Notes under the pieces: model-generated
Seen by the model: the letters and a program-made list of their open reading frames with translations, nothing else
What the model was told of the DNA's origin: nothing
Database searches by the model: none
Shown here: piece after piece, positions 1-57,165 of the stretch
Position numbering within the stretch: position 1 is the stretch's first letter
Layout: each line of letters starts with the position of its first letter
Position numbers and translations under genes: made by a program
Source: a virus
Reading direction: 5' to 3' (one strand)
Virus record (IMG/VR): IMGVR_UViG_3300025132_000045
Location: 1-57,165 of that record
Length of the DNA: 57,165 nt

Positions 1-279
1 TGGTAATCCTTGTCCTTTTCCAGGTCTGTAGTTATAGTAACTATCCCCAAGATTAACCCAACAAGTTCCATCATCTGTAAGCACATTGCGAACCTCCTTG
101 AATACTGTAATTAATTGTTCAATAAATTCATCAGGTGTTTGTTCCTGACCAATTTGGTTTTCTTCTCCACCATAGTCACGCAATCCGTAATATGGTGGGG
201 ATGTAATGCAAGTCCTTGCTTGCTCATCGAATTGTTTGAGTGTCTCTCGACAATCTCCATACAAAATTGTGTCTCTCAT
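1..279 (-). CDS. DNA methyltransferase, partial (N-terminal 93 codons)
   Basis: This is the N-terminus of a site-specific DNA methyltransferase that runs off the left edge of the window. Residues about 3-13 (DTILYGDCRE) followed by TSPPYYGLRDYG are the start and catalytic motif IV of the N4-cytosine/N6-adenine (beta-class) enzymes, which transfer a methyl group from SAM to an exocyclic amino group. The later segment EVRNVLTDDGTCWVNLGDSYYNY is typical of the same family. The ATG at 279 overlaps the stop of the upstream cytidylyltransferase gene by 4 bases (ATGA), so the two are translationally coupled. The target-recognition part is outside the window, so base and site specificity cannot be judged. 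Likely roles are protecting phage DNA from restriction or marking it for an adjacent nuclease. Confidence 0.85.
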   Translation of the reverse strand, partial: MRDTILYGDCRETLKQFDEQARTCITSPPYYGLRDYGGEENQIGQEQTPDEFIEQLITVFKEVRNVLTDDGTCWVNLGDSYYNYRPGKGQGLP

Positions 280-713
280 CTTCTTAAAAACTCATTTAAA
301 ATCCAACTACTGCTGTTCATCTTGTTGTCTCCACCAACACCCCACTCAAAAATAACTCTATCATTCTGTTGGAATTTAAGATACTCAGGTGCATTTGTGT
401 TTGTTCTGTCTCCACCATTACAGAATATCACTTTATCATACATTTGTAAACACTTGTATATTGCCATGTTAGATGAGTTATCAGTATCATCATATGTAAT
501 TGTCAAATCAACTGGTTTGAGTTCTTTAACGATTGCTTTTCTCTCTGACATCGGTAAGAAATATTTTCCTTTCTTACGAATCAACCACTCATCAGAATTT
601 AATCCCACACATAATGGTATATTTGGATTTAATTCTTTTGCATTTTTGAAGTAAGCAATGTGACCACTATGTATCGGGTCAAATCCTCCTGTGACTAAAA
701 CTATTATACTCAT
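276..713 (-). CDS. Cytidylyltransferase-like nucleotidyltransferase
   Basis: A 145-residue single-domain protein of the HxGH nucleotidyltransferase superfamily (glycerol-3-phosphate cytidylyltransferase / RfaE C-domain / PPAT type). The N-terminus has a Rossmann-like strand and then GGFDPIHSGH at residues 9-18, with the H15-x-x-H18 nucleotide-binding signature. GLNSDEWLIRKKG and the MSERKAIV stretch match the second conserved block of the family. These enzymes join a nucleotide, usually CTP, to a phosphorylated alcohol or sugar with release of pyrophosphate. The actual substrate cannot be read from sequence; related genes are common in marine T4-like phages. It lies between the putative nuclease and the methyltransferase, overlapping the latter by 4 bases. 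Confidence 0.8.
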   Translation of the reverse strand: MSIIVLVTGGFDPIHSGHIAYFKNAKELNPNIPLCVGLNSDEWLIRKKGKYFLPMSERKAIVKELKPVDLTITYDDTDNSSNMAIYKCLQMYDKVIFCNGGDRTNTNAPEYLKFQQNDRVIFEWGVGGDNKMNSSSWILNEFLRR

Positions 714-714
714 G

Positions 715-1266
715 TTAAAAGTCTAAAAATTGTTGGTCTGCTTGTTGATATAAGTATGATAGATTAATCGGTGGTAGTATTGGATTGACTTCTCCAATAT
801 TACACTCATAGTAATCTCCTTCTTTGAGTGCTATCATAGCACCATCAGCACCATCTTCATACAAACTTCTTGCGTGTTCATCTTCCACAACTACAACTCT
901 CCTTGCTGTAAGATCAATCACAAGTAACCAATCAAATGTACTGATCTGTCTAAAATCTTCTACAGTTTTTGTCTCACTTAAAAATGATTTAACTTTGAAC
1001 TTTTTAGTTGCTTTTGGGTCTTTAACTTTATAAAAAAGATTCTTACCCATCTTGAGTTCAATCTTCTTGTCCTCCCACTCAAAGTCATAACCATTCTGGT
1101 CAACTCTATCTATATCTGAAAACTTGTCCAAAGCTTTCTCTACCATAGTTGCCCTTGCAAAGTTGTCTGCATTTGATGTGAATCCTTTATCTGAGTATAA
1201 AGAATCAACAACTCCAAATACTCGATTCCAATCCACTTTTGTTTCTAACTGTTCAATAAAATTCAT
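715..1266 (-). CDS. Hypothetical protein, possible PD-(D/E)XK endonuclease
   Basis: A 183-residue protein I do not recognise as a named family. Residues about 59-75 read YDFEWEDKKIELKMGK: an acidic residue on one strand followed by E-L-K on the next, the spacing of the PD-(D/E)XK metal site. A later hydrophobic strand pair (FDWLLVIDLTARRVVVVED) resembles the core of type II restriction enzymes. It ends two bases after the cytidylyltransferase start and begins two bases after the helicase stop, so it belongs to the same operon. A nuclease paired with a helicase and a methyltransferase would make a restriction-like cassette. This is inference from a short motif; it could equally be an unrelated alpha/beta protein. 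Confidence 0.45.
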   Translation of the reverse strand: MNFIEQLETKVDWNRVFGVVDSLYSDKGFTSNADNFARATMVEKALDKFSDIDRVDQNGYDFEWEDKKIELKMGKNLFYKVKDPKATKKFKVKSFLSETKTVEDFRQISTFDWLLVIDLTARRVVVVEDEHARSLYEDGADGAMIALKEGDYYECNIGEVNPILPPINLSYLYQQADQQFLDF

Positions 1267-1268
1267 GA

Positions 1269-2441
1269 CTACCTTGTGATAACTGAAGTTGCTGCTTGAC
1301 CTTGATTGAATATGGTATCCACAACTGCTTCGACCTTTCTTGCAGTAGAGATACCAACCTTAGAATAGACAGGGATGCAAACAAGTCCGAATACTTTGTC
1401 AGCATTGCCCTTACGAATGACTCTACCAATCGTTTGTGAGATTCCGATGTAATCCATAGATCTCATGAATAGGACTGCTTCCAGACCATTGACATTGATG
1501 CCCTCTGAAAGTATGCTGTGATGTAGTACAACAAACTTCTTGTCATTTCTACCCCACTCATTAAGTGTATCAAAGAATGTCTCTCTGTCCACTTTCTCCC
1601 CATCAACAACTGCACCAGTTTTAGATGTGATGAACATGTAAGAGTAACCACGAACTGCCAACTGTTTTACAAAGTCAGTCTGTGATACAAGTGCAACAAT
1701 TTGTTTTGTTGACTTGGCACATATTAATACTTTGTCTTTGTCAAGATTGTCAATAGCATCTACCATTTGCTCATTGTCTCTGTCTGCAACCAACTCATCT
1801 TTGTCAAGTATTCTGGTCTTGTAAACTTCAACCTTTGGTGGTAGTATGTAACCTTGCTTGACCAACTTAGGTGCAGGTACTTGACATATAACATTACCAA
1901 AGATGTCAGTATCATTCATACCAACTTTCATAGGTGTGAGACTATGCTTTGGTGTTGCTGTAAAGAAGTATGATCTCTCAGCATATATTGAGAAATACTC
2001 TACAGGTTCAATAAAGTTTTTCTGTACTGAGTTGTGTGCTTCATCAAAATAGATGGTGTCAACTTCAATATCAAGTGACTCTTGTATCTTGTGTAGTGAA
2101 TGATATGTAGTGAAGATTAATATGTTCTTGGTGCTGTTATGATACCATCTTTCAAGTTCATCAGTTTTAGTTGTACTGAAATGATGTGTCTCTCCACTGT
2201 GAACATGTGCTACATCAACATTCGTAATAAACTCAAGAAACTCTGATGATAATTGGTTGGCAAGTAGAATACGAGGTGCAACAACCACAATAGTCTTATT
2301 GACGTATGATCTGCTAAATTCATTCATAGCATCATCAATCATACACATTGTTTTGCCACCACCTGTGGGAACAATTATCTGACCTTTAGTATTACGAAGC
2401 ATTGCTTTAACTGCTTGCTCTTGGTGGGGTCTTAGTTGCAT
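1269..2441 (-). CDS. SF2 DEAH-type helicase, UvsW-like core
   Basis: A 390-residue superfamily 2 helicase. Visible motifs in order: Q-like LRPHQEQAV (3-11), Walker A VPTGGGKT (24-31), Ia APRILLANQL (55-64), DEAH (133-136), motif III TATP (161-164), motif V SEGINVNGL (312-320) and motif VI QTIGRVIRKG (336-345) with the arginine finger. It should couple ATP hydrolysis to DNA or RNA-DNA unwinding. T4 UvsW, which reverses forks and removes R-loops, is about 100 residues longer and has an N-terminal DNA-binding domain. This protein starts directly at the helicase core, so it may be a reduced UvsW or the motor of a small restriction-like system with the two downstream genes. It is the first gene of the left operon, behind a terminator/promoter boundary. 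Confidence 0.85.
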   Translation of the reverse strand: MQLRPHQEQAVKAMLRNTKGQIIVPTGGGKTMCMIDDAMNEFSRSYVNKTIVVVAPRILLANQLSSEFLEFITNVDVAHVHSGETHHFSTTKTDELERWYHNSTKNILIFTTYHSLHKIQESLDIEVDTIYFDEAHNSVQKNFIEPVEYFSIYAERSYFFTATPKHSLTPMKVGMNDTDIFGNVICQVPAPKLVKQGYILPPKVEVYKTRILDKDELVADRDNEQMVDAIDNLDKDKVLICAKSTKQIVALVSQTDFVKQLAVRGYSYMFITSKTGAVVDGEKVDRETFFDTLNEWGRNDKKFVVLHHSILSEGINVNGLEAVLFMRSMDYIGISQTIGRVIRKGNADKVFGLVCIPVYSKVGISTARKVEAVVDTIFNQGQAATSVITR

Positions 2442-2464
2442 GGGAAACTCATTGATATGTACAT

Positions 2465-2470
2465 ATTATA
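2465..2470 (-). promoter_or_regulatory. TATAAT -10 box of a sigma-70-like promoter for the left operon
   Basis: On the minus strand the sequence GCTATAAT lies 23 bases before the helicase start codon and directly downstream of the terminator hairpin at 2480-2499. No good -35 hexamer is present at 16-18 bases, so this may depend on an extended or phage-modified polymerase. The same hairpin, U-tract and GCTATAAT order recurs at 56654-56688. Confidence 0.5.
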
Positions 2471-2473
2471 GCA

Positions 2474-2499
2474 CAAAAAAACCCTCTGTGTAGAGGGTT
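2474..2499 (-). terminator. Rho-independent terminator between fibre/cupin operon and helicase operon
   Basis: Perfect 8-bp stem AACCCTCT/AGAGGGTT with a 4-base loop at 2480-2499. Read on the minus strand it is followed by a run of seven T. It would stop transcripts coming from the cupin and fibre genes before the helicase gene. Confidence 0.8.
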
Positions 2500-2584
2500 G
2501 TGACAGTTTCCCAACTGATCTCTTCTAAAAATTTATAGCATTTCCCGAACAAACCATACAAAGGTATGTATATAATTTTAAATT

Positions 2585-3193
2585 TTAAGAGAATGGATTT
2601 CGAGTTTCAAGACTCGCTGCCATCCTCCAATTACGTTGGGGAATATCATTCTCATTTCGAGGACAATTATCATCATATAGAACTCCATCCACCTCTGATT
2701 GTTTCTTTGATACACCATATCCTTGATAATCCAACCCAACACAAGATGGTTTCACACCATTTAACCAATGTTGAACTGATATAAACTTACCCTCTCTTTC
2801 TGGTTTCACAACAGCACCATGCAAATCATTATTATTAACTCTTATACATCTATATTTTTTATAGTAATAAATATCGGGATGCTTTGGATACACCCATTTC
2901 CCAGAGTGACTAAAAAACATATTTCTTCTACCTGATAGTAATATCTCGTATGAATTTATGTTTGGATGTGTGTGTTCTGGAACAACAAACATTTCTGATT
3001 TATCAGATTGAAATTGAAATATTTGCACTTGAAATTGTCCATCTCTACGATGTAAATATGAATTAAATCCCTCAAGATCATATATTCCGTGGTCATAATT
3101 TTTTAAATCAACATTTTTTGCATCTCTTACACCATCAGAATCAATGTAATCATTTAAATATCTTTTTAACTCTTGATCCTCTTTATTCTTCAT
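2585..3193 (-). CDS. Cupin-like hypothetical protein
   Basis: A 202-residue protein with features of a single cupin barrel. An EHTHPNINSYEILLSGRRN segment holds paired histidines and a glutamate and is followed by strands ending in NNNDLHGAVV with a further histidine. These residues could form the usual two-motif metal site. The ATG at 3193 was chosen because it overlaps the stop of the upstream gene by 11 bases; an earlier in-frame start at 3226 would add a hydrophobic stretch lying inside the neighbour. Its partner upstream also looks like a cupin, so the two may be diverged paralogues or subunits. The substrate is unknown. Position just downstream of the fibre genes suggests modification of, or a part in, the virion surface, but this is inference. 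The terminator at 2480-2499 follows the gene. Confidence 0.5.
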   Translation of the reverse strand: MKNKEDQELKRYLNDYIDSDGVRDAKNVDLKNYDHGIYDLEGFNSYLHRRDGQFQVQIFQFQSDKSEMFVVPEHTHPNINSYEILLSGRRNMFFSHSGKWVYPKHPDIYYYKKYRCIRVNNNDLHGAVVKPEREGKFISVQHWLNGVKPSCVGLDYQGYGVSKKQSEVDGVLYDDNCPRNENDIPQRNWRMAASLETRNPFS

Positions 3194-3686
3194 GTTCAAA
3201 AAATGCAAGATAACTGTTATCATCAACTATTATATTATATTCTTTATCTTTTTTCAAGTCACAATATGTCATTTCATCTAATGTTTGATTATTTATTTTC
3301 ACACTCCCTTGATAGCATATTAAACAAGAATAATTTTGATTTGATTTAACTATACCAGTTTCTACCAATCTTCCGTTCCACTTCTCGTTCTTTCTCCAAG
3401 GATTAAATGAGATAGTTCTAGTATTTTCATTCATTTTCACACCAACAGGATAACTTAAATATTTTGTTATGTCATATAACTTTTTATGATGTGATGAGTT
3501 TAATTCAATCATTTCAGATTTATTAGAATCAAAATCTAGTACAAAAATTTTAAAAATACCATATACACAAAACAAAAAATGTGCATGCCTTTCAGAAGAA
3601 TCCTCAAAACCAACAAATTCTTCCTCTGCATGATGAGTACACAAGAAGAATTTTGGAGTTCGATATGTTCGATTAAAAGTATTCAT
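3183..3686 (-). CDS. Cupin-like hypothetical protein
   Basis: A 167-residue hypothetical protein. The N-terminal half has HHAEEEF and SERHAHFLFCVYGIFKIFVLD, and the C-terminal half has ICYQGSVKINNQTLDEMTY then DLKKDKEYNIIVDDNSYLAFFEHEE. This alternation of short beta strands with Gly and Asn turns is characteristic of a cupin barrel. Clustered histidines (H18, H19 and the ERHAH site) could bind metal. It overlaps the upstream gene by 4 bases and the downstream cupin-like gene by 11, so all three are coupled. No reliable functional assignment is possible from sequence alone. Confidence 0.45.
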   Translation of the reverse strand: MNTFNRTYRTPKFFLCTHHAEEEFVGFEDSSERHAHFLFCVYGIFKIFVLDFDSNKSEMIELNSSHHKKLYDITKYLSYPVGVKMNENTRTISFNPWRKNEKWNGRLVETGIVKSNQNYSCLICYQGSVKINNQTLDEMTYCDLKKDKEYNIIVDDNSYLAFFEHEE

Positions 3687-4039
3687 TCAATTTCAATTTT
3701 TTTTAATTTTCGGGATGATATTTTTCTCGTACAACTGTCACTATCTACAGATATAATTTTTCCAACATAATCCTCCAAATTCACACTATTTGGAATCTCG
3801 TGGGGTAAATTTACTGGTAAAATATCTTCTTTTTTTTCTTGTCTCAATATTTTTTGATATCCATGCTGTCCAATTGATTCAATTAAATTTTGATTATCAA
3901 AAGAAGTATCAAATCTATCAGTCGTAGTTGTTTTTGCGGGGTAATCAGATATTGATTTTGGTGCATTTTGTCTACAATATCTTATCACAACCTGTTTTGT
4001 CTCAGGTAAATACTCCTCTATTTTAAATATCATCTTCAT
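3683..4039 (-). CDS. Conserved hypothetical protein in fibre-proximal operon
   Basis: A 118-residue protein beginning MKMIFKIEEYLPETKQVVIRY. The ATG at 4039 was preferred to one six codons upstream because it gives the tight ATGA overlap with the oxygenase stop that is usual in this operon. The N-terminal third alternates hydrophobic and charged residues like a small beta sheet; the middle is polar and the C-terminus is basic (RKISSRKLKKIEIE). I associate this type of small protein with the tail-fibre region of T4-like cyanophages but know no function for it. No enzyme motif is visible. It could be an accessory or assembly factor for the adjacent fibre proteins. Confidence 0.5.
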   Translation of the reverse strand: MKMIFKIEEYLPETKQVVIRYCRQNAPKSISDYPAKTTTTDRFDTSFDNQNLIESIGQHGYQKILRQEKKEDILPVNLPHEIPNSVNLEDYVGKIISVDSDSCTRKISSRKLKKIEIE

Positions 4040-4602
4040 TGCTGCAACATTCCCCAAGTTGTGAGTATATATTTGTTCTGTCCTATTGGTGGATTACCTC
4101 GATGAACGTGTGTAAACCCTGCTGGCCAAATAACTACTGTTCCTTCAACAGCTTTTACTCTTTTATTTTGATATAAAAACTCAGTTTCACCACCCTCATT
4201 AACTGTATTGAGATATGCTTGAAGGACAAATCTTCTCGTAGCAGTCTCAAATGAAGCATTTTCATAATGCCATTTATGAAAACCACCACCAATCGGAATT
4301 CTTTTTGCCTTCACATCATATAATAAAAAGTTTGATTGTCCTAAAACACTATAATCTTGTAAGTAATTATCTATACATTGTTTGACAGAGGGTAAAAAAT
4401 TCCTTACTAACTTATCAGTTGAAGTTAAGTCAAAAGAATCATCATTTGAAAAATTAATAGTTTCATGATCTCGCTCATGTAACTTAGTACTTTCCTGTAT
4501 AATTAATCCTTCTCCTCTTAAGTAATCAATGTATTCTATCCAGTCCTTACAATATTCAGGTGTGATAGCATTTTCATAAATTGTAATAAAATCAGTGAGC
4601 AT
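4036..4602 (-). CDS. 2OG-Fe(II) oxygenase, prolyl-4-hydroxylase-like
   Basis: A 188-residue double-stranded beta-helix dioxygenase. The iron site is visible as H112-x-E114 (FHKWHYEN) and a distal histidine in GFTHVHRGNPP (H165 or H167). A basic residue in QNKYILTTW would hold 2-oxoglutarate. The glutamate in place of the usual aspartate is unusual but permitted. These enzymes hydroxylate protein side chains or small molecules while decarboxylating 2-oxoglutarate. Marine T4-like phages usually carry several, mostly without known targets. The gene sits directly behind the glycine-rich tip protein (5 bases) and overlaps the next hypothetical by 4 bases, so a virion protein is a plausible substrate. 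Confidence 0.8.
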   Translation of the reverse strand: MLTDFITIYENAITPEYCKDWIEYIDYLRGEGLIIQESTKLHERDHETINFSNDDSFDLTSTDKLVRNFLPSVKQCIDNYLQDYSVLGQSNFLLYDVKAKRIPIGGGFHKWHYENASFETATRRFVLQAYLNTVNEGGETEFLYQNKRVKAVEGTVVIWPAGFTHVHRGNPPIGQNKYILTTWGMLQQ

Positions 4603-4607
4603 AATAA

Positions 4608-5765
4608 TTAATTAAATGAACCGTTTGCAGTACCTCCATTTCTACCACCAACAGTATTTCCTGTGATAGTGCTATTGTTTGCAATAGATTCACTGCTAAA
4701 ATATATAGCTTTTCCATCAGACCCTTTAAGACCACGTTCACCAGGAGTGCTTCGATATGCTCTACCATCTGCTCTATCTCCCTGTACTCCATCTTCTGCA
4801 GCAGCAATAAAATCACCACCATCACCACCTTTACCACCAGTTGCACCTCCTTCTGCACCAGCATCACCACCATCACCACCAGCAGATAATGAACCATTAT
4901 CACCTGCTTCTCCATCTATGGGTTCAGAACCATTGAAACCACCAGTACCACCTCCACCACCAGTGCCAGCAGGGAGACCAGCTCCACCACCACCTCCACC
5001 ACCAGATCGTCCGAAGTCAGTGGTGCTCTTGTCTGATGGGTCGTTTGAGGCTCCACTACCACCTCCTCCACCACCATATCCACACCTTATTACACCATTA
5101 TTATTAATAGTTGCAGCATATTCAACTCCTAATGCACTCGTACCATTTGCTCCATCATCGGCATCATTAGAATTACCTTGATTTGCTCTACCACCATTAC
5201 CACCTGCACCTGTCAGATACCCTGATGCTCCTATATCCACTTGTAATTCTGTGCCACTTGGCCAAACTCCAGTTCTAAGTGCAACATCAGTTACATCTCC
5301 ATCTTGTTTACCACCAATAGTTTGATTCACGTTTACAAATACTTTTTTACCACCTTGCCAATTTTCTGCAGTCAGATTGTAATTACCATTAAGTGAACCA
5401 ATAGGTCTCTCTCTAAATCCACCAACAACCATCACTTTTGTATCTACATTATTATATCTCCAAGTCGCAGCCATTTGATTATCACCTTCTACTTCTTTAC
5501 TTGTATCTGTTTGACCTTCTGGAATGGTGTAATAATCAACTACCATATTTAATTTTTTACCACGAAAATCACTAAACTTAATCTCACCAGATGTTGGTAT
5601 ACCAGTGTCTAATGGTAGATTTGTTAATGTGCTTCCAGATGGTGAGGCATTTTCAAAATCAGGATCATCTCTGCGATATTTTCCTAAACGACTATCACCT
5701 CTATCACCAAATTCTGCTCGAATTTGATCAAAAGATATTGAACTTCCAACGCCTGGTAATGTCAT
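4608..5765 (-). CDS. Glycine-rich tail-fibre tip/adhesin protein
   Basis: A 385-residue structural protein. The N-terminus (GVGSSISFDQIRAEFG, residues about 5-20) is the conserved leader of cyanophage fibre-tip proteins, followed by a beta-rich domain (about 60-190). The C-terminal half is a glycine/alanine/aspartate-rich tract with long GGGGGG-type runs (about 190-320) like polyglycine-II adhesin tips of T4-like phages, such as the T2/T6 gp38-type recognition loops. The glycine runs alternate with short variable segments, which fits a rapidly evolving receptor-binding surface. It lies downstream of the S74-type fibre genes, where T4 relatives place gp38-like tips. The long open frame on the opposite strand is a codon-bias shadow of the glycine repeats. 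Confidence 0.7.
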   Translation of the reverse strand: MTLPGVGSSISFDQIRAEFGDRGDSRLGKYRRDDPDFENASPSGSTLTNLPLDTGIPTSGEIKFSDFRGKKLNMVVDYYTIPEGQTDTSKEVEGDNQMAATWRYNNVDTKVMVVGGFRERPIGSLNGNYNLTAENWQGGKKVFVNVNQTIGGKQDGDVTDVALRTGVWPSGTELQVDIGASGYLTGAGGNGGRANQGNSNDADDGANGTSALGVEYAATINNNGVIRCGYGGGGGGSGASNDPSDKSTTDFGRSGGGGGGGAGLPAGTGGGGGTGGFNGSEPIDGEAGDNGSLSAGGDGGDAGAEGGATGGKGGDGGDFIAAAEDGVQGDRADGRAYRSTPGERGLKGSDGKAIYFSSESIANNSTITGNTVGGRNGGTANGSFN

Positions 5766-7765
5766 TATGAGTCAACTCTTGTAGTGGTTCCAATTCCGAC
5801 CCATCCCCCACTGATATAAACTTGTAATTGATTTCCATCTGTATTGTATATTAAAGCACCATCTGTCACACCAGTAAGATTACCTCTCTGGTCGGTGGTA
5901 ATTTTTGGTGGAAGCATAAACATTTTGTTTGCAAATGCTCCTGTAATATCTTTTCCAGCATCAGCAAAATCAACTGCTGATTTGGCTAATGTTGTCCCTA
6001 CACCAACTATGGATGAGACTGTTGCACCAGTATTAAATAAAGAATTTCCAAATGTATCATCTGTTCTGATTCCTAAATTACCAGTGGCAGACACAAAAAC
6101 TCTATTGTTACCTGAATTTATTTCAACTGGGTTAGAACCAGCATTTACGTTGACACCTACTTTATCTGTTTTTATTGAAGTTACAGTTACAATTCCAGCA
6201 GAAACATTAGTGAATGTGGATATTCCTGATGCTGCGTTTACATTACCTGTGAGATTACCTGTGAGATTACCAGTGACATTTCCTTCAATTGATCCTGTTA
6301 GTGATACATCACCAGCAATAAATATATCTCCACCAAAAGTTGCACCAGCTGATATTTTAGCATCACCCTGTACGTGGAGTTTATGTGTTGGCAATGTTAT
6401 ACCAATACCTAAACTTCCACCAATTCCAGTTAAGGTCATCAACTGAGCATTATTAAAACCTTTATGCCAATGGAAATTGCCTGTATTTGATAAATCGTTT
6501 GCGTTAATATAGTAGTTAATATTTCCACTATCAGTATTAATTAAATCTAGTGACCTTCTTGTACTATATGGTGCGGAACCACTCTCGTTACCATATCTCA
6601 ATGATCCAAAGTGTGATGATAAACCAGACGCACCACCATTTAAACTTGCAACATTTAATTGTCCATAGACGGATACACCTGCTCCAATTGTTTCAAATTT
6701 GGTGGAATTATTATGTCTTATATCAACACCTAAAGCATTTGTTGCCTCTAAATAAATTTTACTCCCATCAGCATTTCTTAATTGAATGTCAGTGCCTCTT
6801 AACTGAAGATTTCCAGTGCCAGTTTCTGATATAATACTTTGTCCACCACTATCATCTACATGATATATTGCTAAGTCGTTTCCTGATCCAAAAAATACTT
6901 TAACATTGTCAGGAAGAAATACACTTGATCCAACACCTACCGTCGCACTAGTTCCTACGATTACATTATCACTAAATGTGCTTACACCTGAAATGTTAAC
7001 TCCATTTTGCACATTAACTGAACTACTTGATGCTCCACTATATTGAGTCGCACTTACAATACCAGATACTATTAAGTTATCATCAATAACTGTTTGACCA
7101 GTTGCAGAGTCTATTGTCAAATCACCAGATGATGTATCAATCTCATTATTACCTGTGATTCCAATATTAATATTATCAATCGATGCTCCACCGTTTGCAT
7201 CAATAGAACCTGTAAAAGTTGTGATACCACCAACAACCAAAGTGTTAAGCACTGTATGTTTATTTGCATCTATGTTACCATCAAAAGTTGATATACCACT
7301 AGCAGCAAATTGATTTACAAATAGTGTACCAATACTTGAAGTGATTCCTATGAAAGTAGTGACCCCTGTAAATATAGAATTGCCAAGAACATCTAATTGA
7401 ACTGTTGGCACTTCACTACCAATACCAATATTGGTGGTGGTAGACAGTCCACCAGCATTTGCAATAAATCCATCTGTTGCAATCGCAACTATGTTTGTAA
7501 GACCTGATGCATCACCAACAAATTTTGTAGCAGTAACAATTCCTGAAACTGAATCAACTTTTATATTACCTGCTGTTATCACTCCACTTACAACTGCTCC
7601 AGATAAACTTGTTATCCCTGTTATACTTGCATTGCCACGAACATCTAAACGTTTTTCTGGTATTGTAGTTCCAATTCCAACCAATCCAACAGAGTTGACA
7701 ATAAAATTACTATCATCGACCTGAACACCGTTTCTAAAATTAAATGATTTGGTATAATTTGCCAT
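5765..7765 (-). CDS. Tail-fibre-like repeat protein (VGIGT repeats)
   Basis: A 666-residue fibrous protein. It opens with MANYTKSFNFRNGVQVDDSN and a VGIGTTIPEKRLDVRG unit. It then repeats short beta modules such as ITGITSL.G, ATKFVGDASGLTNI and ISTFD.NI, typical of trimeric beta-structured fibres. The C-terminal part (KITTDQRGNLTGVTDGALIYNTDGNQLQVYISGGWVGIG) resembles the small end domain found at the end of many marine phage fibres. No S74 chaperone is present. It overlaps the downstream glycine-rich protein by one base. A late-promoter-like AATAAATA lies 12 bases before its start. Most likely one segment of a multi-protein fibre; its order in the fibre is not deducible. Confidence 0.75.
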   Translation of the reverse strand: MANYTKSFNFRNGVQVDDSNFIVNSVGLVGIGTTIPEKRLDVRGNASITGITSLSGAVVSGVITAGNIKVDSVSGIVTATKFVGDASGLTNIVAIATDGFIANAGGLSTTTNIGIGSEVPTVQLDVLGNSIFTGVTTFIGITSSIGTLFVNQFAASGISTFDGNIDANKHTVLNTLVVGGITTFTGSIDANGGASIDNINIGITGNNEIDTSSGDLTIDSATGQTVIDDNLIVSGIVSATQYSGASSSSVNVQNGVNISGVSTFSDNVIVGTSATVGVGSSVFLPDNVKVFFGSGNDLAIYHVDDSGGQSIISETGTGNLQLRGTDIQLRNADGSKIYLEATNALGVDIRHNNSTKFETIGAGVSVYGQLNVASLNGGASGLSSHFGSLRYGNESGSAPYSTRRSLDLINTDSGNINYYINANDLSNTGNFHWHKGFNNAQLMTLTGIGGSLGIGITLPTHKLHVQGDAKISAGATFGGDIFIAGDVSLTGSIEGNVTGNLTGNLTGNVNAASGISTFTNVSAGIVTVTSIKTDKVGVNVNAGSNPVEINSGNNRVFVSATGNLGIRTDDTFGNSLFNTGATVSSIVGVGTTLAKSAVDFADAGKDITGAFANKMFMLPPKITTDQRGNLTGVTDGALIYNTDGNQLQVYISGGWVGIGTTTRVDS

Positions 7766-7780
7766 TACCTTTTTAGTTAT

Positions 7781-10700
7781 TTATTTGTTTTCAAGAGAGT
7801 TTACTTTAGAAGTTAATTCCTTAACTGCCTCAATCAGAACAGGAATTAATCTATCGTAACGAACTGCTTTCACACCATTATCTCTTGTAATTGTAACACC
7901 AGGCAATCCAAGTGCCTCAATTTCTTGAGCAAGTATACCAGTGTCCTTTGTACCATTTTCATATGGTGTCAGTCCTGTATTCCAAGTAAATGTATTACCA
8001 CTAATACTGTTAACCATGTCAAGTGCATTTTTTATGGGTGATATATCTTTTTTAAGTGTTATATCAGATGAACTAAATGCAATCACATCATCAGTAAATG
8101 TACCTGATCCTGTGACCGTAATACCAGTTGTGTTAACACGCAACCTTTCATTTTCGTCACTGCCAAATCCACCACCAGTATGAATAGTAAGTACGTTTGC
8201 AGATGGAACTCTAAATCTTGGACCTCCACCATTTAATTCTATTTCTGGGTTGCCAGAACCTAATTGTATGTTACCGTTAACTGTAGTAATTCCTGATATA
8301 ATTAAACCAGATGTGGTGGCTGCTGCTCTAACCGTGCTACCACTGTCTAATAATTGAGCATTATTAAGACCGTCTAACTGAGATCCATCACCTTTAAATT
8401 GTGTAGCAGTTAAAATTCCAGTTACGACAACTCCTGTGTTTGTGGTTTTTAATCTACGTGTACCATTAAAGAAAAGATCAACTGAATCATTAGGATTCGC
8501 AGTGATCATGTTGTCGAAATTACTAATATCATTACCAGTTCTATGATTGACAGCTAGACCAGCAGAACCATTTGCTACTTCAATTAACAATGTGTTTGTA
8601 TTTGTTGTTCTTATAACATTTGTATTTGAATAATTTCCACCACTACCGTGGAAAATTTCTAAATCTCCACCATTACCAAATTTTATTGCAGCATCATCAG
8701 GTAAATTGGCAGTTTTTGCAATTCCCACACCACCAGATATTATGAGTGATCCTGTTGTTGAACTTGTGGAATCGGTTGTTGTTTTGATTTTAACTGCATC
8801 CTTAAGTTGAACTTCCTTGTTAAATGTAACAGGTCCATCAAATTCAGATAATGATGTCTTAGATTTACCACCCTCAACTACAAGTCTTTCTTTGATTGTT
8901 GTTTCATCAAATACAACACTCAATCTACCAGGATTTTCACCTGTAACTGATGGTATCGGAGTATCAAAAGATGTCTCCTCACCTGTGAGTGCTGACTTTT
9001 TCTGGTTTCCAATATAGAAATCACCTTTGTTGTTCATTCCAGTATAAACAACAGCACCACCTGCTCTTTCTTGTGATTGTGATAGGAACTCTTCCTTCTC
9101 AGAAATTGTTTTGACCTGAACTTGTGGTAGTGCAGTTGAATAGTTACCAGGACCATAACCAAGATATTCAAATGTATGACCTGATGCTCTTAAAATTGAT
9201 GGTCGATTAAATTGAATTGGGAATGGTTTAATTTTCTTAACAAGTGATCCAGTTGCATGAGTTTTAATAACCGTACCAAAAACTCCACGAATTACTGAAA
9301 CTTGATCATTATTAACTCCAAGTAAAGTATTTGTAGATACTCGAAGTATCTCCTCATCAATTAGTAAATATGATCCGTATGGGAATCTTTGAAGTAAATT
9401 ATGTGTATTCGTAGTATCAACAGTAGCAATTCCAACACCTGATCCCATCTGAGCACTTAATTTTGCATGTTCATTGTCAAATAATTCTACACCACGAATT
9501 GATAAATTTTCTTGACCAGAATCTGATACACCGTCATTTGCTGATAATCCATGTTTAAGTATGAATCCATTATCAACACTTATATCGGATGCTAACTCAA
9601 ATGTAAATGTTGTGACACCAACTTTTGTTTTAACAATATATGAACCTTGGTTAATATTTGATGAATTATTTAATTGGAATCTATTTCCAGCAACAAGTCC
9701 ATGAGGTTCAAAAGTTGTGATAGTTTTTAACCCACCTGAGAAACTTTCAGTATCTACCTTAGATGATGAACTAACTGTAAATGCATATTGATCTGGTATA
9801 GGATCAACATCTGCACCTGTTTTATGAATTGTAATCTGTTTCTTATCGTTTACTTCTTTTAATCTAAAGTATGAGTCGGATGCTGTTCCTAAACCTGTAA
9901 ATTGAATAACTAAATCACTCGATACACCAATGTTTCCTGATGTTAAACCTGCACCAGAAATATTACCATCCAAAATTGCTACTCCATTACCAGCACCTAT
10001 TCGATTTGCATCAAAATATCCTTTATTTCCTGCAGACCAACCAGATCCAGCATTTGTAATTTCAAATGATGTTACAGCACCATTGGAAACTATGACATCA
10101 GATAATGTTCCATTCCATGTAGAATCGTTTTGAGTAGTACTATTGAATACTTTTACATTACGATAGGTTGCCACACCAGAATTTGGTGTATAGTTTGCTC
10201 CACCAGAGTGAAGTGTAGCAGTCATTATACCCGCAAAATTATGTTCAGTAGTAAATGAAACTATCCCTGTTGTAGTATTGTCTGTGAATGAGAATAAAGG
10301 TTGACCTATTCCAATAGATTTAAGTAATTTATCATTTGTCTCTCTTGTGAGACTCTTTAAAGGATCGTTTGTAACTACCTGTCCCAAAGGAGATCTTACA
10401 GCAAAAGATTTAGATGCTTGGGGATTTTCATTTACATTATCTCGATCTAATTGAGGATATAAATCAACTACATTTTGACTATAACTTAAATTAGTATATT
10501 CCTCTTGAATGGTATTACTGGAATTAAGAGCAAATACTTGATAAACACCATCTTGTGTGGAATCAATATATTCTGAAACTAATGTATTTCTAAACAAATA
10601 AATATTTGATTTTAGATCAGTCCTCTCAAATCTAGGAAGAGATATATCCTCTATACTAAAATCATTTGTTGCAGAAGCACCTAAATTATCTCTTGTGGTT

Positions 10701-13417
10701 TCATACTCAAATGTTAAACTGTTTGGTATGTTTTTAACAGTAAATTCTCCATTATATCCTTTATCATCTTCACCCAAAGCACTACCACCCGAACCACCAT
10801 CTTTAATATTTTTGATGGTAACTAAATCACCTATTTGTAAATTATGAGGTCTCTCTGCTTGAATTGTGATGATATCTGTTGCATTATTGAACGTACAACT
10901 ACTAATAAATCTAGGATTTCTCTGAAATTCAAAATCTGATCTAGTAAGAGCATCATTTTTAGTAAAATCAGAAGATCCTCGAACACCAGTTGAACTTGAT
11001 TCTTGAATTACAAAACCGTTTTCTGGATTCTTTGAGTTTGAAATTTCTTTTGGTATTGCAAGTCTAACCTTATAAATTTTTTCATCAAGAGATCTCGTGT
11101 CTGAGATTCTTTTTACGAATGATGGTTCGGTTCTGCCAGTGAGTGATGCAATACTTGTAAATATATTGTTTCCTGTTTGAACATTAATAAACCATTGTGT
11201 TCCATCAAATTGTACAGGATGTCCTAAGTCACCAGAATCTTTATCACTGACACGACTTAATACTTTTAGATTTGTTCCTTTGTATACACTGATGAACTCA
11301 GAATTATCTGCATTAGTTTTTGAGGATGCTAATCTAAATGTATTAGTGGATCCTGTAGGAACAATAACAAAATATACTGTTTTTTCATCCAAATTCTCTG
11401 GTAAATCACCATCGTCACTGATAACAATTACCTTTTCACCTGTTGATAGTTTATGTGCTGATCCATCCGATGTTGTAAACAGACTTCCAGATGGTTCTCC
11501 AACCTCTATTGTTTTGACACTGGACAATGAAGGTGTGGCAGTGCCATCCTCCATCAAAATATTTGCTGATTTTTCTACACCAGCAATATCTACAAATAAA
11601 ACATCATTAACTTTGGCACCAACTCGGAAACCCTGAGTCACTGATGGTGGTAATATATCTTCAGAGGTAAATCCAAATAAATATAATCTTTTATCATTAT
11701 TAACAGTTTTTGTTTTATCAATATCTATGGTAACCCAATCAATATTTTCTTCAGATGAAGTTATTGCCCTTGGTGGTAATATATGAGTAATGAAAGCTCG
11801 ATCATCTTTTTGGAATGCATTTTTCTTAAATCCATCAGATACAAGTGCTAATTGACCAAAGTTAGAGTTTGAGTTAGTGATAGAAGCATCGGCACCCGAT
11901 TTTGCTTCAAAATGAATACCATATCCAATTGCAAATACAGATACAATTTGTAATACAGAGTCATTTGATATTTTTACATGTCTTGTCTCCCATCCATTTC
12001 TATAGATTGCATCAGAATCTAAGTGAAATACTTTCTCGGTGTCAGTTGCAGATGATTCTGATGAAAGTCTTTCATCAAAAACTGGGGTTATGCTCAATCC
12101 ACCATAATCTCTACCTGTCTTACTATATTTTACAAAAGCACGATCATCTTTCTGTAATGAAACTCCAGTAAATTGTGCAACAACCATTGAACGGAAACCA
12201 GTTGCCTTTGATCCATCCGCATGCATACCATTCATACCATAAACAGATCTCAACGATATGTTGAATATATAAGGTGATGCTCCTCCAACTGTATCGGTTT
12301 CAACTGTCACAGTTGCACCACTTACATTAGAGGCAGTTGCTAATAACTCATCAGGAACATCATCGAGAGCATATGTAAACACTTTTTTATTAGTCGCACT
12401 GACACTTGTTACCTTTGCTGAAATATTATATTCAAGAGGAATAACACCAGATATTTTAATTGGGGTTCCTACATCAAGATTATGATCCTGTTGTGTTGTT
12501 ACAGTTACAACAGGTGATACGTTTGATCCATCACCCGATATGAGACTCGTAATTGAAATTGGATCCGCCGCAAATGCACCAACAATTTCAAATTCAGGTC
12601 TTCTTGCAGCAAAACCATCAGTACTTGCAGGAAACTTGTCAACAATATTTCGATTCGTTGTTGCAGTACCATAAGCTAATGAAAGCTTATGGTAATACAT
12701 GTTCAAATCTGTTAATTCTGTTTGTTCGTTTAAATTTACTCCATCTGCATATTCAAATACTGTTAATTTGTGGTGTGAAAAAGTAGGAGTGCTTAATTTG
12801 CTGGTGAATGTTGTATTATCTGTATATACTAATTCATTCTCCTTTCCATCAAATACAGAAAATTGCCAGAAATAACAGGCACCTGTGATTCTAAAAATTG
12901 CAGAATTAGGAACTGATGGGTCTGTTGGGTTTGGAACATATTTTGGAATAATTTTTGTTTTTCTTAAATCAAGTCCAACAATTGAAGTTCCTCTTGGAAC
13001 AATAACTCCACCATGAACACTATTATATTTGTGTAAAATATTGTCTTCAGCTGTAAGGTCAAACTTAGAGTCTAAATTTAAAGACAATGAGTCTGTTGAA
13101 ACAATTCCACCTGCTTGATTTAAAACTTGTGCAGTGTTTATATCTATTTTTTTTATCTTGTATCCTGGTCTATTATCAATAATATGCTCACCAGGCATCA
13201 ATAATATTGTTGTTTTTTCTGTTATATCGTTATTATTACCTTGAACATAAGAAAATCTTGCTGACTCAATCAGTGCCCTTTGAACAGTTTTAAATGGTGT
13301 TGCTTGGGAATTACCCTGATTTGACATCGCATCACTTGCATCTAAATCACTTGGACTTACATAAAGAATACGACCTTCTACGTTTTTTAAGAAATTATCT
13401 AACTTATTCAGTGGCAT
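7781..13417 (-). CDS. Giant tail-fibre/tailspike with C-terminal S74 chaperone
   Basis: A 1878-residue virion protein. The N-terminal region (RILYVSPSDLDAS, ATPFKTVQRALIESARF, ILLMPGEH) has the pattern of a right-handed beta-helix of pectin-lyase type, with a TNSNSNFGQLALVSDG block shared with the 1565-residue fibre. The centre holds beta domains with Phe-Thr-Tyr-rich repeats. The C-terminus carries fibre modules (ATQFKGDGSQLDGLNN) and then a peptidase S74 intramolecular chaperone of about 95 residues. There the Ser1784-Lys1789 dyad in SDITLKKDI should cut the chaperone off after trimerisation, leaving a coiled-coil tail (VKELTSKVNSLENK). A CATAAATA late promoter lies 31 bases upstream of the start. 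Probable role: host surface binding, possibly with polysaccharide affinity. Confidence 0.85.
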   Translation of the reverse strand: MPLNKLDNFLKNVEGRILYVSPSDLDASDAMSNQGNSQATPFKTVQRALIESARFSYVQGNNNDITEKTTILLMPGEHIIDNRPGYKIKKIDINTAQVLNQAGGIVSTDSLSLNLDSKFDLTAEDNILHKYNSVHGGVIVPRGTSIVGLDLRKTKIIPKYVPNPTDPSVPNSAIFRITGACYFWQFSVFDGKENELVYTDNTTFTSKLSTPTFSHHKLTVFEYADGVNLNEQTELTDLNMYYHKLSLAYGTATTNRNIVDKFPASTDGFAARRPEFEIVGAFAADPISITSLISGDGSNVSPVVTVTTQQDHNLDVGTPIKISGVIPLEYNISAKVTSVSATNKKVFTYALDDVPDELLATASNVSGATVTVETDTVGGASPYIFNISLRSVYGMNGMHADGSKATGFRSMVVAQFTGVSLQKDDRAFVKYSKTGRDYGGLSITPVFDERLSSESSATDTEKVFHLDSDAIYRNGWETRHVKISNDSVLQIVSVFAIGYGIHFEAKSGADASITNSNSNFGQLALVSDGFKKNAFQKDDRAFITHILPPRAITSSEENIDWVTIDIDKTKTVNNDKRLYLFGFTSEDILPPSVTQGFRVGAKVNDVLFVDIAGVEKSANILMEDGTATPSLSSVKTIEVGEPSGSLFTTSDGSAHKLSTGEKVIVISDDGDLPENLDEKTVYFVIVPTGSTNTFRLASSKTNADNSEFISVYKGTNLKVLSRVSDKDSGDLGHPVQFDGTQWFINVQTGNNIFTSIASLTGRTEPSFVKRISDTRSLDEKIYKVRLAIPKEISNSKNPENGFVIQESSSTGVRGSSDFTKNDALTRSDFEFQRNPRFISSCTFNNATDIITIQAERPHNLQIGDLVTIKNIKDGGSGGSALGEDDKGYNGEFTVKNIPNSLTFEYETTRDNLGASATNDFSIEDISLPRFERTDLKSNIYLFRNTLVSEYIDSTQDGVYQVFALNSSNTIQEEYTNLSYSQNVVDLYPQLDRDNVNENPQASKSFAVRSPLGQVVTNDPLKSLTRETNDKLLKSIGIGQPLFSFTDNTTTGIVSFTTEHNFAGIMTATLHSGGANYTPNSGVATYRNVKVFNSTTQNDSTWNGTLSDVIVSNGAVTSFEITNAGSGWSAGNKGYFDANRIGAGNGVAILDGNISGAGLTSGNIGVSSDLVIQFTGLGTASDSYFRLKEVNDKKQITIHKTGADVDPIPDQYAFTVSSSSKVDTESFSGGLKTITTFEPHGLVAGNRFQLNNSSNINQGSYIVKTKVGVTTFTFELASDISVDNGFILKHGLSANDGVSDSGQENLSIRGVELFDNEHAKLSAQMGSGVGIATVDTTNTHNLLQRFPYGSYLLIDEEILRVSTNTLLGVNNDQVSVIRGVFGTVIKTHATGSLVKKIKPFPIQFNRPSILRASGHTFEYLGYGPGNYSTALPQVQVKTISEKEEFLSQSQERAGGAVVYTGMNNKGDFYIGNQKKSALTGEETSFDTPIPSVTGENPGRLSVVFDETTIKERLVVEGGKSKTSLSEFDGPVTFNKEVQLKDAVKIKTTTDSTSSTTGSLIISGGVGIAKTANLPDDAAIKFGNGGDLEIFHGSGGNYSNTNVIRTTNTNTLLIEVANGSAGLAVNHRTGNDISNFDNMITANPNDSVDLFFNGTRRLKTTNTGVVVTGILTATQFKGDGSQLDGLNNAQLLDSGSTVRAAATTSGLIISGITTVNGNIQLGSGNPEIELNGGGPRFRVPSANVLTIHTGGGFGSDENERLRVNTTGITVTGSGTFTDDVIAFSSSDITLKKDISPIKNALDMVNSISGNTFTWNTGLTPYENGTKDTGILAQEIEALGLPGVTITRDNGVKAVRYDRLIPVLIEAVKELTSKVNSLENK

Positions 13418-13448
13418 GACACAATAATTCTACTATGATTCTATGTTC

Positions 13449-13456
13449 TATTTATG
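13449..13456 (-). promoter_or_regulatory. T4-type late promoter (CATAAATA)
   Basis: CATAAATA on the minus strand, 31 bases before the ATG of the 1878-residue fibre gene, in an otherwise non-coding 53-base gap. It matches the NATAAATA late promoter recognised by the T4 gp55 sigma factor with gp33 and the sliding clamp. Confidence 0.6.
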
Positions 13457-13470
13457 TATTCAAATTTGAG

Positions 13471-14067
13471 TTAATTTCGTTCAACATAATACCAAGTCAC
13501 AGCAACTCTCTTGATTCCTTCAGTTACAGGTTCACCAGCATGAGGATAACACCAATTTGAGGGAAATATCAAAGCATAACCAGGTTTAGGTTTATATGTT
13601 ACATGCGGAAATGAAGTTCCACCACCTTCAAAGTCATCTGTTAAATAAACGATAACTGATATTGTTCTATAAAATTCCTGTTTTTCTTTATAGTCAGCAA
13701 CATCATGATGAAACTTATATTCTTGTGATTTTTCATATTGTAATATTTGAATACCTTCTCTCCATGATTTTGTACCATATCCACCAGGCACTGGATAAAA
13801 AGAAAAATTATGGTGAATGTTTTGAACTCTTCTTTTATATTCATCTAAACCTAAATTTATTTTATTATGAAAATTTATTGTTAGTTCATGTGATTCTAAA
13901 AGAGCAGTTCCAGAACTTGTTCTTATATTAGGATCAGATTTTGGATTGTCTGGTTCAAAGTCACCAAATACGGTGCTTTTTTCAAATTTAAGTGTATCAA
14001 TATAATTATTAAGTTCTTCAACCTCATTAGGTTCAAGAACTTTTATAACTTGTATCAAAGTTTCCAT
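13471..14067 (-). CDS. 2OG-Fe(II) oxygenase, prolyl-4-hydroxylase family
   Basis: A 198-residue dioxygenase with all ligands visible: H120-x-D122 in YKFHHDVAD, distal H176 in CYPHAGEPV, and the 2-oxoglutarate-binding basic residues in GIKRVAVTWYY (K186/R187). The GGGTSFPHVTYKPKPGYALIFP stretch is the classic core strand of prolyl 4-hydroxylase-like enzymes. It begins 16 bases after the stop of the collar/collagen-like protein, whose Gly-Pro-Pro tract is the kind of sequence these enzymes hydroxylate. That makes it the obvious candidate substrate, although no experiment is known to me. The other two oxygenases in this window are only distantly similar, so the three probably have different targets. 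Confidence 0.85.
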   Translation of the reverse strand: METLIQVIKVLEPNEVEELNNYIDTLKFEKSTVFGDFEPDNPKSDPNIRTSSGTALLESHELTINFHNKINLGLDEYKRRVQNIHHNFSFYPVPGGYGTKSWREGIQILQYEKSQEYKFHHDVADYKEKQEFYRTISVIVYLTDDFEGGGTSFPHVTYKPKPGYALIFPSNWCYPHAGEPVTEGIKRVAVTWYYVERN

Positions 14068-14083
14068 AATTTAATAATTAAAA

Positions 14084-15202
14084 TTAAACAACTTCAAAAA
14101 TGAACATTGAAGCACGGAAGATGGGATCTTCATCACCACCACCTGTGGTTCTTGCCTGTAGGATATAACTGACTTGACCACCATTGTGAGAAGGATTATC
14201 TTTTGAGATAATATTTAATGTTCTTCCATTTCTTGTTGATGTAATGGTGCCACCTACTTGAGTGCCAGATCTCGTAAGTTTTACCTGACAATTTTTTATA
14301 CTATTGTCTACGTCTTCTCCTGACACTGCTGTACCATTTACCACAACCAAAAGTGATGTTCCCGACGTGCTTGGTGTAATATTCACAGTTTTAAAAGTAC
14401 TGTAACTATTACTAGTCACAGTATGATTAGTTTCATTAGAAGCAACCACTGCTGGTGTTGTAGTGGATCCTGGTGGACCTGGTGGACCTGCAACAGTCGA
14501 AGCAGTACCTGGAGGACCTGGAGGACCTGGAGGACCTGCAACAGTCGAAGCAGGACCTGGAGGACCTGCAACAGTCGAAACAGGGCCTGGTGGTCCTGGT
14601 GGACCTGGAGTAATTGATGCCCTTGAATTAAGTACTTTTATAAGATAACAAAGTGCATAATATGGTGGTAAGTTTTTATTTGTTACAGACTCACCTACAG
14701 TGGTTGTTCTCCACAATTTACCACTACCAGAGAGGCTTGATGTAGCATCATAATTAAAATTATCATCAGAAGTGTTAGACCATGTGGGAGTTGTACCAAA
14801 TTGTATTCCCCCACTCTTACCATTTGCATTATATAATTGGTCATCACCAGGCATATTATGATAGTGACTAGGTAGACTTGCATCTTTCTGTCCACCAGTC
14901 GCAGAAGGAGAAACACCTGGATATGTAGTATCTCCAGTACTATTTGAAGCACCAACTATAAACTTATCTGTTAAATCAGGAATATTAAATGTGCTCGAAC
15001 CGTCACCAGATCCATTTGTTGTTCCAATTGCAGCAAACAGTGCACTGTAAGTTGCTCTACTTAGTGCAGTTCCATCACATAAGAGATAACCAGTTGGAAT
15101 ACTTGATGCTGATCCTGCCCACATGGTGATAGTTCCTATTGGCTCACCTCCTCCTCCAGAAACTGGAATCCATTGTCCTCCACTTCTTACCTTTATTGCC
15201 AT
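14084..15202 (-). CDS. Tail-collar fibre protein with collagen-like tract
   Basis: A 372-residue structural protein. Residues 21-87 (GEPIGTITMWAGSASSIPTGYLLCDG to DLTDKFIVGAS) are a phage tail-collar domain, as in T4 gp12 short tail fibres. LPSHYHNMPG at 111-118 has a His-x-His that in gp12 holds a metal on the trimer axis. Residues 200-245 are a collagen-like (Gly-Pro-Pro)n tract split by ASTVAG units. The last 120 residues form a beta domain. The collagen triple helix would trimerise the fibre. A strong Shine-Dalgarno (AGGAGG) precedes the ATG. The gene is followed by the prolyl-hydroxylase-like gene. DNA coding the Pro-Pro tract is a tandem repeat and may vary in length between strains. 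Confidence 0.85.
   Translation of the reverse strand: MAIKVRSGGQWIPVSGGGGEPIGTITMWAGSASSIPTGYLLCDGTALSRATYSALFAAIGTTNGSGDGSSTFNIPDLTDKFIVGASNSTGDTTYPGVSPSATGGQKDASLPSHYHNMPGDDQLYNANGKSGGIQFGTTPTWSNTSDDNFNYDATSSLSGSGKLWRTTTVGESVTNKNLPPYYALCYLIKVLNSRASITPGPPGPPGPVSTVAGPPGPASTVAGPPGPPGPPGTASTVAGPPGPPGSTTTPAVVASNETNHTVTSNSYSTFKTVNITPSTSGTSLLVVVNGTAVSGEDVDNSIKNCQVKLTRSGTQVGGTITSTRNGRTLNIISKDNPSHNGGQVSYILQARTTGGGDEDPIFRASMFIFEVV
14465..14615 (-). repeat. Tandem repeats coding the collagen-like tract
   Basis: A 9-base unit coding Gly-Pro-Pro (GGACCTGGA-type on the plus strand) repeats many times. It is interrupted by three identical copies of CCTGCAACAGTCGA at 14487-14500, 14535-14548 and 14565-14578. 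Near-perfect copies at this density favour slippage or unequal recombination, so length polymorphism is likely. Confidence 0.85.
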
Positions 15203-15211
15203 CTTTTCCTC

Positions 15212-15472
15212 CTAGATATAAGGTGAATCACCAAGAATACTTGTATCCCACTGTGCTTTAAGGTCTTCTGCTGTTGTTGCTGTTGTTATACCAGCAGCAG
15301 CAGGGGCATCTCTCAAAGCTTGTTTTTGGGAAACAATTGATGTGGTTGCAGCACCAACTTCAAGTGCACGTTGAAAATCAATGTCAAGATCAACAAGTTT
15401 TGATTCCCTTGCATTTCTGATGTTTGTCTTATGTATTTCTCTGGCTTTCGCCATATCAATTCCAAATCCCAT
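15212..15472 (-). CDS. Small tail-fibre assembly chaperone-like protein
   Basis: An 86-residue protein. The start at 15472 is preferred because it overlaps the upstream stop by only a few bases; a start eight codons earlier lies inside the neighbour. It is largely helical and charged: KAREIHKTNIRNARESKLVDLDIDFQRALE, then VSQKQALRDAP and EDLKAQWDTSILG near the C-terminus. The RxxxFQRALE..G, KQALRD and LK..WD pattern resembles small phage tail-assembly chaperones encoded beside fibre genes. It is located between the collar protein and another small conserved protein. A chaperone role is inference from motif and position. Confidence 0.55.
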   Translation of the reverse strand: MGFGIDMAKAREIHKTNIRNARESKLVDLDIDFQRALEVGAATTSIVSQKQALRDAPAAAGITTATTAEDLKAQWDTSILGDSPYI

Positions 15473-15477
15473 AATCG

Positions 15478-15678
15478 TTAAGGTGTATAAGTCCAAGCGT
15501 CCCTAAAACTTCGATCAGTAGGAACTTCTGATTTGTTTACTATATATGATGCTTTTCCTGCTGGAACATCTTTTGCCTGTATCTGCTCAACAGTCAAACT
15601 ACAATTATCTGAAGGAGTCATTACAGCAACCATACCATTATCTTGAATGTAAATTATTCTTTTATCAGAGTTTGCCAT
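15478..15678 (-). CDS. Small conserved protein of tail-fibre operon
   Basis: A 66-residue protein. MANSDKRIIYIQDNGMVAVMTP is a short beta hairpin, followed by LTVEQIQAKDVPAGKASYIV and PTDRSFRDAWTY at the C-terminus. I recognise this arrangement (MTPSDN, KDVPAG, DRSFRDAW) from small proteins next to phage tail-fibre and assembly-chaperone genes, but know no biochemical role. It overlaps the start region of the chaperone-like gene downstream. An AATAAATA late-promoter-like motif lies 12 bases before its ATG. Confidence 0.6.
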   Translation of the reverse strand: MANSDKRIIYIQDNGMVAVMTPSDNCSLTVEQIQAKDVPAGKASYIVNKSEVPTDRSFRDAWTYTP

Positions 15679-15713
15679 TTTTTTTATTTTTATTTATTAA
15701 GTGTTGACATTGA

Positions 15714-16136
15714 TTAATCTCCAAAAATAATAATATTAAAAATCATAACATCAACACCAGCACCACTACTCACATTAGAATTAATAATTCTTACTGATGT
15801 TGTTGAATAATTATTCGCAGCACCTCTTCTTATCATTGGTCTTGCACCTGATCCTGGAGTGTCTGTTGTATCTTCTTTAATACTCAACGCAACTGCATAA
15901 TTTGCATCAGGCATTGCACTAGAAAAAGTAACTGTATAATCACCTGTTCCGTTATCAGTAACCGATGAAACATTAAATGCACTACGAATACCTCCATTTG
16001 CAGTGGTAAAAGGAGATGTGCCAAATTCACCATCAAAATTTACCCAAGCTTTTGCTCTACCTTTTGACATCTGTTCTGCTGTCGATGGATTAGCACCATT
16101 TGTATCTTGAATAGTTTCTACTTTAAGTGTTGACAT
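15714..16136 (-). CDS. Small tail-fibre/adhesin protein A
   Basis: A 140-residue structural protein starting MSTLKVETIQDTNG; the ATG at 16136 was chosen because it lies just past the upstream stop, while an earlier codon lies within the neighbour. The body has AKAWVNFDGEFG, then a beta-rich AFNVSSVTDNGTGDYTVTFSSAMPDANYAVALS block and a hydrophobic strand at the end. The AWVNFDG...DNGTGDYTVTF...MP.ANYAV signature recurs in the gene immediately upstream, so the two are tandem paralogues, and is common in marine phage fibres. Probably a small knob or fibre-tip protein that extends or decorates a longer fibre. Confidence 0.7.
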   Translation of the reverse strand: MSTLKVETIQDTNGANPSTAEQMSKGRAKAWVNFDGEFGTSPFTTANGGIRSAFNVSSVTDNGTGDYTVTFSSAMPDANYAVALSIKEDTTDTPGSGARPMIRRGAANNYSTTSVRIINSNVSSGAGVDVMIFNIIIFGD

Positions 16137-16138
16137 AA

Positions 16139-16546
16139 CTAATTCCCACCAAAAACTGCACAAAAAATATTTGCAGCGTCTTGCGTTGTCGATCCATTAT
16201 AAGTAACGACTAACTTAAAATTAGTCGTAGTTAAGATGTATGCTCCCATTTCCCTAGCATTACCCTCAACTCCAGAATCACTGTCATTTCTTGACATGTG
16301 ACCAGAAGAAACTACACAATAATTAGTATTTGCCATTGGTGTAGTAAATGTGACTGTATATAGGCCATCTCCTGAGAGTTCAGTAATAGAACTAAAATTA
16401 AAATCATCACGAATACCATCACTAAACCTTCCATCAAAATTAATCCATGCTGTTGCAAGTTGTCCTTTTTCTGTGCCAGAACTATTTTTAAATACTGGTG
16501 CTGCTGACGTGGAACTTTGAACTGTCTGTGTAATTAATGTACTCAT
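16139..16546 (-). CDS. Small tail-fibre/adhesin protein B (paralogue)
   Basis: A 135-residue structural protein with the same plan as its downstream neighbour: MSTLITQTVQ start, ATAWINFDGRF, DDFNFSSITELSGDGLYTVTFTTPMANTNYCVVSS, and a terminal beta strand ending FCAVFGGN. The shared core and tandem position indicate a duplication followed by divergence of the variable C-terminal strands, as expected for alternative receptor-binding tips. A strong Shine-Dalgarno (AGGAGG, six bases before the ATG) suggests high expression. It lies directly after the largest fibre gene and may cap that fibre. Confidence 0.7.
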   Translation of the reverse strand: MSTLITQTVQSSTSAAPVFKNSSGTEKGQLATAWINFDGRFSDGIRDDFNFSSITELSGDGLYTVTFTTPMANTNYCVVSSGHMSRNDSDSGVEGNAREMGAYILTTTNFKLVVTYNGSTTQDAANIFCAVFGGN

Positions 16547-16570
16547 AGTAACCTCCTAATATTATATATG

Positions 16571-19500
16571 CTATAAAACTGTGAATGTAGATCCACTGTT
16601 AATTGTGAGAGTCACACCATTTGCAATTGTATAAGGACCAAAAACCCCACCATTTTTCGTTCCACTGGCAGGAAAAGAAGTTGTTTCTGTTAGTGATGTT
16701 GGGTTTTGGAAGAATTTATTTGCTTCAACTATATCCGATGATATTTCTGTGCCTGAAACTGCGGAATCACTGTCTGATATATCATACCATATATCTCCAT
16801 CACAATAAGTTCCACTAGTTCCCTCGGTGCTAATGTATCGAGCTCCAAATGCATTACTTGCCGATGAAATTCCGATTGTACCTGAACTTACAGTAATCGG
16901 ATTTGTACATGATCTTTCAGTGGAACCAACTTTATATTGTTTAACATCAACACCAGATATTGTTGAAGAATTAACCCAAGTTGGAGGAGCATCTCCATTA
17001 CTTTTAAGTATCTGTCCCGATGAACCATAATTATCTGCACCGTTAAATGCAATTCCTCCGTTCATAGTGATGCGAAGTTTTTCTACAGGTAAATTGCTAC
17101 CAACATTAGCCTTAGTGGTTGAAAAAACTAAATCATTAGATCCATTATTAGCACTATTTCTTATTCCAGCAATCGTAGCAAGAAATGAACTATTATTGGA
17201 GTCACTATTTGATGCAGATGTATCAAATGCAATACCTCCTCCACCACCAACAATGTTAGATCCAGTTACCTGCATATGAATAAATGAAGGACTGGAACCC
17301 ATTTCACTGGATATATGTAATGGATGTAGAGGATTATCAGTTCCGATACCAACTTTTTCATCTACAAGCACACGACCTTCAACTTTAACAACTGACAATC
17401 CAGAACCTAATTGGCCTCCTTGATTTCCTCCAATTAAAAATCCCTCATTAGTGTTTGGTGAAATTGATCCATCAGCATGCTTATAAACAATATGACCAAC
17501 TTGACCTACACTAGATTGATCACTGAAGAGTAATTTTGCTCCTTTCAAAGAACCACTGATACCCGAATCAGCACCAGTATTAGTGTCTGTTCGGATTAAC
17601 ATTCCCTTATCACTTTTAACCTCAAAGTGAACATCTTTTGGATCAATGTCTCTTACTGAAAGTGTGCCACCAGCACTCACTCGAACTGCTGTATGACTTC
17701 CAGGATATCCTGTAGCACCACCAGTTACAACTCTAAAATCACCAGCATTACCTGGTCTTATTGATATCTGATCAATTAATGCGGTACCAGTTTGACCAAT
17801 CTCAATTACTTCAAAGTTTGCTGGATTGTCAGTAGGTTCTGATTTACTCTTTCCAATTATTTTTCTCTTACTGTTTACATTGTCATTTGAATAAATGTAA
17901 TCATTTAGTTCAAGCATCATCGCAACATTAGTTGGATCATTCTCAGTGCCAGAATCAACTGTTCCACCTGTGGCTATGAATGTAGCTGCCGTCACAATAC
18001 CAGTTGTGCTTACATTAGTTACATCTTCATAGGTTAATGTTCCACCGACTGTTAAGTCACTACCAACAAATAACTTCTTGGCAATGGCAGCACCACCATC
18101 AATAGTTACTGAACCACCATTAGTTGAACTAGTAGCATCAGTTGTCAGGTTAAAGTTTGCACCTGAATTTACATTTAATCCATTTGTAGTGAATGTTCCT
18201 GACCCAAGTGATGTATTACCACTATTATCAGTAACCATTACTTTATTGTTACCACCTGAGTCACTTGTATCTTTATCATCTAATAAATCTGCGTTTAAAT
18301 TTGTTACTTTTGTTGTAGAAGAAACCGTAAATGGTGCAGTTCCTGTTGCTATTGTAGATTTCAATATTGATGCACCCAATTCAGCTGTGCTTGCGTTGAA
18401 AGTAAAACTTGAATTGGTGTGTGGTAATAATGCAGTATTCTCGGTGATTGCTTGAACAAATACGGGGAAACAAGTTGAATCACTATTCTGATTTGTCAAA
18501 ATCAACTCATTTGCTGCGACATCTCCAGTTATAGTAGTAGCTTTTAAAGTTCCAACAGCTAGTGTTGTGTTATTATTTGTAAGTGCATTTGCTCCAGTTG
18601 GATTATCAGTTCCAATACCAACGTTACCGTCCTTTGTGATACGCAGTCGTGGTACACCAGAAATATTATTTGTTCCACTATTACTTTGAGTAAAGAAATC
18701 TAAATGTGAAGCAGCATAACCATTTGTTTGTCCTGTATCCCAAGTTGCAGCAGCAGTTGCCTGTATTTGTGCACCTGTTCTTGATACTGTAGAACCACCA
18801 GAATCTCGACCAGCAAATCTGATTTTTCCAATGGCATCATCTGTAACGATTGATGTGTCTTCATGATGAAGTGTAAGATGTGCTGGATCATTATTATTGC
18901 CACTACTTATTACTCTTACCTCACCTGCTGATGTGATGCGAAGTCTTTCAGCAGGTGATGCCGAACCATCAGCACTTGTTTTAAATAAGATGGCAGTTGG
19001 CATATCAGTAGAAGAATTAACTGCTCCATCAACTTCTGCCTCAATTGTGGCACCTTGATTATAAGTATTACCATCATTATTATATCCTCTAAAATCAATT
19101 CTTCCTAAACTATCATCATTTGCTACTACAGTATTGCTTCCAATTGAAGCATTCTTACTTCTATAGAATGTTAATCTTCCACCATTAGCAGCAGTGGATG
19201 AATATGCATTGATATCTATCGCATCAGAACTAGATGTAGATACTTGCAAATTTCCAGAATGTAAAGCATCATCATGTGCGATGCATAATTTACCACTTTC
19301 TGTAATTCTAACTAACTCAGTTCCAGAACCACTTGCACTGTTTTTATAAAATGCAAAATATCTATTTGTATCATCATTATCTGTATCAATATTAAATGTT
19401 AGAACTTCTGCAGAATTAATATGACCAGAAGAACTATCTGCAGTTCCTAAATTAATAACACCACCACCTAAAGTTAATGCTCCATCAGTTGAGTTAAATG

Positions 19501-22500
19501 TGAGATTTGTATTTGTATGAGGTTCTTGATTTCCAGTAGCACCACTCGTAAACACAAGAAAAGTGTTTGTATCATCTGTTTTATCTGCTACGTTTATTTT
19601 AGCAGCATTCGTTGCATTTGTAATTGTACCACTAATTGCACCACTTATACTGTGGGCTTTTAAAGTTCCAACGGCTAATGTTGTATTATTACCCTCAACT
19701 GCGTTTGCTCCAGTTGGATCATCAGTTCCGATACCAACATCACCACTTGATGTGATGCGAACTGTTTCTGTGCCTGATTGCTTGAATATAAGAGCACTAC
19801 TTAACATAGAAATAGTTGCTGAATTGGCAACATTATCACTTAACTGAATTGTTGCATCTCTTCCAGAACCATTTGATTGAAATCTTGCAACTATATTTTC
19901 ACCAGCAGTAGTGCTAGTTCCAGCATCTTGTATTGTTAAATTATTACCTGTTCCTGTAGTGGTTCCAATTAATACCTCACCACCAGAGTTAATGCGAATT
20001 CCTGTTGCATCAGAAGTATCTACAGCAGCACTACTATTAAAAACTGGACCAATATGAATATCTCTATTATGATTACCAATTATCAGACCAGAAGAAGACA
20101 TTCCAGTCATCTGTGCTTCGGTGATTGCTAATATTGGTTTATCATTTGCTTGGTCATTATATCTTGTTGCATATAAAATATTTTCAGTAAGGGCAACATG
20201 CTGAACATGTAATCTTCCATTTATATTACTTGTAGTATTGATACCAACTTTACCATCCTTTGTGATGCGAAGTCTTTCCTGCACTGATGGTCCAGAAACA
20301 CTTGTATAAAAATGTAAACTTCCGTCGTCTTTATTAGTTGTATCTGTTCCTGATTTTGCAACCATTCCAGCAACTTTATTACTATTCCAGAAAGCAAATA
20401 CTTCTGCTATTCCAGTCTCAGCACTTGTGGTTGTTCCTCTTAATGCAATTCTACCACCACTTGTTCCACCATCAATATGAATAGTTCCAGCAGTTGAATC
20501 AAGAAGAGTTTGTGAAGCACCAGTAAATAATCTTCCACTTTCATCAATCTCAACTGCAACAGTGCCTCCATTCCTAAATCTAATGTGATTAGCATGTGAT
20601 GCGTGTGTTGAACCAAATAAATTAATATTACCACCTACATTTGTGTCATTACCACCAGCAATATAAATTGCCTTATCAGTAGCATCCGTGACAATTTTTC
20701 CTAAACTTGCTCTTGTTAGAATAATTCCACCATTTTCATCGATGCGAAGTTTTTCAGTTGCTGATGATTCACCATCATTAGTTGTTTTGAAAGAGATACG
20801 TCCTGGCTTATCATCTGTTGCGTGATCTAAGTCCGCAACAAATTCAATTGCAGAAGATTCTTGTTGTGTTCCGTTACTGTCATTTCCAGTTACTCTTAAT
20901 GCACCAAGAACTTGGCCTGCTGAAACTGACGTATCATTTCTATGTAAGACTAAATTTGGACCAGCACCCGACTTTCCATTAACCTGAAGCATTGTGTTGG
21001 TATCAAATACAGTTGCTGTATTAATTCCAATTCTACCGTCTGACATGATGCGAAGTTTTTCGTCTCCACTTTGCCACAAAACTAAATTTTGTGATCTAAC
21101 TAATAAATCTTTACTTGCACTATTAGCAGCATTACGAATATCAACTGCAACTCCATTTAAACTAGCATCAAAATCACCAGCATCTCTAATTTTAAAAAAT
21201 TCATCACCACTACTAGGTTTTACATTAAATAATCCTTGTCCAGAAGTGGGTTCATTTCCTACAGATACTTGTCCAGTTGAATTGATGCGAACTCTTTCAT
21301 CACCAGTAGTGTTAAACACCATATGATTATCATTTGCTGATACATAAGTACCAATTATAGAAGGTCTATCACTACTTCCTTCAGTTCCAAATATAATTCC
21401 ATCACCTGAGTTAGCAAATTTTATGTGATCACGTGCTGTAATAACACCAACCGAATCAATACTTGATACATCTTCATAGGATACAGTTCCTCCAATACTC
21501 AAATTACCATTAATCTTTACATTACCAGTGACTTGGAATTTATCAGTCGTTTGAGTGTAATCTCCACCAATATTAACGGATCCATCTGATGTGATGTGAA
21601 GTCTTAAATCATCACTACCAGTAAAGAATTTTATACCTTTTGATGATTCTCTATTGTTAATGAAGAAATCATCATCCCCATTAAGTCCCAATATGACACC
21701 ATCACCAGATGCAGCACCCATAGCATTATCGGTAATCTGAATTCTTGTGTTTGCTGAATCATGTAAATGTAGAATTGTTTGTGGATCATCAGTTCCGATG
21801 CCGACTCGACCTGTTTGACCTTTGATTGTAAGATTAGTATTAAGAGTGCCAGCATTTGTTTGTCTAAAATTAAAATCAACTGTTCTTTCACGGTTTGTTT
21901 CACTTGTTGGACTATAAGATAAAGGGGCATTTGCATCAATAAATGCCTGACCAGAATTATTACCATCTGAATTTAAAAATCTTATTGATCCACCAGCTAA
22001 CACACCATCTACCATGTCAACTCTATGGGAGTGTATTGTGAGAATAGTTGCGACTCCAACACTGTTAGACACTTGTTCAAAGACATGTAACTTTGATGTT
22101 GGATCATCAGTTCCGATACCAACATCACCACTTGTTCCTTTGATGGTAATTCTTCTTGTTGCTACAGATGCTCCAGCAGTATAGAAATGAATACCCCCAT
22201 TATCACTTCCTTCACTTGTACCTATTTCAATTCTTGAATGATTAGTATTACCACTTGTACTTTGAAGATGTAATGAATTCGCTGCATTATCTTCTCCATA
22301 TATTTTTCCACCTTGAAGAGTTAAATTTCCTGTTTTGTCGATGCGAAGTCTTTCTTGTACCCCACTTCCATTATCAGGAGTTGTTGAAAATATAAGTCTT
22401 CCAGGCATATCATCATCGCCTGGTTCACCGTCAACTTCTGCTCTTATTTCTGCTGCATTGGTAAATGTATCACTATCCCAACCACTAAATGATATCTGTC

Positions 22501-25500
22501 CAAGATCATCATCTTCTTGAACAGCAGCAATAGAGGCAATTGTTCCTCTTGCATGTTGAAGATTCAATCGTGAAGCATGAGCATCTCCAAATCTTGTCAC
22601 TGTAAGAGCAGCTTCAACCTCTGATTCTAACTGAAGTAGTCCACTGTAACCAGAACTTCCAGTTCTTGTTGGTCTGTTAGTTACGTTTCCAATTAAGACT
22701 CGACCATCTACATCGATGGTAAGTCTTTCTTTAGAAGTACCACTAGTATTTTTGGTAGAGAGTTGTAAAACTCCACCACCAGATGATTCTGATACTTTTA
22801 TTTTACCCGCTTCAGTAACATTATTTGCTTTAAAATCAATATGAGGATTCTGGCTTGTTTTAGTAAAAGAAATTCCTGTTGTGCCATCTGTAACATCTAA
22901 TTTTCCTGTTGGAATTGTACTTCCGATACCAACTTTACCGTCTGCACGGATGGTCATTCTTTGAGTAAGGTTACTTACACCACTACCAGTTGAAGTATAA
23001 AAATCTATATCTCCATATCCAGTGCTATCTCTTCCATCACCAACAATCTTTGCGAATTGATGATTATTATATTCAAATTTGATTGCGTAATTACTTTCAC
23101 TTGAATTTGCCTGTCCACCTAACAGAATATCACCGTCTATTTGTAATTTTTCTGATGGTGCAGTTTCATTGATACCAACATTACCAGCTGATGTGATGCG
23201 AAGTTTTTCTAAGAAATCAGAACCATTACGAGTAAAGAATGTTAAATCACCCTTCTCAGAATTATTAGAAACATCAGTTGCGACTGCTCGAATTGAAGAG
23301 TATATAAGAGGATTATTACTATCATCTACACCAGCAAATTGAAGTAAACTAATAACATCATTATCAGCCATATTTCCTGCACCAGGACTATGCTGTAAAA
23401 CTAAATTCGTTCCTTGAGTACCAGCATCAGTAGATTCAATTTTTAAAATATCTGTTCCTGTTCCTTTTACATGGAGATTAGTACCTGGATTATCAGTTCC
23501 GATACCAACCTTCTGACCACCTTTAGCAATAGCAACTCTTACGTTTGCACCACCACCATCAGCATGAGTTCCAATAACTTCAAATGCAGTACCACTATTA
23601 TGATACGATTCAAGAGATAAGGTGTGAGTAGAATCATAATTTGCTTTTAATACTGCAGCATATGTTGTTTGATTATTTCCTCTTAATCTTATTGCACCAT
23701 TTACATCAAGTGCTTCATCAGGTGTAATAGTTCCGATACCAACTTTTTCATCTATGAGTACACGACCTTCAACTTTAACAACTGAAAGAGTTTCACTTCC
23801 TCCAATTATAAATCCTTCATTAGTGCCTGGTGAAACATCTCCATCACTATGTTTATATTTGATGTGACCTATTTGAGCATAATTACCACCTGCATAGTCA
23901 CTAAATTTAATTTGAGCACCATTGGTCGGACCATTAGAACTTGATTTTATAAAAATTCCCTCATCATTTATAAAAGTTGTAACACCAATGAATCTTGATG
24001 ATGCGTTTACAGTAAGAGAATCTGCAGTCTCATTACCTAAAGTTGTATTTCCATTTACAGTTAAATCGTCTGTTATCGTTAGACTTCCAGTTGGAGTTAT
24101 AGTTCCTTGTATATTTGCATGAACTGTTTCAGCGTATATGTTATCCCACTTAGCATCACTTGCTCCAATATCTTGTCCAGTTCCACCTCTTAATAAATCA
24201 CCATCAGAGTTGATGCGAACTCTTTCATCATTTCCTGTACCTAAAACTAAGTAATTAGAAGCAGCATTAGCAGTAATGTATTGATCATAATCACTAGTTA
24301 AAAATATCTTTTTATCTGTGGAATTTAAGTAAATGTCTCCGTCATAAACTTCCAGTTTTTTCTGTGGATCATTAGTTCCGATACCGACTTTACCAGTGTC
24401 TTTGATGATCATTCTTTCTACTAAATCATCACCACCATTAGTATAGAACTTCATATCTCCCTTCAAAGTTCCACCAGTAGTAGAATGAATAGTTGAAGCT
24501 ATGGAGCACATGGTATTACCATCAACAGGTGCAGCAGAAACACCAACAGCAAAGTTTAGTCTTCCTCCTCCATTATCAGCATGACTAGCAGAACGAAGAG
24601 TAAGTTGAGGATTATTATCTTCTCTTATATCAAAAATACCTGTAGGATTTGTAATTCCGATACCGACTTTACCATTAAAATAAGCCCTACCGTCACCATC
24701 GATTTCAAATTTTAATTCGTTGGTGCTTCCATTATTAGATCTTGCCTGAATTATTGGATTACTTGCAAATTGAGTTGCTCTATAAACTTGAAGTTGTGAG
24801 GTAGGATTTGTAGTTCCGACACCAACTTTACCCCCTGACAAAATCGTAATTTTATCCGTTGCCTTTGTAGTTCCAAGTCCACCAAGACCAACATGAAAAT
24901 CTCCTGCTCTATCAAATGTTGTATAACCGTGATGCCAATTAGTTAATGCTGGATTACGAGTAATATATTGAACTCCTGCTCCTTGATATGTTCCTGAAGG
25001 ATTTTCACCTTGTAAACCAATGGTCGCATCATCATAATTATAATTAACATTATCAACAAAATCTTTTGCACCAAACAGTGCAACTATACCTTTACTATTT
25101 GCACCTGCGACATGTAAAGGTGCTTCAATCAGATCAGTTCCGATACCAACCGAACCAATACCTGTGATGCGAAGTCTTTCGGTATATGAAGAAGTACCAG
25201 TTCTAAAAACCATATCACCTTTAGCAGCTATACCAAGATTAGTGATAGATCCACTAAATGCACTATCGTTTGCAAAAACACCTCTTTCAGTTCCCTGAAC
25301 AAATAACTTCAATCCACCATTAACATTAGTATCTGCTCTGAAATAACCATCACCACTTGTTGCTGTTAAATGAACTTTTTGTTGAGGATCAGGAGTTCCG
25401 ATACCAAGATTACCACCAGTAAAATATGAAGATCCAGAAGAACTTAATTTTACTTTCGTTACTCCAGCATTCTGATTAATTGCTATCTGTCCATTAAATG

Positions 25501-26041
25501 ACCCATCATTTTCAAGATAAACTAATCCAATACCTGAATCACCACGAGTTTTGAGAATTGTTCCCCGAACTGTGAGTTCAGAAGTAGGATTGTGAGTTCC
25601 GATACCAAGTTTACCATCCTTATAAACTAAACCTGTGCTATCAACTTCTACACCAGCATAACCATCAGTTGCAGTAACAAAACCAACATAATGAGTTCCT
25701 GAATCTGTTGTATCATCAGTTATGTTAATAGTATTTGCTTTATCAATTGAAACACCAGGATCAATACTACCTTTAAATGTTCCATAATATTCTGATGCAT
25801 CAACTCTTCCCTTATAACTTGCTGAAAAAGCTAATGTACTACTGTTATTAAAAATTGATATTGCTTTATTTGTATCTGTAGTCTGAGTAGAGGTTGCACT
25901 AACTGCGATTCCAGTGGGAGTTCCTGTACTAAAAATTTCTAGATCATACCTTGGGGTGGTTTGACCGATACCTATTTTATCTGCATTTACTATGGCTCTA
26001 GTATCATCTATGATAGTTGAGCCTGATATTTTAATTGCCAT
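16571..26041 (-). CDS. Giant 3156-residue tail-fibre repeat protein
   Basis: The largest gene of the window. It begins MAIKISGSTIIDDTRAIVNADKIGIGQTTP and then repeats one architecture many times: a VGIGT.NPT unit, a beta stretch such as LTLRSASHADNGG, and an ERLRIT..G unit. Interspersed are TTLAVGTL linkers and SLTYEDVTN-type blocks shared with the 2014-residue neighbour. Such repeats fold as long trimeric beta fibres. The C-terminus (FGPYTIANGVTLTINSGSTFTVL) is a typical exposed fibre end, and there is no S74 chaperone, unlike its two large paralogues. A GATAAATA late promoter lies 35 bases upstream. It is probably the longest shaft in a multi-part fibre; the reading frame is open for over 9 kb with no visible frameshift. 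Confidence 0.8.
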   Translation of the reverse strand: MAIKISGSTIIDDTRAIVNADKIGIGQTTPRYDLEIFSTGTPTGIAVSATSTQTTDTNKAISIFNNSSTLAFSASYKGRVDASEYYGTFKGSIDPGVSIDKANTINITDDTTDSGTHYVGFVTATDGYAGVEVDSTGLVYKDGKLGIGTHNPTSELTVRGTILKTRGDSGIGLVYLENDGSFNGQIAINQNAGVTKVKLSSSGSSYFTGGNLGIGTPDPQQKVHLTATSGDGYFRADTNVNGGLKLFVQGTERGVFANDSAFSGSITNLGIAAKGDMVFRTGTSSYTERLRITGIGSVGIGTDLIEAPLHVAGANSKGIVALFGAKDFVDNVNYNYDDATIGLQGENPSGTYQGAGVQYITRNPALTNWHHGYTTFDRAGDFHVGLGGLGTTKATDKITILSGGKVGVGTTNPTSQLQVYRATQFASNPIIQARSNNGSTNELKFEIDGDGRAYFNGKVGIGITNPTGIFDIREDNNPQLTLRSASHADNGGGRLNFAVGVSAAPVDGNTMCSIASTIHSTTGGTLKGDMKFYTNGGDDLVERMIIKDTGKVGIGTNDPQKKLEVYDGDIYLNSTDKKIFLTSDYDQYITANAASNYLVLGTGNDERVRINSDGDLLRGGTGQDIGASDAKWDNIYAETVHANIQGTITPTGSLTITDDLTVNGNTTLGNETADSLTVNASSRFIGVTTFINDEGIFIKSSSNGPTNGAQIKFSDYAGGNYAQIGHIKYKHSDGDVSPGTNEGFIIGGSETLSVVKVEGRVLIDEKVGIGTITPDEALDVNGAIRLRGNNQTTYAAVLKANYDSTHTLSLESYHNSGTAFEVIGTHADGGGANVRVAIAKGGQKVGIGTDNPGTNLHVKGTGTDILKIESTDAGTQGTNLVLQHSPGAGNMADNDVISLLQFAGVDDSNNPLIYSSIRAVATDVSNNSEKGDLTFFTRNGSDFLEKLRITSAGNVGINETAPSEKLQIDGDILLGGQANSSESNYAIKFEYNNHQFAKIVGDGRDSTGYGDIDFYTSTGSGVSNLTQRMTIRADGKVGIGSTIPTGKLDVTDGTTGISFTKTSQNPHIDFKANNVTEAGKIKVSESSGGGVLQLSTKNTSGTSKERLTIDVDGRVLIGNVTNRPTRTGSSGYSGLLQLESEVEAALTVTRFGDAHASRLNLQHARGTIASIAAVQEDDDLGQISFSGWDSDTFTNAAEIRAEVDGEPGDDDMPGRLIFSTTPDNGSGVQERLRIDKTGNLTLQGGKIYGEDNAANSLHLQSTSGNTNHSRIEIGTSEGSDNGGIHFYTAGASVATRRITIKGTSGDVGIGTDDPTSKLHVFEQVSNSVGVATILTIHSHRVDMVDGVLAGGSIRFLNSDGNNSGQAFIDANAPLSYSPTSETNRERTVDFNFRQTNAGTLNTNLTIKGQTGRVGIGTDDPQTILHLHDSANTRIQITDNAMGAASGDGVILGLNGDDDFFINNRESSKGIKFFTGSDDLRLHITSDGSVNIGGDYTQTTDKFQVTGNVKINGNLSIGGTVSYEDVSSIDSVGVITARDHIKFANSGDGIIFGTEGSSDRPSIIGTYVSANDNHMVFNTTGDERVRINSTGQVSVGNEPTSGQGLFNVKPSSGDEFFKIRDAGDFDASLNGVAVDIRNAANSASKDLLVRSQNLVLWQSGDEKLRIMSDGRIGINTATVFDTNTMLQVNGKSGAGPNLVLHRNDTSVSAGQVLGALRVTGNDSNGTQQESSAIEFVADLDHATDDKPGRISFKTTNDGESSATEKLRIDENGGIILTRASLGKIVTDATDKAIYIAGGNDTNVGGNINLFGSTHASHANHIRFRNGGTVAVEIDESGRLFTGASQTLLDSTAGTIHIDGGTSGGRIALRGTTTSAETGIAEVFAFWNSNKVAGMVAKSGTDTTNKDDGSLHFYTSVSGPSVQERLRITKDGKVGINTTSNINGRLHVQHVALTENILYATRYNDQANDKPILAITEAQMTGMSSSGLIIGNHNRDIHIGPVFNSSAAVDTSDATGIRINSGGEVLIGTTTGTGNNLTIQDAGTSTTAGENIVARFQSNGSGRDATIQLSDNVANSATISMLSSALIFKQSGTETVRITSSGDVGIGTDDPTGANAVEGNNTTLAVGTLKAHSISGAISGTITNATNAAKINVADKTDDTNTFLVFTSGATGNQEPHTNTNLTFNSTDGALTLGGGVINLGTADSSSGHINSAEVLTFNIDTDNDDTNRYFAFYKNSASGSGTELVRITESGKLCIAHDDALHSGNLQVSTSSSDAIDINAYSSTAANGGRLTFYRSKNASIGSNTVVANDDSLGRIDFRGYNNDGNTYNQGATIEAEVDGAVNSSTDMPTAILFKTSADGSASPAERLRITSAGEVRVISSGNNNDPAHLTLHHEDTSIVTDDAIGKIRFAGRDSGGSTVSRTGAQIQATAAATWDTGQTNGYAASHLDFFTQSNSGTNNISGVPRLRITKDGNVGIGTDNPTGANALTNNNTTLAVGTLKATTITGDVAANELILTNQNSDSTCFPVFVQAITENTALLPHTNSSFTFNASTAELGASILKSTIATGTAPFTVSSTTKVTNLNADLLDDKDTSDSGGNNKVMVTDNSGNTSLGSGTFTTNGLNVNSGANFNLTTDATSSTNGGSVTIDGGAAIAKKLFVGSDLTVGGTLTYEDVTNVSTTGIVTAATFIATGGTVDSGTENDPTNVAMMLELNDYIYSNDNVNSKRKIIGKSKSEPTDNPANFEVIEIGQTGTALIDQISIRPGNAGDFRVVTGGATGYPGSHTAVRVSAGGTLSVRDIDPKDVHFEVKSDKGMLIRTDTNTGADSGISGSLKGAKLLFSDQSSVGQVGHIVYKHADGSISPNTNEGFLIGGNQGGQLGSGLSVVKVEGRVLVDEKVGIGTDNPLHPLHISSEMGSSPSFIHMQVTGSNIVGGGGGIAFDTSASNSDSNNSSFLATIAGIRNSANNGSNDLVFSTTKANVGSNLPVEKLRITMNGGIAFNGADNYGSSGQILKSNGDAPPTWVNSSTISGVDVKQYKVGSTERSCTNPITVSSGTIGISSASNAFGARYISTEGTSGTYCDGDIWYDISDSDSAVSGTEISSDIVEANKFFQNPTSLTETTSFPASGTKNGGVFGPYTIANGVTLTINSGSTFTVL

Positions 26042-26075
26042 CTACCGTCTTCGTGTTTCCACTGGGTAATTTCTT

Positions 26076-29000
26076 TTATTTATCAATAAGACCTCTCAAT
26101 TCTTCAATTTGTTTCTGTTGGTCTTTAACAACCTCAATCAATAATCCAATCAGTCCATTATAATTTACAGATTTTGGATCATTATTACTTACAATTTCTG
26201 GTAATACACTTTGAACATTATCAGCAATTACACCAAGAGATGGTTTATTGTCTGACTTCCAATTAAATGATACACCATCAATCTTTTTAATTTTTTCAAT
26301 TGGATCTTGAATAATTTGAATATTTGTTTTGACTTTTCGATCTGAAAGTGAATCAAAATTAGTCGCTGCGACGGTTCCAGCAACCTCCAATTTATATTGT
26401 GGAATTTCACTTCCAATACCAACATTACCACCTGATAATATGGTAAGTTTATTTGTTGGAACAGTGGCACCATCAGGTGTTGTTGCAAACGACAAACGTC
26501 CAGGAAAATCACTTCCACCCGTAGTATTGTCAGTAAACGCAGTGATATTTGCAAAATCTCCTCTACGATCAGCAAAAACAAGAGTTCCAATTGTAGACTC
26601 ATGAAGAACAGTAGATTGTGCTTGTATGGTTAAAACACCATATCCTGATGTAGAATCATTATTTCCACACACTATCAATCTACTGTATTGTGAATTGTGA
26701 CCTATTGCTCTATCCGTTCCCCCCATTCCGATTAGTCCATCATGACGGATCCTCATTCTTTCTAGATGTAAAGCTGTGTCATTATCAGACGTTTCAAAAA
26801 TCAGTGAGGTGGGTATATCAGCCTCCGCGCCAGGAGATACAGTACCCGTTACTTCAGCTTTAATTTTTGCACCTGTATTTGACAGGTCACCACCACCTGC
26901 TGATGAGTCGGCGGCATTGAATAGAATCTGTCCAAGAGAATCACCGAATTGAGTTGCAGTATTGGTGCCTATCGTTGGACTTTTTGATTTAGCAAAAATC
27001 AAAGATCCTGAACCTGTATCATTTGAATATCTAATAATTGAAATTCCACATGAAAATCCTGTGCCCACGACTTGTAATTGCTGATCAGCATGACCCACTA
27101 CTCCCTGTATCGCAGTTCCAACTTCTCTTCCAACAAGAACTCTATCTTGGAAATTAACATTATCATAAAATGTTGAAATTCCTGATACTCTTATACCTGA
27201 AGAATTGGTTACATCAATACCACCACCAGTTACGTCAATACCACCACTAGTTGTGATTATACCAACTGTTTCTATATTAGTTACGTCCTCATATGTTAAT
27301 GAACCATCAACCACAAGATTACCAGTGACTTTTGCACCAGTAGAATTGATACGGAATCTTTCAGTTGTAAGTCCTAATACTAAATCAGTTCCAGCAATTG
27401 ATATATTTGCTCTTTCTGCACCATCTTGATAGAATTTAATTAATTCTCCATCATCAGTAGTTCGATTTATTTCAAGAGGTGTTCCACTTGCCCTTGTTAT
27501 ACTAACAGAGTCACCCTTTCTTGCTGTAAATCCTGCGTTTGCTATGGTGAAAGAAGCATCACCAGTCGTTGTTACATCACCATTTGTGTTGATGCGAAGT
27601 CTTTCTGTTATACTTCCACTAGTATTTTTGGTGGATAATATCATTACTCCACCACCAACTGATTCAGATACCTGAATACGACCACAAGACTCAACCTGAT
27701 TAGCTTTGAGATCTATTGCAGAATTATTAGAAATATTTAAAAAATTTACTCCAGATTTATCACTCATATGAACATCAAATTTTGATGTTGGATCGACAGT
27801 TCCGATACCGACATCACCATCTGAGTCAATAATGAATTTTTCAACTGCATTTACAGAGAATTTTAACTCATTTTCAGAATGATCATAAACTATTCCTCCT
27901 CTCTTTCTATCGTCTCCTGAATTTCCATCTGCAAAATATATCTGCCCTAAAGTTCCATCACTATAGATGGTCATTCCACGACTACCACCACCATCACCAA
28001 CAACAAATTTATTTGTAATAAAATCGTCAGGAAGTAATCCACCTATTCCAACATTACCAAAAGTTGTAACACCAACAAAAGTACTTACACCAGTAACCTT
28101 AAAATTACCATCAACGAGTAAGTCACCATCAGGAACAATTGAGGTTCCAAAAATTTTTCTAGCAGTTAGAATACCAACTGCCAATGTTGCATTATTATCC
28201 ACAACAGCGTTGCTGCCAGTAGGATTAATAGTTCCAATACCAACGTCACCAGATGATGTTAATCTAAATCTTTCTGTTGGAACAATATCTTGTGCATTTC
28301 CAACAGAAGCTTGTGGATTAGTAAATATTTTATATGTTCCTCCAGCATATTCATGCATTTGAGATCCACTATACTTACCCTGTGTGTATCCATATGCTGA
28401 TGCAGAGTATCTGTAAACTCTGAGATTATGAGTAAGTGCATGATGCCTAGCTAATGAATTTTCAAATTCAAAAACTTGCAACGCTCTATCGTCTGTGGCA
28501 TTATTTTGATCTATTCTAATTGCTTCGGATACACCAAAAGTAGGATTTGGATTTGGTTGAATTGTTAATTTTCCACTACTTCCGATACCAACATCTCCAT
28601 TAGATGTGATGGTAAGACTATCATTCGATCCTCCAGTGGTAAATACTAATCCATTGGCACCAGTAGCACCAATACGACAATCAAGATCTTCACTTGTGGA
28701 TGTCTTAAAATCAATAAAAGCATTACTCGTATCACGAATTAATTCAAGTGATCCACCATGTAAAAGTGTGTAGTTTGATCCTCCTCTTGCTACTATGTCT
28801 CCAAGAACGTAAAGTTTAGGAGAAAAATTTTCAGGAGTTGAAGTAAATCCATCATTTAGATTAGTGGTTCCAATACCAACTTGACCATCCTTATTGATAG
28901 TAAGTCGTTTCTGCATCGAAGTGCTTAAAACTAATTCACCTTCATTGGTTCCTTTGTATTCTACTTGAATTTCTGCTAGGTTTCCAGTTCCTGGAGTGGC

Positions 29001-32000
29001 ATTAAAAAGTAGACCTGCTTTATTACCAACTGTACCATTTGTATAAATTGAAATATTACGACCTTGAGTTGAGTTAAAAGGTGATACGGTTAAAGTGGAT
29101 GATGGGGAGGTAGTTAAATCAGTTCCGATACCAACCGATCCTAAGATATGCAAATCATCAAAAAATGTAGATACACCAACCACTGATACTCCAGCTCCAG
29201 TCACATGAATTCCACTTTGAGCCGTGATGACTCCAACTGAATTTACATCTGCCATGGTGCTATATGTTATATTTCCATTAACATCCAAATTTCCTTCAAT
29301 GGTTGTATTCGTTGATCCAATACCAATGACAGTGGTTCCACCTGCTATCAAAGAGAGTGTATCACTAGCATGATCATAAGTAATCGCACCAACATCAGTG
29401 TCATCAGGATCAGCAAATTTTATTCTTGCTTGTTCATTATTTGGAGATAAGAAAGAAACACCAGGATCTGTATCCGATTCGATTACAATATCATTTGCAT
29501 CACTGTCAGCAGTTACGTTACCAGCAGAACCTTTAAATACATGTAATTTACCATCTGGACCATTAGTTCCGATGCCAACTTTACCATCTTTTGTAATGCG
29601 AAGTTTTTCAGACATTGGACTAGCACCGTGCTCCTGTGTCTTAAATATTAAACCTCCACCAAAATTACCAGTACCACTTTCCTTATAACCAAGTATTGCA
29701 CCAGTTCTTACCAAATGCGGACTAGCAGCATCCCATTTTTGTACAAAAACAATACCATTTCCTTCATCACCTGCATTGTTCCCTCTATTTGCTCGTACTG
29801 CTATGGCAAAATCCTCACCATAATATTCAGTGTCACTATTAGTTTCATTTCCAACTCCAATTTCTAATTTTGCATATGCACCACTAGTTCCGATACCAAG
29901 ATTACCACCTGATGTGATGGTCATAGCATCATATTGAGGACTAGCACCCGAATTACGAATTTTAAAAGCACCACCTTCATTTCTTATCTGATAATGATTA
30001 TATGAACCACTATCATCTCTCAATACAATTTTAGCAGCATCATCTGTTATATTTCTAACTACTACTCTTCCATCATAAATTTCTAATTTTTGTGATGGAT
30101 TAGTGGTTCCAATACCAACATCACCAGATGCAAAAATGTCAGTTACATCCAACTGACCATAAACACTGGCACCAATTCCAGATGTGGCAAATCGTTTTGT
30201 ATTATCATGTCTAATTTCAACACCAGCATTTCTGGTTGCACGTAACATTACCTCACCAGTATCACCAGAACCAGGTCTTAAATCAATATTATCTCCCTGA
30301 ATTAATAAAGAACCAGCTGTGGTATTTTTTACGAAACTATTTCCACCTGAATGATATATTTCTAAATCTTGATCTGTTCCAAAAACTAATTTTGCATTAT
30401 CTCTAAAGTAAGCTGTTGTTCCAAATCCGACTGTTACACCAGTTCCTATAAAAATATCATCATTAAATGTTGAGATACCAACAACAGATAAACCAGCACC
30501 AACATGAATTCCTTGTCGTGCAGTTATAATACCAATTGAATCAATATTTGTTACGTCTTCATATGTTAATGTACCACCAATTGATACACCTTGCTCAAAA
30601 GTGGCTATTCCAGTAACAAATAAATTTTTTGTTGATGTAACTCCAGAGACATTTAAAGTCGTAATATCTATTGACTGCTGAACAGCAGTGATATTTCCAT
30701 ATATTTGATTTGCAGTGAGTATACCAACGGCAAGAACTTTTGTATTACTTTCAAGGGCAGATTCAATATTTGATGCTGTCGGATTTGTAGTTCCGATACC
30801 AACATCACCAGATACATTTAATGTATCTGTTTCTGTATGGCCAGTTACATCAATTCCATCAGTAGTAGTAATTAATCTTTCTGTTCCACCTTGATATAGA
30901 GCAGCCCTAGCATTATTACCACTGAATAATTTTAGTATTGGTCTCCAACTCGCATCAAAGAATTGATATGCTCCTTCTCCAGGTCCACCATCTGTCTTAA
31001 ATACTAATGCACCTGTTCCATTCTCATGGATATATGAAGTCCAACCATCAACAATCGAATCTCCATTAGAATCATTTTGATCAGCAAGACTATTAGTATG
31101 TGATATTTGTAAATCTCTACCATTACCAAAGGTAGCTTTGGTTTCATCCTTAAATTCTAATGAATCTTGTGCTTTATCCCATAATAGGTTATAATTTGCA
31201 CCCGTAAAGGTTACATCATCATTAAATGTTGAGACACCAGCAACGTTTAATTGTTTTGTGAATAAAGTATTACCAGTGACAGTTGTAATTCCAGCAAAAG
31301 TTGTTACACCAGTAAATCGTGAGTCACCAAGAACATCTAATAATCTATCGGGTTGAGTTGAACCTATACCAATTCTACTATTCGTTGAATCAAAGACAAA
31401 ATTACTTGCACCACCAACTAAACCTGTATTATCATGAAACTGAATTTGTGTTATCGTTCCACCTGCACCAGATGTTACAGATCCTGAACTAATCCACTTA
31501 ACTCCACCTGTTGCAGTTTTTACTAAAAAATTACCAGTATTACCTGGTTGATTATCCTCTCCATATATTGTTTTATCTAATTTTATATTTCCTACAACAT
31601 GCAAATTCTGCGTGGGTGTTGAGGTTCCAATACCTACTGAACCTATTCCTGTTGTATTATCAAAAGTAAAAAATGGAGAAGTTGCAAATTCACCATCATT
31701 ATTGAATAGAACTCCATGATTGTCACCTGGTGGGGAAATAGTAACAGTAACAGCAGTGCCAGGTGATCCATCATTATTAATACTACCAACAGCAGTGACA
31801 GCAGATCCAATAAAGTTTATATCAGTAATGCTACTAATACCTAAATTTGGATTTGCATCTGTTCTCGGAACAATTAACCCTTCATCTCTAATAGTTACAG
31901 ATCCTGGTTGTATTCCCCCTCCAATTGGAACCCAAAACCTTTCACCAGGTCGATCAATTAATGAAACAACTTGATATTGTTGTCCACCAGGAACTGCATC

Positions 32001-32120
32001 TAATTCTGGTGGATCACCTAAATTAGGTTCTGCCTGTTCTAATCCAAGGTATTGATACCTGTCAGTTGTTAATGAACCTTGTGGAGTTCTTTTGACCCTT
32101 CCACTTAAATACTTTGGCAT
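26076..32120 (-). CDS. Giant 2014-residue tail-fibre protein with S74 chaperone
   Basis: A fibrous virion protein. The N-terminus (MPKYLSGRVKRTPQGSLTTDRY, LGLEQAEPNLGDPP) differs from its neighbours and may attach to the baseplate or preceding fibre. The shaft repeats VGIGT.NP, LTYEDVTNI and STF.D.V modules; related DNA and protein repeats occur in the 3156- and 1565-residue genes. The C-terminal 89 residues are a peptidase S74 chaperone with the Ser1926-Lys1931 dyad (SDRKVK) and SFNWKSDNKPSLGVIADNVQSVLPEIV, ending in a coiled coil (VKDQQKQIEELRGLIDK). Self-cleavage after trimer folding is expected. Its stop codon forms part of the late promoter motif of the next gene. Confidence 0.85.
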   Translation of the reverse strand: MPKYLSGRVKRTPQGSLTTDRYQYLGLEQAEPNLGDPPELDAVPGGQQYQVVSLIDRPGERFWVPIGGGIQPGSVTIRDEGLIVPRTDANPNLGISSITDINFIGSAVTAVGSINNDGSPGTAVTVTISPPGDNHGVLFNNDGEFATSPFFTFDNTTGIGSVGIGTSTPTQNLHVVGNIKLDKTIYGEDNQPGNTGNFLVKTATGGVKWISSGSVTSGAGGTITQIQFHDNTGLVGGASNFVFDSTNSRIGIGSTQPDRLLDVLGDSRFTGVTTFAGITTVTGNTLFTKQLNVAGVSTFNDDVTFTGANYNLLWDKAQDSLEFKDETKATFGNGRDLQISHTNSLADQNDSNGDSIVDGWTSYIHENGTGALVFKTDGGPGEGAYQFFDASWRPILKLFSGNNARAALYQGGTERLITTTDGIDVTGHTETDTLNVSGDVGIGTTNPTASNIESALESNTKVLAVGILTANQIYGNITAVQQSIDITTLNVSGVTSTKNLFVTGIATFEQGVSIGGTLTYEDVTNIDSIGIITARQGIHVGAGLSVVGISTFNDDIFIGTGVTVGFGTTAYFRDNAKLVFGTDQDLEIYHSGGNSFVKNTTAGSLLIQGDNIDLRPGSGDTGEVMLRATRNAGVEIRHDNTKRFATSGIGASVYGQLDVTDIFASGDVGIGTTNPSQKLEIYDGRVVVRNITDDAAKIVLRDDSGSYNHYQIRNEGGAFKIRNSGASPQYDAMTITSGGNLGIGTSGAYAKLEIGVGNETNSDTEYYGEDFAIAVRANRGNNAGDEGNGIVFVQKWDAASPHLVRTGAILGYKESGTGNFGGGLIFKTQEHGASPMSEKLRITKDGKVGIGTNGPDGKLHVFKGSAGNVTADSDANDIVIESDTDPGVSFLSPNNEQARIKFADPDDTDVGAITYDHASDTLSLIAGGTTVIGIGSTNTTIEGNLDVNGNITYSTMADVNSVGVITAQSGIHVTGAGVSVVGVSTFFDDLHILGSVGIGTDLTTSPSSTLTVSPFNSTQGRNISIYTNGTVGNKAGLLFNATPGTGNLAEIQVEYKGTNEGELVLSTSMQKRLTINKDGQVGIGTTNLNDGFTSTPENFSPKLYVLGDIVARGGSNYTLLHGGSLELIRDTSNAFIDFKTSTSEDLDCRIGATGANGLVFTTGGSNDSLTITSNGDVGIGSSGKLTIQPNPNPTFGVSEAIRIDQNNATDDRALQVFEFENSLARHHALTHNLRVYRYSASAYGYTQGKYSGSQMHEYAGGTYKIFTNPQASVGNAQDIVPTERFRLTSSGDVGIGTINPTGSNAVVDNNATLAVGILTARKIFGTSIVPDGDLLVDGNFKVTGVSTFVGVTTFGNVGIGGLLPDDFITNKFVVGDGGGSRGMTIYSDGTLGQIYFADGNSGDDRKRGGIVYDHSENELKFSVNAVEKFIIDSDGDVGIGTVDPTSKFDVHMSDKSGVNFLNISNNSAIDLKANQVESCGRIQVSESVGGGVMILSTKNTSGSITERLRINTNGDVTTTGDASFTIANAGFTARKGDSVSITRASGTPLEINRTTDDGELIKFYQDGAERANISIAGTDLVLGLTTERFRINSTGAKVTGNLVVDGSLTYEDVTNIETVGIITTSGGIDVTGGGIDVTNSSGIRVSGISTFYDNVNFQDRVLVGREVGTAIQGVVGHADQQLQVVGTGFSCGISIIRYSNDTGSGSLIFAKSKSPTIGTNTATQFGDSLGQILFNAADSSAGGGDLSNTGAKIKAEVTGTVSPGAEADIPTSLIFETSDNDTALHLERMRIRHDGLIGMGGTDRAIGHNSQYSRLIVCGNNDSTSGYGVLTIQAQSTVLHESTIGTLVFADRRGDFANITAFTDNTTGGSDFPGRLSFATTPDGATVPTNKLTILSGGNVGIGSEIPQYKLEVAGTVAATNFDSLSDRKVKTNIQIIQDPIEKIKKIDGVSFNWKSDNKPSLGVIADNVQSVLPEIVSNNDPKSVNYNGLIGLLIEVVKDQQKQIEELRGLIDK
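26077..26084 (-). promoter_or_regulatory. T4-type late promoter (GATAAATA) overlapping a stop codon
   Basis: GATAAATA on the minus strand, 35 bases before the start of the 3156-residue fibre gene. The final A residues are the TAA stop of the 2014-residue gene, so coding end and promoter are fused. Confidence 0.5.
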
Positions 32121-32121
32121 A

Positions 32122-33117
32122 TTATGATGTACTGTTCTCTAGGATACTACAGATAAATTCCATCTGAAGTGGTCCGACTAATCCACCCGTTGTTGTTACT
32201 CCAACATTAACTGTAAAGGTATTCGCAATGCCTACAAAAGTTGTTACACCTATATTATTTCCATTTGCTGCTGGATCAGTGCTTCGAGGATATTTTTTTT
32301 CTTTAAAAAAATTATCTTGTGAACATTTAAAAACAAGTGACTCATTTGTAAATTGAATTGTATTTCCAGTTACAAGATTATGTGGTGCAGCTGCAGTTAC
32401 AGAGAGAATTCCTGTCACAGAATCATAAGTTGTTCCCTTTACAACTTGTATTTTGTTACCATTCTGATCACCAGACGTAACTGTAATTGCATCTTTTTCC
32501 GCACGAATAAAATCATGAAGAGATGGTCTAAAAGTATGAGGTAATGTTTTTACAATACCTGTATTTGTCTCAAAATTGGTGGATCCAGCACCAACTTTAT
32601 TAACTGTAAATGCAACCTGCGGTGCAGGAAATATTGAACTTGTTATACCTGCTGTGGAATCACATGTAAAAGCAATTCCTGCCATTGTAATCTCATCATT
32701 CACACTAAAGTTATGTGGATCTTGAGTCGTAACTGTAGTTAAACCTGTAATATGATCATACTTAACATCATTAATTGTTGTTATACCTGTTTGTTCACCA
32801 CTGATGACAATTGAATCTGACAAAATAGCATTTCTTTGAAGAACAAGTCTACCATCAATTAAAATAAGTGAGTCATTTGGAGGTATTTCACCATCCTTTA
32901 TAATTCTATTATTTCTGACATTTCCTACTGTTCTTGTAGCAACACTTGTTCTTCGATGTGTAAATGTTACAGTTGGAAAAGTATTCACCCCAACATTTGC
33001 GACCTGTGCAAACAAAACAATCGCAGATGTTCCAACTGGAGCCTTATACAATTCCTGTTGTCCTGGAGCAACTGGAACTGCAATTGTCAAAAATTTATTT
33101 AGTGGTGCGATTGCCAT
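32122..33117 (-). CDS. Virion structural protein, fibre-associated
   Basis: A 331-residue protein. The N-terminus (MAIAPLNKFLTIAVPVAPGQQELYKAPVGTSAIVLFAQVANVG) has the pattern of a small beta domain found in cyanophage structural proteins; the middle holds two repeats of T.A..HN...G..I.F. A FKCSQDNFFKEKKYPRSTDPA block resembles one in the 1565-residue fibre (FQCDYKGV...YPRSKDP), indicating a shared module. It begins one base after the 1565-residue gene stop and ends one base before the 2014-residue gene start. Probable connector or fibre-associated structural protein; no enzyme motif. Confidence 0.65.
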   Translation of the reverse strand: MAIAPLNKFLTIAVPVAPGQQELYKAPVGTSAIVLFAQVANVGVNTFPTVTFTHRRTSVATRTVGNVRNNRIIKDGEIPPNDSLILIDGRLVLQRNAILSDSIVISGEQTGITTINDVKYDHITGLTTVTTQDPHNFSVNDEITMAGIAFTCDSTAGITSSIFPAPQVAFTVNKVGAGSTNFETNTGIVKTLPHTFRPSLHDFIRAEKDAITVTSGDQNGNKIQVVKGTTYDSVTGILSVTAAAPHNLVTGNTIQFTNESLVFKCSQDNFFKEKKYPRSTDPAANGNNIGVTTFVGIANTFTVNVGVTTTGGLVGPLQMEFICSILENSTS

Positions 33118-33118
33118 A

Positions 33119-36100
33119 TTATCTTAATGCTAGTATTAATGGTGTAACTTCTGCTTGCAATGATCTACTAAAGTCTCTTCCTGAAATTGTTGCAGTTGTT
33201 TGATTTATTTGTAATCCTGAACCAATATCAAAGTTACCTTTTTGATCGGTTGATGTAAATGGAATTTGTGCTCCATCTTTTGCTACAATTTCATTCTCTT
33301 TTATAGGAATTGCACCTTGTAGGGGTGTCGCTATATTTATATCTGTACCCGTACCAACATATTCAAATGAATGGGAACTTGTTAAGACTCGACTAATTCT
33401 TTGAAGTGTAAATGGATCATCTGGAAACAACTCATAAGGAACAAATTCATTAAAAGTTATTGTGGTTATTCCACTTGGATTTTCTGTTTGAGTTGCCGAT
33501 TCAACTGTAAAATATATTGGCTCCATGACAGCAGTGGCAATTCCAGTTTCACCTTCAATATCTACAACTATATTTTGAGTTGAGAGATAATTTCTACCCT
33601 GTGCCACCACATTAATTGCAGTTATGTTTCCAGTTGGACTCACTGTTGCTGTAGCCTCAGCGATAATTCCTTGTGGTCCTTTTGGTTCAAGTTCTCCATC
33701 AGCATCTCTTATTAAAACACTCGGTGGATCAAAAGCACTATATCCACTTGCATCAGCACCTTCAATTAAATTTATAGATCTCAACTGTCGAAGTGGAGCT
33801 GTAATTCTTCCACTTCCCACAGTGTCTGGATAATTATCCAAATCAATTTTAAAGTATAATGCTTGTCCATCAAATGGTCTTCGAACTGCTCCAGTGAAAG
33901 GCATCGTGTTATTTCCATCAGAATCATCTTTAACATTTGCACAAACAACAGTATCTTGACTATCAGCTGAAGTACTGAGTATAAGTTCGTTTGCCGTATT
34001 CGTATTACTTACAATTCCTGTGAACTGAGTTGATCCTAATCCAACTGCCACTAAACCAAAATTACCAAAAGATGAGTTTGAGTTCGTAAGGTCACACTGT
34101 GCACCAGATCCTGCAAAAATACCAATATCACAGTTAATAGTAAATATTGAAACTAATTGTGCATAAGCATCATTTGTTAATGATACACCAATACCATTCT
34201 CATTATATTGTGTAAAAGAATCACATACCATCGATTTTAAATCAGCACCTATGGTAGATGCAGTAGCGTGATTTCCATCTATTTTCATTCCAATACTACT
34301 GGTCATGAAGTTTGTACAGTTTCTTACGTATGGTGATCTCCATCTTCCACTTGGACCTTCAGTTGCAGGTCCAGGTTCTTTGTAACCACTAACTGCACCA
34401 TGTCCACCACCTGATGGTGGTGGAAACGCAACGCATGCTGATCCATCATAAGCAACTCCTACATTTGATCCACCAAAGTTCAAATTCTCAACAAGACATC
34501 CTCTTCTGACATGAAAAACATCTTTATTTTTATTTTTTGGTTTAATTATAACTAAACGAAGATCCTCTCCTGTTACTGATACATCTGTTCTTAATCCAAT
34601 TGGATTATCTTCTTCATAAACACCAGGTCTAATCTTGATTGTATCAGTCTCAACTGCTATCGATGCTGCAGCACCAACAGTTGCTTTTGCATCACCCTCA
34701 AGTAATCCACTATTATTATCAGATCCACTTTTAGAAACCCATATTGTTCTTTTAGTTTGAACTCCAGATGGTCTCCATGATACACCAGTTCCGACTGATG
34801 CTAAACGATAATCATCTTTGACATATAATCCAGATGAATGAATTACACCACCACCTGATACAAATGTATGTGCAACTCCAGCAGATACACCACCATCTCC
34901 TAAATTAACTTCAAATTGATCTGTTTGAACATTAGATATAACTAACCATTTACCACTATTTGGATCTTTTGATCTTGGATATGATTGACTACCAGTTACA
35001 CCCTTGTAATCACACTGAAATGTTAATGTTCCATCTGGAATTTTAATCGAATCACCATTTGCAAAACCATGATTAGCAATGAAAATTGTCGTGATACCAG
35101 TTGTCGCATTATAAAAAGCATTAGTTATGTCATTTGAGAGATTCTCAGCAACTGTAGTACCAACGTCATCATTACGATCTTTAATCGTGCTATCAAAATC
35201 AACCGTACTACTGAATGTTGAGATACCTGTGACATTAAGAGTTTCACTAATATTAGTGGTATCTAACTCAGTTCTTCCATCTACGTCTAATCCTCCAGTA
35301 CCAATATCTGCCTGAGTAGCAGTTACAATACCAGTTATATCAACACCACTATTATTTGTTTCTAATATAAGGTTTCCTGAAGAATGTAATTTAACATTAT
35401 GTGGACTGTCACCCTTAACTATGATACCTTCTGTTCCATTTGTGCCTTGTATTTTAATATCCTTGTCAGTATTCGTCTGTTGAATGTATAAATGACCAGT
35501 TTCTGCTGTGATATATGAATCACCATTATGATATATCTCTAGTCCGTCTGATGTTCCAAATATTAATTGTTTATCATTTATTAATCTAACATTATCATTA
35601 AATGTTGAAAGACCTGTGACGTTGAGAGTTTCACTAATATTGGTAATATCTAATTCAGTTCTTCCGTCTACATCTAAATTATGTTGTACAGTTAGATTAG
35701 AATTTATACCAACCTCACCACCAAATGTTGATAAACCTGTAATATTTAAAGTTTGTGATTCAAGATTTCCAAAAACTGTAATTCCAGATCCAACAGTTCT
35801 TAATTTCTCTATATTGGCAGTAGTTCCATCTTGAGATACTCCTATCAGACTAACTGCACCACTATATCCAATACTTACAGTTCCAAGGTTACCTGGTAAT
35901 ATGTTTATCCCAGAAATAAGTGCAGTATTTGTCTGACCTATTGATATAACATCAGTATCTTTCTGTATTACTGATCTTAAATATCTATTATCATTACCTC
36001 CACCAGCAACTTCCAATGAATAAATACCAAAGTTTTCATTTACAATAATTGCACTATCAGTTTTTGTTTCTCCACTTGGATGTGGAGCAGTAAATGATCC

Positions 36101-37816
36101 ACCTGTCAGATGAATCATATTTGAGGTTATTATACCTGAATTTGATATTTTATTTGTAAATATCTGATTGTTAAATGTAGATACACCTACAAAAGTAGAT
36201 ATTCCACCCACTCGAAGTGTTTCACTAATATTAGTGGTATCTAATTCGGTTCTTCCATCTACATCTAAATCATCATTTACATCAACCGCACTACCAAATG
36301 TTGAAAAACCAGATACATTTACATCATCTAATTCTGTGTGACCATCTACATCTAAATCTTCATTTGCGACTATATTTCCACTGAATGTAGCAGTTTCAGA
36401 AACATTTAAAACATCTAAATCTGTTATACCGTCTACATCTAAATTATGTTGTACATTTAGATTAGAATTTATACCAACCTCACTAACAAATGTTGAGATA
36501 CCTGTGACGTTAAGAGTTTCACTAATATTAGTGGTATCTAATTCGGTTCTTCCATCTACATCTAAATTTTGTTTTGCAACTATATTTCCTTCGAATGTGG
36601 CAGTTTGATCAACACTTAAAGTTCCTACTAACTTTGTATTTCCAATTACATCTAATTTAACACTTGGAGCAGAACTTCCAATACCAACATTTGTCATTCT
36701 GTAAATGCCAGTATCTACTCCTACGTGTCCCTCTTCAACTCCCCAAAAATCAGAAGTAAATACAGTAGCTAAACCAGTTCCAGAAACAGCATTTGCAGCA
36801 GTTGCAGTTACATTATCAACTCCAATACCAAAACTGTTTTCCTGTGCAAAATTAATCGATGTAAAAGTTTGAGCAACTCCAGCAACAGGAACTGACTGAC
36901 CTTCATTCTCTATTTCAATTCCATCTCCCTGTCCTGGTGCAATTTGTGTCCATCGAATACCAGTTCCAGTTCTTTTTAAAAAATAGTTAGGTTCTCCAGG
37001 TGTTCCCGAACTATCATAGATGTTTCTTGAAATTGAAACACTACCATCAACAACGAGTCTTAAAGATCCTTGACCACTTTCATCAAACTCTGATAATGAT
37101 ACAGGTTGTATTACATCGGTTCCAAGTCCAACTGCTGATGTTCGAATACCAACATCATTTACAATTAAATCACCTGAAGATATAACACCATTACTACTTG
37201 TTTCGAATTTTTTATAATTTGCATGTAATAATTCTACACCTGCACTGTTTGTAAATACTGCGTAATTTTGGTTGTCAGATTGATTTGTTAAAGTAATTAC
37301 ATTTGATCTTATATCAAGAGTTCCGCTGGCATCTTCAATTTCACTACCTCCAGCGGTTTTAACATTTATGGTATTAAAAAATGTAGAAACTCCAGCAGAA
37401 CTTAATTGCTTTGTAAATAAAGTGCTTTTTTGAGTTGTGATACCAGTTAATGTTGATATACCCGTGACTAAAAGAGTTTCTAACTCTAAATCTTTTATCT
37501 TTGCTTTTCCAAATACATCAAGTAATTCTGTTGGTGTTGTAGTCCCAATACCAATTTTACCAGGATTTAAAAGTGAATTTACACTTAATACTGTTCCACC
37601 TATACCTACTTTTAAAAAATCTCTAACTTCTAAATCAGGAAATGATAAACCTTGATTAAAAGTAACTTGACTTGTAAATGTAGCAATACCAGTGATTGAA
37701 AGACTAGATGAATTAATTTCAGGAACTGTTAAAGATCCCCTAATATCAACATCTTTCAGAAAAGTTACATTTTCATTAAATTGTGCCTCATTACCAGTTA
37801 CAGATATATTTGACAT
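33119..37816 (-). CDS. Giant 1565-residue tail-fibre protein with beta-helix domain
   Basis: The N-terminal two thirds repeat fibre modules such as LDVDGRTELDTTNISETLNVTGISTF, where copies of the DVDGRTEL unit are nearly identical at DNA level. From about residue 1070 a right-handed beta-helix begins (RTIWVSKSGSDNNSG, TIKIRPGVYEEDNP, GCLVENLNF, VRNCTNFMTSSIGMKIDG, TNSNSSFGNFGLVAVG). This pectin-lyase-type domain is characteristic of cyanophage tailspikes and may bind or cut surface polysaccharide. The YPRSKDP motif links it to the 331-residue protein. The C-terminus resembles the linker region of the 1878-residue fibre. It follows the small 33-codon ORF. Confidence 0.8.
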   Translation of the reverse strand: MSNISVTGNEAQFNENVTFLKDVDIRGSLTVPEINSSSLSITGIATFTSQVTFNQGLSFPDLEVRDFLKVGIGGTVLSVNSLLNPGKIGIGTTTPTELLDVFGKAKIKDLELETLLVTGISTLTGITTQKSTLFTKQLSSAGVSTFFNTINVKTAGGSEIEDASGTLDIRSNVITLTNQSDNQNYAVFTNSAGVELLHANYKKFETSSNGVISSGDLIVNDVGIRTSAVGLGTDVIQPVSLSEFDESGQGSLRLVVDGSVSISRNIYDSSGTPGEPNYFLKRTGTGIRWTQIAPGQGDGIEIENEGQSVPVAGVAQTFTSINFAQENSFGIGVDNVTATAANAVSGTGLATVFTSDFWGVEEGHVGVDTGIYRMTNVGIGSSAPSVKLDVIGNTKLVGTLSVDQTATFEGNIVAKQNLDVDGRTELDTTNISETLNVTGISTFVSEVGINSNLNVQHNLDVDGITDLDVLNVSETATFSGNIVANEDLDVDGHTELDDVNVSGFSTFGSAVDVNDDLDVDGRTELDTTNISETLRVGGISTFVGVSTFNNQIFTNKISNSGIITSNMIHLTGGSFTAPHPSGETKTDSAIIVNENFGIYSLEVAGGGNDNRYLRSVIQKDTDVISIGQTNTALISGINILPGNLGTVSIGYSGAVSLIGVSQDGTTANIEKLRTVGSGITVFGNLESQTLNITGLSTFGGEVGINSNLTVQHNLDVDGRTELDITNISETLNVTGLSTFNDNVRLINDKQLIFGTSDGLEIYHNGDSYITAETGHLYIQQTNTDKDIKIQGTNGTEGIIVKGDSPHNVKLHSSGNLILETNNSGVDITGIVTATQADIGTGGLDVDGRTELDTTNISETLNVTGISTFSSTVDFDSTIKDRNDDVGTTVAENLSNDITNAFYNATTGITTIFIANHGFANGDSIKIPDGTLTFQCDYKGVTGSQSYPRSKDPNSGKWLVISNVQTDQFEVNLGDGGVSAGVAHTFVSGGGVIHSSGLYVKDDYRLASVGTGVSWRPSGVQTKRTIWVSKSGSDNNSGLLEGDAKATVGAAASIAVETDTIKIRPGVYEEDNPIGLRTDVSVTGEDLRLVIIKPKNKNKDVFHVRRGCLVENLNFGGSNVGVAYDGSACVAFPPPSGGGHGAVSGYKEPGPATEGPSGRWRSPYVRNCTNFMTSSIGMKIDGNHATASTIGADLKSMVCDSFTQYNENGIGVSLTNDAYAQLVSIFTINCDIGIFAGSGAQCDLTNSNSSFGNFGLVAVGLGSTQFTGIVSNTNTANELILSTSADSQDTVVCANVKDDSDGNNTMPFTGAVRRPFDGQALYFKIDLDNYPDTVGSGRITAPLRQLRSINLIEGADASGYSAFDPPSVLIRDADGELEPKGPQGIIAEATATVSPTGNITAINVVAQGRNYLSTQNIVVDIEGETGIATAVMEPIYFTVESATQTENPSGITTITFNEFVPYELFPDDPFTLQRISRVLTSSHSFEYVGTGTDINIATPLQGAIPIKENEIVAKDGAQIPFTSTDQKGNFDIGSGLQINQTTATISGRDFSRSLQAEVTPLILALR

Positions 37817-37819
37817 ATT

Positions 37820-37921
37820 TTAATCTCCCACACACAAATTATCAATACTTGCTTCAACGTCAGTTAAGTTTGTACTACTAATAATATTCAGTTTATTTAC
37901 ATTAAAACTTTTATCTGCCAT
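37820..37921 (-). CDS. Small 33-residue ORF between protease and fibre genes
   Basis: ATG at 37921 to TAA at 37820, reading MADKSFNVNKLNIISSTNLTD and ending in NLCVGD. The gap between the protease and the 1565-residue fibre is otherwise empty. A CATAAATA motif lies 13 bases upstream, followed by AACTAAAAA; the same 14-base run ATAAATAACTAAAA precedes the 666-residue fibre gene. The start MADKSFNV resembles the beginnings of fibre proteins, so it could be a tiny structural gene or the remnant N-terminus of one. Too short for a function call. Confidence 0.45.
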   Translation of the reverse strand: MADKSFNVNKLNIISSTNLTDVEASIDNLCVGD

Positions 37922-37948
37922 TGATATTTTTAGTTATTTATGTTGTTA

Positions 37949-40036
37949 TTACTTAATAACGAGTTGACCACCAAAAGATAATCCATTACCTAAAAATCTC
38001 ACAGAATATTCTCCGTCAACGGTAGGAGATTCACCTTCCCCTTCTTCTGCCTCTCCATCTCCTGTAAGAGGATTAAACAAAACACGATTTGATGCCCCTC
38101 TCAAATTACCGTTGCCACGAAAATTATAGGATGTATTTGGAATTGATGCTTCATCGGTTGCTGCATTGTATCCTAAAGACCAATATCCTGTGTCGTTTAT
38201 TCCACTGTATGGGTCAGACATTAAATTATTTTTACATGCCGTGCCTGTCAACCATGTTCTGATTGAACTTTGTGTTGCTGTTCTGTTGTTTTGTAAATAA
38301 ATTGCAATTAAAGAGCAAACATTAGGACTTGCAGAACTTGTACCACCAAAAAATGTATCATAAAAACTTGAATTATCTTGTCTTTGATAATCTTCACTAT
38401 TCGCATATCCTGCAGCCAATGATTGTTCTGCAGGTGCAAATATATCAACCATCGGACCATTTGCAGAATAAGCTGTTTTTCTTATGGAATATTTTGTGGC
38501 ACCTTGCTTTTCATCTGCTGGTTCAACAGCACAATCTATTGCACCCACTCGAATTGTCCCCTTACCTATATCATGATCACCTGAAAATCCTTGTTGAACT
38601 CCTCCAACACGATTGATAAAATCACCAGACGAATATGTGCTATCAGTATCATAATATTTGTTATCAAAATCAACATCATTTTTATCTGATAATTTTTGAT
38701 TTGAATTTCCTGCCGAGGCAACCATTATACATCCTGCAGCGATCGCATTTTCTGCAGCACTACTAGTAGAAGAATTTCGAGTCGGATACTGACCAGTTCC
38801 AGCAAAAGAATAGATACCTGATCCATTACCATCATTTCTATTAGCAGAAATATATTTGTGATTACGACAAGCACCTGAATTTGATGGTGGATTTATGTTA
38901 CTACCATTACCCGTATACGTTGTATTACTTCCCCTAAAAGAATGATAATAAGTTGTGCCATTTGTATTTTCAGTTGAAGTGCCTCCACCATAACTATTAT
39001 TGATTATGGTTGGATCAGGATCGTTTGATGCTGCTTTTTTTGCATTGTGAAATATTGCACAAGCATTTAATGCAGTGGCCGCACTTAAGAATGCAGGATC
39101 ACTACCAAATGAAATTCTAACATTCCAGAGATTACATTGAAATGCAAGTCCAAAATTCTTACCACCAATTTGCGATGCACAAGATGTGCCATGTGATCCA
39201 TTCATTGAATTTGATCCATTTTTACTATGTGCATGTATTCTTGTGTAATTCGAATTAATTGTTACTGTTCCAAGACTTTGAAACGCAGCTGATCTTATAG
39301 ATGTATTTGACCACCATTCTCTTGCTCTTGCCTCTTGAGCACGAGTTCCAATATTGACACCATCTATAGTTACTGTTGTTGTATATCCACTAAAAGCTGT
39401 TGGATCTGCTTTGTAAGGACCATCAAGAATCACATCAAATACTCTATATGTACTACCACTAATAAATTCTGGGTGAAGAATTCCTATACCGTTGTCAATT
39501 ATTACAGCATCTACATTATTTCCAGTAACAGTGTAATTTATATCACGATCTACAGTGTTTGTTGTAGTAATACCAACTCCTTGATATGGTTTACTGTCTG
39601 GATCACTTACAAATAACATAGACCAATTTGAACGAACATTATTTGTATATCCAGGAGTAAAGTTACCTATACCACCTGGTAATAATGGTTTTGGGAAAGC
39701 AACAACATTTCCAAATCTTGCAGTATGTTGAGATTCTGGTTGTGGATACTTATCAGGATTTAATTCTACACTTTCAACTCTATCATGTGTTTTGAGAATT
39801 TCTGACTCTGCAACACTCATCTCATATATGGCAGTTCTTAATGAAAATTCTTGAATGTTTGAACAGTTTACCTTTCGATTGGGTATTCCATCAATTTCAT
39901 TTTCATTAATAATATAATTATGAACTATCTCCCAATCTTCTGGTAAATTTACAATAACCACATACTCATCAATTGCATTTGGAGTATAACTAATGATTGG
40001 TGTATCTAATGAGTCTCCAACTGTGCTAATATTCAT
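37949..40036 (-). CDS. Subtilisin-like serine protease (S8), virion-region
   Basis: A 695-residue protein with a complete subtilase catalytic set. Asp181 is in AVIIDNGIGILHPEF, His282 in NGSHGTSCASQIG, the oxyanion Asn444 in MVASAGNSNQ, and Ser567 in FFGGTSSASPNV. The insertion between His and Ser is large, and the first 170 residues look like an N-terminal pro- or assembly domain (YVVIVNLPEDWEIVHNYII, VESVELNP). No signal peptide is visible, so it acts in the host cytoplasm or in the virion. The C-terminus (GEYSVRFLGNGLSFGGQLVIK) is a small beta domain. It sits between the hub needle genes and the fibres, which suggests a tail-associated protease that processes fibre or hub proteins or attacks the host surface. 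Some cyanophages have comparable genes, but its target is unknown. Confidence 0.85.
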   Translation of the reverse strand: MNISTVGDSLDTPIISYTPNAIDEYVVIVNLPEDWEIVHNYIINENEIDGIPNRKVNCSNIQEFSLRTAIYEMSVAESEILKTHDRVESVELNPDKYPQPESQHTARFGNVVAFPKPLLPGGIGNFTPGYTNNVRSNWSMLFVSDPDSKPYQGVGITTTNTVDRDINYTVTGNNVDAVIIDNGIGILHPEFISGSTYRVFDVILDGPYKADPTAFSGYTTTVTIDGVNIGTRAQEARAREWWSNTSIRSAAFQSLGTVTINSNYTRIHAHSKNGSNSMNGSHGTSCASQIGGKNFGLAFQCNLWNVRISFGSDPAFLSAATALNACAIFHNAKKAASNDPDPTIINNSYGGGTSTENTNGTTYYHSFRGSNTTYTGNGSNINPPSNSGACRNHKYISANRNDGNGSGIYSFAGTGQYPTRNSSTSSAAENAIAAGCIMVASAGNSNQKLSDKNDVDFDNKYYDTDSTYSSGDFINRVGGVQQGFSGDHDIGKGTIRVGAIDCAVEPADEKQGATKYSIRKTAYSANGPMVDIFAPAEQSLAAGYANSEDYQRQDNSSFYDTFFGGTSSASPNVCSLIAIYLQNNRTATQSSIRTWLTGTACKNNLMSDPYSGINDTGYWSLGYNAATDEASIPNTSYNFRGNGNLRGASNRVLFNPLTGDGEAEEGEGESPTVDGEYSVRFLGNGLSFGGQLVIK

Positions 40037-40044
40037 AATTTACA

Positions 40045-40641
40045 CTATCTACCTAAATCTGGTACATCTCCAGTTCCAGAAACAACTGGTCCAGATATAA
40101 ATTTATCACCTGCAGGAGGATTTTTAAGATAATCCTCACCAACATAACTACCTTTAAATACTCTCTGTAAAAAACCACCAGCAGTTTTCTCAATCAAATT
40201 GCCAATAAGACCTTTTGCCTGTACCTTTGTTCCTTTCAAAGTCACTGTTGATGCAGCGTTTAAAGTTATGTTTCGACCAGCTTTTAAATCAATATCTTCG
40301 TCTGCCTGAACAATTACACTTCCTCCAGCAATTTTTACCTGACCATTACCCATCACGGTTATTGTAATATCTCCCTCAACTGAACTAATTTTAACAGAAG
40401 TATCACTTCCACTATTCTTAGATCCTGCAACCACCTCAATTGTTCTTTCATTATGAAGTCGATAAACTCCAGATTCACTTAAAGCAGAAAACTGTTTGTC
40501 CTTATTATCTGTAACAGCATATTGTAAATATGTATTTGGACCATCAGATCCCATCTGTGGATTATTCACATCAAGTCGAAACTTAGGACCTTTACTATCA
40601 ATCCTTCTTGCTTCCCAATTTTGATTTGATTTTTCTGCCAT
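40045..40641 (-). CDS. Needle beta-helix protein, gp5 C-terminal-like
   Basis: A 198-residue protein whose middle (residues about 85-150) repeats short strands, VEGDITITV, GNGQVKIAGG, VIVQADEDIDLKAG and RNITLNAASTVTLKG. This is the octapeptide-like beta-helix pattern of the T4 gp5 needle and related spike proteins. T4 gp5 carries this prism as its own C-terminal domain; here it is a separate gene directly after the gp5 homologue. It probably forms the membrane-puncturing tip of the baseplate hub. It ends with a basic linker and GNLIEKTAGGFLQRVFKGS, which may contact the hub. Confidence 0.6.
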   Translation of the reverse strand: MAEKSNQNWEARRIDSKGPKFRLDVNNPQMGSDGPNTYLQYAVTDNKDKQFSALSESGVYRLHNERTIEVVAGSKNSGSDTSVKISSVEGDITITVMGNGQVKIAGGSVIVQADEDIDLKAGRNITLNAASTVTLKGTKVQAKGLIGNLIEKTAGGFLQRVFKGSYVGEDYLKNPPAGDKFISGPVVSGTGDVPDLGR

Positions 40642-42932
40642 TAGTAACCACCTCCATATCCACCACCACCTGATGGAGGAGTGCTTGGTGGAGGAGTGCT
40701 TGGTGGTGGAGTCGTTGATGTATTATTTGTCATAGTTGATGTTGGAGTTATAGTTGGTTGATCCGTTGTAGTGTCTACTTGTGTGGTGGTTGATGCGACA
40801 CCTATAACAGATGGTGTGAAACTTTGCTCTGGTGTGTCATAAATTATTTCATGTGGCACTGAAGTGTGAACTGCACCTACCATTTTTTCACCAGTTTTAG
40901 GGTGGAAATGATAAGGACCGTAATATGGTTTACCGTTTACATATCCCACAATTTGATTAGTTTCTGGTCCTACACAATCTATAACTTGAATTATATCGCC
41001 TTGTGGAGTAAGAGGTAATCTACCTATTATTGGTTTGATAAGTGCACCGACACCTGTGGATGAAGAAACAACAATTTTAGGTATTTCCGTAATTCTAACA
41101 TTATTTATTGGAGTCGCAGATATAATTACACCATTGTCAATCGTTAAATTATATCCATCTGCAAACGCATCAATATATCCTTGTCCACCATCTATTACTT
41201 TAGTTCTAATAACACCAACAGGAGTTTCATCAGAATTTATAACATCATCAGTATTCGCACTCGGATAATTTTCTCCATCAGAAATCATATCTACACCAAT
41301 AATCTGACCATAAGTATTTGAATTTGGATCATAATCAATAATAGATCTTCCAACTGCACCATATCCTTGTCTACATGGATCTTCAAAACTTACAACGGGA
41401 GGAGTCGTGAAGTATGTTGAACCTGGATCTGTAATCTCAACACCAATAATACTTGCAGTTCGACTCACATCCGCAGTAACATCAGATAATCCTTCTGTAT
41501 TATCTACAATACCACCTAATATGACTCGACCCAATCCACCAATACCATCACCACCAAAGAAACTGACAGTTGGAGGTCCACAAAAAGTTTTAGTCGCACA
41601 GTCTGGTTTTGTTAAAGGACCACTATCGGCACCAAGTGTGTCTGCAATATTCATATTTTTTAAAACATTATCATAAGCATCCTGTAAATCGAATGTTCTA
41701 GCAGCACCGTATCCAAGAGTAAATTTTTTGACTTGACCCACACATTTACCATCACTTTGATTACAATCTAATACTCCACCAATCGATTTAAATACGTCAG
41801 AACTACTTCGAAGAAAATCTTGAACTTTAAAACTTTTTGGAACAATATCACTCAATCCTTCAAGTGGTGCATCAAGAGCTGATGATATATCATTTGTAAT
41901 TCCATTTAATAGTGAACCAGCTAATTGTTCAGTAATACATGTTCCAGTATCCACCACTTCAAAAACAGCTGATGTAATCATATCTCGAATTGTTTGTCCT
42001 AATCCATTAACGACTTTACCACTCAAACAGTTAAGATCATCTTGAAGTGATTTCACTTTTGATACTTGTGCTTTTTGTGCTTCAATACCTGCAATTTTTG
42101 CAAGACCACTATTTTGAGTGGCTGCAAATACAGTTCCATATACTTTATTATACAATGAATCCAATCCTCCCTGAAGTTCAGGAATCATACCTGAATACAA
42201 AGATTCCATCATTGTTGACACTGCACTATTTGATAAATTTTGTATTTTTTTAGTTACGTTCGCAACATCAGATAAAAAATCTGTGCTTTCACTCGCAACT
42301 GATAGTAAATTATCCAAACTTGCAGATACTTTTCCTATAAAATTATCTGCACAAGCATCAGCAGGTATTTCTGACTTCCCAAAAGTAGATGATGCTGATA
42401 TTTTATCTTCACCTTTACCTACTTTTCGTGTGACAGGAGATTCTTGTGAATCTGGGTCTGTGCCACCAGATTCATCCTCTTTCAATGTACCACTTACAAC
42501 TGATATATTATCATTATATCCAGTAAATGGTATAAATCCAATTGATTCTGAGGGTAAATCCTTTCCAACATCTTTTGTTCTTGCAAAAGATCCTAATATC
42601 ATGGGTTGTTGTGCGGTTTCACCATCAAGAAAAAATCCAATTACAACATCACCTGGTCTTAGTTCGATAGATGTTGCAAAATTTGCTCCTCCCGTTCCTG
42701 ATGTAGAGGGAAGCATAACATTAGCCCATGGTAAATCTTCATCAGGCAAATCTGCCTTTGAAAAGGGATGATATCCCATGATACGAACCTTTAATCGATT
42801 ACCCCATGTTTTACTTCCTTTTTTTGGTGCAAGTTGTTCCCCTTGTGCTGCTGATGGTGCAATTTGACCTACCCACCAACGGAAACCATCCTTTCCTACA
42901 AAATTAGTTTTAAGTAATGATTCGTCTATCAT
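40641..42932 (-). CDS. 5: Baseplate hub protein gp5 (OB-fold domain)
   Basis: A 763-residue hub protein. Residues about 1-125 match the gp5 N-terminal OB-fold (FRWWVGQIAP, GNRLKVRIMGYHPF, PWANVMLPS, RPGDVVIGFFLDGE, PMILGSF). The T4 lysozyme domain is absent; instead there is a long helical region (about 160-400) and beta domains. A motif at 669-700, PYYGPYHFHPKTGEKMVG then HTSVPHE, has clustered histidines and is conserved in cyanophage gp5. The last 60 residues are Thr/Pro-rich and then Gly/Tyr-rich (STPPSGGGGYGGGY), probably flexible. It is followed with one-base overlap by the separate needle protein. Confidence 0.8.
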   Translation of the reverse strand: MIDESLLKTNFVGKDGFRWWVGQIAPSAAQGEQLAPKKGSKTWGNRLKVRIMGYHPFSKADLPDEDLPWANVMLPSTSGTGGANFATSIELRPGDVVIGFFLDGETAQQPMILGSFARTKDVGKDLPSESIGFIPFTGYNDNISVVSGTLKEDESGGTDPDSQESPVTRKVGKGEDKISASSTFGKSEIPADACADNFIGKVSASLDNLLSVASESTDFLSDVANVTKKIQNLSNSAVSTMMESLYSGMIPELQGGLDSLYNKVYGTVFAATQNSGLAKIAGIEAQKAQVSKVKSLQDDLNCLSGKVVNGLGQTIRDMITSAVFEVVDTGTCITEQLAGSLLNGITNDISSALDAPLEGLSDIVPKSFKVQDFLRSSSDVFKSIGGVLDCNQSDGKCVGQVKKFTLGYGAARTFDLQDAYDNVLKNMNIADTLGADSGPLTKPDCATKTFCGPPTVSFFGGDGIGGLGRVILGGIVDNTEGLSDVTADVSRTASIIGVEITDPGSTYFTTPPVVSFEDPCRQGYGAVGRSIIDYDPNSNTYGQIIGVDMISDGENYPSANTDDVINSDETPVGVIRTKVIDGGQGYIDAFADGYNLTIDNGVIISATPINNVRITEIPKIVVSSSTGVGALIKPIIGRLPLTPQGDIIQVIDCVGPETNQIVGYVNGKPYYGPYHFHPKTGEKMVGAVHTSVPHEIIYDTPEQSFTPSVIGVASTTTQVDTTTDQPTITPTSTMTNNTSTTPPPSTPPPSTPPSGGGGYGGGY

Positions 42933-44269
42933 GATTCGTCTCCAGTCAATCCAAATGTATCTCTCACTAATGTCATAGAAGTAAATGATCTTTTTGCCTC
43001 AAAATGATGACATAATTCTTTTATTAAATATTTACCACCCGTTTCTTGGTCAAATTCAATAGAATCCTCTCTTGATATTTTAGGAAATCTACAAGTTATA
43101 ACATCTCCAGCTCTTAAATCTGTATTGCAAGGAACAGTCATACTTAAACTTTGTGTCATTAGTAAATTATATCTAACAATATTTTGTCCTTGATATTCTT
43201 CAGGAGAATAATTAGTATCGGTGGATACACCCACTGTTGCACCGACATCAACAATTTGAGATACAACTCTTGTCGGAAGTTGATCTAATGTCTGAGTTGC
43301 ATCATCAGATATTTTAGGTAACTCTAAATCTCTACCAAGATTTTTTATACCCTCTTTTGCCCCGTAATTATATTTTGTCTGTGAAAAAACAAAATTTAAA
43401 GGGTTAAATGCCAATCTAACAAATGAATAAGTTCCCATCCTTAAATTTTCGATTAGATTTTGATTCTTGTCTACACTATACTGCAGAATTTTATAATCAT
43501 TATTTCGAGTTATTGAACTTTCATTTACATCTGTATAGGTATATGTTGCCTTTGACTTTTCTTTGATGAGAGAGTCAATAGATGCGAATTTAAATCCATC
43601 TTGAGTTTGAAAAAATACAAATCCAGCTGTCGCATTTTTTGAAACATCAGGAACTGATTTAGATGCTAATGATATTAATGTTGAAAAAGGTTTTCTAAGA
43701 TTACCAACAAAATTATAAGATCCTCTTGTATTTTCCACAGTATATCTAGATTCATCTACCACTAAAACATCTTTCAATATTTTATTTACAGAATTACTAA
43801 TTGTTCCATTGTATCTTTTCATCACTCTAGTAGTTTCGTTTGTGATTGCTTCTCTTGATACTAAATTAAGTAAAAAACTTTCTCTCTGTTCTTCTTGAAG
43901 AACTTGGGTAATACTTGATACAAACAAATATTTTTTAGGATCTGATGAAAAATCAAGTCCAGTTTTTTCTGATCCTGCTTGTGTTTCTCCTTGATCTATA
44001 ATTTTCATCGACAATCTCTCACCACCCCTTAGAGGAAGTCCATTATAAATTGATTGTTTCGCACCATCAACTTTACTTGAATCTTGAGGATTTTTAGGTG
44101 AAATACTATCACCTGTGTTTATGACTCTTATTTTTGCAGTCACAGTAGGTGAGAGAATATCCTCATAATAATCAATACTGACAACACCTGATCTCAAATC
44201 AACTGTTCTTTCTTGATCATTTGACTCAAGTATGAGTTCTTCAAAACTGGATGCTTCTGATGCTGACAT
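42929..44269 (-). CDS. Baseplate hub protein, gp27-like
   Basis: A 446-residue protein beginning MSASEASSFEELILESNDQER and built of beta-rich segments (GVVSIDYYEDILSPTVTAKIRVI, SFLLNLVSREAITNETT, YTVENTRGSYNFVGNLRKPFSTLISLASKSVP). The pattern of two tube-like barrels, closing with an RAGDVITCRFP strand and a terminal TLVRDTFGL, fits gp27-type hub proteins that form the trimeric channel above gp5. It overlaps gp5 by 4 bases, as expected for a hub partner. Called gp27-like from position, size and fold pattern, not from a clear sequence motif. Confidence 0.6.
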   Translation of the reverse strand: MSASEASSFEELILESNDQERTVDLRSGVVSIDYYEDILSPTVTAKIRVINTGDSISPKNPQDSSKVDGAKQSIYNGLPLRGGERLSMKIIDQGETQAGSEKTGLDFSSDPKKYLFVSSITQVLQEEQRESFLLNLVSREAITNETTRVMKRYNGTISNSVNKILKDVLVVDESRYTVENTRGSYNFVGNLRKPFSTLISLASKSVPDVSKNATAGFVFFQTQDGFKFASIDSLIKEKSKATYTYTDVNESSITRNNDYKILQYSVDKNQNLIENLRMGTYSFVRLAFNPLNFVFSQTKYNYGAKEGIKNLGRDLELPKISDDATQTLDQLPTRVVSQIVDVGATVGVSTDTNYSPEEYQGQNIVRYNLLMTQSLSMTVPCNTDLRAGDVITCRFPKISREDSIEFDQETGGKYLIKELCHHFEAKRSFTSMTLVRDTFGLTGDES

Positions 44270-44272
44270 ATG

Positions 44273-45430
44273 TTAAAATAGAGATAAGGCGAATTGATCT
44301 TTAATACTGTTATCTTTTTGAACTATAATCTTAGTTTTACCTTTAGATCTCATTCCTCCTTGTGATTGAAACTGACCACCTTTGTTTCCAACAATCATTA
44401 CAGTATTTTTAGATTTCCTCTCTGGTGTGATTGTGGTCGTGCTCACTGTTTTTTTAGGTTTACTTATATTTAACTGATATGCCTCTTTTGCTGCTTTAAT
44501 TTCCCTAAAGTCAGTTGTTGTGGATCCATCCTCTCTTATAATGGTAAACTTACCACTACCTGATTTACCACTAGAAGATCCTTCCATTTTTAAATTTGTA
44601 GGTTTTCCGTCACTTTCTTTGGTGATAGTTGATTGAACTTGCTCAGTTAAATTAGAATTTTCAGGTCCGACAATATCAACACCTGTTCCTGCCTTTTCAA
44701 TTGTTTTTATTGTATCATTAAATTCATCAGATTTTGATGCCATAGTTTTTTGAACATCACTGACACTTGATTTAAGTTCTTTATCCTTTAAATCTTTATC
44801 TGTCAACTCTCGATTTATTTCTTTTTTTACTTTTTTCTTCTTTAATCCAAGAAAACTCTTAACACCATCTAAAAGTTTGTCTTTTATATTAGTAAATGCA
44901 TCTTTTAGTTTTCCAAATACTCCCTTAATTTTATCTCCAATATCATTAAAATTTAAATTTGATATGACATCGAAAGCTTTTCCAATAACCTTACCAATAG
45001 ATTTAAAAAATCCAACCACACCATCAAAAAATGCTTTAAATTTATCTACAATATCACGAATTACTTTAATTACTTTTTTGATAAAATCAATAATCTGAGG
45101 TAATTTATTAAGTACAAATCCAACTAAAAGTGCTTGAACAAGTGCCATTAACCTTTCTAATGGTCCTCTTCCAGATCCCATTGATTTTTGCTGCTCCCCC
45201 CTTTTTTGAGATTTTTCTTGTTCTAGGAGAGATTCTTTTTCCTGTCTTTCTTTCTTCTCTTCTCTATGTTTTTGAAACCTTTCAGAGGTTGCTCTCAGTC
45301 TTTTCTTAATTTTAATATTTTTCTGCACAGACTTTGTTAATCTCTTACTACTTTTAGCGACACCCTTCATTGCACCTGCAGACTTTGATGCTATTTTTGC
45401 TCCGATTTGTAAAACTGCTGATGCTGCCAT
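44273..45430 (-). CDS. Hydrophobic tail/baseplate protein, tape-measure-type
   Basis: A 385-residue protein. Residues 1-40 are lysine-rich, 40-82 a highly charged coiled coil (KHREEKKERQEKESLLEQEK), and 92-115 a hydrophobic helix (LMALVQALLVGFVLNKLPQII). Amphipathic helices continue to about 200 (IKVIRDIVDKFKAFFDGVVGFFKS), and the remainder is polar. A central hydrophobic helix flanked by coiled coils is typical of tape-measure and hub-injection proteins (gp29-like). The gene immediately upstream has a similar LL.GF..NK hydrophobic motif. I infer a role inside the tail tube or in DNA entry; sequence identity to T4 gp29 is not evident to me. Confidence 0.5.
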   Translation of the reverse strand: MAASAVLQIGAKIASKSAGAMKGVAKSSKRLTKSVQKNIKIKKRLRATSERFQKHREEKKERQEKESLLEQEKSQKRGEQQKSMGSGRGPLERLMALVQALLVGFVLNKLPQIIDFIKKVIKVIRDIVDKFKAFFDGVVGFFKSIGKVIGKAFDVISNLNFNDIGDKIKGVFGKLKDAFTNIKDKLLDGVKSFLGLKKKKVKKEINRELTDKDLKDKELKSSVSDVQKTMASKSDEFNDTIKTIEKAGTGVDIVGPENSNLTEQVQSTITKESDGKPTNLKMEGSSSGKSGSGKFTIIREDGSTTTDFREIKAAKEAYQLNISKPKKTVSTTTITPERKSKNTVMIVGNKGGQFQSQGGMRSKGKTKIIVQKDNSIKDQFALSLF

Positions 45431-45431
45431 A

Positions 45432-46784
45432 TTATACTAAAATATTGTATTGAGTTTGTGAGTATAATGTGAAATTATTATCAGAATTTGATGCAGATAT
45501 ATTTGGAACTGAAGATGCTAGATTTCCACTACCAGACGTTCCAACTGAACCACCACCTACATTCGTAGTTGCATCCACAATATTTGGAGGTGCTTCATTA
45601 AGTGTGGAGACACTTACTTTTTTAGGAACTGAGTTTATATTAGGAGATGTTGTTACACCATTAATTTGTGATTCATACTTCGATCTTATTTCTGCCTTTG
45701 CATCACCAATCGCACCTGAATCTTGTAATGCTTTAGATCCAGCTCTACCACCACCTGACTCATCTCTCAATTTCTTTTCTGCAGATTCCATATCAGATCT
45801 CATATTATCTCTTATACCTATCACCCTATCTCTTTCTATAATATAATTTGCAACGATTTCTTTTTGTTCGGGTGTTCCTGCCTGTTCTACGGTTTTTTGA
45901 CCTCTTCCTCTACTATTTGACTTTCCAACATAAAATTTTTCATCTTTACCCGTTCCTTTCACCGTAATACCAGCTTCCGTTAAAGGACCTTTAAGATCAT
46001 CAAATTTTTGTTTAAACTTTGCTCCACCAGCACCTTTAGTTGATGCAGCATCAATACCCTTTTTCATAGCAAACAACACACCAACTCCCGCTGCCAGTCC
46101 AAGTGCAATCAATCCTGCTGGACTTGCCAAAAATCCTAATATCGCACCACCAATAGAAATGACGGCACTTGCCACACCAGATATAATGCTAGGTAATGCC
46201 AACAGACCACCATTTAAAGCAAGAAATATACCACCAACCACTGCGACTGACTTAATTATAGTATTTCTCATCTTTTTGAATGTTTCAGTATCACCAGACA
46301 TTTGTGCCTGAATCATTTTAATTCCTTTATTTGCTATAAATCCACCAAAAAGTAACATAAAAGCATCAGCTAATCGACCTAATACACCCTTCACAGTTTT
46401 ACCAACTGCCTCTACAGGTTTAAGTAAAGTTTTACTTATTGATTTACCAACACCTTCTAATAATCCCTCCTTCTTTTTAGATTTGTCTTCTTCATCTTTT
46501 AATATCTGTTTTCTCTGTGCTTCTCTTTGTATTGACTTTTCTCTCTCAGCGTCATTTACTAATATCTGAGAAACTCGATTAGTATTTAATATAACGACAT
46601 TTTTTAATAATACTATCTCTCTTGAGTTTTTTTCTATTTGCTTGACAAGAGGATCTGATCCTTCTCTATTAAAAACTTTATTTGCATTTATCTTTCTTCT
46701 CTTTAAAATAGGGCTGCCACCAACACCACCTCGCATTGAAGTCATCTTATTACTAAAATTTTCATATGCTGGAGAGTTATCCAT
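45432..46784 (-). CDS. Hydrophobic tail/baseplate protein, tape-measure-type
   Basis: A 450-residue protein. The N-terminus is basic, followed by a coiled coil (about 45-105). Hydrophobic segments lie at about 138-152 (ADAFMLLFGGFIANK) and 178-240, a nearly unbroken Gly/Ala/Ile/Leu-rich stretch able to span a membrane several times, after which a polar Ser/Asn-rich C-terminus follows. Phage tape-measure proteins have such central hydrophobic segments, which insert in the host membrane during DNA entry. It overlaps the small frameshift ORF by 8 bases and is followed by a related hydrophobic protein, so the two may act as a pair. Assigned from composition and gene order. Confidence 0.5.
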   Translation of the reverse strand: MDNSPAYENFSNKMTSMRGGVGGSPILKRRKINANKVFNREGSDPLVKQIEKNSREIVLLKNVVILNTNRVSQILVNDAEREKSIQREAQRKQILKDEEDKSKKKEGLLEGVGKSISKTLLKPVEAVGKTVKGVLGRLADAFMLLFGGFIANKGIKMIQAQMSGDTETFKKMRNTIIKSVAVVGGIFLALNGGLLALPSIISGVASAVISIGGAILGFLASPAGLIALGLAAGVGVLFAMKKGIDAASTKGAGGAKFKQKFDDLKGPLTEAGITVKGTGKDEKFYVGKSNSRGRGQKTVEQAGTPEQKEIVANYIIERDRVIGIRDNMRSDMESAEKKLRDESGGGRAGSKALQDSGAIGDAKAEIRSKYESQINGVTTSPNINSVPKKVSVSTLNEAPPNIVDATTNVGGGSVGTSGSGNLASSVPNISASNSDNNFTLYSQTQYNILV

Positions 46785-46956
46785 TACCTTGTTGTCTTTG
46801 TTTTAAGTTTTCTTCTTCAATATATTGTTCTAAAAGAGCAATATATACATCTTTTTCCCATGGTATCATGTTTTCAATCTCTGTTAATGAATATTTATGG
46901 TGCTGCATCAAAGCAAAGTTAATCTTATAGTATGACTCTAAACTTGCATGAGCCAT
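46777..46956 (-). CDS. Small tail-chaperone ORF, likely expressed by -1 frameshift from gp26
   Basis: A 59-codon ORF starting MAHASLESYYKINFALMQHHK and continuing KYSLTEIENMIPWEKDVYIA. The ATG begins two bases after the gp26-like stop and sits inside a hairpin. The frame is open upstream across the gp26 stop, so a -1 slip at 46965-46971 fuses the gp26-like protein (238 residues), Arg-Val-Gly and this ORF into a product of about 300 residues. Independent initiation is possible, with a weak AGG four bases upstream. The layout matches the lambda G/GT tail-assembly chaperones, encoded just before the tape measure. The ORF itself overlaps the next gene by 8 bases. Confidence 0.7.
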   Translation of the reverse strand: MAHASLESYYKINFALMQHHKYSLTEIENMIPWEKDVYIALLEQYIEEENLKQRQQGNG

Positions 46957-46971
46957 ACCTACTCGAAAAAA
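46930..46971 (-). promoter_or_regulatory. Programmed -1 ribosomal frameshift signal
   Basis: On the minus strand: slippery heptamer T TTT TTC (46965-46971) in frame with the gp26-like gene, 6-nt spacer GAGTAG (46959-46964) that holds the in-frame stop, then a 9-bp stem GTATGGCTC (46950-46958) / GAGTCATAC (46930-46938) with one G-U pair and an 11-base loop. Slippery site, spacing and stem all fit a canonical -1 signal. Confidence 0.75.
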
Positions 46972-47678
46972 GACGATAACCCTTCTAAAACGATATCACT
47001 TTTTACCTTTGTCTCTGGATTCGTCACTTTAACGGTATGAGACAATTTGGGCATAGTATCAAAGAAATTTTCAATCTCTTTAAATTGTTTTGAATTTAAT
47101 TGATCCAAAAAATCAACCATTTCTTTTTTTGTACAATCCGCAGATGTCCAAGATTCTTCTTCATTGTATATTTGATCAATACATGAGATAATTAAATCAA
47201 ATGACTCCTCAACTCCAATATTACCAGTTAAATCAAAATTACTTTTTATAAATTCTGATAAAGAAGGATATTTCATTCTTAATACTAAATTATCATCTAA
47301 TTTTATATCTTTGTTATGATCAGGATGTTTTTGAACTTTAATTTCATCAAGTGGAATCATCACAGGAACTTGTGTTTTTTCATCATCAGGACATGTAATG
47401 AGAACCTCGACATTCTCACCAACAGATTTTCCCCTTATATTTAAAAAGAGGTATTCAATATCAAAAGTAGATAATTTATCAACCTTAATTCCTCTTGATA
47501 GTATACAATTGTTAATTACACTTTTAATTGCATTCGTTATCTGTTTCTGATCTTCAGATTCCATTGCAATAATCAATATCTTCTCCTCTTTAACTAAAAA
47601 TGGTCGATATTTTATTTTTCGATCAGAAGAAGGTAAAACCAACTCATACGTCGGTGTTGCAATTTTTGGTAATGGCAT
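46959..47678 (-). CDS. 26: gp26-like baseplate/tail-assembly protein
   Basis: A 239-residue protein starting MPLPKIATPTYELVLPSSDRK and KYRPFLVKEEKILIIAMESED. This start pattern (PxxATPTYEL.LPS...I.YRPFLVKEEK) is the signature of the T4 baseplate hub family that includes gp26. The protein has an alpha/beta N-terminal half and a helical C-terminus (FDLIISCIDQIYNEEE, FLDQLNSKQFKEIENFFDTMPKL). It is preceded by a perfect TATAAATA late promoter. Its last codons carry a -1 frameshift signal that would extend it by 62 residues. Together with its position before the tape-measure-type genes, this suggests a tail-assembly chaperone function, as with lambda gpG. Confidence 0.85.
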   Translation of the reverse strand: MPLPKIATPTYELVLPSSDRKIKYRPFLVKEEKILIIAMESEDQKQITNAIKSVINNCILSRGIKVDKLSTFDIEYLFLNIRGKSVGENVEVLITCPDDEKTQVPVMIPLDEIKVQKHPDHNKDIKLDDNLVLRMKYPSLSEFIKSNFDLTGNIGVEESFDLIISCIDQIYNEEESWTSADCTKKEMVDFLDQLNSKQFKEIENFFDTMPKLSHTVKVTNPETKVKSDIVLEGLSSFFE

Positions 47679-47703
47679 AATGTTTATAGCACTTCAGTAG
47701 TTT

Positions 47704-47711
47704 TATTTATA
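47704..47711 (-). promoter_or_regulatory. Perfect T4 late promoter TATAAATA
   Basis: TATAAATA on the minus strand, 25 bases before the gp26-like ATG, in the 115-base gap after the gp54-like gene. It is the best match to the T4 late consensus in the window and would drive the hub operon. Confidence 0.75.
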
Positions 47712-47746
47712 GGACTTTTTTGAAATCCTGACAAACTAAAAATTTT

Positions 47747-47764
47747 GGGGAATTTTTTTTCCCC
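47747..47764 (-). terminator. Possible terminator after gp54-like gene
   Basis: Inverted repeat GGGGAA/TTCCCC with a 6-base loop, 29 bases downstream of the gp54-like stop on the minus strand and followed by AAAATTTTT. The U-tract is short and offset, so termination may be partial. Confidence 0.45.
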
Positions 47765-47793
47765 GATTTTTGAAATTAAAAGTCAATTTTGGT

Positions 47794-48465
47794 TTAGACT
47801 CTTGCCTTTTCAATGTTCTCACTCTTCTTTCTATTAAAAGAGAGACTTGTTTCTTCTCCTGCAATATATCTCTCATAACTGAACGTTACATTAGTTCTCA
47901 GCACATCAGAACTACCATACTGAACAGGAGTAGAAGAAAAATTAATTGGGAACAACCCAAAGAAAGTATATTCTATCTCTGAACGATAATCAACATTAAA
48001 CTTTATAATTTTTGTCTTGTCACATTTATAACCTGCCGAACCTCTTGGATATCTCATTCGATAAAAATATCCCAAGTCAGTTTTCTTTAAAGGTGATGTT
48101 GGTGACTTTTCTGATCCAGTTGCAACGTAATCTATCCAGTGTTCAAAAAACTTTATCATTTTGTAATCTTTATCAACATAGAAATCAAGTGATAACTCTG
48201 TAAATATTCTTGTATGTGCAAATTTTTCTTGTACACCAGTAAAATTACCAAATATATCAGTTGTTGCAAGAGAACTACCTGGTATTGATGCTTGATTACA
48301 TAATAATCCAGCGTTCTCTGTTATAAATCTCCTATTTACCCCCTTTGTACCAAGAAACTGAAATAGGTCTCTTGATAGACCATCAAAGAACACCTGATAA
48401 TGAGATGTTTGAGCTACATTAGTCAGTATTGGTTTGATATCAGCTATTTTCTTAGGACGAACCAT
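47794..48465 (-). CDS. Tail-tube-fold protein, gp54-like tube initiator
   Basis: A 223-residue beta protein. TSHYQVFFDGL, LLCNQASIPGSSLATTDIFGN, RIFTELSLDFYVDKDYKMIKFFEHWIDYV, YTFFGLFPINF and LRTNVTFSYERY follow the strand order of T4 tail-tube proteins (gp19 fold: F.V, C..A.LPG, D..Y...FF..W, G.FP, VTF.Y). Since the tube proper (gp19) usually lies next to gp18 elsewhere, a second such protein beside hub genes is most likely gp54, the initiator joining tube to baseplate. Divergently transcribed from gp4, with a CTAAATA late motif 29 bases upstream. The exact gp number is inferred. Confidence 0.65.
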   Translation of the reverse strand: MVRPKKIADIKPILTNVAQTSHYQVFFDGLSRDLFQFLGTKGVNRRFITENAGLLCNQASIPGSSLATTDIFGNFTGVQEKFAHTRIFTELSLDFYVDKDYKMIKFFEHWIDYVATGSEKSPTSPLKKTDLGYFYRMRYPRGSAGYKCDKTKIIKFNVDYRSEIEYTFFGLFPINFSSTPVQYGSSDVLRTNVTFSYERYIAGEETSLSFNRKKSENIEKARV

Positions 48466-48504
48466 CTAAATACTTTATATTTTGTCTTACTATCTATTTA
48501 GATG
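48463..48504. promoter_or_regulatory. Symmetric divergent late-promoter pair
   Basis: The 36-base gap between the two start codons is flanked by a perfect 10-bp inverted repeat, CATCTAAATA (48463-48472) and TATTTAGATG (48495-48504). Each arm contains a start codon and a CTAAATA motif directed at the opposite gene, and each motif ends exactly 29 bases before the ATG it serves. It drives gp54-like to the left and gp4 to the right. Confidence 0.65.
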
Positions 48505-48942
48505 TCATATAAAGGTAGATATAGACCATCGAATCCAAAAAAATACAAAGGTGATTCATCTAACATAATATATCGATCACTTTGGGAAAGAAAATTCATG
48601 GTTTATTGTGATAATCAAACGAAAATACTTGAATGGGGAAGTGAGGAGATTGTATTACCCTACCGATCACCCATTGATAATAAAGTTCATCGTTATTTTC
48701 CTGACTTTTATATCAAAGTCAAAGAATCTAATGGTAAAATAAAAAGATACATTATTGAAATCAAACCTAAGAAACAGACAGTCGAACCGAAGATGAAAAA
48801 GAAAAAAACGAAGGGATATATCTACGAAGTCTATGAATATGCAAAAAATCAGGCAAAGTGGAAAGCAGCAGAAGAGTTTTGTAAGGATCGAATGTGGGAG
48901 TTTAAAGTATTAACCGAAGATGAATTAGGAATCAAGAAATGA
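48502..48942 (+). CDS. 4: Head completion protein gp4 (nuclease fold)
   Basis: A 146-residue protein. It matches the gp4 head-completion family: SLWERKF (E29), YRSPIDNKVHRYFPDFYI (D68) and RYIIEIKPKKQT (E86-x-K88). These form a PD-(D/E)XK-type site as in TnsA-like nucleases. In T4, gp4 with gp50 acts on packaged heads before tail attachment, possibly trimming DNA. A CTAAATA late motif lies 29 bases upstream, and the gene overlaps its neighbour by 4 bases. It begins the only plus-strand block in the window. Confidence 0.85.
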   Translation: MSYKGRYRPSNPKKYKGDSSNIIYRSLWERKFMVYCDNQTKILEWGSEEIVLPYRSPIDNKVHRYFPDFYIKVKESNGKIKRYIIEIKPKKQTVEPKMKKKKTKGYIYEVYEYAKNQAKWKAAEEFCKDRMWEFKVLTEDELGIKK

Positions 48943-49316
48943 ATAGTTATCCCACCGATGATAAAGAAAATCGTGTGAGATCTGTAGTCTATGGTCTTAT
49001 TGGCACGGAAGAAGCTGATGATATCATGATTGAGTTGATGGATAATTTAAGTACAACAGCAACATCATCTCCAAGTGTCGGAAGATATTATGTATTTGTT
49101 TACAGTGCCAAAACTCCCAACATCCAATACGATTCGAATCCATTAGTCGCAGTGACCGATGTATTTGAATGGGGTTTTCGTGGCATCAATCTTCATGTGG
49201 GTCAATATCGTAATTATACGTACAATGAACTGGTTGGACAACTATATGAAGTCAACTCATATGAGTTATCTGATGTAAGAGAACTGCCATTTGGAAAAAT
49301 GCAGCTAAATAGTTAA
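48939..49316 (+). CDS. Conserved hypothetical protein between gp4 and gp48
   Basis: A 125-residue protein. RVRSVVYGLIGTEEADDIMIEL, then RYYVFVYSAKTPNIQYDSNPLVAVTDVFEWGFRGINLHVGQYRNYTY, and a C-terminal SDVRELPFGKMQLN. The YVFVY.AKTP..YD..PLVAV..VF.WGF.G.N.H motif is one I associate with T4-like cyanophages at this position; I know no function. Expressed with gp4 (4-base overlap) and gp48, so likely structural or assembly-related. Its last codons contain the CTAAATA promoter motif for gp48. Confidence 0.65.
   Translation: MNSYPTDDKENRVRSVVYGLIGTEEADDIMIELMDNLSTTATSSPSVGRYYVFVYSAKTPNIQYDSNPLVAVTDVFEWGFRGINLHVGQYRNYTYNELVGQLYEVNSYELSDVRELPFGKMQLNS
49305..49311 (+). promoter_or_regulatory. CTAAATA late promoter motif before gp48
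   Basis: CTAAATA embedded in the final codons of the upstream gene, 17 bases before the gp48 ATG and followed by a TTAAAAAAA tract. Confidence 0.5.
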
Positions 49317-49328
49317 AAAAAGATATAA

Positions 49329-50363
49329 ATGTCAACTTATACCGTTTCAGGAATAACATATGATACTGCAACTGGTAGACCAATCAATCGTGATGGTGGT
49401 CTATTATTAGACAGTGAAATTAAAGCGTCTAGTAGACCTACTAATACAGGAAAAACAAGAAATAGAAAATTTAAATCACTTAGATATCCCGTGGCAAGAT
49501 TAGAAAGTGATAGTGATTATCTTGAAATTAAAGTTCTTGAATATCAACCACCAGGATTTGAAACAAGTGGCACTGGACAATCTCTCCGACTACAATCAAG
49601 TTCAGAATCCTTAAAAAATAAAGAAATTATATTAGGTACAATTTTTCTTCCAATTCCAGAATCAATCACCGATTCAAATGGTGTAACATGGGGTGAAGAT
49701 AGTTTGAATGGACTTGCCGCCACTGCTCTTGGAATTGGGTTGAAAACTATTACGGCAGAAAGTGGTGCGGAAGCAGCAAAAGCACTAACCAGTGGGACTA
49801 AAGAAGCTGTTGGTAGTTTATTGTCTGATGACATGACAATACAGGCTATTAATTCAAATTTCGCAGCTATGGCAGTTAACGCTCTTGGTGGGAAAACAAA
49901 TGCAACAGGTATTCTTGCAAGACAAACTGGAGCAATATTAAATCCAAATATGGAATTATTATTTGGTGGAGTTCAGTTAAGACAGTTTAGTTTTAGTTTT
50001 GATTTTGCACCCAGAGATGAAAATGAAAGTATTGTAATTAAAAAAATCATTCGTGCTTTCAAAAAAAGTTTAAATGCAAAAAATAGTTCAACTGGTGAGA
50101 ATAGTAGTGGACTCTTCATAAAATCACCAGATGTGTTTCAACTAACTTACAAAACTGGTGCAAAAAATCATCAGTTTTTACATAAATTTAAACCAATGGC
50201 ACTCTTAAATATTGGAGTTAATTATACTGGTGCAGGAACATATGCCACTTATGACAATACCGCACCCGTTCATACAAAAATCGATCTTACATTCCAAGAG
50301 TTGAATCCAATCTACTCTGAAGATTATGATGTAGAAGAAGGTCTGGAGGGTACAGGATTCTAA
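49329..50363 (+). CDS. 48: Baseplate tail-tube cap gp48
   Basis: A 344-residue protein. SLRYPVARLESDSDYLEIKVLEYQPPG near residue 55, IILGTIFLPIPESITDSNGVTWGEDSLN, and a C-terminal ELLFGGVQLRQFSFSFDFAPRDENES followed by KIIRAFKKSL and ALLNIGVNYTGAGTY match the cyanophage gp48 tube-cap family. The long Ala/Gly-rich middle is a helical linker. In T4, gp48 and gp54 cap the baseplate and start the tail tube. It overlaps gp53 by one base. Gene order gp4, hypothetical, gp48, gp53 agrees with marine T4-like phages. Confidence 0.8.
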   Translation: MSTYTVSGITYDTATGRPINRDGGLLLDSEIKASSRPTNTGKTRNRKFKSLRYPVARLESDSDYLEIKVLEYQPPGFETSGTGQSLRLQSSSESLKNKEIILGTIFLPIPESITDSNGVTWGEDSLNGLAATALGIGLKTITAESGAEAAKALTSGTKEAVGSLLSDDMTIQAINSNFAAMAVNALGGKTNATGILARQTGAILNPNMELLFGGVQLRQFSFSFDFAPRDENESIVIKKIIRAFKKSLNAKNSSTGENSSGLFIKSPDVFQLTYKTGAKNHQFLHKFKPMALLNIGVNYTGAGTYATYDNTAPVHTKIDLTFQELNPIYSEDYDVEEGLEGTGF

Positions 50364-51010
50364 TGGGATACTTCAGAGAACTACCAAATTTACAATATCA
50401 ATCACCATATTCAAATCGGATTTCGAGTGAGAGTTATATTACTGCAAAAAATATATTTCGTAGGATGAAAATACGTGATGATCTAAAAAATGTTTTTAGT
50501 ATTTTCAACAAATATGAAATTAATGATGGAGATAGACCAGATAACGTTGCGAAAGAACTTTATGGAAAATCTAATTTTGATTGGGTAGTTTTACTCACAG
50601 CAAATATTGTGAATGTTCGTGATGAATGGCCACTATCAAGCAAGGAATTATATGACTTCACATTATCAAAGTATGGTTTAACAAAAATTAATGAAGTCAG
50701 GCATTATGAGACAACCGAAGTCAAAAACAATCGTGGAATTGTTATTTTACCAAAAGGAAAAGTTGTAGATGATAATTTTAAAATACCAAATCCAGAAAAT
50801 ATAAACGCAGAATTAAATCCTGTTAGAGGGGTAACATATTATGAATATGAAAGTATTTTAAATGAAGAAAAAAGAAATATTGATGTTCTTCGATCAGAAT
50901 ATTTACAACAATTTTTAAATGACATAAGAAATGAGATGATCTATAAGAGATCATCTCAATTTGTAAACGATAAATTGGCAAAAACAGAAAATACTAGAGT
51001 TACAAATTAA
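50363..51010 (+). CDS. 53: Baseplate wedge subunit gp53
   Basis: A 215-residue protein. MGYFRELPNLQYQSPYSNR and NIFRRMKIRDDLKNVFSIFNKYEINDGDRPDNVAKELYGKSNFDWVVLLTANIVNVRDEWP are the conserved gp53 core, including a LysM-like YGKSNFDWVVLL segment. In T4, gp53 joins the wedge to the hub region. The last stretch (DIRNEMIYKRSSQFVNDKLA) contains an 11-bp inverted repeat at DNA level. Its stop abuts the gp32 stop on the other strand with no spacer, so the two transcription units converge tail-to-tail. Confidence 0.9.
   Translation: MGYFRELPNLQYQSPYSNRISSESYITAKNIFRRMKIRDDLKNVFSIFNKYEINDGDRPDNVAKELYGKSNFDWVVLLTANIVNVRDEWPLSSKELYDFTLSKYGLTKINEVRHYETTEVKNNRGIVILPKGKVVDDNFKIPNPENINAELNPVRGVTYYEYESILNEEKRNIDVLRSEYLQQFLNDIRNEMIYKRSSQFVNDKLAKTENTRVTN
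50932..50958. repeat. Perfect 11-bp inverted repeat near the gp53/gp32 convergent junction
   Basis: TGAGATGATCT / AGATCATCTCA separated by a 5-base loop, inside the 3' end of gp53 and 52 bases before the point where the gp53 and gp32 stops abut. No T-run follows on either strand, so a simple terminator is not certain; it may block read-through or stabilise the 3' ends of both mRNAs. Confidence 0.7.
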
Positions 51011-51895
51011 TTATTCTTCTGCAAGTTTCTGAAAGTATGAAAGAGCATCATCATCATCTTCGTTTACAGATGATGGTGTTGTAGATACGGCAGCAGTAAC
51101 TAACTCTTCAGCAGCACCACGATCAGTATCTTCCTCCTCTATCACACTAGTTGGTCTCTTACTACCAAGCACATACTCTAGACGTTTTTTTAAGTCATCA
51201 TATGATTTGAACTGATCGGCATCGACAAACTCTTTAAGAGAGTTTTCTTTCTTCCAGACAGATTCAAGTGCGTCATCATCATCAAGCAAAGGAGTGACAG
51301 TAGTGAACTCAGAACTATCATAGTTTCTGTATCCTGCTACATTCTTTGCCTTAAGTTTAAAGTTCGCACCTTGCCAAAAATCAAATGGATCGATTGCTTC
51401 CTCATCTTCGAACTCAGGTTGCATTGCTGCTGTGAGTTTATCAAAGATTTTTTTACCATACTTATATAAAAATACCTTTCCTTCGTTCTCAGGATTGGCA
51501 GGATCTTTTACAACATAAATGTTGCTGATGTATGTAAGTTTACGTTTCTGTTTACGAGCAGCATCCTTACCTGCATCTGTTCCATTGTTCCATAACTGAG
51601 AGTTATACTCTGATACGGGATCTTTCTGACCAAGTGTAGTGAGAGAGTTTTCAATATACCATCCACCAGGACCTTGGAATGCATGACTATAAAGTTTTAC
51701 AAACGGTAAGTCTTCACCATCAGGTGCTGGTAAGAATCGAATAACGGCATATCCGTTACCTGACTTATCAACTTCTAGTTTCCACAAACGGTCATCACCT
51801 GATGTTCCGTTAGTGTTTAATTTTTCAACTTCCTTAACTAACTTTGCAGTTAAAGAACCTAATTTTGATTGCTTTTTAAGATTAGCAAATGACAT
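51011..51895 (-). CDS. 32: Single-stranded DNA-binding protein gp32
   Basis: A 294-residue protein. FANLKKQSKLGSLTAKL is the N-terminal cooperativity region with its LAST-type motif. The core has WKLEVDKSGNGYAVIRFLPAPDGEDLPFVKLYSHAF, YISNIYVVKDPANPENEGKVFLYKYGKKIFDKL and DPFDFWQGANFKLKAKNVAGYRNYDSSEF. The acidic C-terminus (NEDDDDALSYFQKLAEE) docks gp59 and other replisome parts. Unlike T4 gp32 it has no cysteine at all, so the zinc site is absent. A consensus sigma-70 promoter lies 41 bases upstream, and a GAGG Shine-Dalgarno precedes the ATG. It coats ssDNA in replication and recombination. Confidence 0.92.
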   Translation of the reverse strand: MSFANLKKQSKLGSLTAKLVKEVEKLNTNGTSGDDRLWKLEVDKSGNGYAVIRFLPAPDGEDLPFVKLYSHAFQGPGGWYIENSLTTLGQKDPVSEYNSQLWNNGTDAGKDAARKQKRKLTYISNIYVVKDPANPENEGKVFLYKYGKKIFDKLTAAMQPEFEDEEAIDPFDFWQGANFKLKAKNVAGYRNYDSSEFTTVTPLLDDDDALESVWKKENSLKEFVDADQFKSYDDLKKRLEYVLGSKRPTSVIEEEDTDRGAAEELVTAAVSTTPSSVNEDDDDALSYFQKLAEE

Positions 51896-51936
51896 TTGGA
51901 TACCTCGGATTAAATTGGATTTCTTTGGATGTTTAG

Positions 51937-51965
51937 ATTATAATGGATTAATTATAATTTGTCAA
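51937..51965 (-). promoter_or_regulatory. Consensus sigma-70 promoter for gp32
   Basis: TTGACA (51960-51965), a 17-base spacer and TATAAT (51937-51942) on the minus strand, a perfect match to the bacterial housekeeping promoter. The -35 box lies in the last codons of the upstream gene. This suits strong early transcription of gp32 by host polymerase. Confidence 0.8.
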
Positions 51966-52287
51966 TATTGTCTTTAAGTTTTGAGATTGTTTCTCTCATG
52001 CCCTCAAAGAGCAAATTTATATCAGTTCCTTTGGGAAAACCCATTAAAGGAATTGTTTTATGTAAATGTTCCTTCAGTTTGACAGCTTCAGGATCATCAG
52101 ATAGTGACAGACGAGTATACATAACTTTCTGTTTTTCCAATAACTCTGTCAAAAGGTCAATGTGCTCCATTCGTTCATCATATTCCATTGTGGGAAATTG
52201 CATTACATTACCATAAAGAATTTTTTGAAGTTCATTGATTTCTTCAAGTTCTCCTTGAATGATTTCTGATTCAAAAAAATTACTCAT
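51952..52287 (-). CDS. DUF1825-like protein
   Basis: A 111-residue helical protein. MSNFFESEIIQGELEEINELQKIL, then HIDLLTELLEKQKVMYTRLSLSDDPEAVKLKEHL and LLFEGMRETISKLKDNI. The LLEKQ..MYTRL.LSDDPEA segment and overall length match the DUF1825 family known from cyanobacteria and their T4-like phages. The first ATG is at 52287, overlapping gp59 by 8 bases; a TTG two codons earlier is less likely. T4 gene 33 occupies a similar place near gp32/gp59, but the sequence is not like T4 gp33, and another gene at 53691 fits that role better. Function unknown. Confidence 0.65.
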   Translation of the reverse strand: MSNFFESEIIQGELEEINELQKILYGNVMQFPTMEYDERMEHIDLLTELLEKQKVMYTRLSLSDDPEAVKLKEHLHKTIPLMGFPKGTDINLLFEGMRETISKLKDNIDKL

Positions 52288-52876
52288 TGACAATCTCTCT
52301 TAAAATTTTTTTATACTGGAACACATTAATATTTAGGAAGGGTATATATTTTTTTATTTTCATGCTGACGGTTTCCCACACTGGGTCTTTAAGTTTACGA
52401 TTAAATTTTTTTCCAAAAGAAAAGATTTTTTCGAAGATCACTAAGGTTTCTAAACTTATTTCTCCTCCCAGATACTTTTTGAGTATCGGTGGATGACCCC
52501 TCGAACAATTGAATACTTCTTCTAATTCTTTTTCCGATAGTAATTTTTTTGATTGTTCTTTGAACAAGTAAGTCAAACTCTGCTGTCGTCTCATCCAATC
52601 TGCGTACGTTCTTTCTCCAGAATTTATAATTTCTCCAATCCATAAGTTTTGTGGGGCATTTGTAGTTACAAAGTTTGCAAGTAAAAAATCAGTAATTTCT
52701 TGATCAGAATATTTTCTGGATGTTTTTTCAAACCAATACTTATCCTTTCTCTTATTAAAAGAAGTCATCGTTGCTCTTGATTTTCCACCATATTTAAAAA
52801 AGTCATACCTTTTACTTGTGAAATGACTCTTCATTGAAAGATAAGTTTGGTAAGTTTCAAATGGTGTCACTTTCAT
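52280..52876 (-). CDS. 59: Helicase loader gp59
   Basis: A 198-residue protein. It follows T4 gp59 closely: KYDFFKYGGKS-like YDFFKYG, FNKRKDKYWFEKTSRKYSDQEITDFLLANFV (T4: RRDKYFFQKLSEKYK), NLWIGEI (T4: DAWIGDI), and C-terminal FEKIFSFGKKFNRKLKDPVWETVSMKIKKY. gp59 binds gp32-coated forks and loads the gp41 helicase; its neighbour gp32 is its partner. The ATG overlaps the previous gene by 20 bases. The order of gp59 to gp32 matches T4-like phages. Confidence 0.9.
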   Translation of the reverse strand: MKVTPFETYQTYLSMKSHFTSKRYDFFKYGGKSRATMTSFNKRKDKYWFEKTSRKYSDQEITDFLLANFVTTNAPQNLWIGEIINSGERTYADWMRRQQSLTYLFKEQSKKLLSEKELEEVFNCSRGHPPILKKYLGGEISLETLVIFEKIFSFGKKFNRKLKDPVWETVSMKIKKYIPFLNINVFQYKKILREIVNE

Positions 52877-53057
52877 CTACTTCATCACTTTCTAATTCTG
52901 TAATTGCATCACAAGGAACTTCATTATCACCTATCATATACCAATGTTGTGGCATACCGATGCTGTCAGGTCTCACACCCAAATATGCTAGGTCTGGAAA
53001 ACTATGTTCTCTTAACATAGCTTGAAGTCTCCAATGTATAAGTTCAGATTTTTTCAT
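52857..53057 (-). CDS. Small conserved hypothetical protein
   Basis: A 66-residue protein starting MKKSELIHWRLQAMLREHSFPD, with LGVRPDSIGMPQHWYMIGDNEVPCD and an acidic C-terminal ELESDEVDESDTI. The basic helical N-terminus and acidic tail suggest a protein- or DNA-interaction role. It overlaps gp59 by 20 bases and starts 4 bases after the oxygenase gene, within the replication operon. No family I can name. Confidence 0.5.
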   Translation of the reverse strand: MKKSELIHWRLQAMLREHSFPDLAYLGVRPDSIGMPQHWYMIGDNEVPCDAITELESDEVDESDTI

Positions 53058-53061
53058 TTCT

Positions 53062-53691
53062 CTACATTGTTTGGTTAGTTTTTAAAGATATATTTCCTGA
53101 TATGGATATCCTATCATCATCACAATTATAAAATGGATAGACCTGATGACATAATTGTGAAGGAAAAAATAACATGGTTCCTTCCACTTCTTTAGACATA
53201 TAATAATAATGTGAATTATTATTACCTAATATATCATTATAAGCAAATGAAAAATTTGATATTGAATCATTATTTGATTCAGATGCAATTTTTAATTTTT
53301 TTTGATCTTCAAAATTTGTTGGTATTTTCATCCAAATTACAAAACTGTATGTACCATTGTGATGATGCAATGGATTAAATTCATTTTCTTTTTGGTAATT
53401 AACCCACATATGTTCAATATGATAAGGATGCTGACGCAAATATGGCATTAATTTTGGATGGTGTCCAAAATGACCAGAAAATTGTCCAATACAAAAATTT
53501 AAAACATTATTTAAAAACCAATCGTCTTCATCATGAAGATTCCAACTAGAGTCTATTTGACCTGCAAGAATATCTTTGGTATTACCTTTTTTATTTTCTA
53601 TAAGTTTCCAAAGATAACTCATCTCCTCATCATCTAATTCAACTTGTAACCAACCCAAAACTGGTGGTACTACTGTTTTAAAAGTTTTCAT
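53062..53691 (-). CDS. 2OG-Fe(II) oxygenase-like protein
   Basis: A 209-residue double-stranded beta-helix protein of the cyanophage type: HMWVNYQKENEFNPLHHHNGTYSFVIWMKIP, then EGTMLFFPSQLCHQVYPFY and DDRISISGNIS. Candidate iron ligands are H109/H111 and H182, with R194 to hold 2-oxoglutarate. The second ligand position carries His or Asn rather than Asp, so the metal site is not the textbook H-x-D. Placed in the replication operon, not the fibre operon, so it likely has a different target from the other two oxygenases. It overlaps gp33 by one base. Confidence 0.65.
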   Translation of the reverse strand: MKTFKTVVPPVLGWLQVELDDEEMSYLWKLIENKKGNTKDILAGQIDSSWNLHDEDDWFLNNVLNFCIGQFSGHFGHHPKLMPYLRQHPYHIEHMWVNYQKENEFNPLHHHNGTYSFVIWMKIPTNFEDQKKLKIASESNNDSISNFSFAYNDILGNNNSHYYYMSKEVEGTMLFFPSQLCHQVYPFYNCDDDRISISGNISLKTNQTM

Positions 53692-53951
53692 TATAAAGGT
53701 AGTTTAGCACGAGAAGTCTTCTTCATAAAGTTTAACTGAATTGCATCATATTTCAACCTTTCTTTAAGAGGTTTTGTAATGAGTTTTGTTACAGATTGAA
53801 TCTCTATGTCATTCATCTCACAATACTGACATATTGCATCGATGTAATTTAATTTTTCTTCAGCAACTATCTTCTCTATCTCCATCGAAAACTTCGTAGG
53901 AGTCAGAAACTTACTCTCTATTGCTTTTTCAAGTTCTTTGTTTGGTTCCAT
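53691..53951 (-). CDS. 33: Late-transcription coactivator gp33-like
   Basis: An 86-residue protein. The start at 53951 was chosen because a GGAG Shine-Dalgarno lies 4 bases before this ATG and the overlap with the exonuclease is short; starts up to 54056 remain possible. KFSMEIEKIVAEEKLNYIDAICQYCEMNDIEIQSVTKLITKPLKERLKYDAIQLNFMKKTSRAKLPL matches the small proteins annotated in T4-like cyanophages as late-promoter transcription accessory proteins. It would bridge RNA polymerase and the sliding clamp for late transcription from CTAAATA/NATAAATA promoters such as those in this window. T4 gp33 is longer and only distantly similar. Confidence 0.65.
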   Translation of the reverse strand: MEPNKELEKAIESKFLTPTKFSMEIEKIVAEEKLNYIDAICQYCEMNDIEIQSVTKLITKPLKERLKYDAIQLNFMKKTSRAKLPL

Positions 53952-54618
53952 AAAACTCCAGTTTGTCTTTGACAAATTTGTCGATGTATCTACCAAGAAG
54001 TCTGATATACTTGGTTTTGTCAGTTTCTTCATAAACAACGCATTCTCCATTTTCACATGCCATAATAATGACTAATTTTTTAACTGCTATATTCTTCATC
54101 TCATACAGCATACAACCATACCCCATAGCCTGAACAAAGTAATGCTCAATCCACTCCCGTGGTTTTGGTTTCTTAGATGTTTTAAAATCTATGATTGCTA
54201 ATTCACCATCATGTTCTGCAATACAATCGACAGTTCCAGCAATTCCTAGTTGTTTACTATATAGGGCACCTTCTAGAGAATAAATTTCATTGATTCTACT
54301 TAATTCTTTCTTAGATATTTTAAATAAAAAATCAGATATAGGAGGAACTTTTGGTAACTTCTCATTCTTTAGATAATGCTCAGTTAGTGTATGCATATCT
54401 GTTCCACGAGTTGTGGCAGCTTTTGTTACACGATCTGCTTCCTCATTACCAACTCTTTTTCTCCAATCAAGAAAGATCTGTTTATTAAAATGACTTGTAA
54501 TAGATGTAATAGAAACTAACTTAAGTGGTTCCTCTTCATCAGGAATTTTATAATATCTTATACCATCTATTGTTTCTCTTGGAATTGGTTTAAGATCTAA
54601 GTCTACATGATTAAACAT
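53929..54618 (-). CDS. RecB/MGME1-like PD-(D/E)XK exonuclease
   Basis: A 229-residue nuclease (ATG at 54618; an upstream TTG is unlikely). Motifs in family order: RGTDMHTLTEHYL (H77), E117 in SLEGALYS, AGTVD (D132), AIIDFKTSKK (D145-x-K147), and a Q164 in YFVQAMGYG. This is the RecB-type site also seen in the mitochondrial genome maintenance exonuclease MGME1, and in T4-like cyanophages it is a common recombination exonuclease. Role: processing of DNA ends during recombination-dependent replication, probably with gp32. It overlaps phoH by 8 bases and gp33 by 23. Confidence 0.85.
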   Translation of the reverse strand: MFNHVDLDLKPIPRETIDGIRYYKIPDEEEPLKLVSITSITSHFNKQIFLDWRKRVGNEEADRVTKAATTRGTDMHTLTEHYLKNEKLPKVPPISDFLFKISKKELSRINEIYSLEGALYSKQLGIAGTVDCIAEHDGELAIIDFKTSKKPKPREWIEHYFVQAMGYGCMLYEMKNIAVKKLVIIMACENGECVVYEETDKTKYIRLLGRYIDKFVKDKLEFYGTKQRT

Positions 54619-55378
54619 CAAAATTTATCTCTAGTTTCGACAAAAGATATTCTTTGACAAGTCCAGAACGAACGATGTCATTAATATCAAATTCTATTAT
54701 ACCAAAGGATGGCATTTTACGCAAGATGTTCATAAAATTAACGATACCATTTTTATCATTTGTTTTTACTAAGTCAGTTTGACTCGCATCACCACAGAAA
54801 CAAATCTTCGTGTTTTCACCAACACGAGTAATGATACTATCAAGTTCATGAAAATTTAAATTCTGAAATTCATCCACAATGATGATTGCATTATCCAATG
54901 TAGTTCCACGAATAAAAGATGTGCTCCAAAACTTAATTGTTTCTTGTGCTTTTAGATTACCATAGAGCATTTCAAAGTCAGCATCAGAAGGCATCTGAAA
55001 CATATACTTTACCATGTTCTTATATGGTATTTGATAGATGTCTGCTTTATCCTCATGATCACCAGGTAAAAAACCAATTTCTCTTGTAGATACAAGAGAT
55101 CTTACTAAGTAAATTTTTTCATATGGAGTGCTCTCATCTAAAACATCAGCAAGTGCCTTATATAATGTAATAAAAGTTTTACCAGTTCCCGCACAACCAT
55201 AGGCAACTATATTTTTTTGATCATTGTAGAAATCAAATAATTTTTTTTGATTATCTGATAATGGTTCAATATCAATGAGATAACCATTATTTAATGGTTT
55301 TTTTCTTTTCATTTGTTTTGCAGTTAAACCAACACCAATTGGTTGCTCTGAACTTGATCCTCTTTTTCTTCTTGCCAT
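54611..55378 (-). CDS. phoH: PhoH-like ATPase
   Basis: A 255-residue P-loop ATPase. Walker A GCAGTGKT at 61-68, TTLDNAIIIVDEFQNL with the Walker B acid pair at 169-170, and a CFCGDASQTDL sensor at 193-203. SLVSTREIGFLPGDHEDK and VKYMFQMPSDADFEMLYG belong to the PhoH family (SF1-related). PhoH is one of the most widespread auxiliary genes of marine T4-like phages. Links to phosphate starvation are inferred from the family name; possible RNA-unwinding activity is not tested for phage versions. It abuts its upstream neighbour with a one-base overlap. Confidence 0.92.
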   Translation of the reverse strand: MARRKRGSSSEQPIGVGLTAKQMKRKKPLNNGYLIDIEPLSDNQKKLFDFYNDQKNIVAYGCAGTGKTFITLYKALADVLDESTPYEKIYLVRSLVSTREIGFLPGDHEDKADIYQIPYKNMVKYMFQMPSDADFEMLYGNLKAQETIKFWSTSFIRGTTLDNAIIIVDEFQNLNFHELDSIITRVGENTKICFCGDASQTDLVKTNDKNGIVNFMNILRKMPSFGIIEFDINDIVRSGLVKEYLLSKLEINFDV

Positions 55379-55650
55379 TAAGTTTCAATGCCTCTCTTTG
55401 CTAATCTTCCTCGAATGCCAGCGGATTTTTCTGATTTTTTAATAACCTCTTTCCAACTTGGATATTTTTTATTTAATTTATCTTGCCAATCACCAACAGA
55501 TTCAACTCCCATGCCAGGTGCAGTTGAAGGATCTGAATAATCACGACTCCAATCTGGATTGTCTTCTGTCCATTTATCCCAATCCATCACACTCATCACA
55601 ACCTCTTTTCTTTCACCAGTTTGATTGTTAACTACAGGGTATGTCGCCAT
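55378..55650 (-). CDS. Small conserved protein before phoH
   Basis: A 90-residue protein: MATYPVVNNQTGERKEVVMSVMDWDKWTEDNPDWSRDYSDPSTAPGMG and WKEVIKKSEKSAGIRGRLAKRGIE. The YPVVN..TGE, NPDW and WKEVL.K blocks are ones I associate with T4-like cyanophages, where the gene usually lies next to phoH. The start resembles FmdB-type regulators, but the zinc cysteines are missing. It overlaps phoH by one base. A CTAAATA motif 21 bases upstream may drive it. Function unknown. Confidence 0.6.
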   Translation of the reverse strand: MATYPVVNNQTGERKEVVMSVMDWDKWTEDNPDWSRDYSDPSTAPGMGVESVGDWQDKLNKKYPSWKEVIKKSEKSAGIRGRLAKRGIET

Positions 55651-55671
55651 AATTATAAAGTAATGTAAAGT

Positions 55672-55678
55672 TATTTAG
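55672..55678 (-). promoter_or_regulatory. CTAAATA late-type motif before the phoH pair
   Basis: CTAAATA on the minus strand, 21 bases before the start of the 90-residue gene, overlapping the thyX stop codon. It matches the motif at 48466, 48495 and 49305. Confidence 0.45.
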
Positions 55679-56307
55679 ACCCATTCAAGGGCTTCTGATA
55701 CAGAGGGGAATTGTTCGGTAAACACCTCTCGGCATCCCTCTGCGATAACCATGTGTTCTTTTTGTGTTCCATGTGCTGATCTTAGATTAATATAATGAAT
55801 CCAAGAACGACAAGAACCTGTCATATAGATCTTTGTAGGAGTGCAAAGTGGTAATACCATTCGAGCACATTCTTTTGCCACTCCTTCTTCAATCATCTGA
55901 TTATAAAGACTCTGAGCAGAACTAAACAGAGTAATCATTTGTCGATTTAGTTTATCAACAACCTTTGCATCTAAATCATCTATACTGTTCTGACGATTCT
56001 TTGTGTCTTGTCTACGCAACTCTGGTAATTCAATCTCACCTAACTGATTACTCTTTGCATATCTTTGAGAAAATTCTTGAAACGTAAAACTACGGTGTCT
56101 TAGAATCTGTGCTGCGATTGCACGAGTAGTTTCAATCTCAAGTGTCATTGATGATTGCTCAAACACAGACCAATGGTTATGCTTAATACAATACTTCAAT
56201 AATCCTGCATAGTTTGGATTATCTTGATTGTCTGGATTCGAAACTCTGGCAATATGTGCCATCGTTTTCTCTGCATCAGGTGTGATGCTTATTAGATTAA
56301 CGGTCAT
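55675..56307 (-). CDS. thyX: Flavin-dependent thymidylate synthase ThyX
   Basis: A 210-residue ThyX. The signature RHRSFTFQEFSQRY (R70-H-R72, S80, R82) is the flavin- and substrate-binding motif RHRx7S. KECARMVLPLCTPTKIYMTGSCRSWIHYINLR is the C-terminal catalytic block with the conserved R and H residues. ThyX makes dTMP from dUMP using methylene-tetrahydrofolate and FADH2, and supplies thymidine for an AT-rich phage genome. Length is normal. Coupled to the upstream small gene by a 4-base overlap. Confidence 0.93.
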   Translation of the reverse strand: MTVNLISITPDAEKTMAHIARVSNPDNQDNPNYAGLLKYCIKHNHWSVFEQSSMTLEIETTRAIAAQILRHRSFTFQEFSQRYAKSNQLGEIELPELRRQDTKNRQNSIDDLDAKVVDKLNRQMITLFSSAQSLYNQMIEEGVAKECARMVLPLCTPTKIYMTGSCRSWIHYINLRSAHGTQKEHMVIAEGCREVFTEQFPSVSEALEWV

Positions 56308-56462
56308 TGACCAAATCCTCTTGATTGTTGTTTTCTATTCTTTTCCACTTCATCCTCCAAAATAAGCAATTGTTCTCTCATATACTTTAATTCATTTTCA
56401 TCATACAGATAATCTTGTTGAAGAGCTTTTTTAAGTGCGTGTAAAACTTTTTTAGATCTCAT
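56304..56462 (-). CDS. Small coupled hypothetical protein (52 aa)
   Basis: A 52-residue ORF overlapping thyX by 4 bases (ATGA) and the upstream 58-residue ORF by 4. MRSKKVLHALKKALQQDYLY then KYMREQLLILEDEVEKNRKQQ is a charged amphipathic helix, likely a coiled coil. Tight coupling with a known gene supports its reality. Function unknown. Confidence 0.55.
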   Translation of the reverse strand: MRSKKVLHALKKALQQDYLYDENELKYMREQLLILEDEVEKNRKQQSRGFGQ

Positions 56463-56635
56463 TCGTCATCCTCAAAAATTTGACTGTAATCAAGTGATGG
56501 ATCATTTTCATCTTTAAGTTTTTCATAATTTTCATATGAAAGATAAGAACTTTCATCAGAATAAACTTCAGCCTTTAACTCAGACATGGCACGTTCTAAA
56601 TCCATTATGAGTTTTTTGAGGTTGTTTTTATTCAT
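56459..56635 (-). CDS. Small coupled hypothetical protein (58 aa)
   Basis: A 58-residue ORF starting MNKNNLKKLIMDLERAMSEL, with a helical N-terminal half and an acidic, tyrosine-rich C-terminus (DDE at the end). It is the first ORF after the terminator/TATAAT boundary and overlaps the 52-residue ORF by 4 bases. It is probably the leader gene of the thyX-phoH operon. No family recognised. Confidence 0.5.
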   Translation of the reverse strand: MNKNNLKKLIMDLERAMSELKAEVYSDESSYLSYENYEKLKDENDPSLDYSQIFEDDE

Positions 56636-56653
56636 AAGATTTTCATTTTATTT

Positions 56654-56659
56654 ATTATA
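56654..56659 (-). promoter_or_regulatory. TATAAT -10 box for the thyX operon
   Basis: GCTATAAT on the minus strand, 18 bases before the 58-residue ORF and immediately after the terminator U-tract. The only -35 candidate is a TTGATC in the hairpin loop at a 16-base spacing. The following AATAAATA could also serve as a late promoter. Confidence 0.5.
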
Positions 56660-56662
56660 GCA

Positions 56663-56688
56663 TAAAAAAGAAGGGGATCAACCCCTTC
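56663..56688 (-). terminator. Rho-independent terminator upstream of thyX operon
   Basis: Perfect 7-bp stem GAAGGGG/CCCCTTC with a 5-base loop (56670-56688), followed on the minus strand by a run of six T. It ends the transcript of the small genes to the right. Confidence 0.8.
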
Positions 56689-56691
56689 ATT

Positions 56692-56778
56692 TTATTTTCC
56701 ATACAGAAACTTGACTTCAGCAGTTATGATTGTGAGAAAGATGGCAGATGCCAAACAAATCTCTAGAGTTTCAATCAC
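56692..56778 (-). CDS. 28-residue membrane peptide with GTG start
   Basis: GTG at 56778 to TAA at 56692, reading (V/M)IETLEICLASAIFLTIITAE then VKFLYGK. Residues about 7-20 form a hydrophobic helix long enough to span much of a membrane, with an acidic N-terminal side and a basic end. The GTG overlaps the stop of the DUF4278 gene by 4 bases (GTGA), a strong sign of translational coupling. Probably a tiny inner-membrane peptide; function unknown. Confidence 0.5.
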   Translation of the reverse strand: MIETLEICLASAIFLTIITAEVKFLYGK

Positions 56779-56900
56779 TTAATACTTGTAAGTTCTTTTT
56801 CTTGTCTTACACCACGGTAAGTTAGATCGACCTTGTTAGTCTGCTTTCCTTTGTTTCTGTCAGTGTCATATACGACACCACGGTATGTGACTTGTGCCAT
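56775..56900 (-). CDS. DUF4278-like small protein (41 aa)
   Basis: A 41-residue protein: MAQVTYRGVVYDTDRNKGKQ ends VDLTYRGVRQEKELTSIK. The two YRG(V).Y/LTYRG repeats are the DUF4278 signature known from cyanobacteria and their phages, so it also supports a cyanobacterial host. A good Shine-Dalgarno (AGGAGA) lies 7 bases upstream. It overlaps the membrane peptide downstream. No function is established for the family. Confidence 0.7.
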   Translation of the reverse strand: MAQVTYRGVVYDTDRNKGKQTNKVDLTYRGVRQEKELTSIK

Positions 56901-56934
56901 TTGGTTTCTCCTGTAAGTAGTAGGGGTTTTTACT

Positions 56935-57165
56935 CCCGTTCCTTCAGTCGGCTTTTGCGTCCTTAGATTTAAAACATACTGGATCAGTATGTGCTACCAC
57001 AACCCTTGTTATTTCCAATTGCTCAGATTTATTAGGATTATTTCTTGCAGTGTCTATTAGTTCAGAAGCAGTCTCACAGTCAAGTGGTGCTCCAATTACT
57101 ATTAAACTAAGAAGAATTTGGTACATAAGGATGAACGAACCCGTTCCGAGTCGGCTTACTTGCGT
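56935..57165 (-). repeat. Imperfect direct repeat around GCCGACT..GGAACGGG
   Basis: Minus-strand copies at 56935-56960 and 57140-57165 share ACGCAA, AGCCGACT and GGAACGGG with small internal gaps. The first copy covers the last codons and stop of the small secreted-type gene; the second abuts the window edge. It may be a repeated intergenic signal or a relic of gene duplication. Confidence 0.5.
56944..57126 (-). CDS. Small secreted-type protein, possibly extending past the window
   Basis: A 60-residue ORF from the ATG at 57126: MYQILLSLIVIGAPLDCETASEL and a C-terminal HTDPVCFKSKDAKAD. The N-terminus is a short hydrophobic signal-like segment and two cysteines could pair in the periplasm. The frame stays open to the right edge, so the true start could lie further upstream. 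A frame ending at about 57107 (…VPNSS stop) could belong to an upstream gene. Confidence 0.5.
   Translation of the reverse strand: MYQILLSLIVIGAPLDCETASELIDTARNNPNKSEQLEITRVVVAHTDPVCFKSKDAKAD

Follow-up and report, generated by a model that had tools for sequence, protein, structure and literature searches.

The subtilase gene and its neighbourhood

The stretch of viral DNA analysed here (IMG/VR record IMGVR_UViG_3300025132_000045, 57,165 nucleotides, hereafter the window) is T4-like: Pfam and PHROG matches identify a hub, baseplate, tail tube, gp32, PhoH, a helicase and large fibre genes. The gene under study encodes a subtilase, and the features in and around it are as follows.

33119..37816, minus strand: tail fibre, 1565 aa, directly downstream of the subtilase (phrog_17885, 516 bits)
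37820..37921, minus strand: 33-codon ORF, MADKSFNVNKLNIISS..., probable remnant of a fibre N-terminus (matches the MADKNFGVK... fibre family found 3' of the subtilase in relatives)
37949..40036, minus strand: subtilase gene, 695 aa (Peptidase_S8, 60.2 bits; PHROG 9158, 236 bits; proteinase K-like model)
37952..38017, minus strand: C-terminal tag DGEYSVRFLGNGLSFGGQLVIK, residues 674-695, proposed attachment peptide (fits the looser tail motif)
38228..39544, minus strand: catalytic domain, residues 165-603 (Peptidase_S8 match over residues 179-603; Foldseek)
38336..38338, minus strand: codon of the nucleophile Ser567 (motif position and family alignment)
38705..38707, minus strand: codon of the oxyanion-hole Asn444 (motif position and family alignment)
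39191..39193, minus strand: codon of the catalytic His282 (motif position and family alignment)
39494..39496, minus strand: codon of the catalytic Asp181 (motif position and family alignment)
39746..39973, minus strand: pro-domain-like region, residues 22-97 (AlphaFold2 secondary structure; weak hhalign similarity, 34%, to subtilase propeptides)
40045..40641, minus strand: spike-like protein, 198 aa, directly upstream of the subtilase (phrog_3363 and weak baseplate matches)
40641..42932, minus strand: baseplate hub with an OB domain (phrog_1922, 388 bits; Gp5_OB below its cut-off)

The initial annotation proposed a complete subtilisin-like protease of 695 residues at 37949-40036, lacking a signal peptide, with Asp181, His282, Asn444 and Ser567 intact and with the hub or needle and the giant fibre genes on its two sides. 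The open reading frame is real, on the minus strand (which was not given there), and all four residues occupy canonical subtilase motifs: D181, H282 (HGT), N444 (AGN) and S567 (GTSSASP). The OB-fold hub, the spike-like protein and the large fibre genes were likewise found, and the N-terminus is not hydrophobic (maximum 15-residue Kyte-Doolittle mean of 0.8 over the first 75 residues), in agreement with the absence of a signal peptide. Pfam Peptidase_S8 (PF00082) matches residues 179-603 with 60.2 bits (curated cut-off 21.8, E = 2.7e-16), and the profile of PHROG 9158, a family without a function label, matches residues 22-612 with 235.8 bits. The AlphaFold2 model, which was built on an alignment of 39 sequences and has a mean pLDDT of 74.5, has a core resembling proteinase K (Foldseek E = 9e-13; TM-score up to 0.78, normalised to the target).

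The four catalytic residues are invariant in all 94 aligned sequences, the window included, which rules out a degenerate site in the relatives; the loss of these residues in homologues, which the initial annotation had named as evidence against its proposal, is thus not observed. Given also that the dN/dS of the subtilase is 0.25-0.35 against both close and distant relatives, indicative of purifying selection, and that the Pfam and PHROG profiles match, a chance ORF can be dismissed. At the level of sequence, the window gene is shown to encode an intact subtilase, with a catalytic site that does not vary within the family.

A close relative, a 210-kb contig (locus L014), encodes a subtilase 96% identical to that of the window and carries psbA, and therefore the window phage very probably infects marine picocyanobacteria. 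No Pfam match to Peptidase_S77, the T4-type head maturation protease, was found in the window subtilase, and L014 has a Peptidase_S77 gene separate from its subtilase, so that the subtilase does not stand in for the head protease. When GTDB genomes were scanned with the window protein, a search sensitive to close relatives only, no cellular relative that would point to a recent acquisition was detected. Elsewhere in the window, an 1878-aa fibre (7781-13417, minus strand) carries a C-terminal Peptidase_S74 (self-cleaving chaperone) domain, and a 2014-aa fibre (26076-32120) has, by PHROG matches, a similar terminal sequence.

The N-terminal region

For the N-terminal 170 residues, the initial annotation considered either an assembly domain or a pro-domain. 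AlphaFold2 predicts a beta-alpha-beta-beta-alpha-beta order at about residues 22-97, followed by a poorly predicted linker (residues about 98-160). Strand-helix-strand-strand-helix-strand, predicted for residues 23-92, is the order of elements in subtilase pro-domains. In hhalign comparisons with the propeptides of subtilisin and proteinase K, the match of this region is weak (34% probability, E = 4e-4, 23 columns); no I9-type propeptide was detected in Pfam or PDB-profile searches, and where Foldseek alignments extend across the pro-domain of zymogens of known structure, their rmsd is large. Judging from the predicted fold, this is likely a pro-domain, and of the two original options the assembly domain is the poorer fit.

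The subtilase family in marine cyanophages

Relatives of the window subtilase are encoded in at least 530 IMG/VR stretches. The loci compared comprised 12 from phage records and 87 IMG/VR locus entries, with one contig shared by both scans; clustering the 94 alignable sequences, window included, at 70% identity gives 54 groups, and the median identity between pairs is 32%. In three loci (L041, L051 and L052), the matched stretch contains a truncated or interrupted subtilase frame, through sequencing errors or gene decay.

By sequence, the window subtilase belongs to the T4-like marine cyanophage family PHROG 9158 / T4-GC292 (P-SSM2, S-SSM7). The gene has been annotated before: the P-SSM2 and S-SSM7 records state “contains PF00082 domain”, and the S-WAM2 record gives “subtilisin-like serine protease”. 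A possibly related S8 peptidase cluster, T4-GC518, has been described in P-HM1 and P-HM2 (PMC3037559). Beyond T4-GC518, we found nothing directly relevant on phage virion subtilases in the open-access literature, and the S-CREM1 paper does not discuss the peptidase of that phage.

A fibre connector domain next to the subtilase

In 90 of the 98 loci that have a gene upstream of the subtilase, this gene is on the same strand and no more than 60 bp away. The length of the upstream gene is highly variable (up to 2056 aa) and its C-terminus is conserved as a domain of about 105 residues, the profile of which matched 58 upstream genes. Elsewhere in the loci, the profile matched in L041, the locus with a shortened subtilase frame, and in two genes, both downstream of the subtilase. 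A tblastn search with the P-SSM2 copy of the domain against 50,697 phage records retrieved 18 records, which represent some ten independent phages; in all 18 the subtilase adjoins the domain.

The predicted structure of this domain is an eight-stranded beta-sandwich (mean pLDDT 87.6). Its best PDB match is T4 gp9 (E = 9.8e-6, TM-score 0.57 over the query, 12% identity), with chains of phage fibres and tailspikes ranking next, and thus the fibre end is predicted to adopt a T4 gp9-like, fibre-connector fold. By sequence, the connector domain has at most weak, scattered matches in PDB. A comparison of the connector domain with I9 revealed no relation.

A second IMG/VR scan, anchored on the connector domain alone, yielded 79 checked loci, which overlap the first sample in some contigs. 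In 66 of these, a subtilase is encoded within 400 bp, and in L125, it lies slightly further away. Among the remaining 12, the place next to the connector fibre (hereafter the slot) is taken by a Laminin_G_3 protein in L128, by a tandem Laminin_G_3 protein in each of L131 and L132, and by a 136-aa protein in L111, whereas eight loci (L149, L156-L158, L160, L165, L166 and L171) lack a slot protein, the MADKNFGVK fibre being the next gene. Since connector fibres without a slot protein exist, the subtilase is not a requirement for the domain. Overall, the subtilase is tightly linked with the C-terminal domain of a fibre in most of the relatives.

Other fibre types also occur upstream of the subtilase. 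In one subtilase clade (part of L064-L101), the upstream fibre ends in another conserved module, NGDMIYN... (...NGDMIYNTTTNKFQGYANGAWVDLH), and in the S-RSM4 type, it is of a third kind. The connector type is spread over deep branches of the subtilase tree, and the window subtilase nests within a connector-associated clade. No connector-domain fibre was found in the window or in L014-L016, in a search that lacked a positive control, which makes this empty answer weaker. Because of the position of the window subtilase in the tree, the simplest reading is that its lineage lost or moved the connector-domain fibre and kept the protease. The place that a MADKNFGVK-type fibre occupies 3' of the subtilase in relatives contains, in the window, only the 33-codon ORF, which is conserved in length in L014-L016 and shows no synonymous but a few amino acid changes among near relatives, as expected of a remnant.

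Fusions and a shared C-terminal tag

Some of the subtilases are extended at the C-terminus, to between 885 and 2145 aa. Laminin_G_3 is fused to the subtilase in L006 (S-SCSM1), L017 and L030; a 2145-aa fusion in L009 (S-TIM54, 6387-12824) includes Ig-like domains and fibre sequence; and fibre-like extensions are present in L044-L049 and L093. The three Laminin_G_3 fusions fall in different clades of the tree, which suggests independent fusion events. Thus, the subtilase is both exchanged with and fused to Laminin_G_3 proteins.

A short C-terminal tag, for example, SISGVNISGISFTQS, is common at the ends of the slot proteins. When 972 C-termini were searched with a profile derived from 18 tails, 57 subtilases matched, and the only non-subtilase with E < 0.01 was the slot lectin of L128; the tail of the window subtilase was not among the matches of this tighter profile. 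A looser motif is found in 75 of 114 subtilase tails, including that of the window, and in 33 of 858 other C-termini; a Fisher p-value for these counts is not a valid probability, given that the subtilases are kin to one another and that the motif was drawn up after inspection of the tails. The tandem lectin of L131 lacks the looser motif. The tag is short and degenerate. For attachment, it is a better candidate than the N-terminal part of the protein.

Association with the virion

The S-SCSM1 record labels three neighbouring products as virion proteins: the subtilase (gp144), the connector-domain fibre encoded upstream of it (gp145) and gp143, the next protein. By hand count, there are 47 such marks, compared with the 45 proteins reported from mass spectrometry of CsCl-purified virions (PMC9602691), so the mark does not correspond exactly to the published list. 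The paper names three proteins as non-structural, among which NMNAT and D-alanyl-D-alanine carboxypeptidase bear the mark under these names in the record. Therefore, the mark very probably denotes detection by mass spectrometry. The virion association proposed in the initial annotation is accordingly borne out as probable, through the marked S-SCSM1 homologue.

Possible functions of the subtilase

The exchange and fusion with Laminin_G_3 proteins favour a host-surface substrate over the maturation of a phage protein. Because, in the relatives, sugar-binding proteins can replace the subtilase next to a tail-fibre gene or be joined to it in one protein, the best explanation, to which we assign roughly even chances, is that an active subtilase would be a structural part of the tail that cuts a protein on the host surface. 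The enzyme would be synthesised as a cytoplasmic zymogen, the N-terminal domain (residues ~22-97) acting as a chaperone and blocking the active site until cleaved. The linkage, the fusions and the virion-protein mark suggest that it then becomes part of the virion at the tip of a fibre. The docking site in most relatives would be the gp9-like domain in which the neighbouring fibre ends, with the C-terminal tag perhaps making the contact; in the window lineage, where the search revealed no connector-domain fibre and the gene lies behind the hub and spike genes, the site would have to be another one, perhaps the hub complex or the fibre encoded downstream. At the cell surface, the subtilase might cut an outer-membrane or surface-layer protein, clearing the way to the receptor or exposing it.

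The main rival is an assembly protease: during morphogenesis, it would cleave a fibre or hub protein of the phage, for example, by trimming the conserved C-terminal domain off the neighbouring fibre, and would remain on the virion as a by-product. Close linkage to a single fibre domain would be expected of an enzyme and its substrate no less than of two docking partners, the lack of a signal peptide is compatible with such a role, and in the window the subtilase adjoins the hub genes. However, connector fibres without a slot protein, or with a lectin-like one, imply that the cleavage would be dispensable, fusions with Laminin_G_3 and Ig domains are not expected of a maturation enzyme, and the head protease has an S77 gene of its own; we consider this role unlikely, albeit one to be taken seriously. 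The missing signal peptide would equally fit a protease of host takeover, made late or injected, that degrades host proteins in the cytoplasm, but the gene is always found in the tail or fibre module, the protein is fused to adhesin-type domains and the S-SCSM1 homologue carries the virion mark, all of which makes such a function highly improbable. Slightly more improbable still is a subtilase fold retained solely for binding, as an adhesin: non-enzymatic Laminin_G_3 proteins can occupy the same slot, yet all four catalytic residues are intact in 94 of 94 sequences, whereas some loss would be expected in a pure binder.

Returning to the tail-borne, host-directed protease, a broader proposal, which we put at somewhat below even, is that in marine T4-like cyanophages the fibre with the gp9-like end forms an exchangeable tip slot, that its occupants are zymogen subtilases, lectins or fusions of the two that share a C-terminal tag, and that proteolysis of the host surface is a swappable adsorption trait. 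What is new here is the gene context, that is, the connector fibre and the slot, the gene itself being already known by annotation; we found no open-access paper that describes such a module of fibre connector and slot protein. If these proposals are correct, abundant ocean phages proteolyse surface proteins of marine picocyanobacteria at entry, and a long-annotated “hypothetical protein” acquires a role. The linked fibre domain is a concrete candidate for a docking or substrate partner.

Comparison with known systems

The window protein is 27-33% identical, over most of its length, to members of PHROG 9158 / T4-GC292 (P-SSM2 PSSM2_297, S-SSM7_232 and S-SCSM1 gp144), with which it shares the invariant catalytic residues and the location in the tail module. 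Unlike these relatives, the window copy lies behind hub and spike genes rather than a connector-domain fibre, and, in contrast to S-SCSM1 gp144, it is not fused to Laminin_G_3. The cyanophage subtilases of the S-RSM4/S-WAM2 type have a homologous catalytic domain and a similar tail-fibre neighbourhood but are shorter (about 550 aa), and the fibre encoded upstream of them has another terminal domain. With the proteinase K-like subtilases (aqualysin I, keratinase and proteinase K), the window protein has the catalytic fold and motifs in common, at about 16-18% identity, and differs in its large insertions, tail context and lack of a signal peptide.

The likeness to T4 gp9, the long-tail-fibre connector, is at the level of the predicted fold only and concerns the C-terminal domain of the neighbouring fibre in the relatives, a domain not found in the window. 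In enzymatic tailspikes and branched tailspike complexes, a tail-tip enzyme is docked on another fibre via a T4-baseplate-like connector domain. To our knowledge, tail-tip enzymes of phages are mainly polysaccharide-cutting or cell-wall enzymes. The resemblance is one of working principle, with a protease here and a polysaccharide-cutting enzyme there, and in the proposed role, the subtilase would be the protein-cutting counterpart of such tailspikes.
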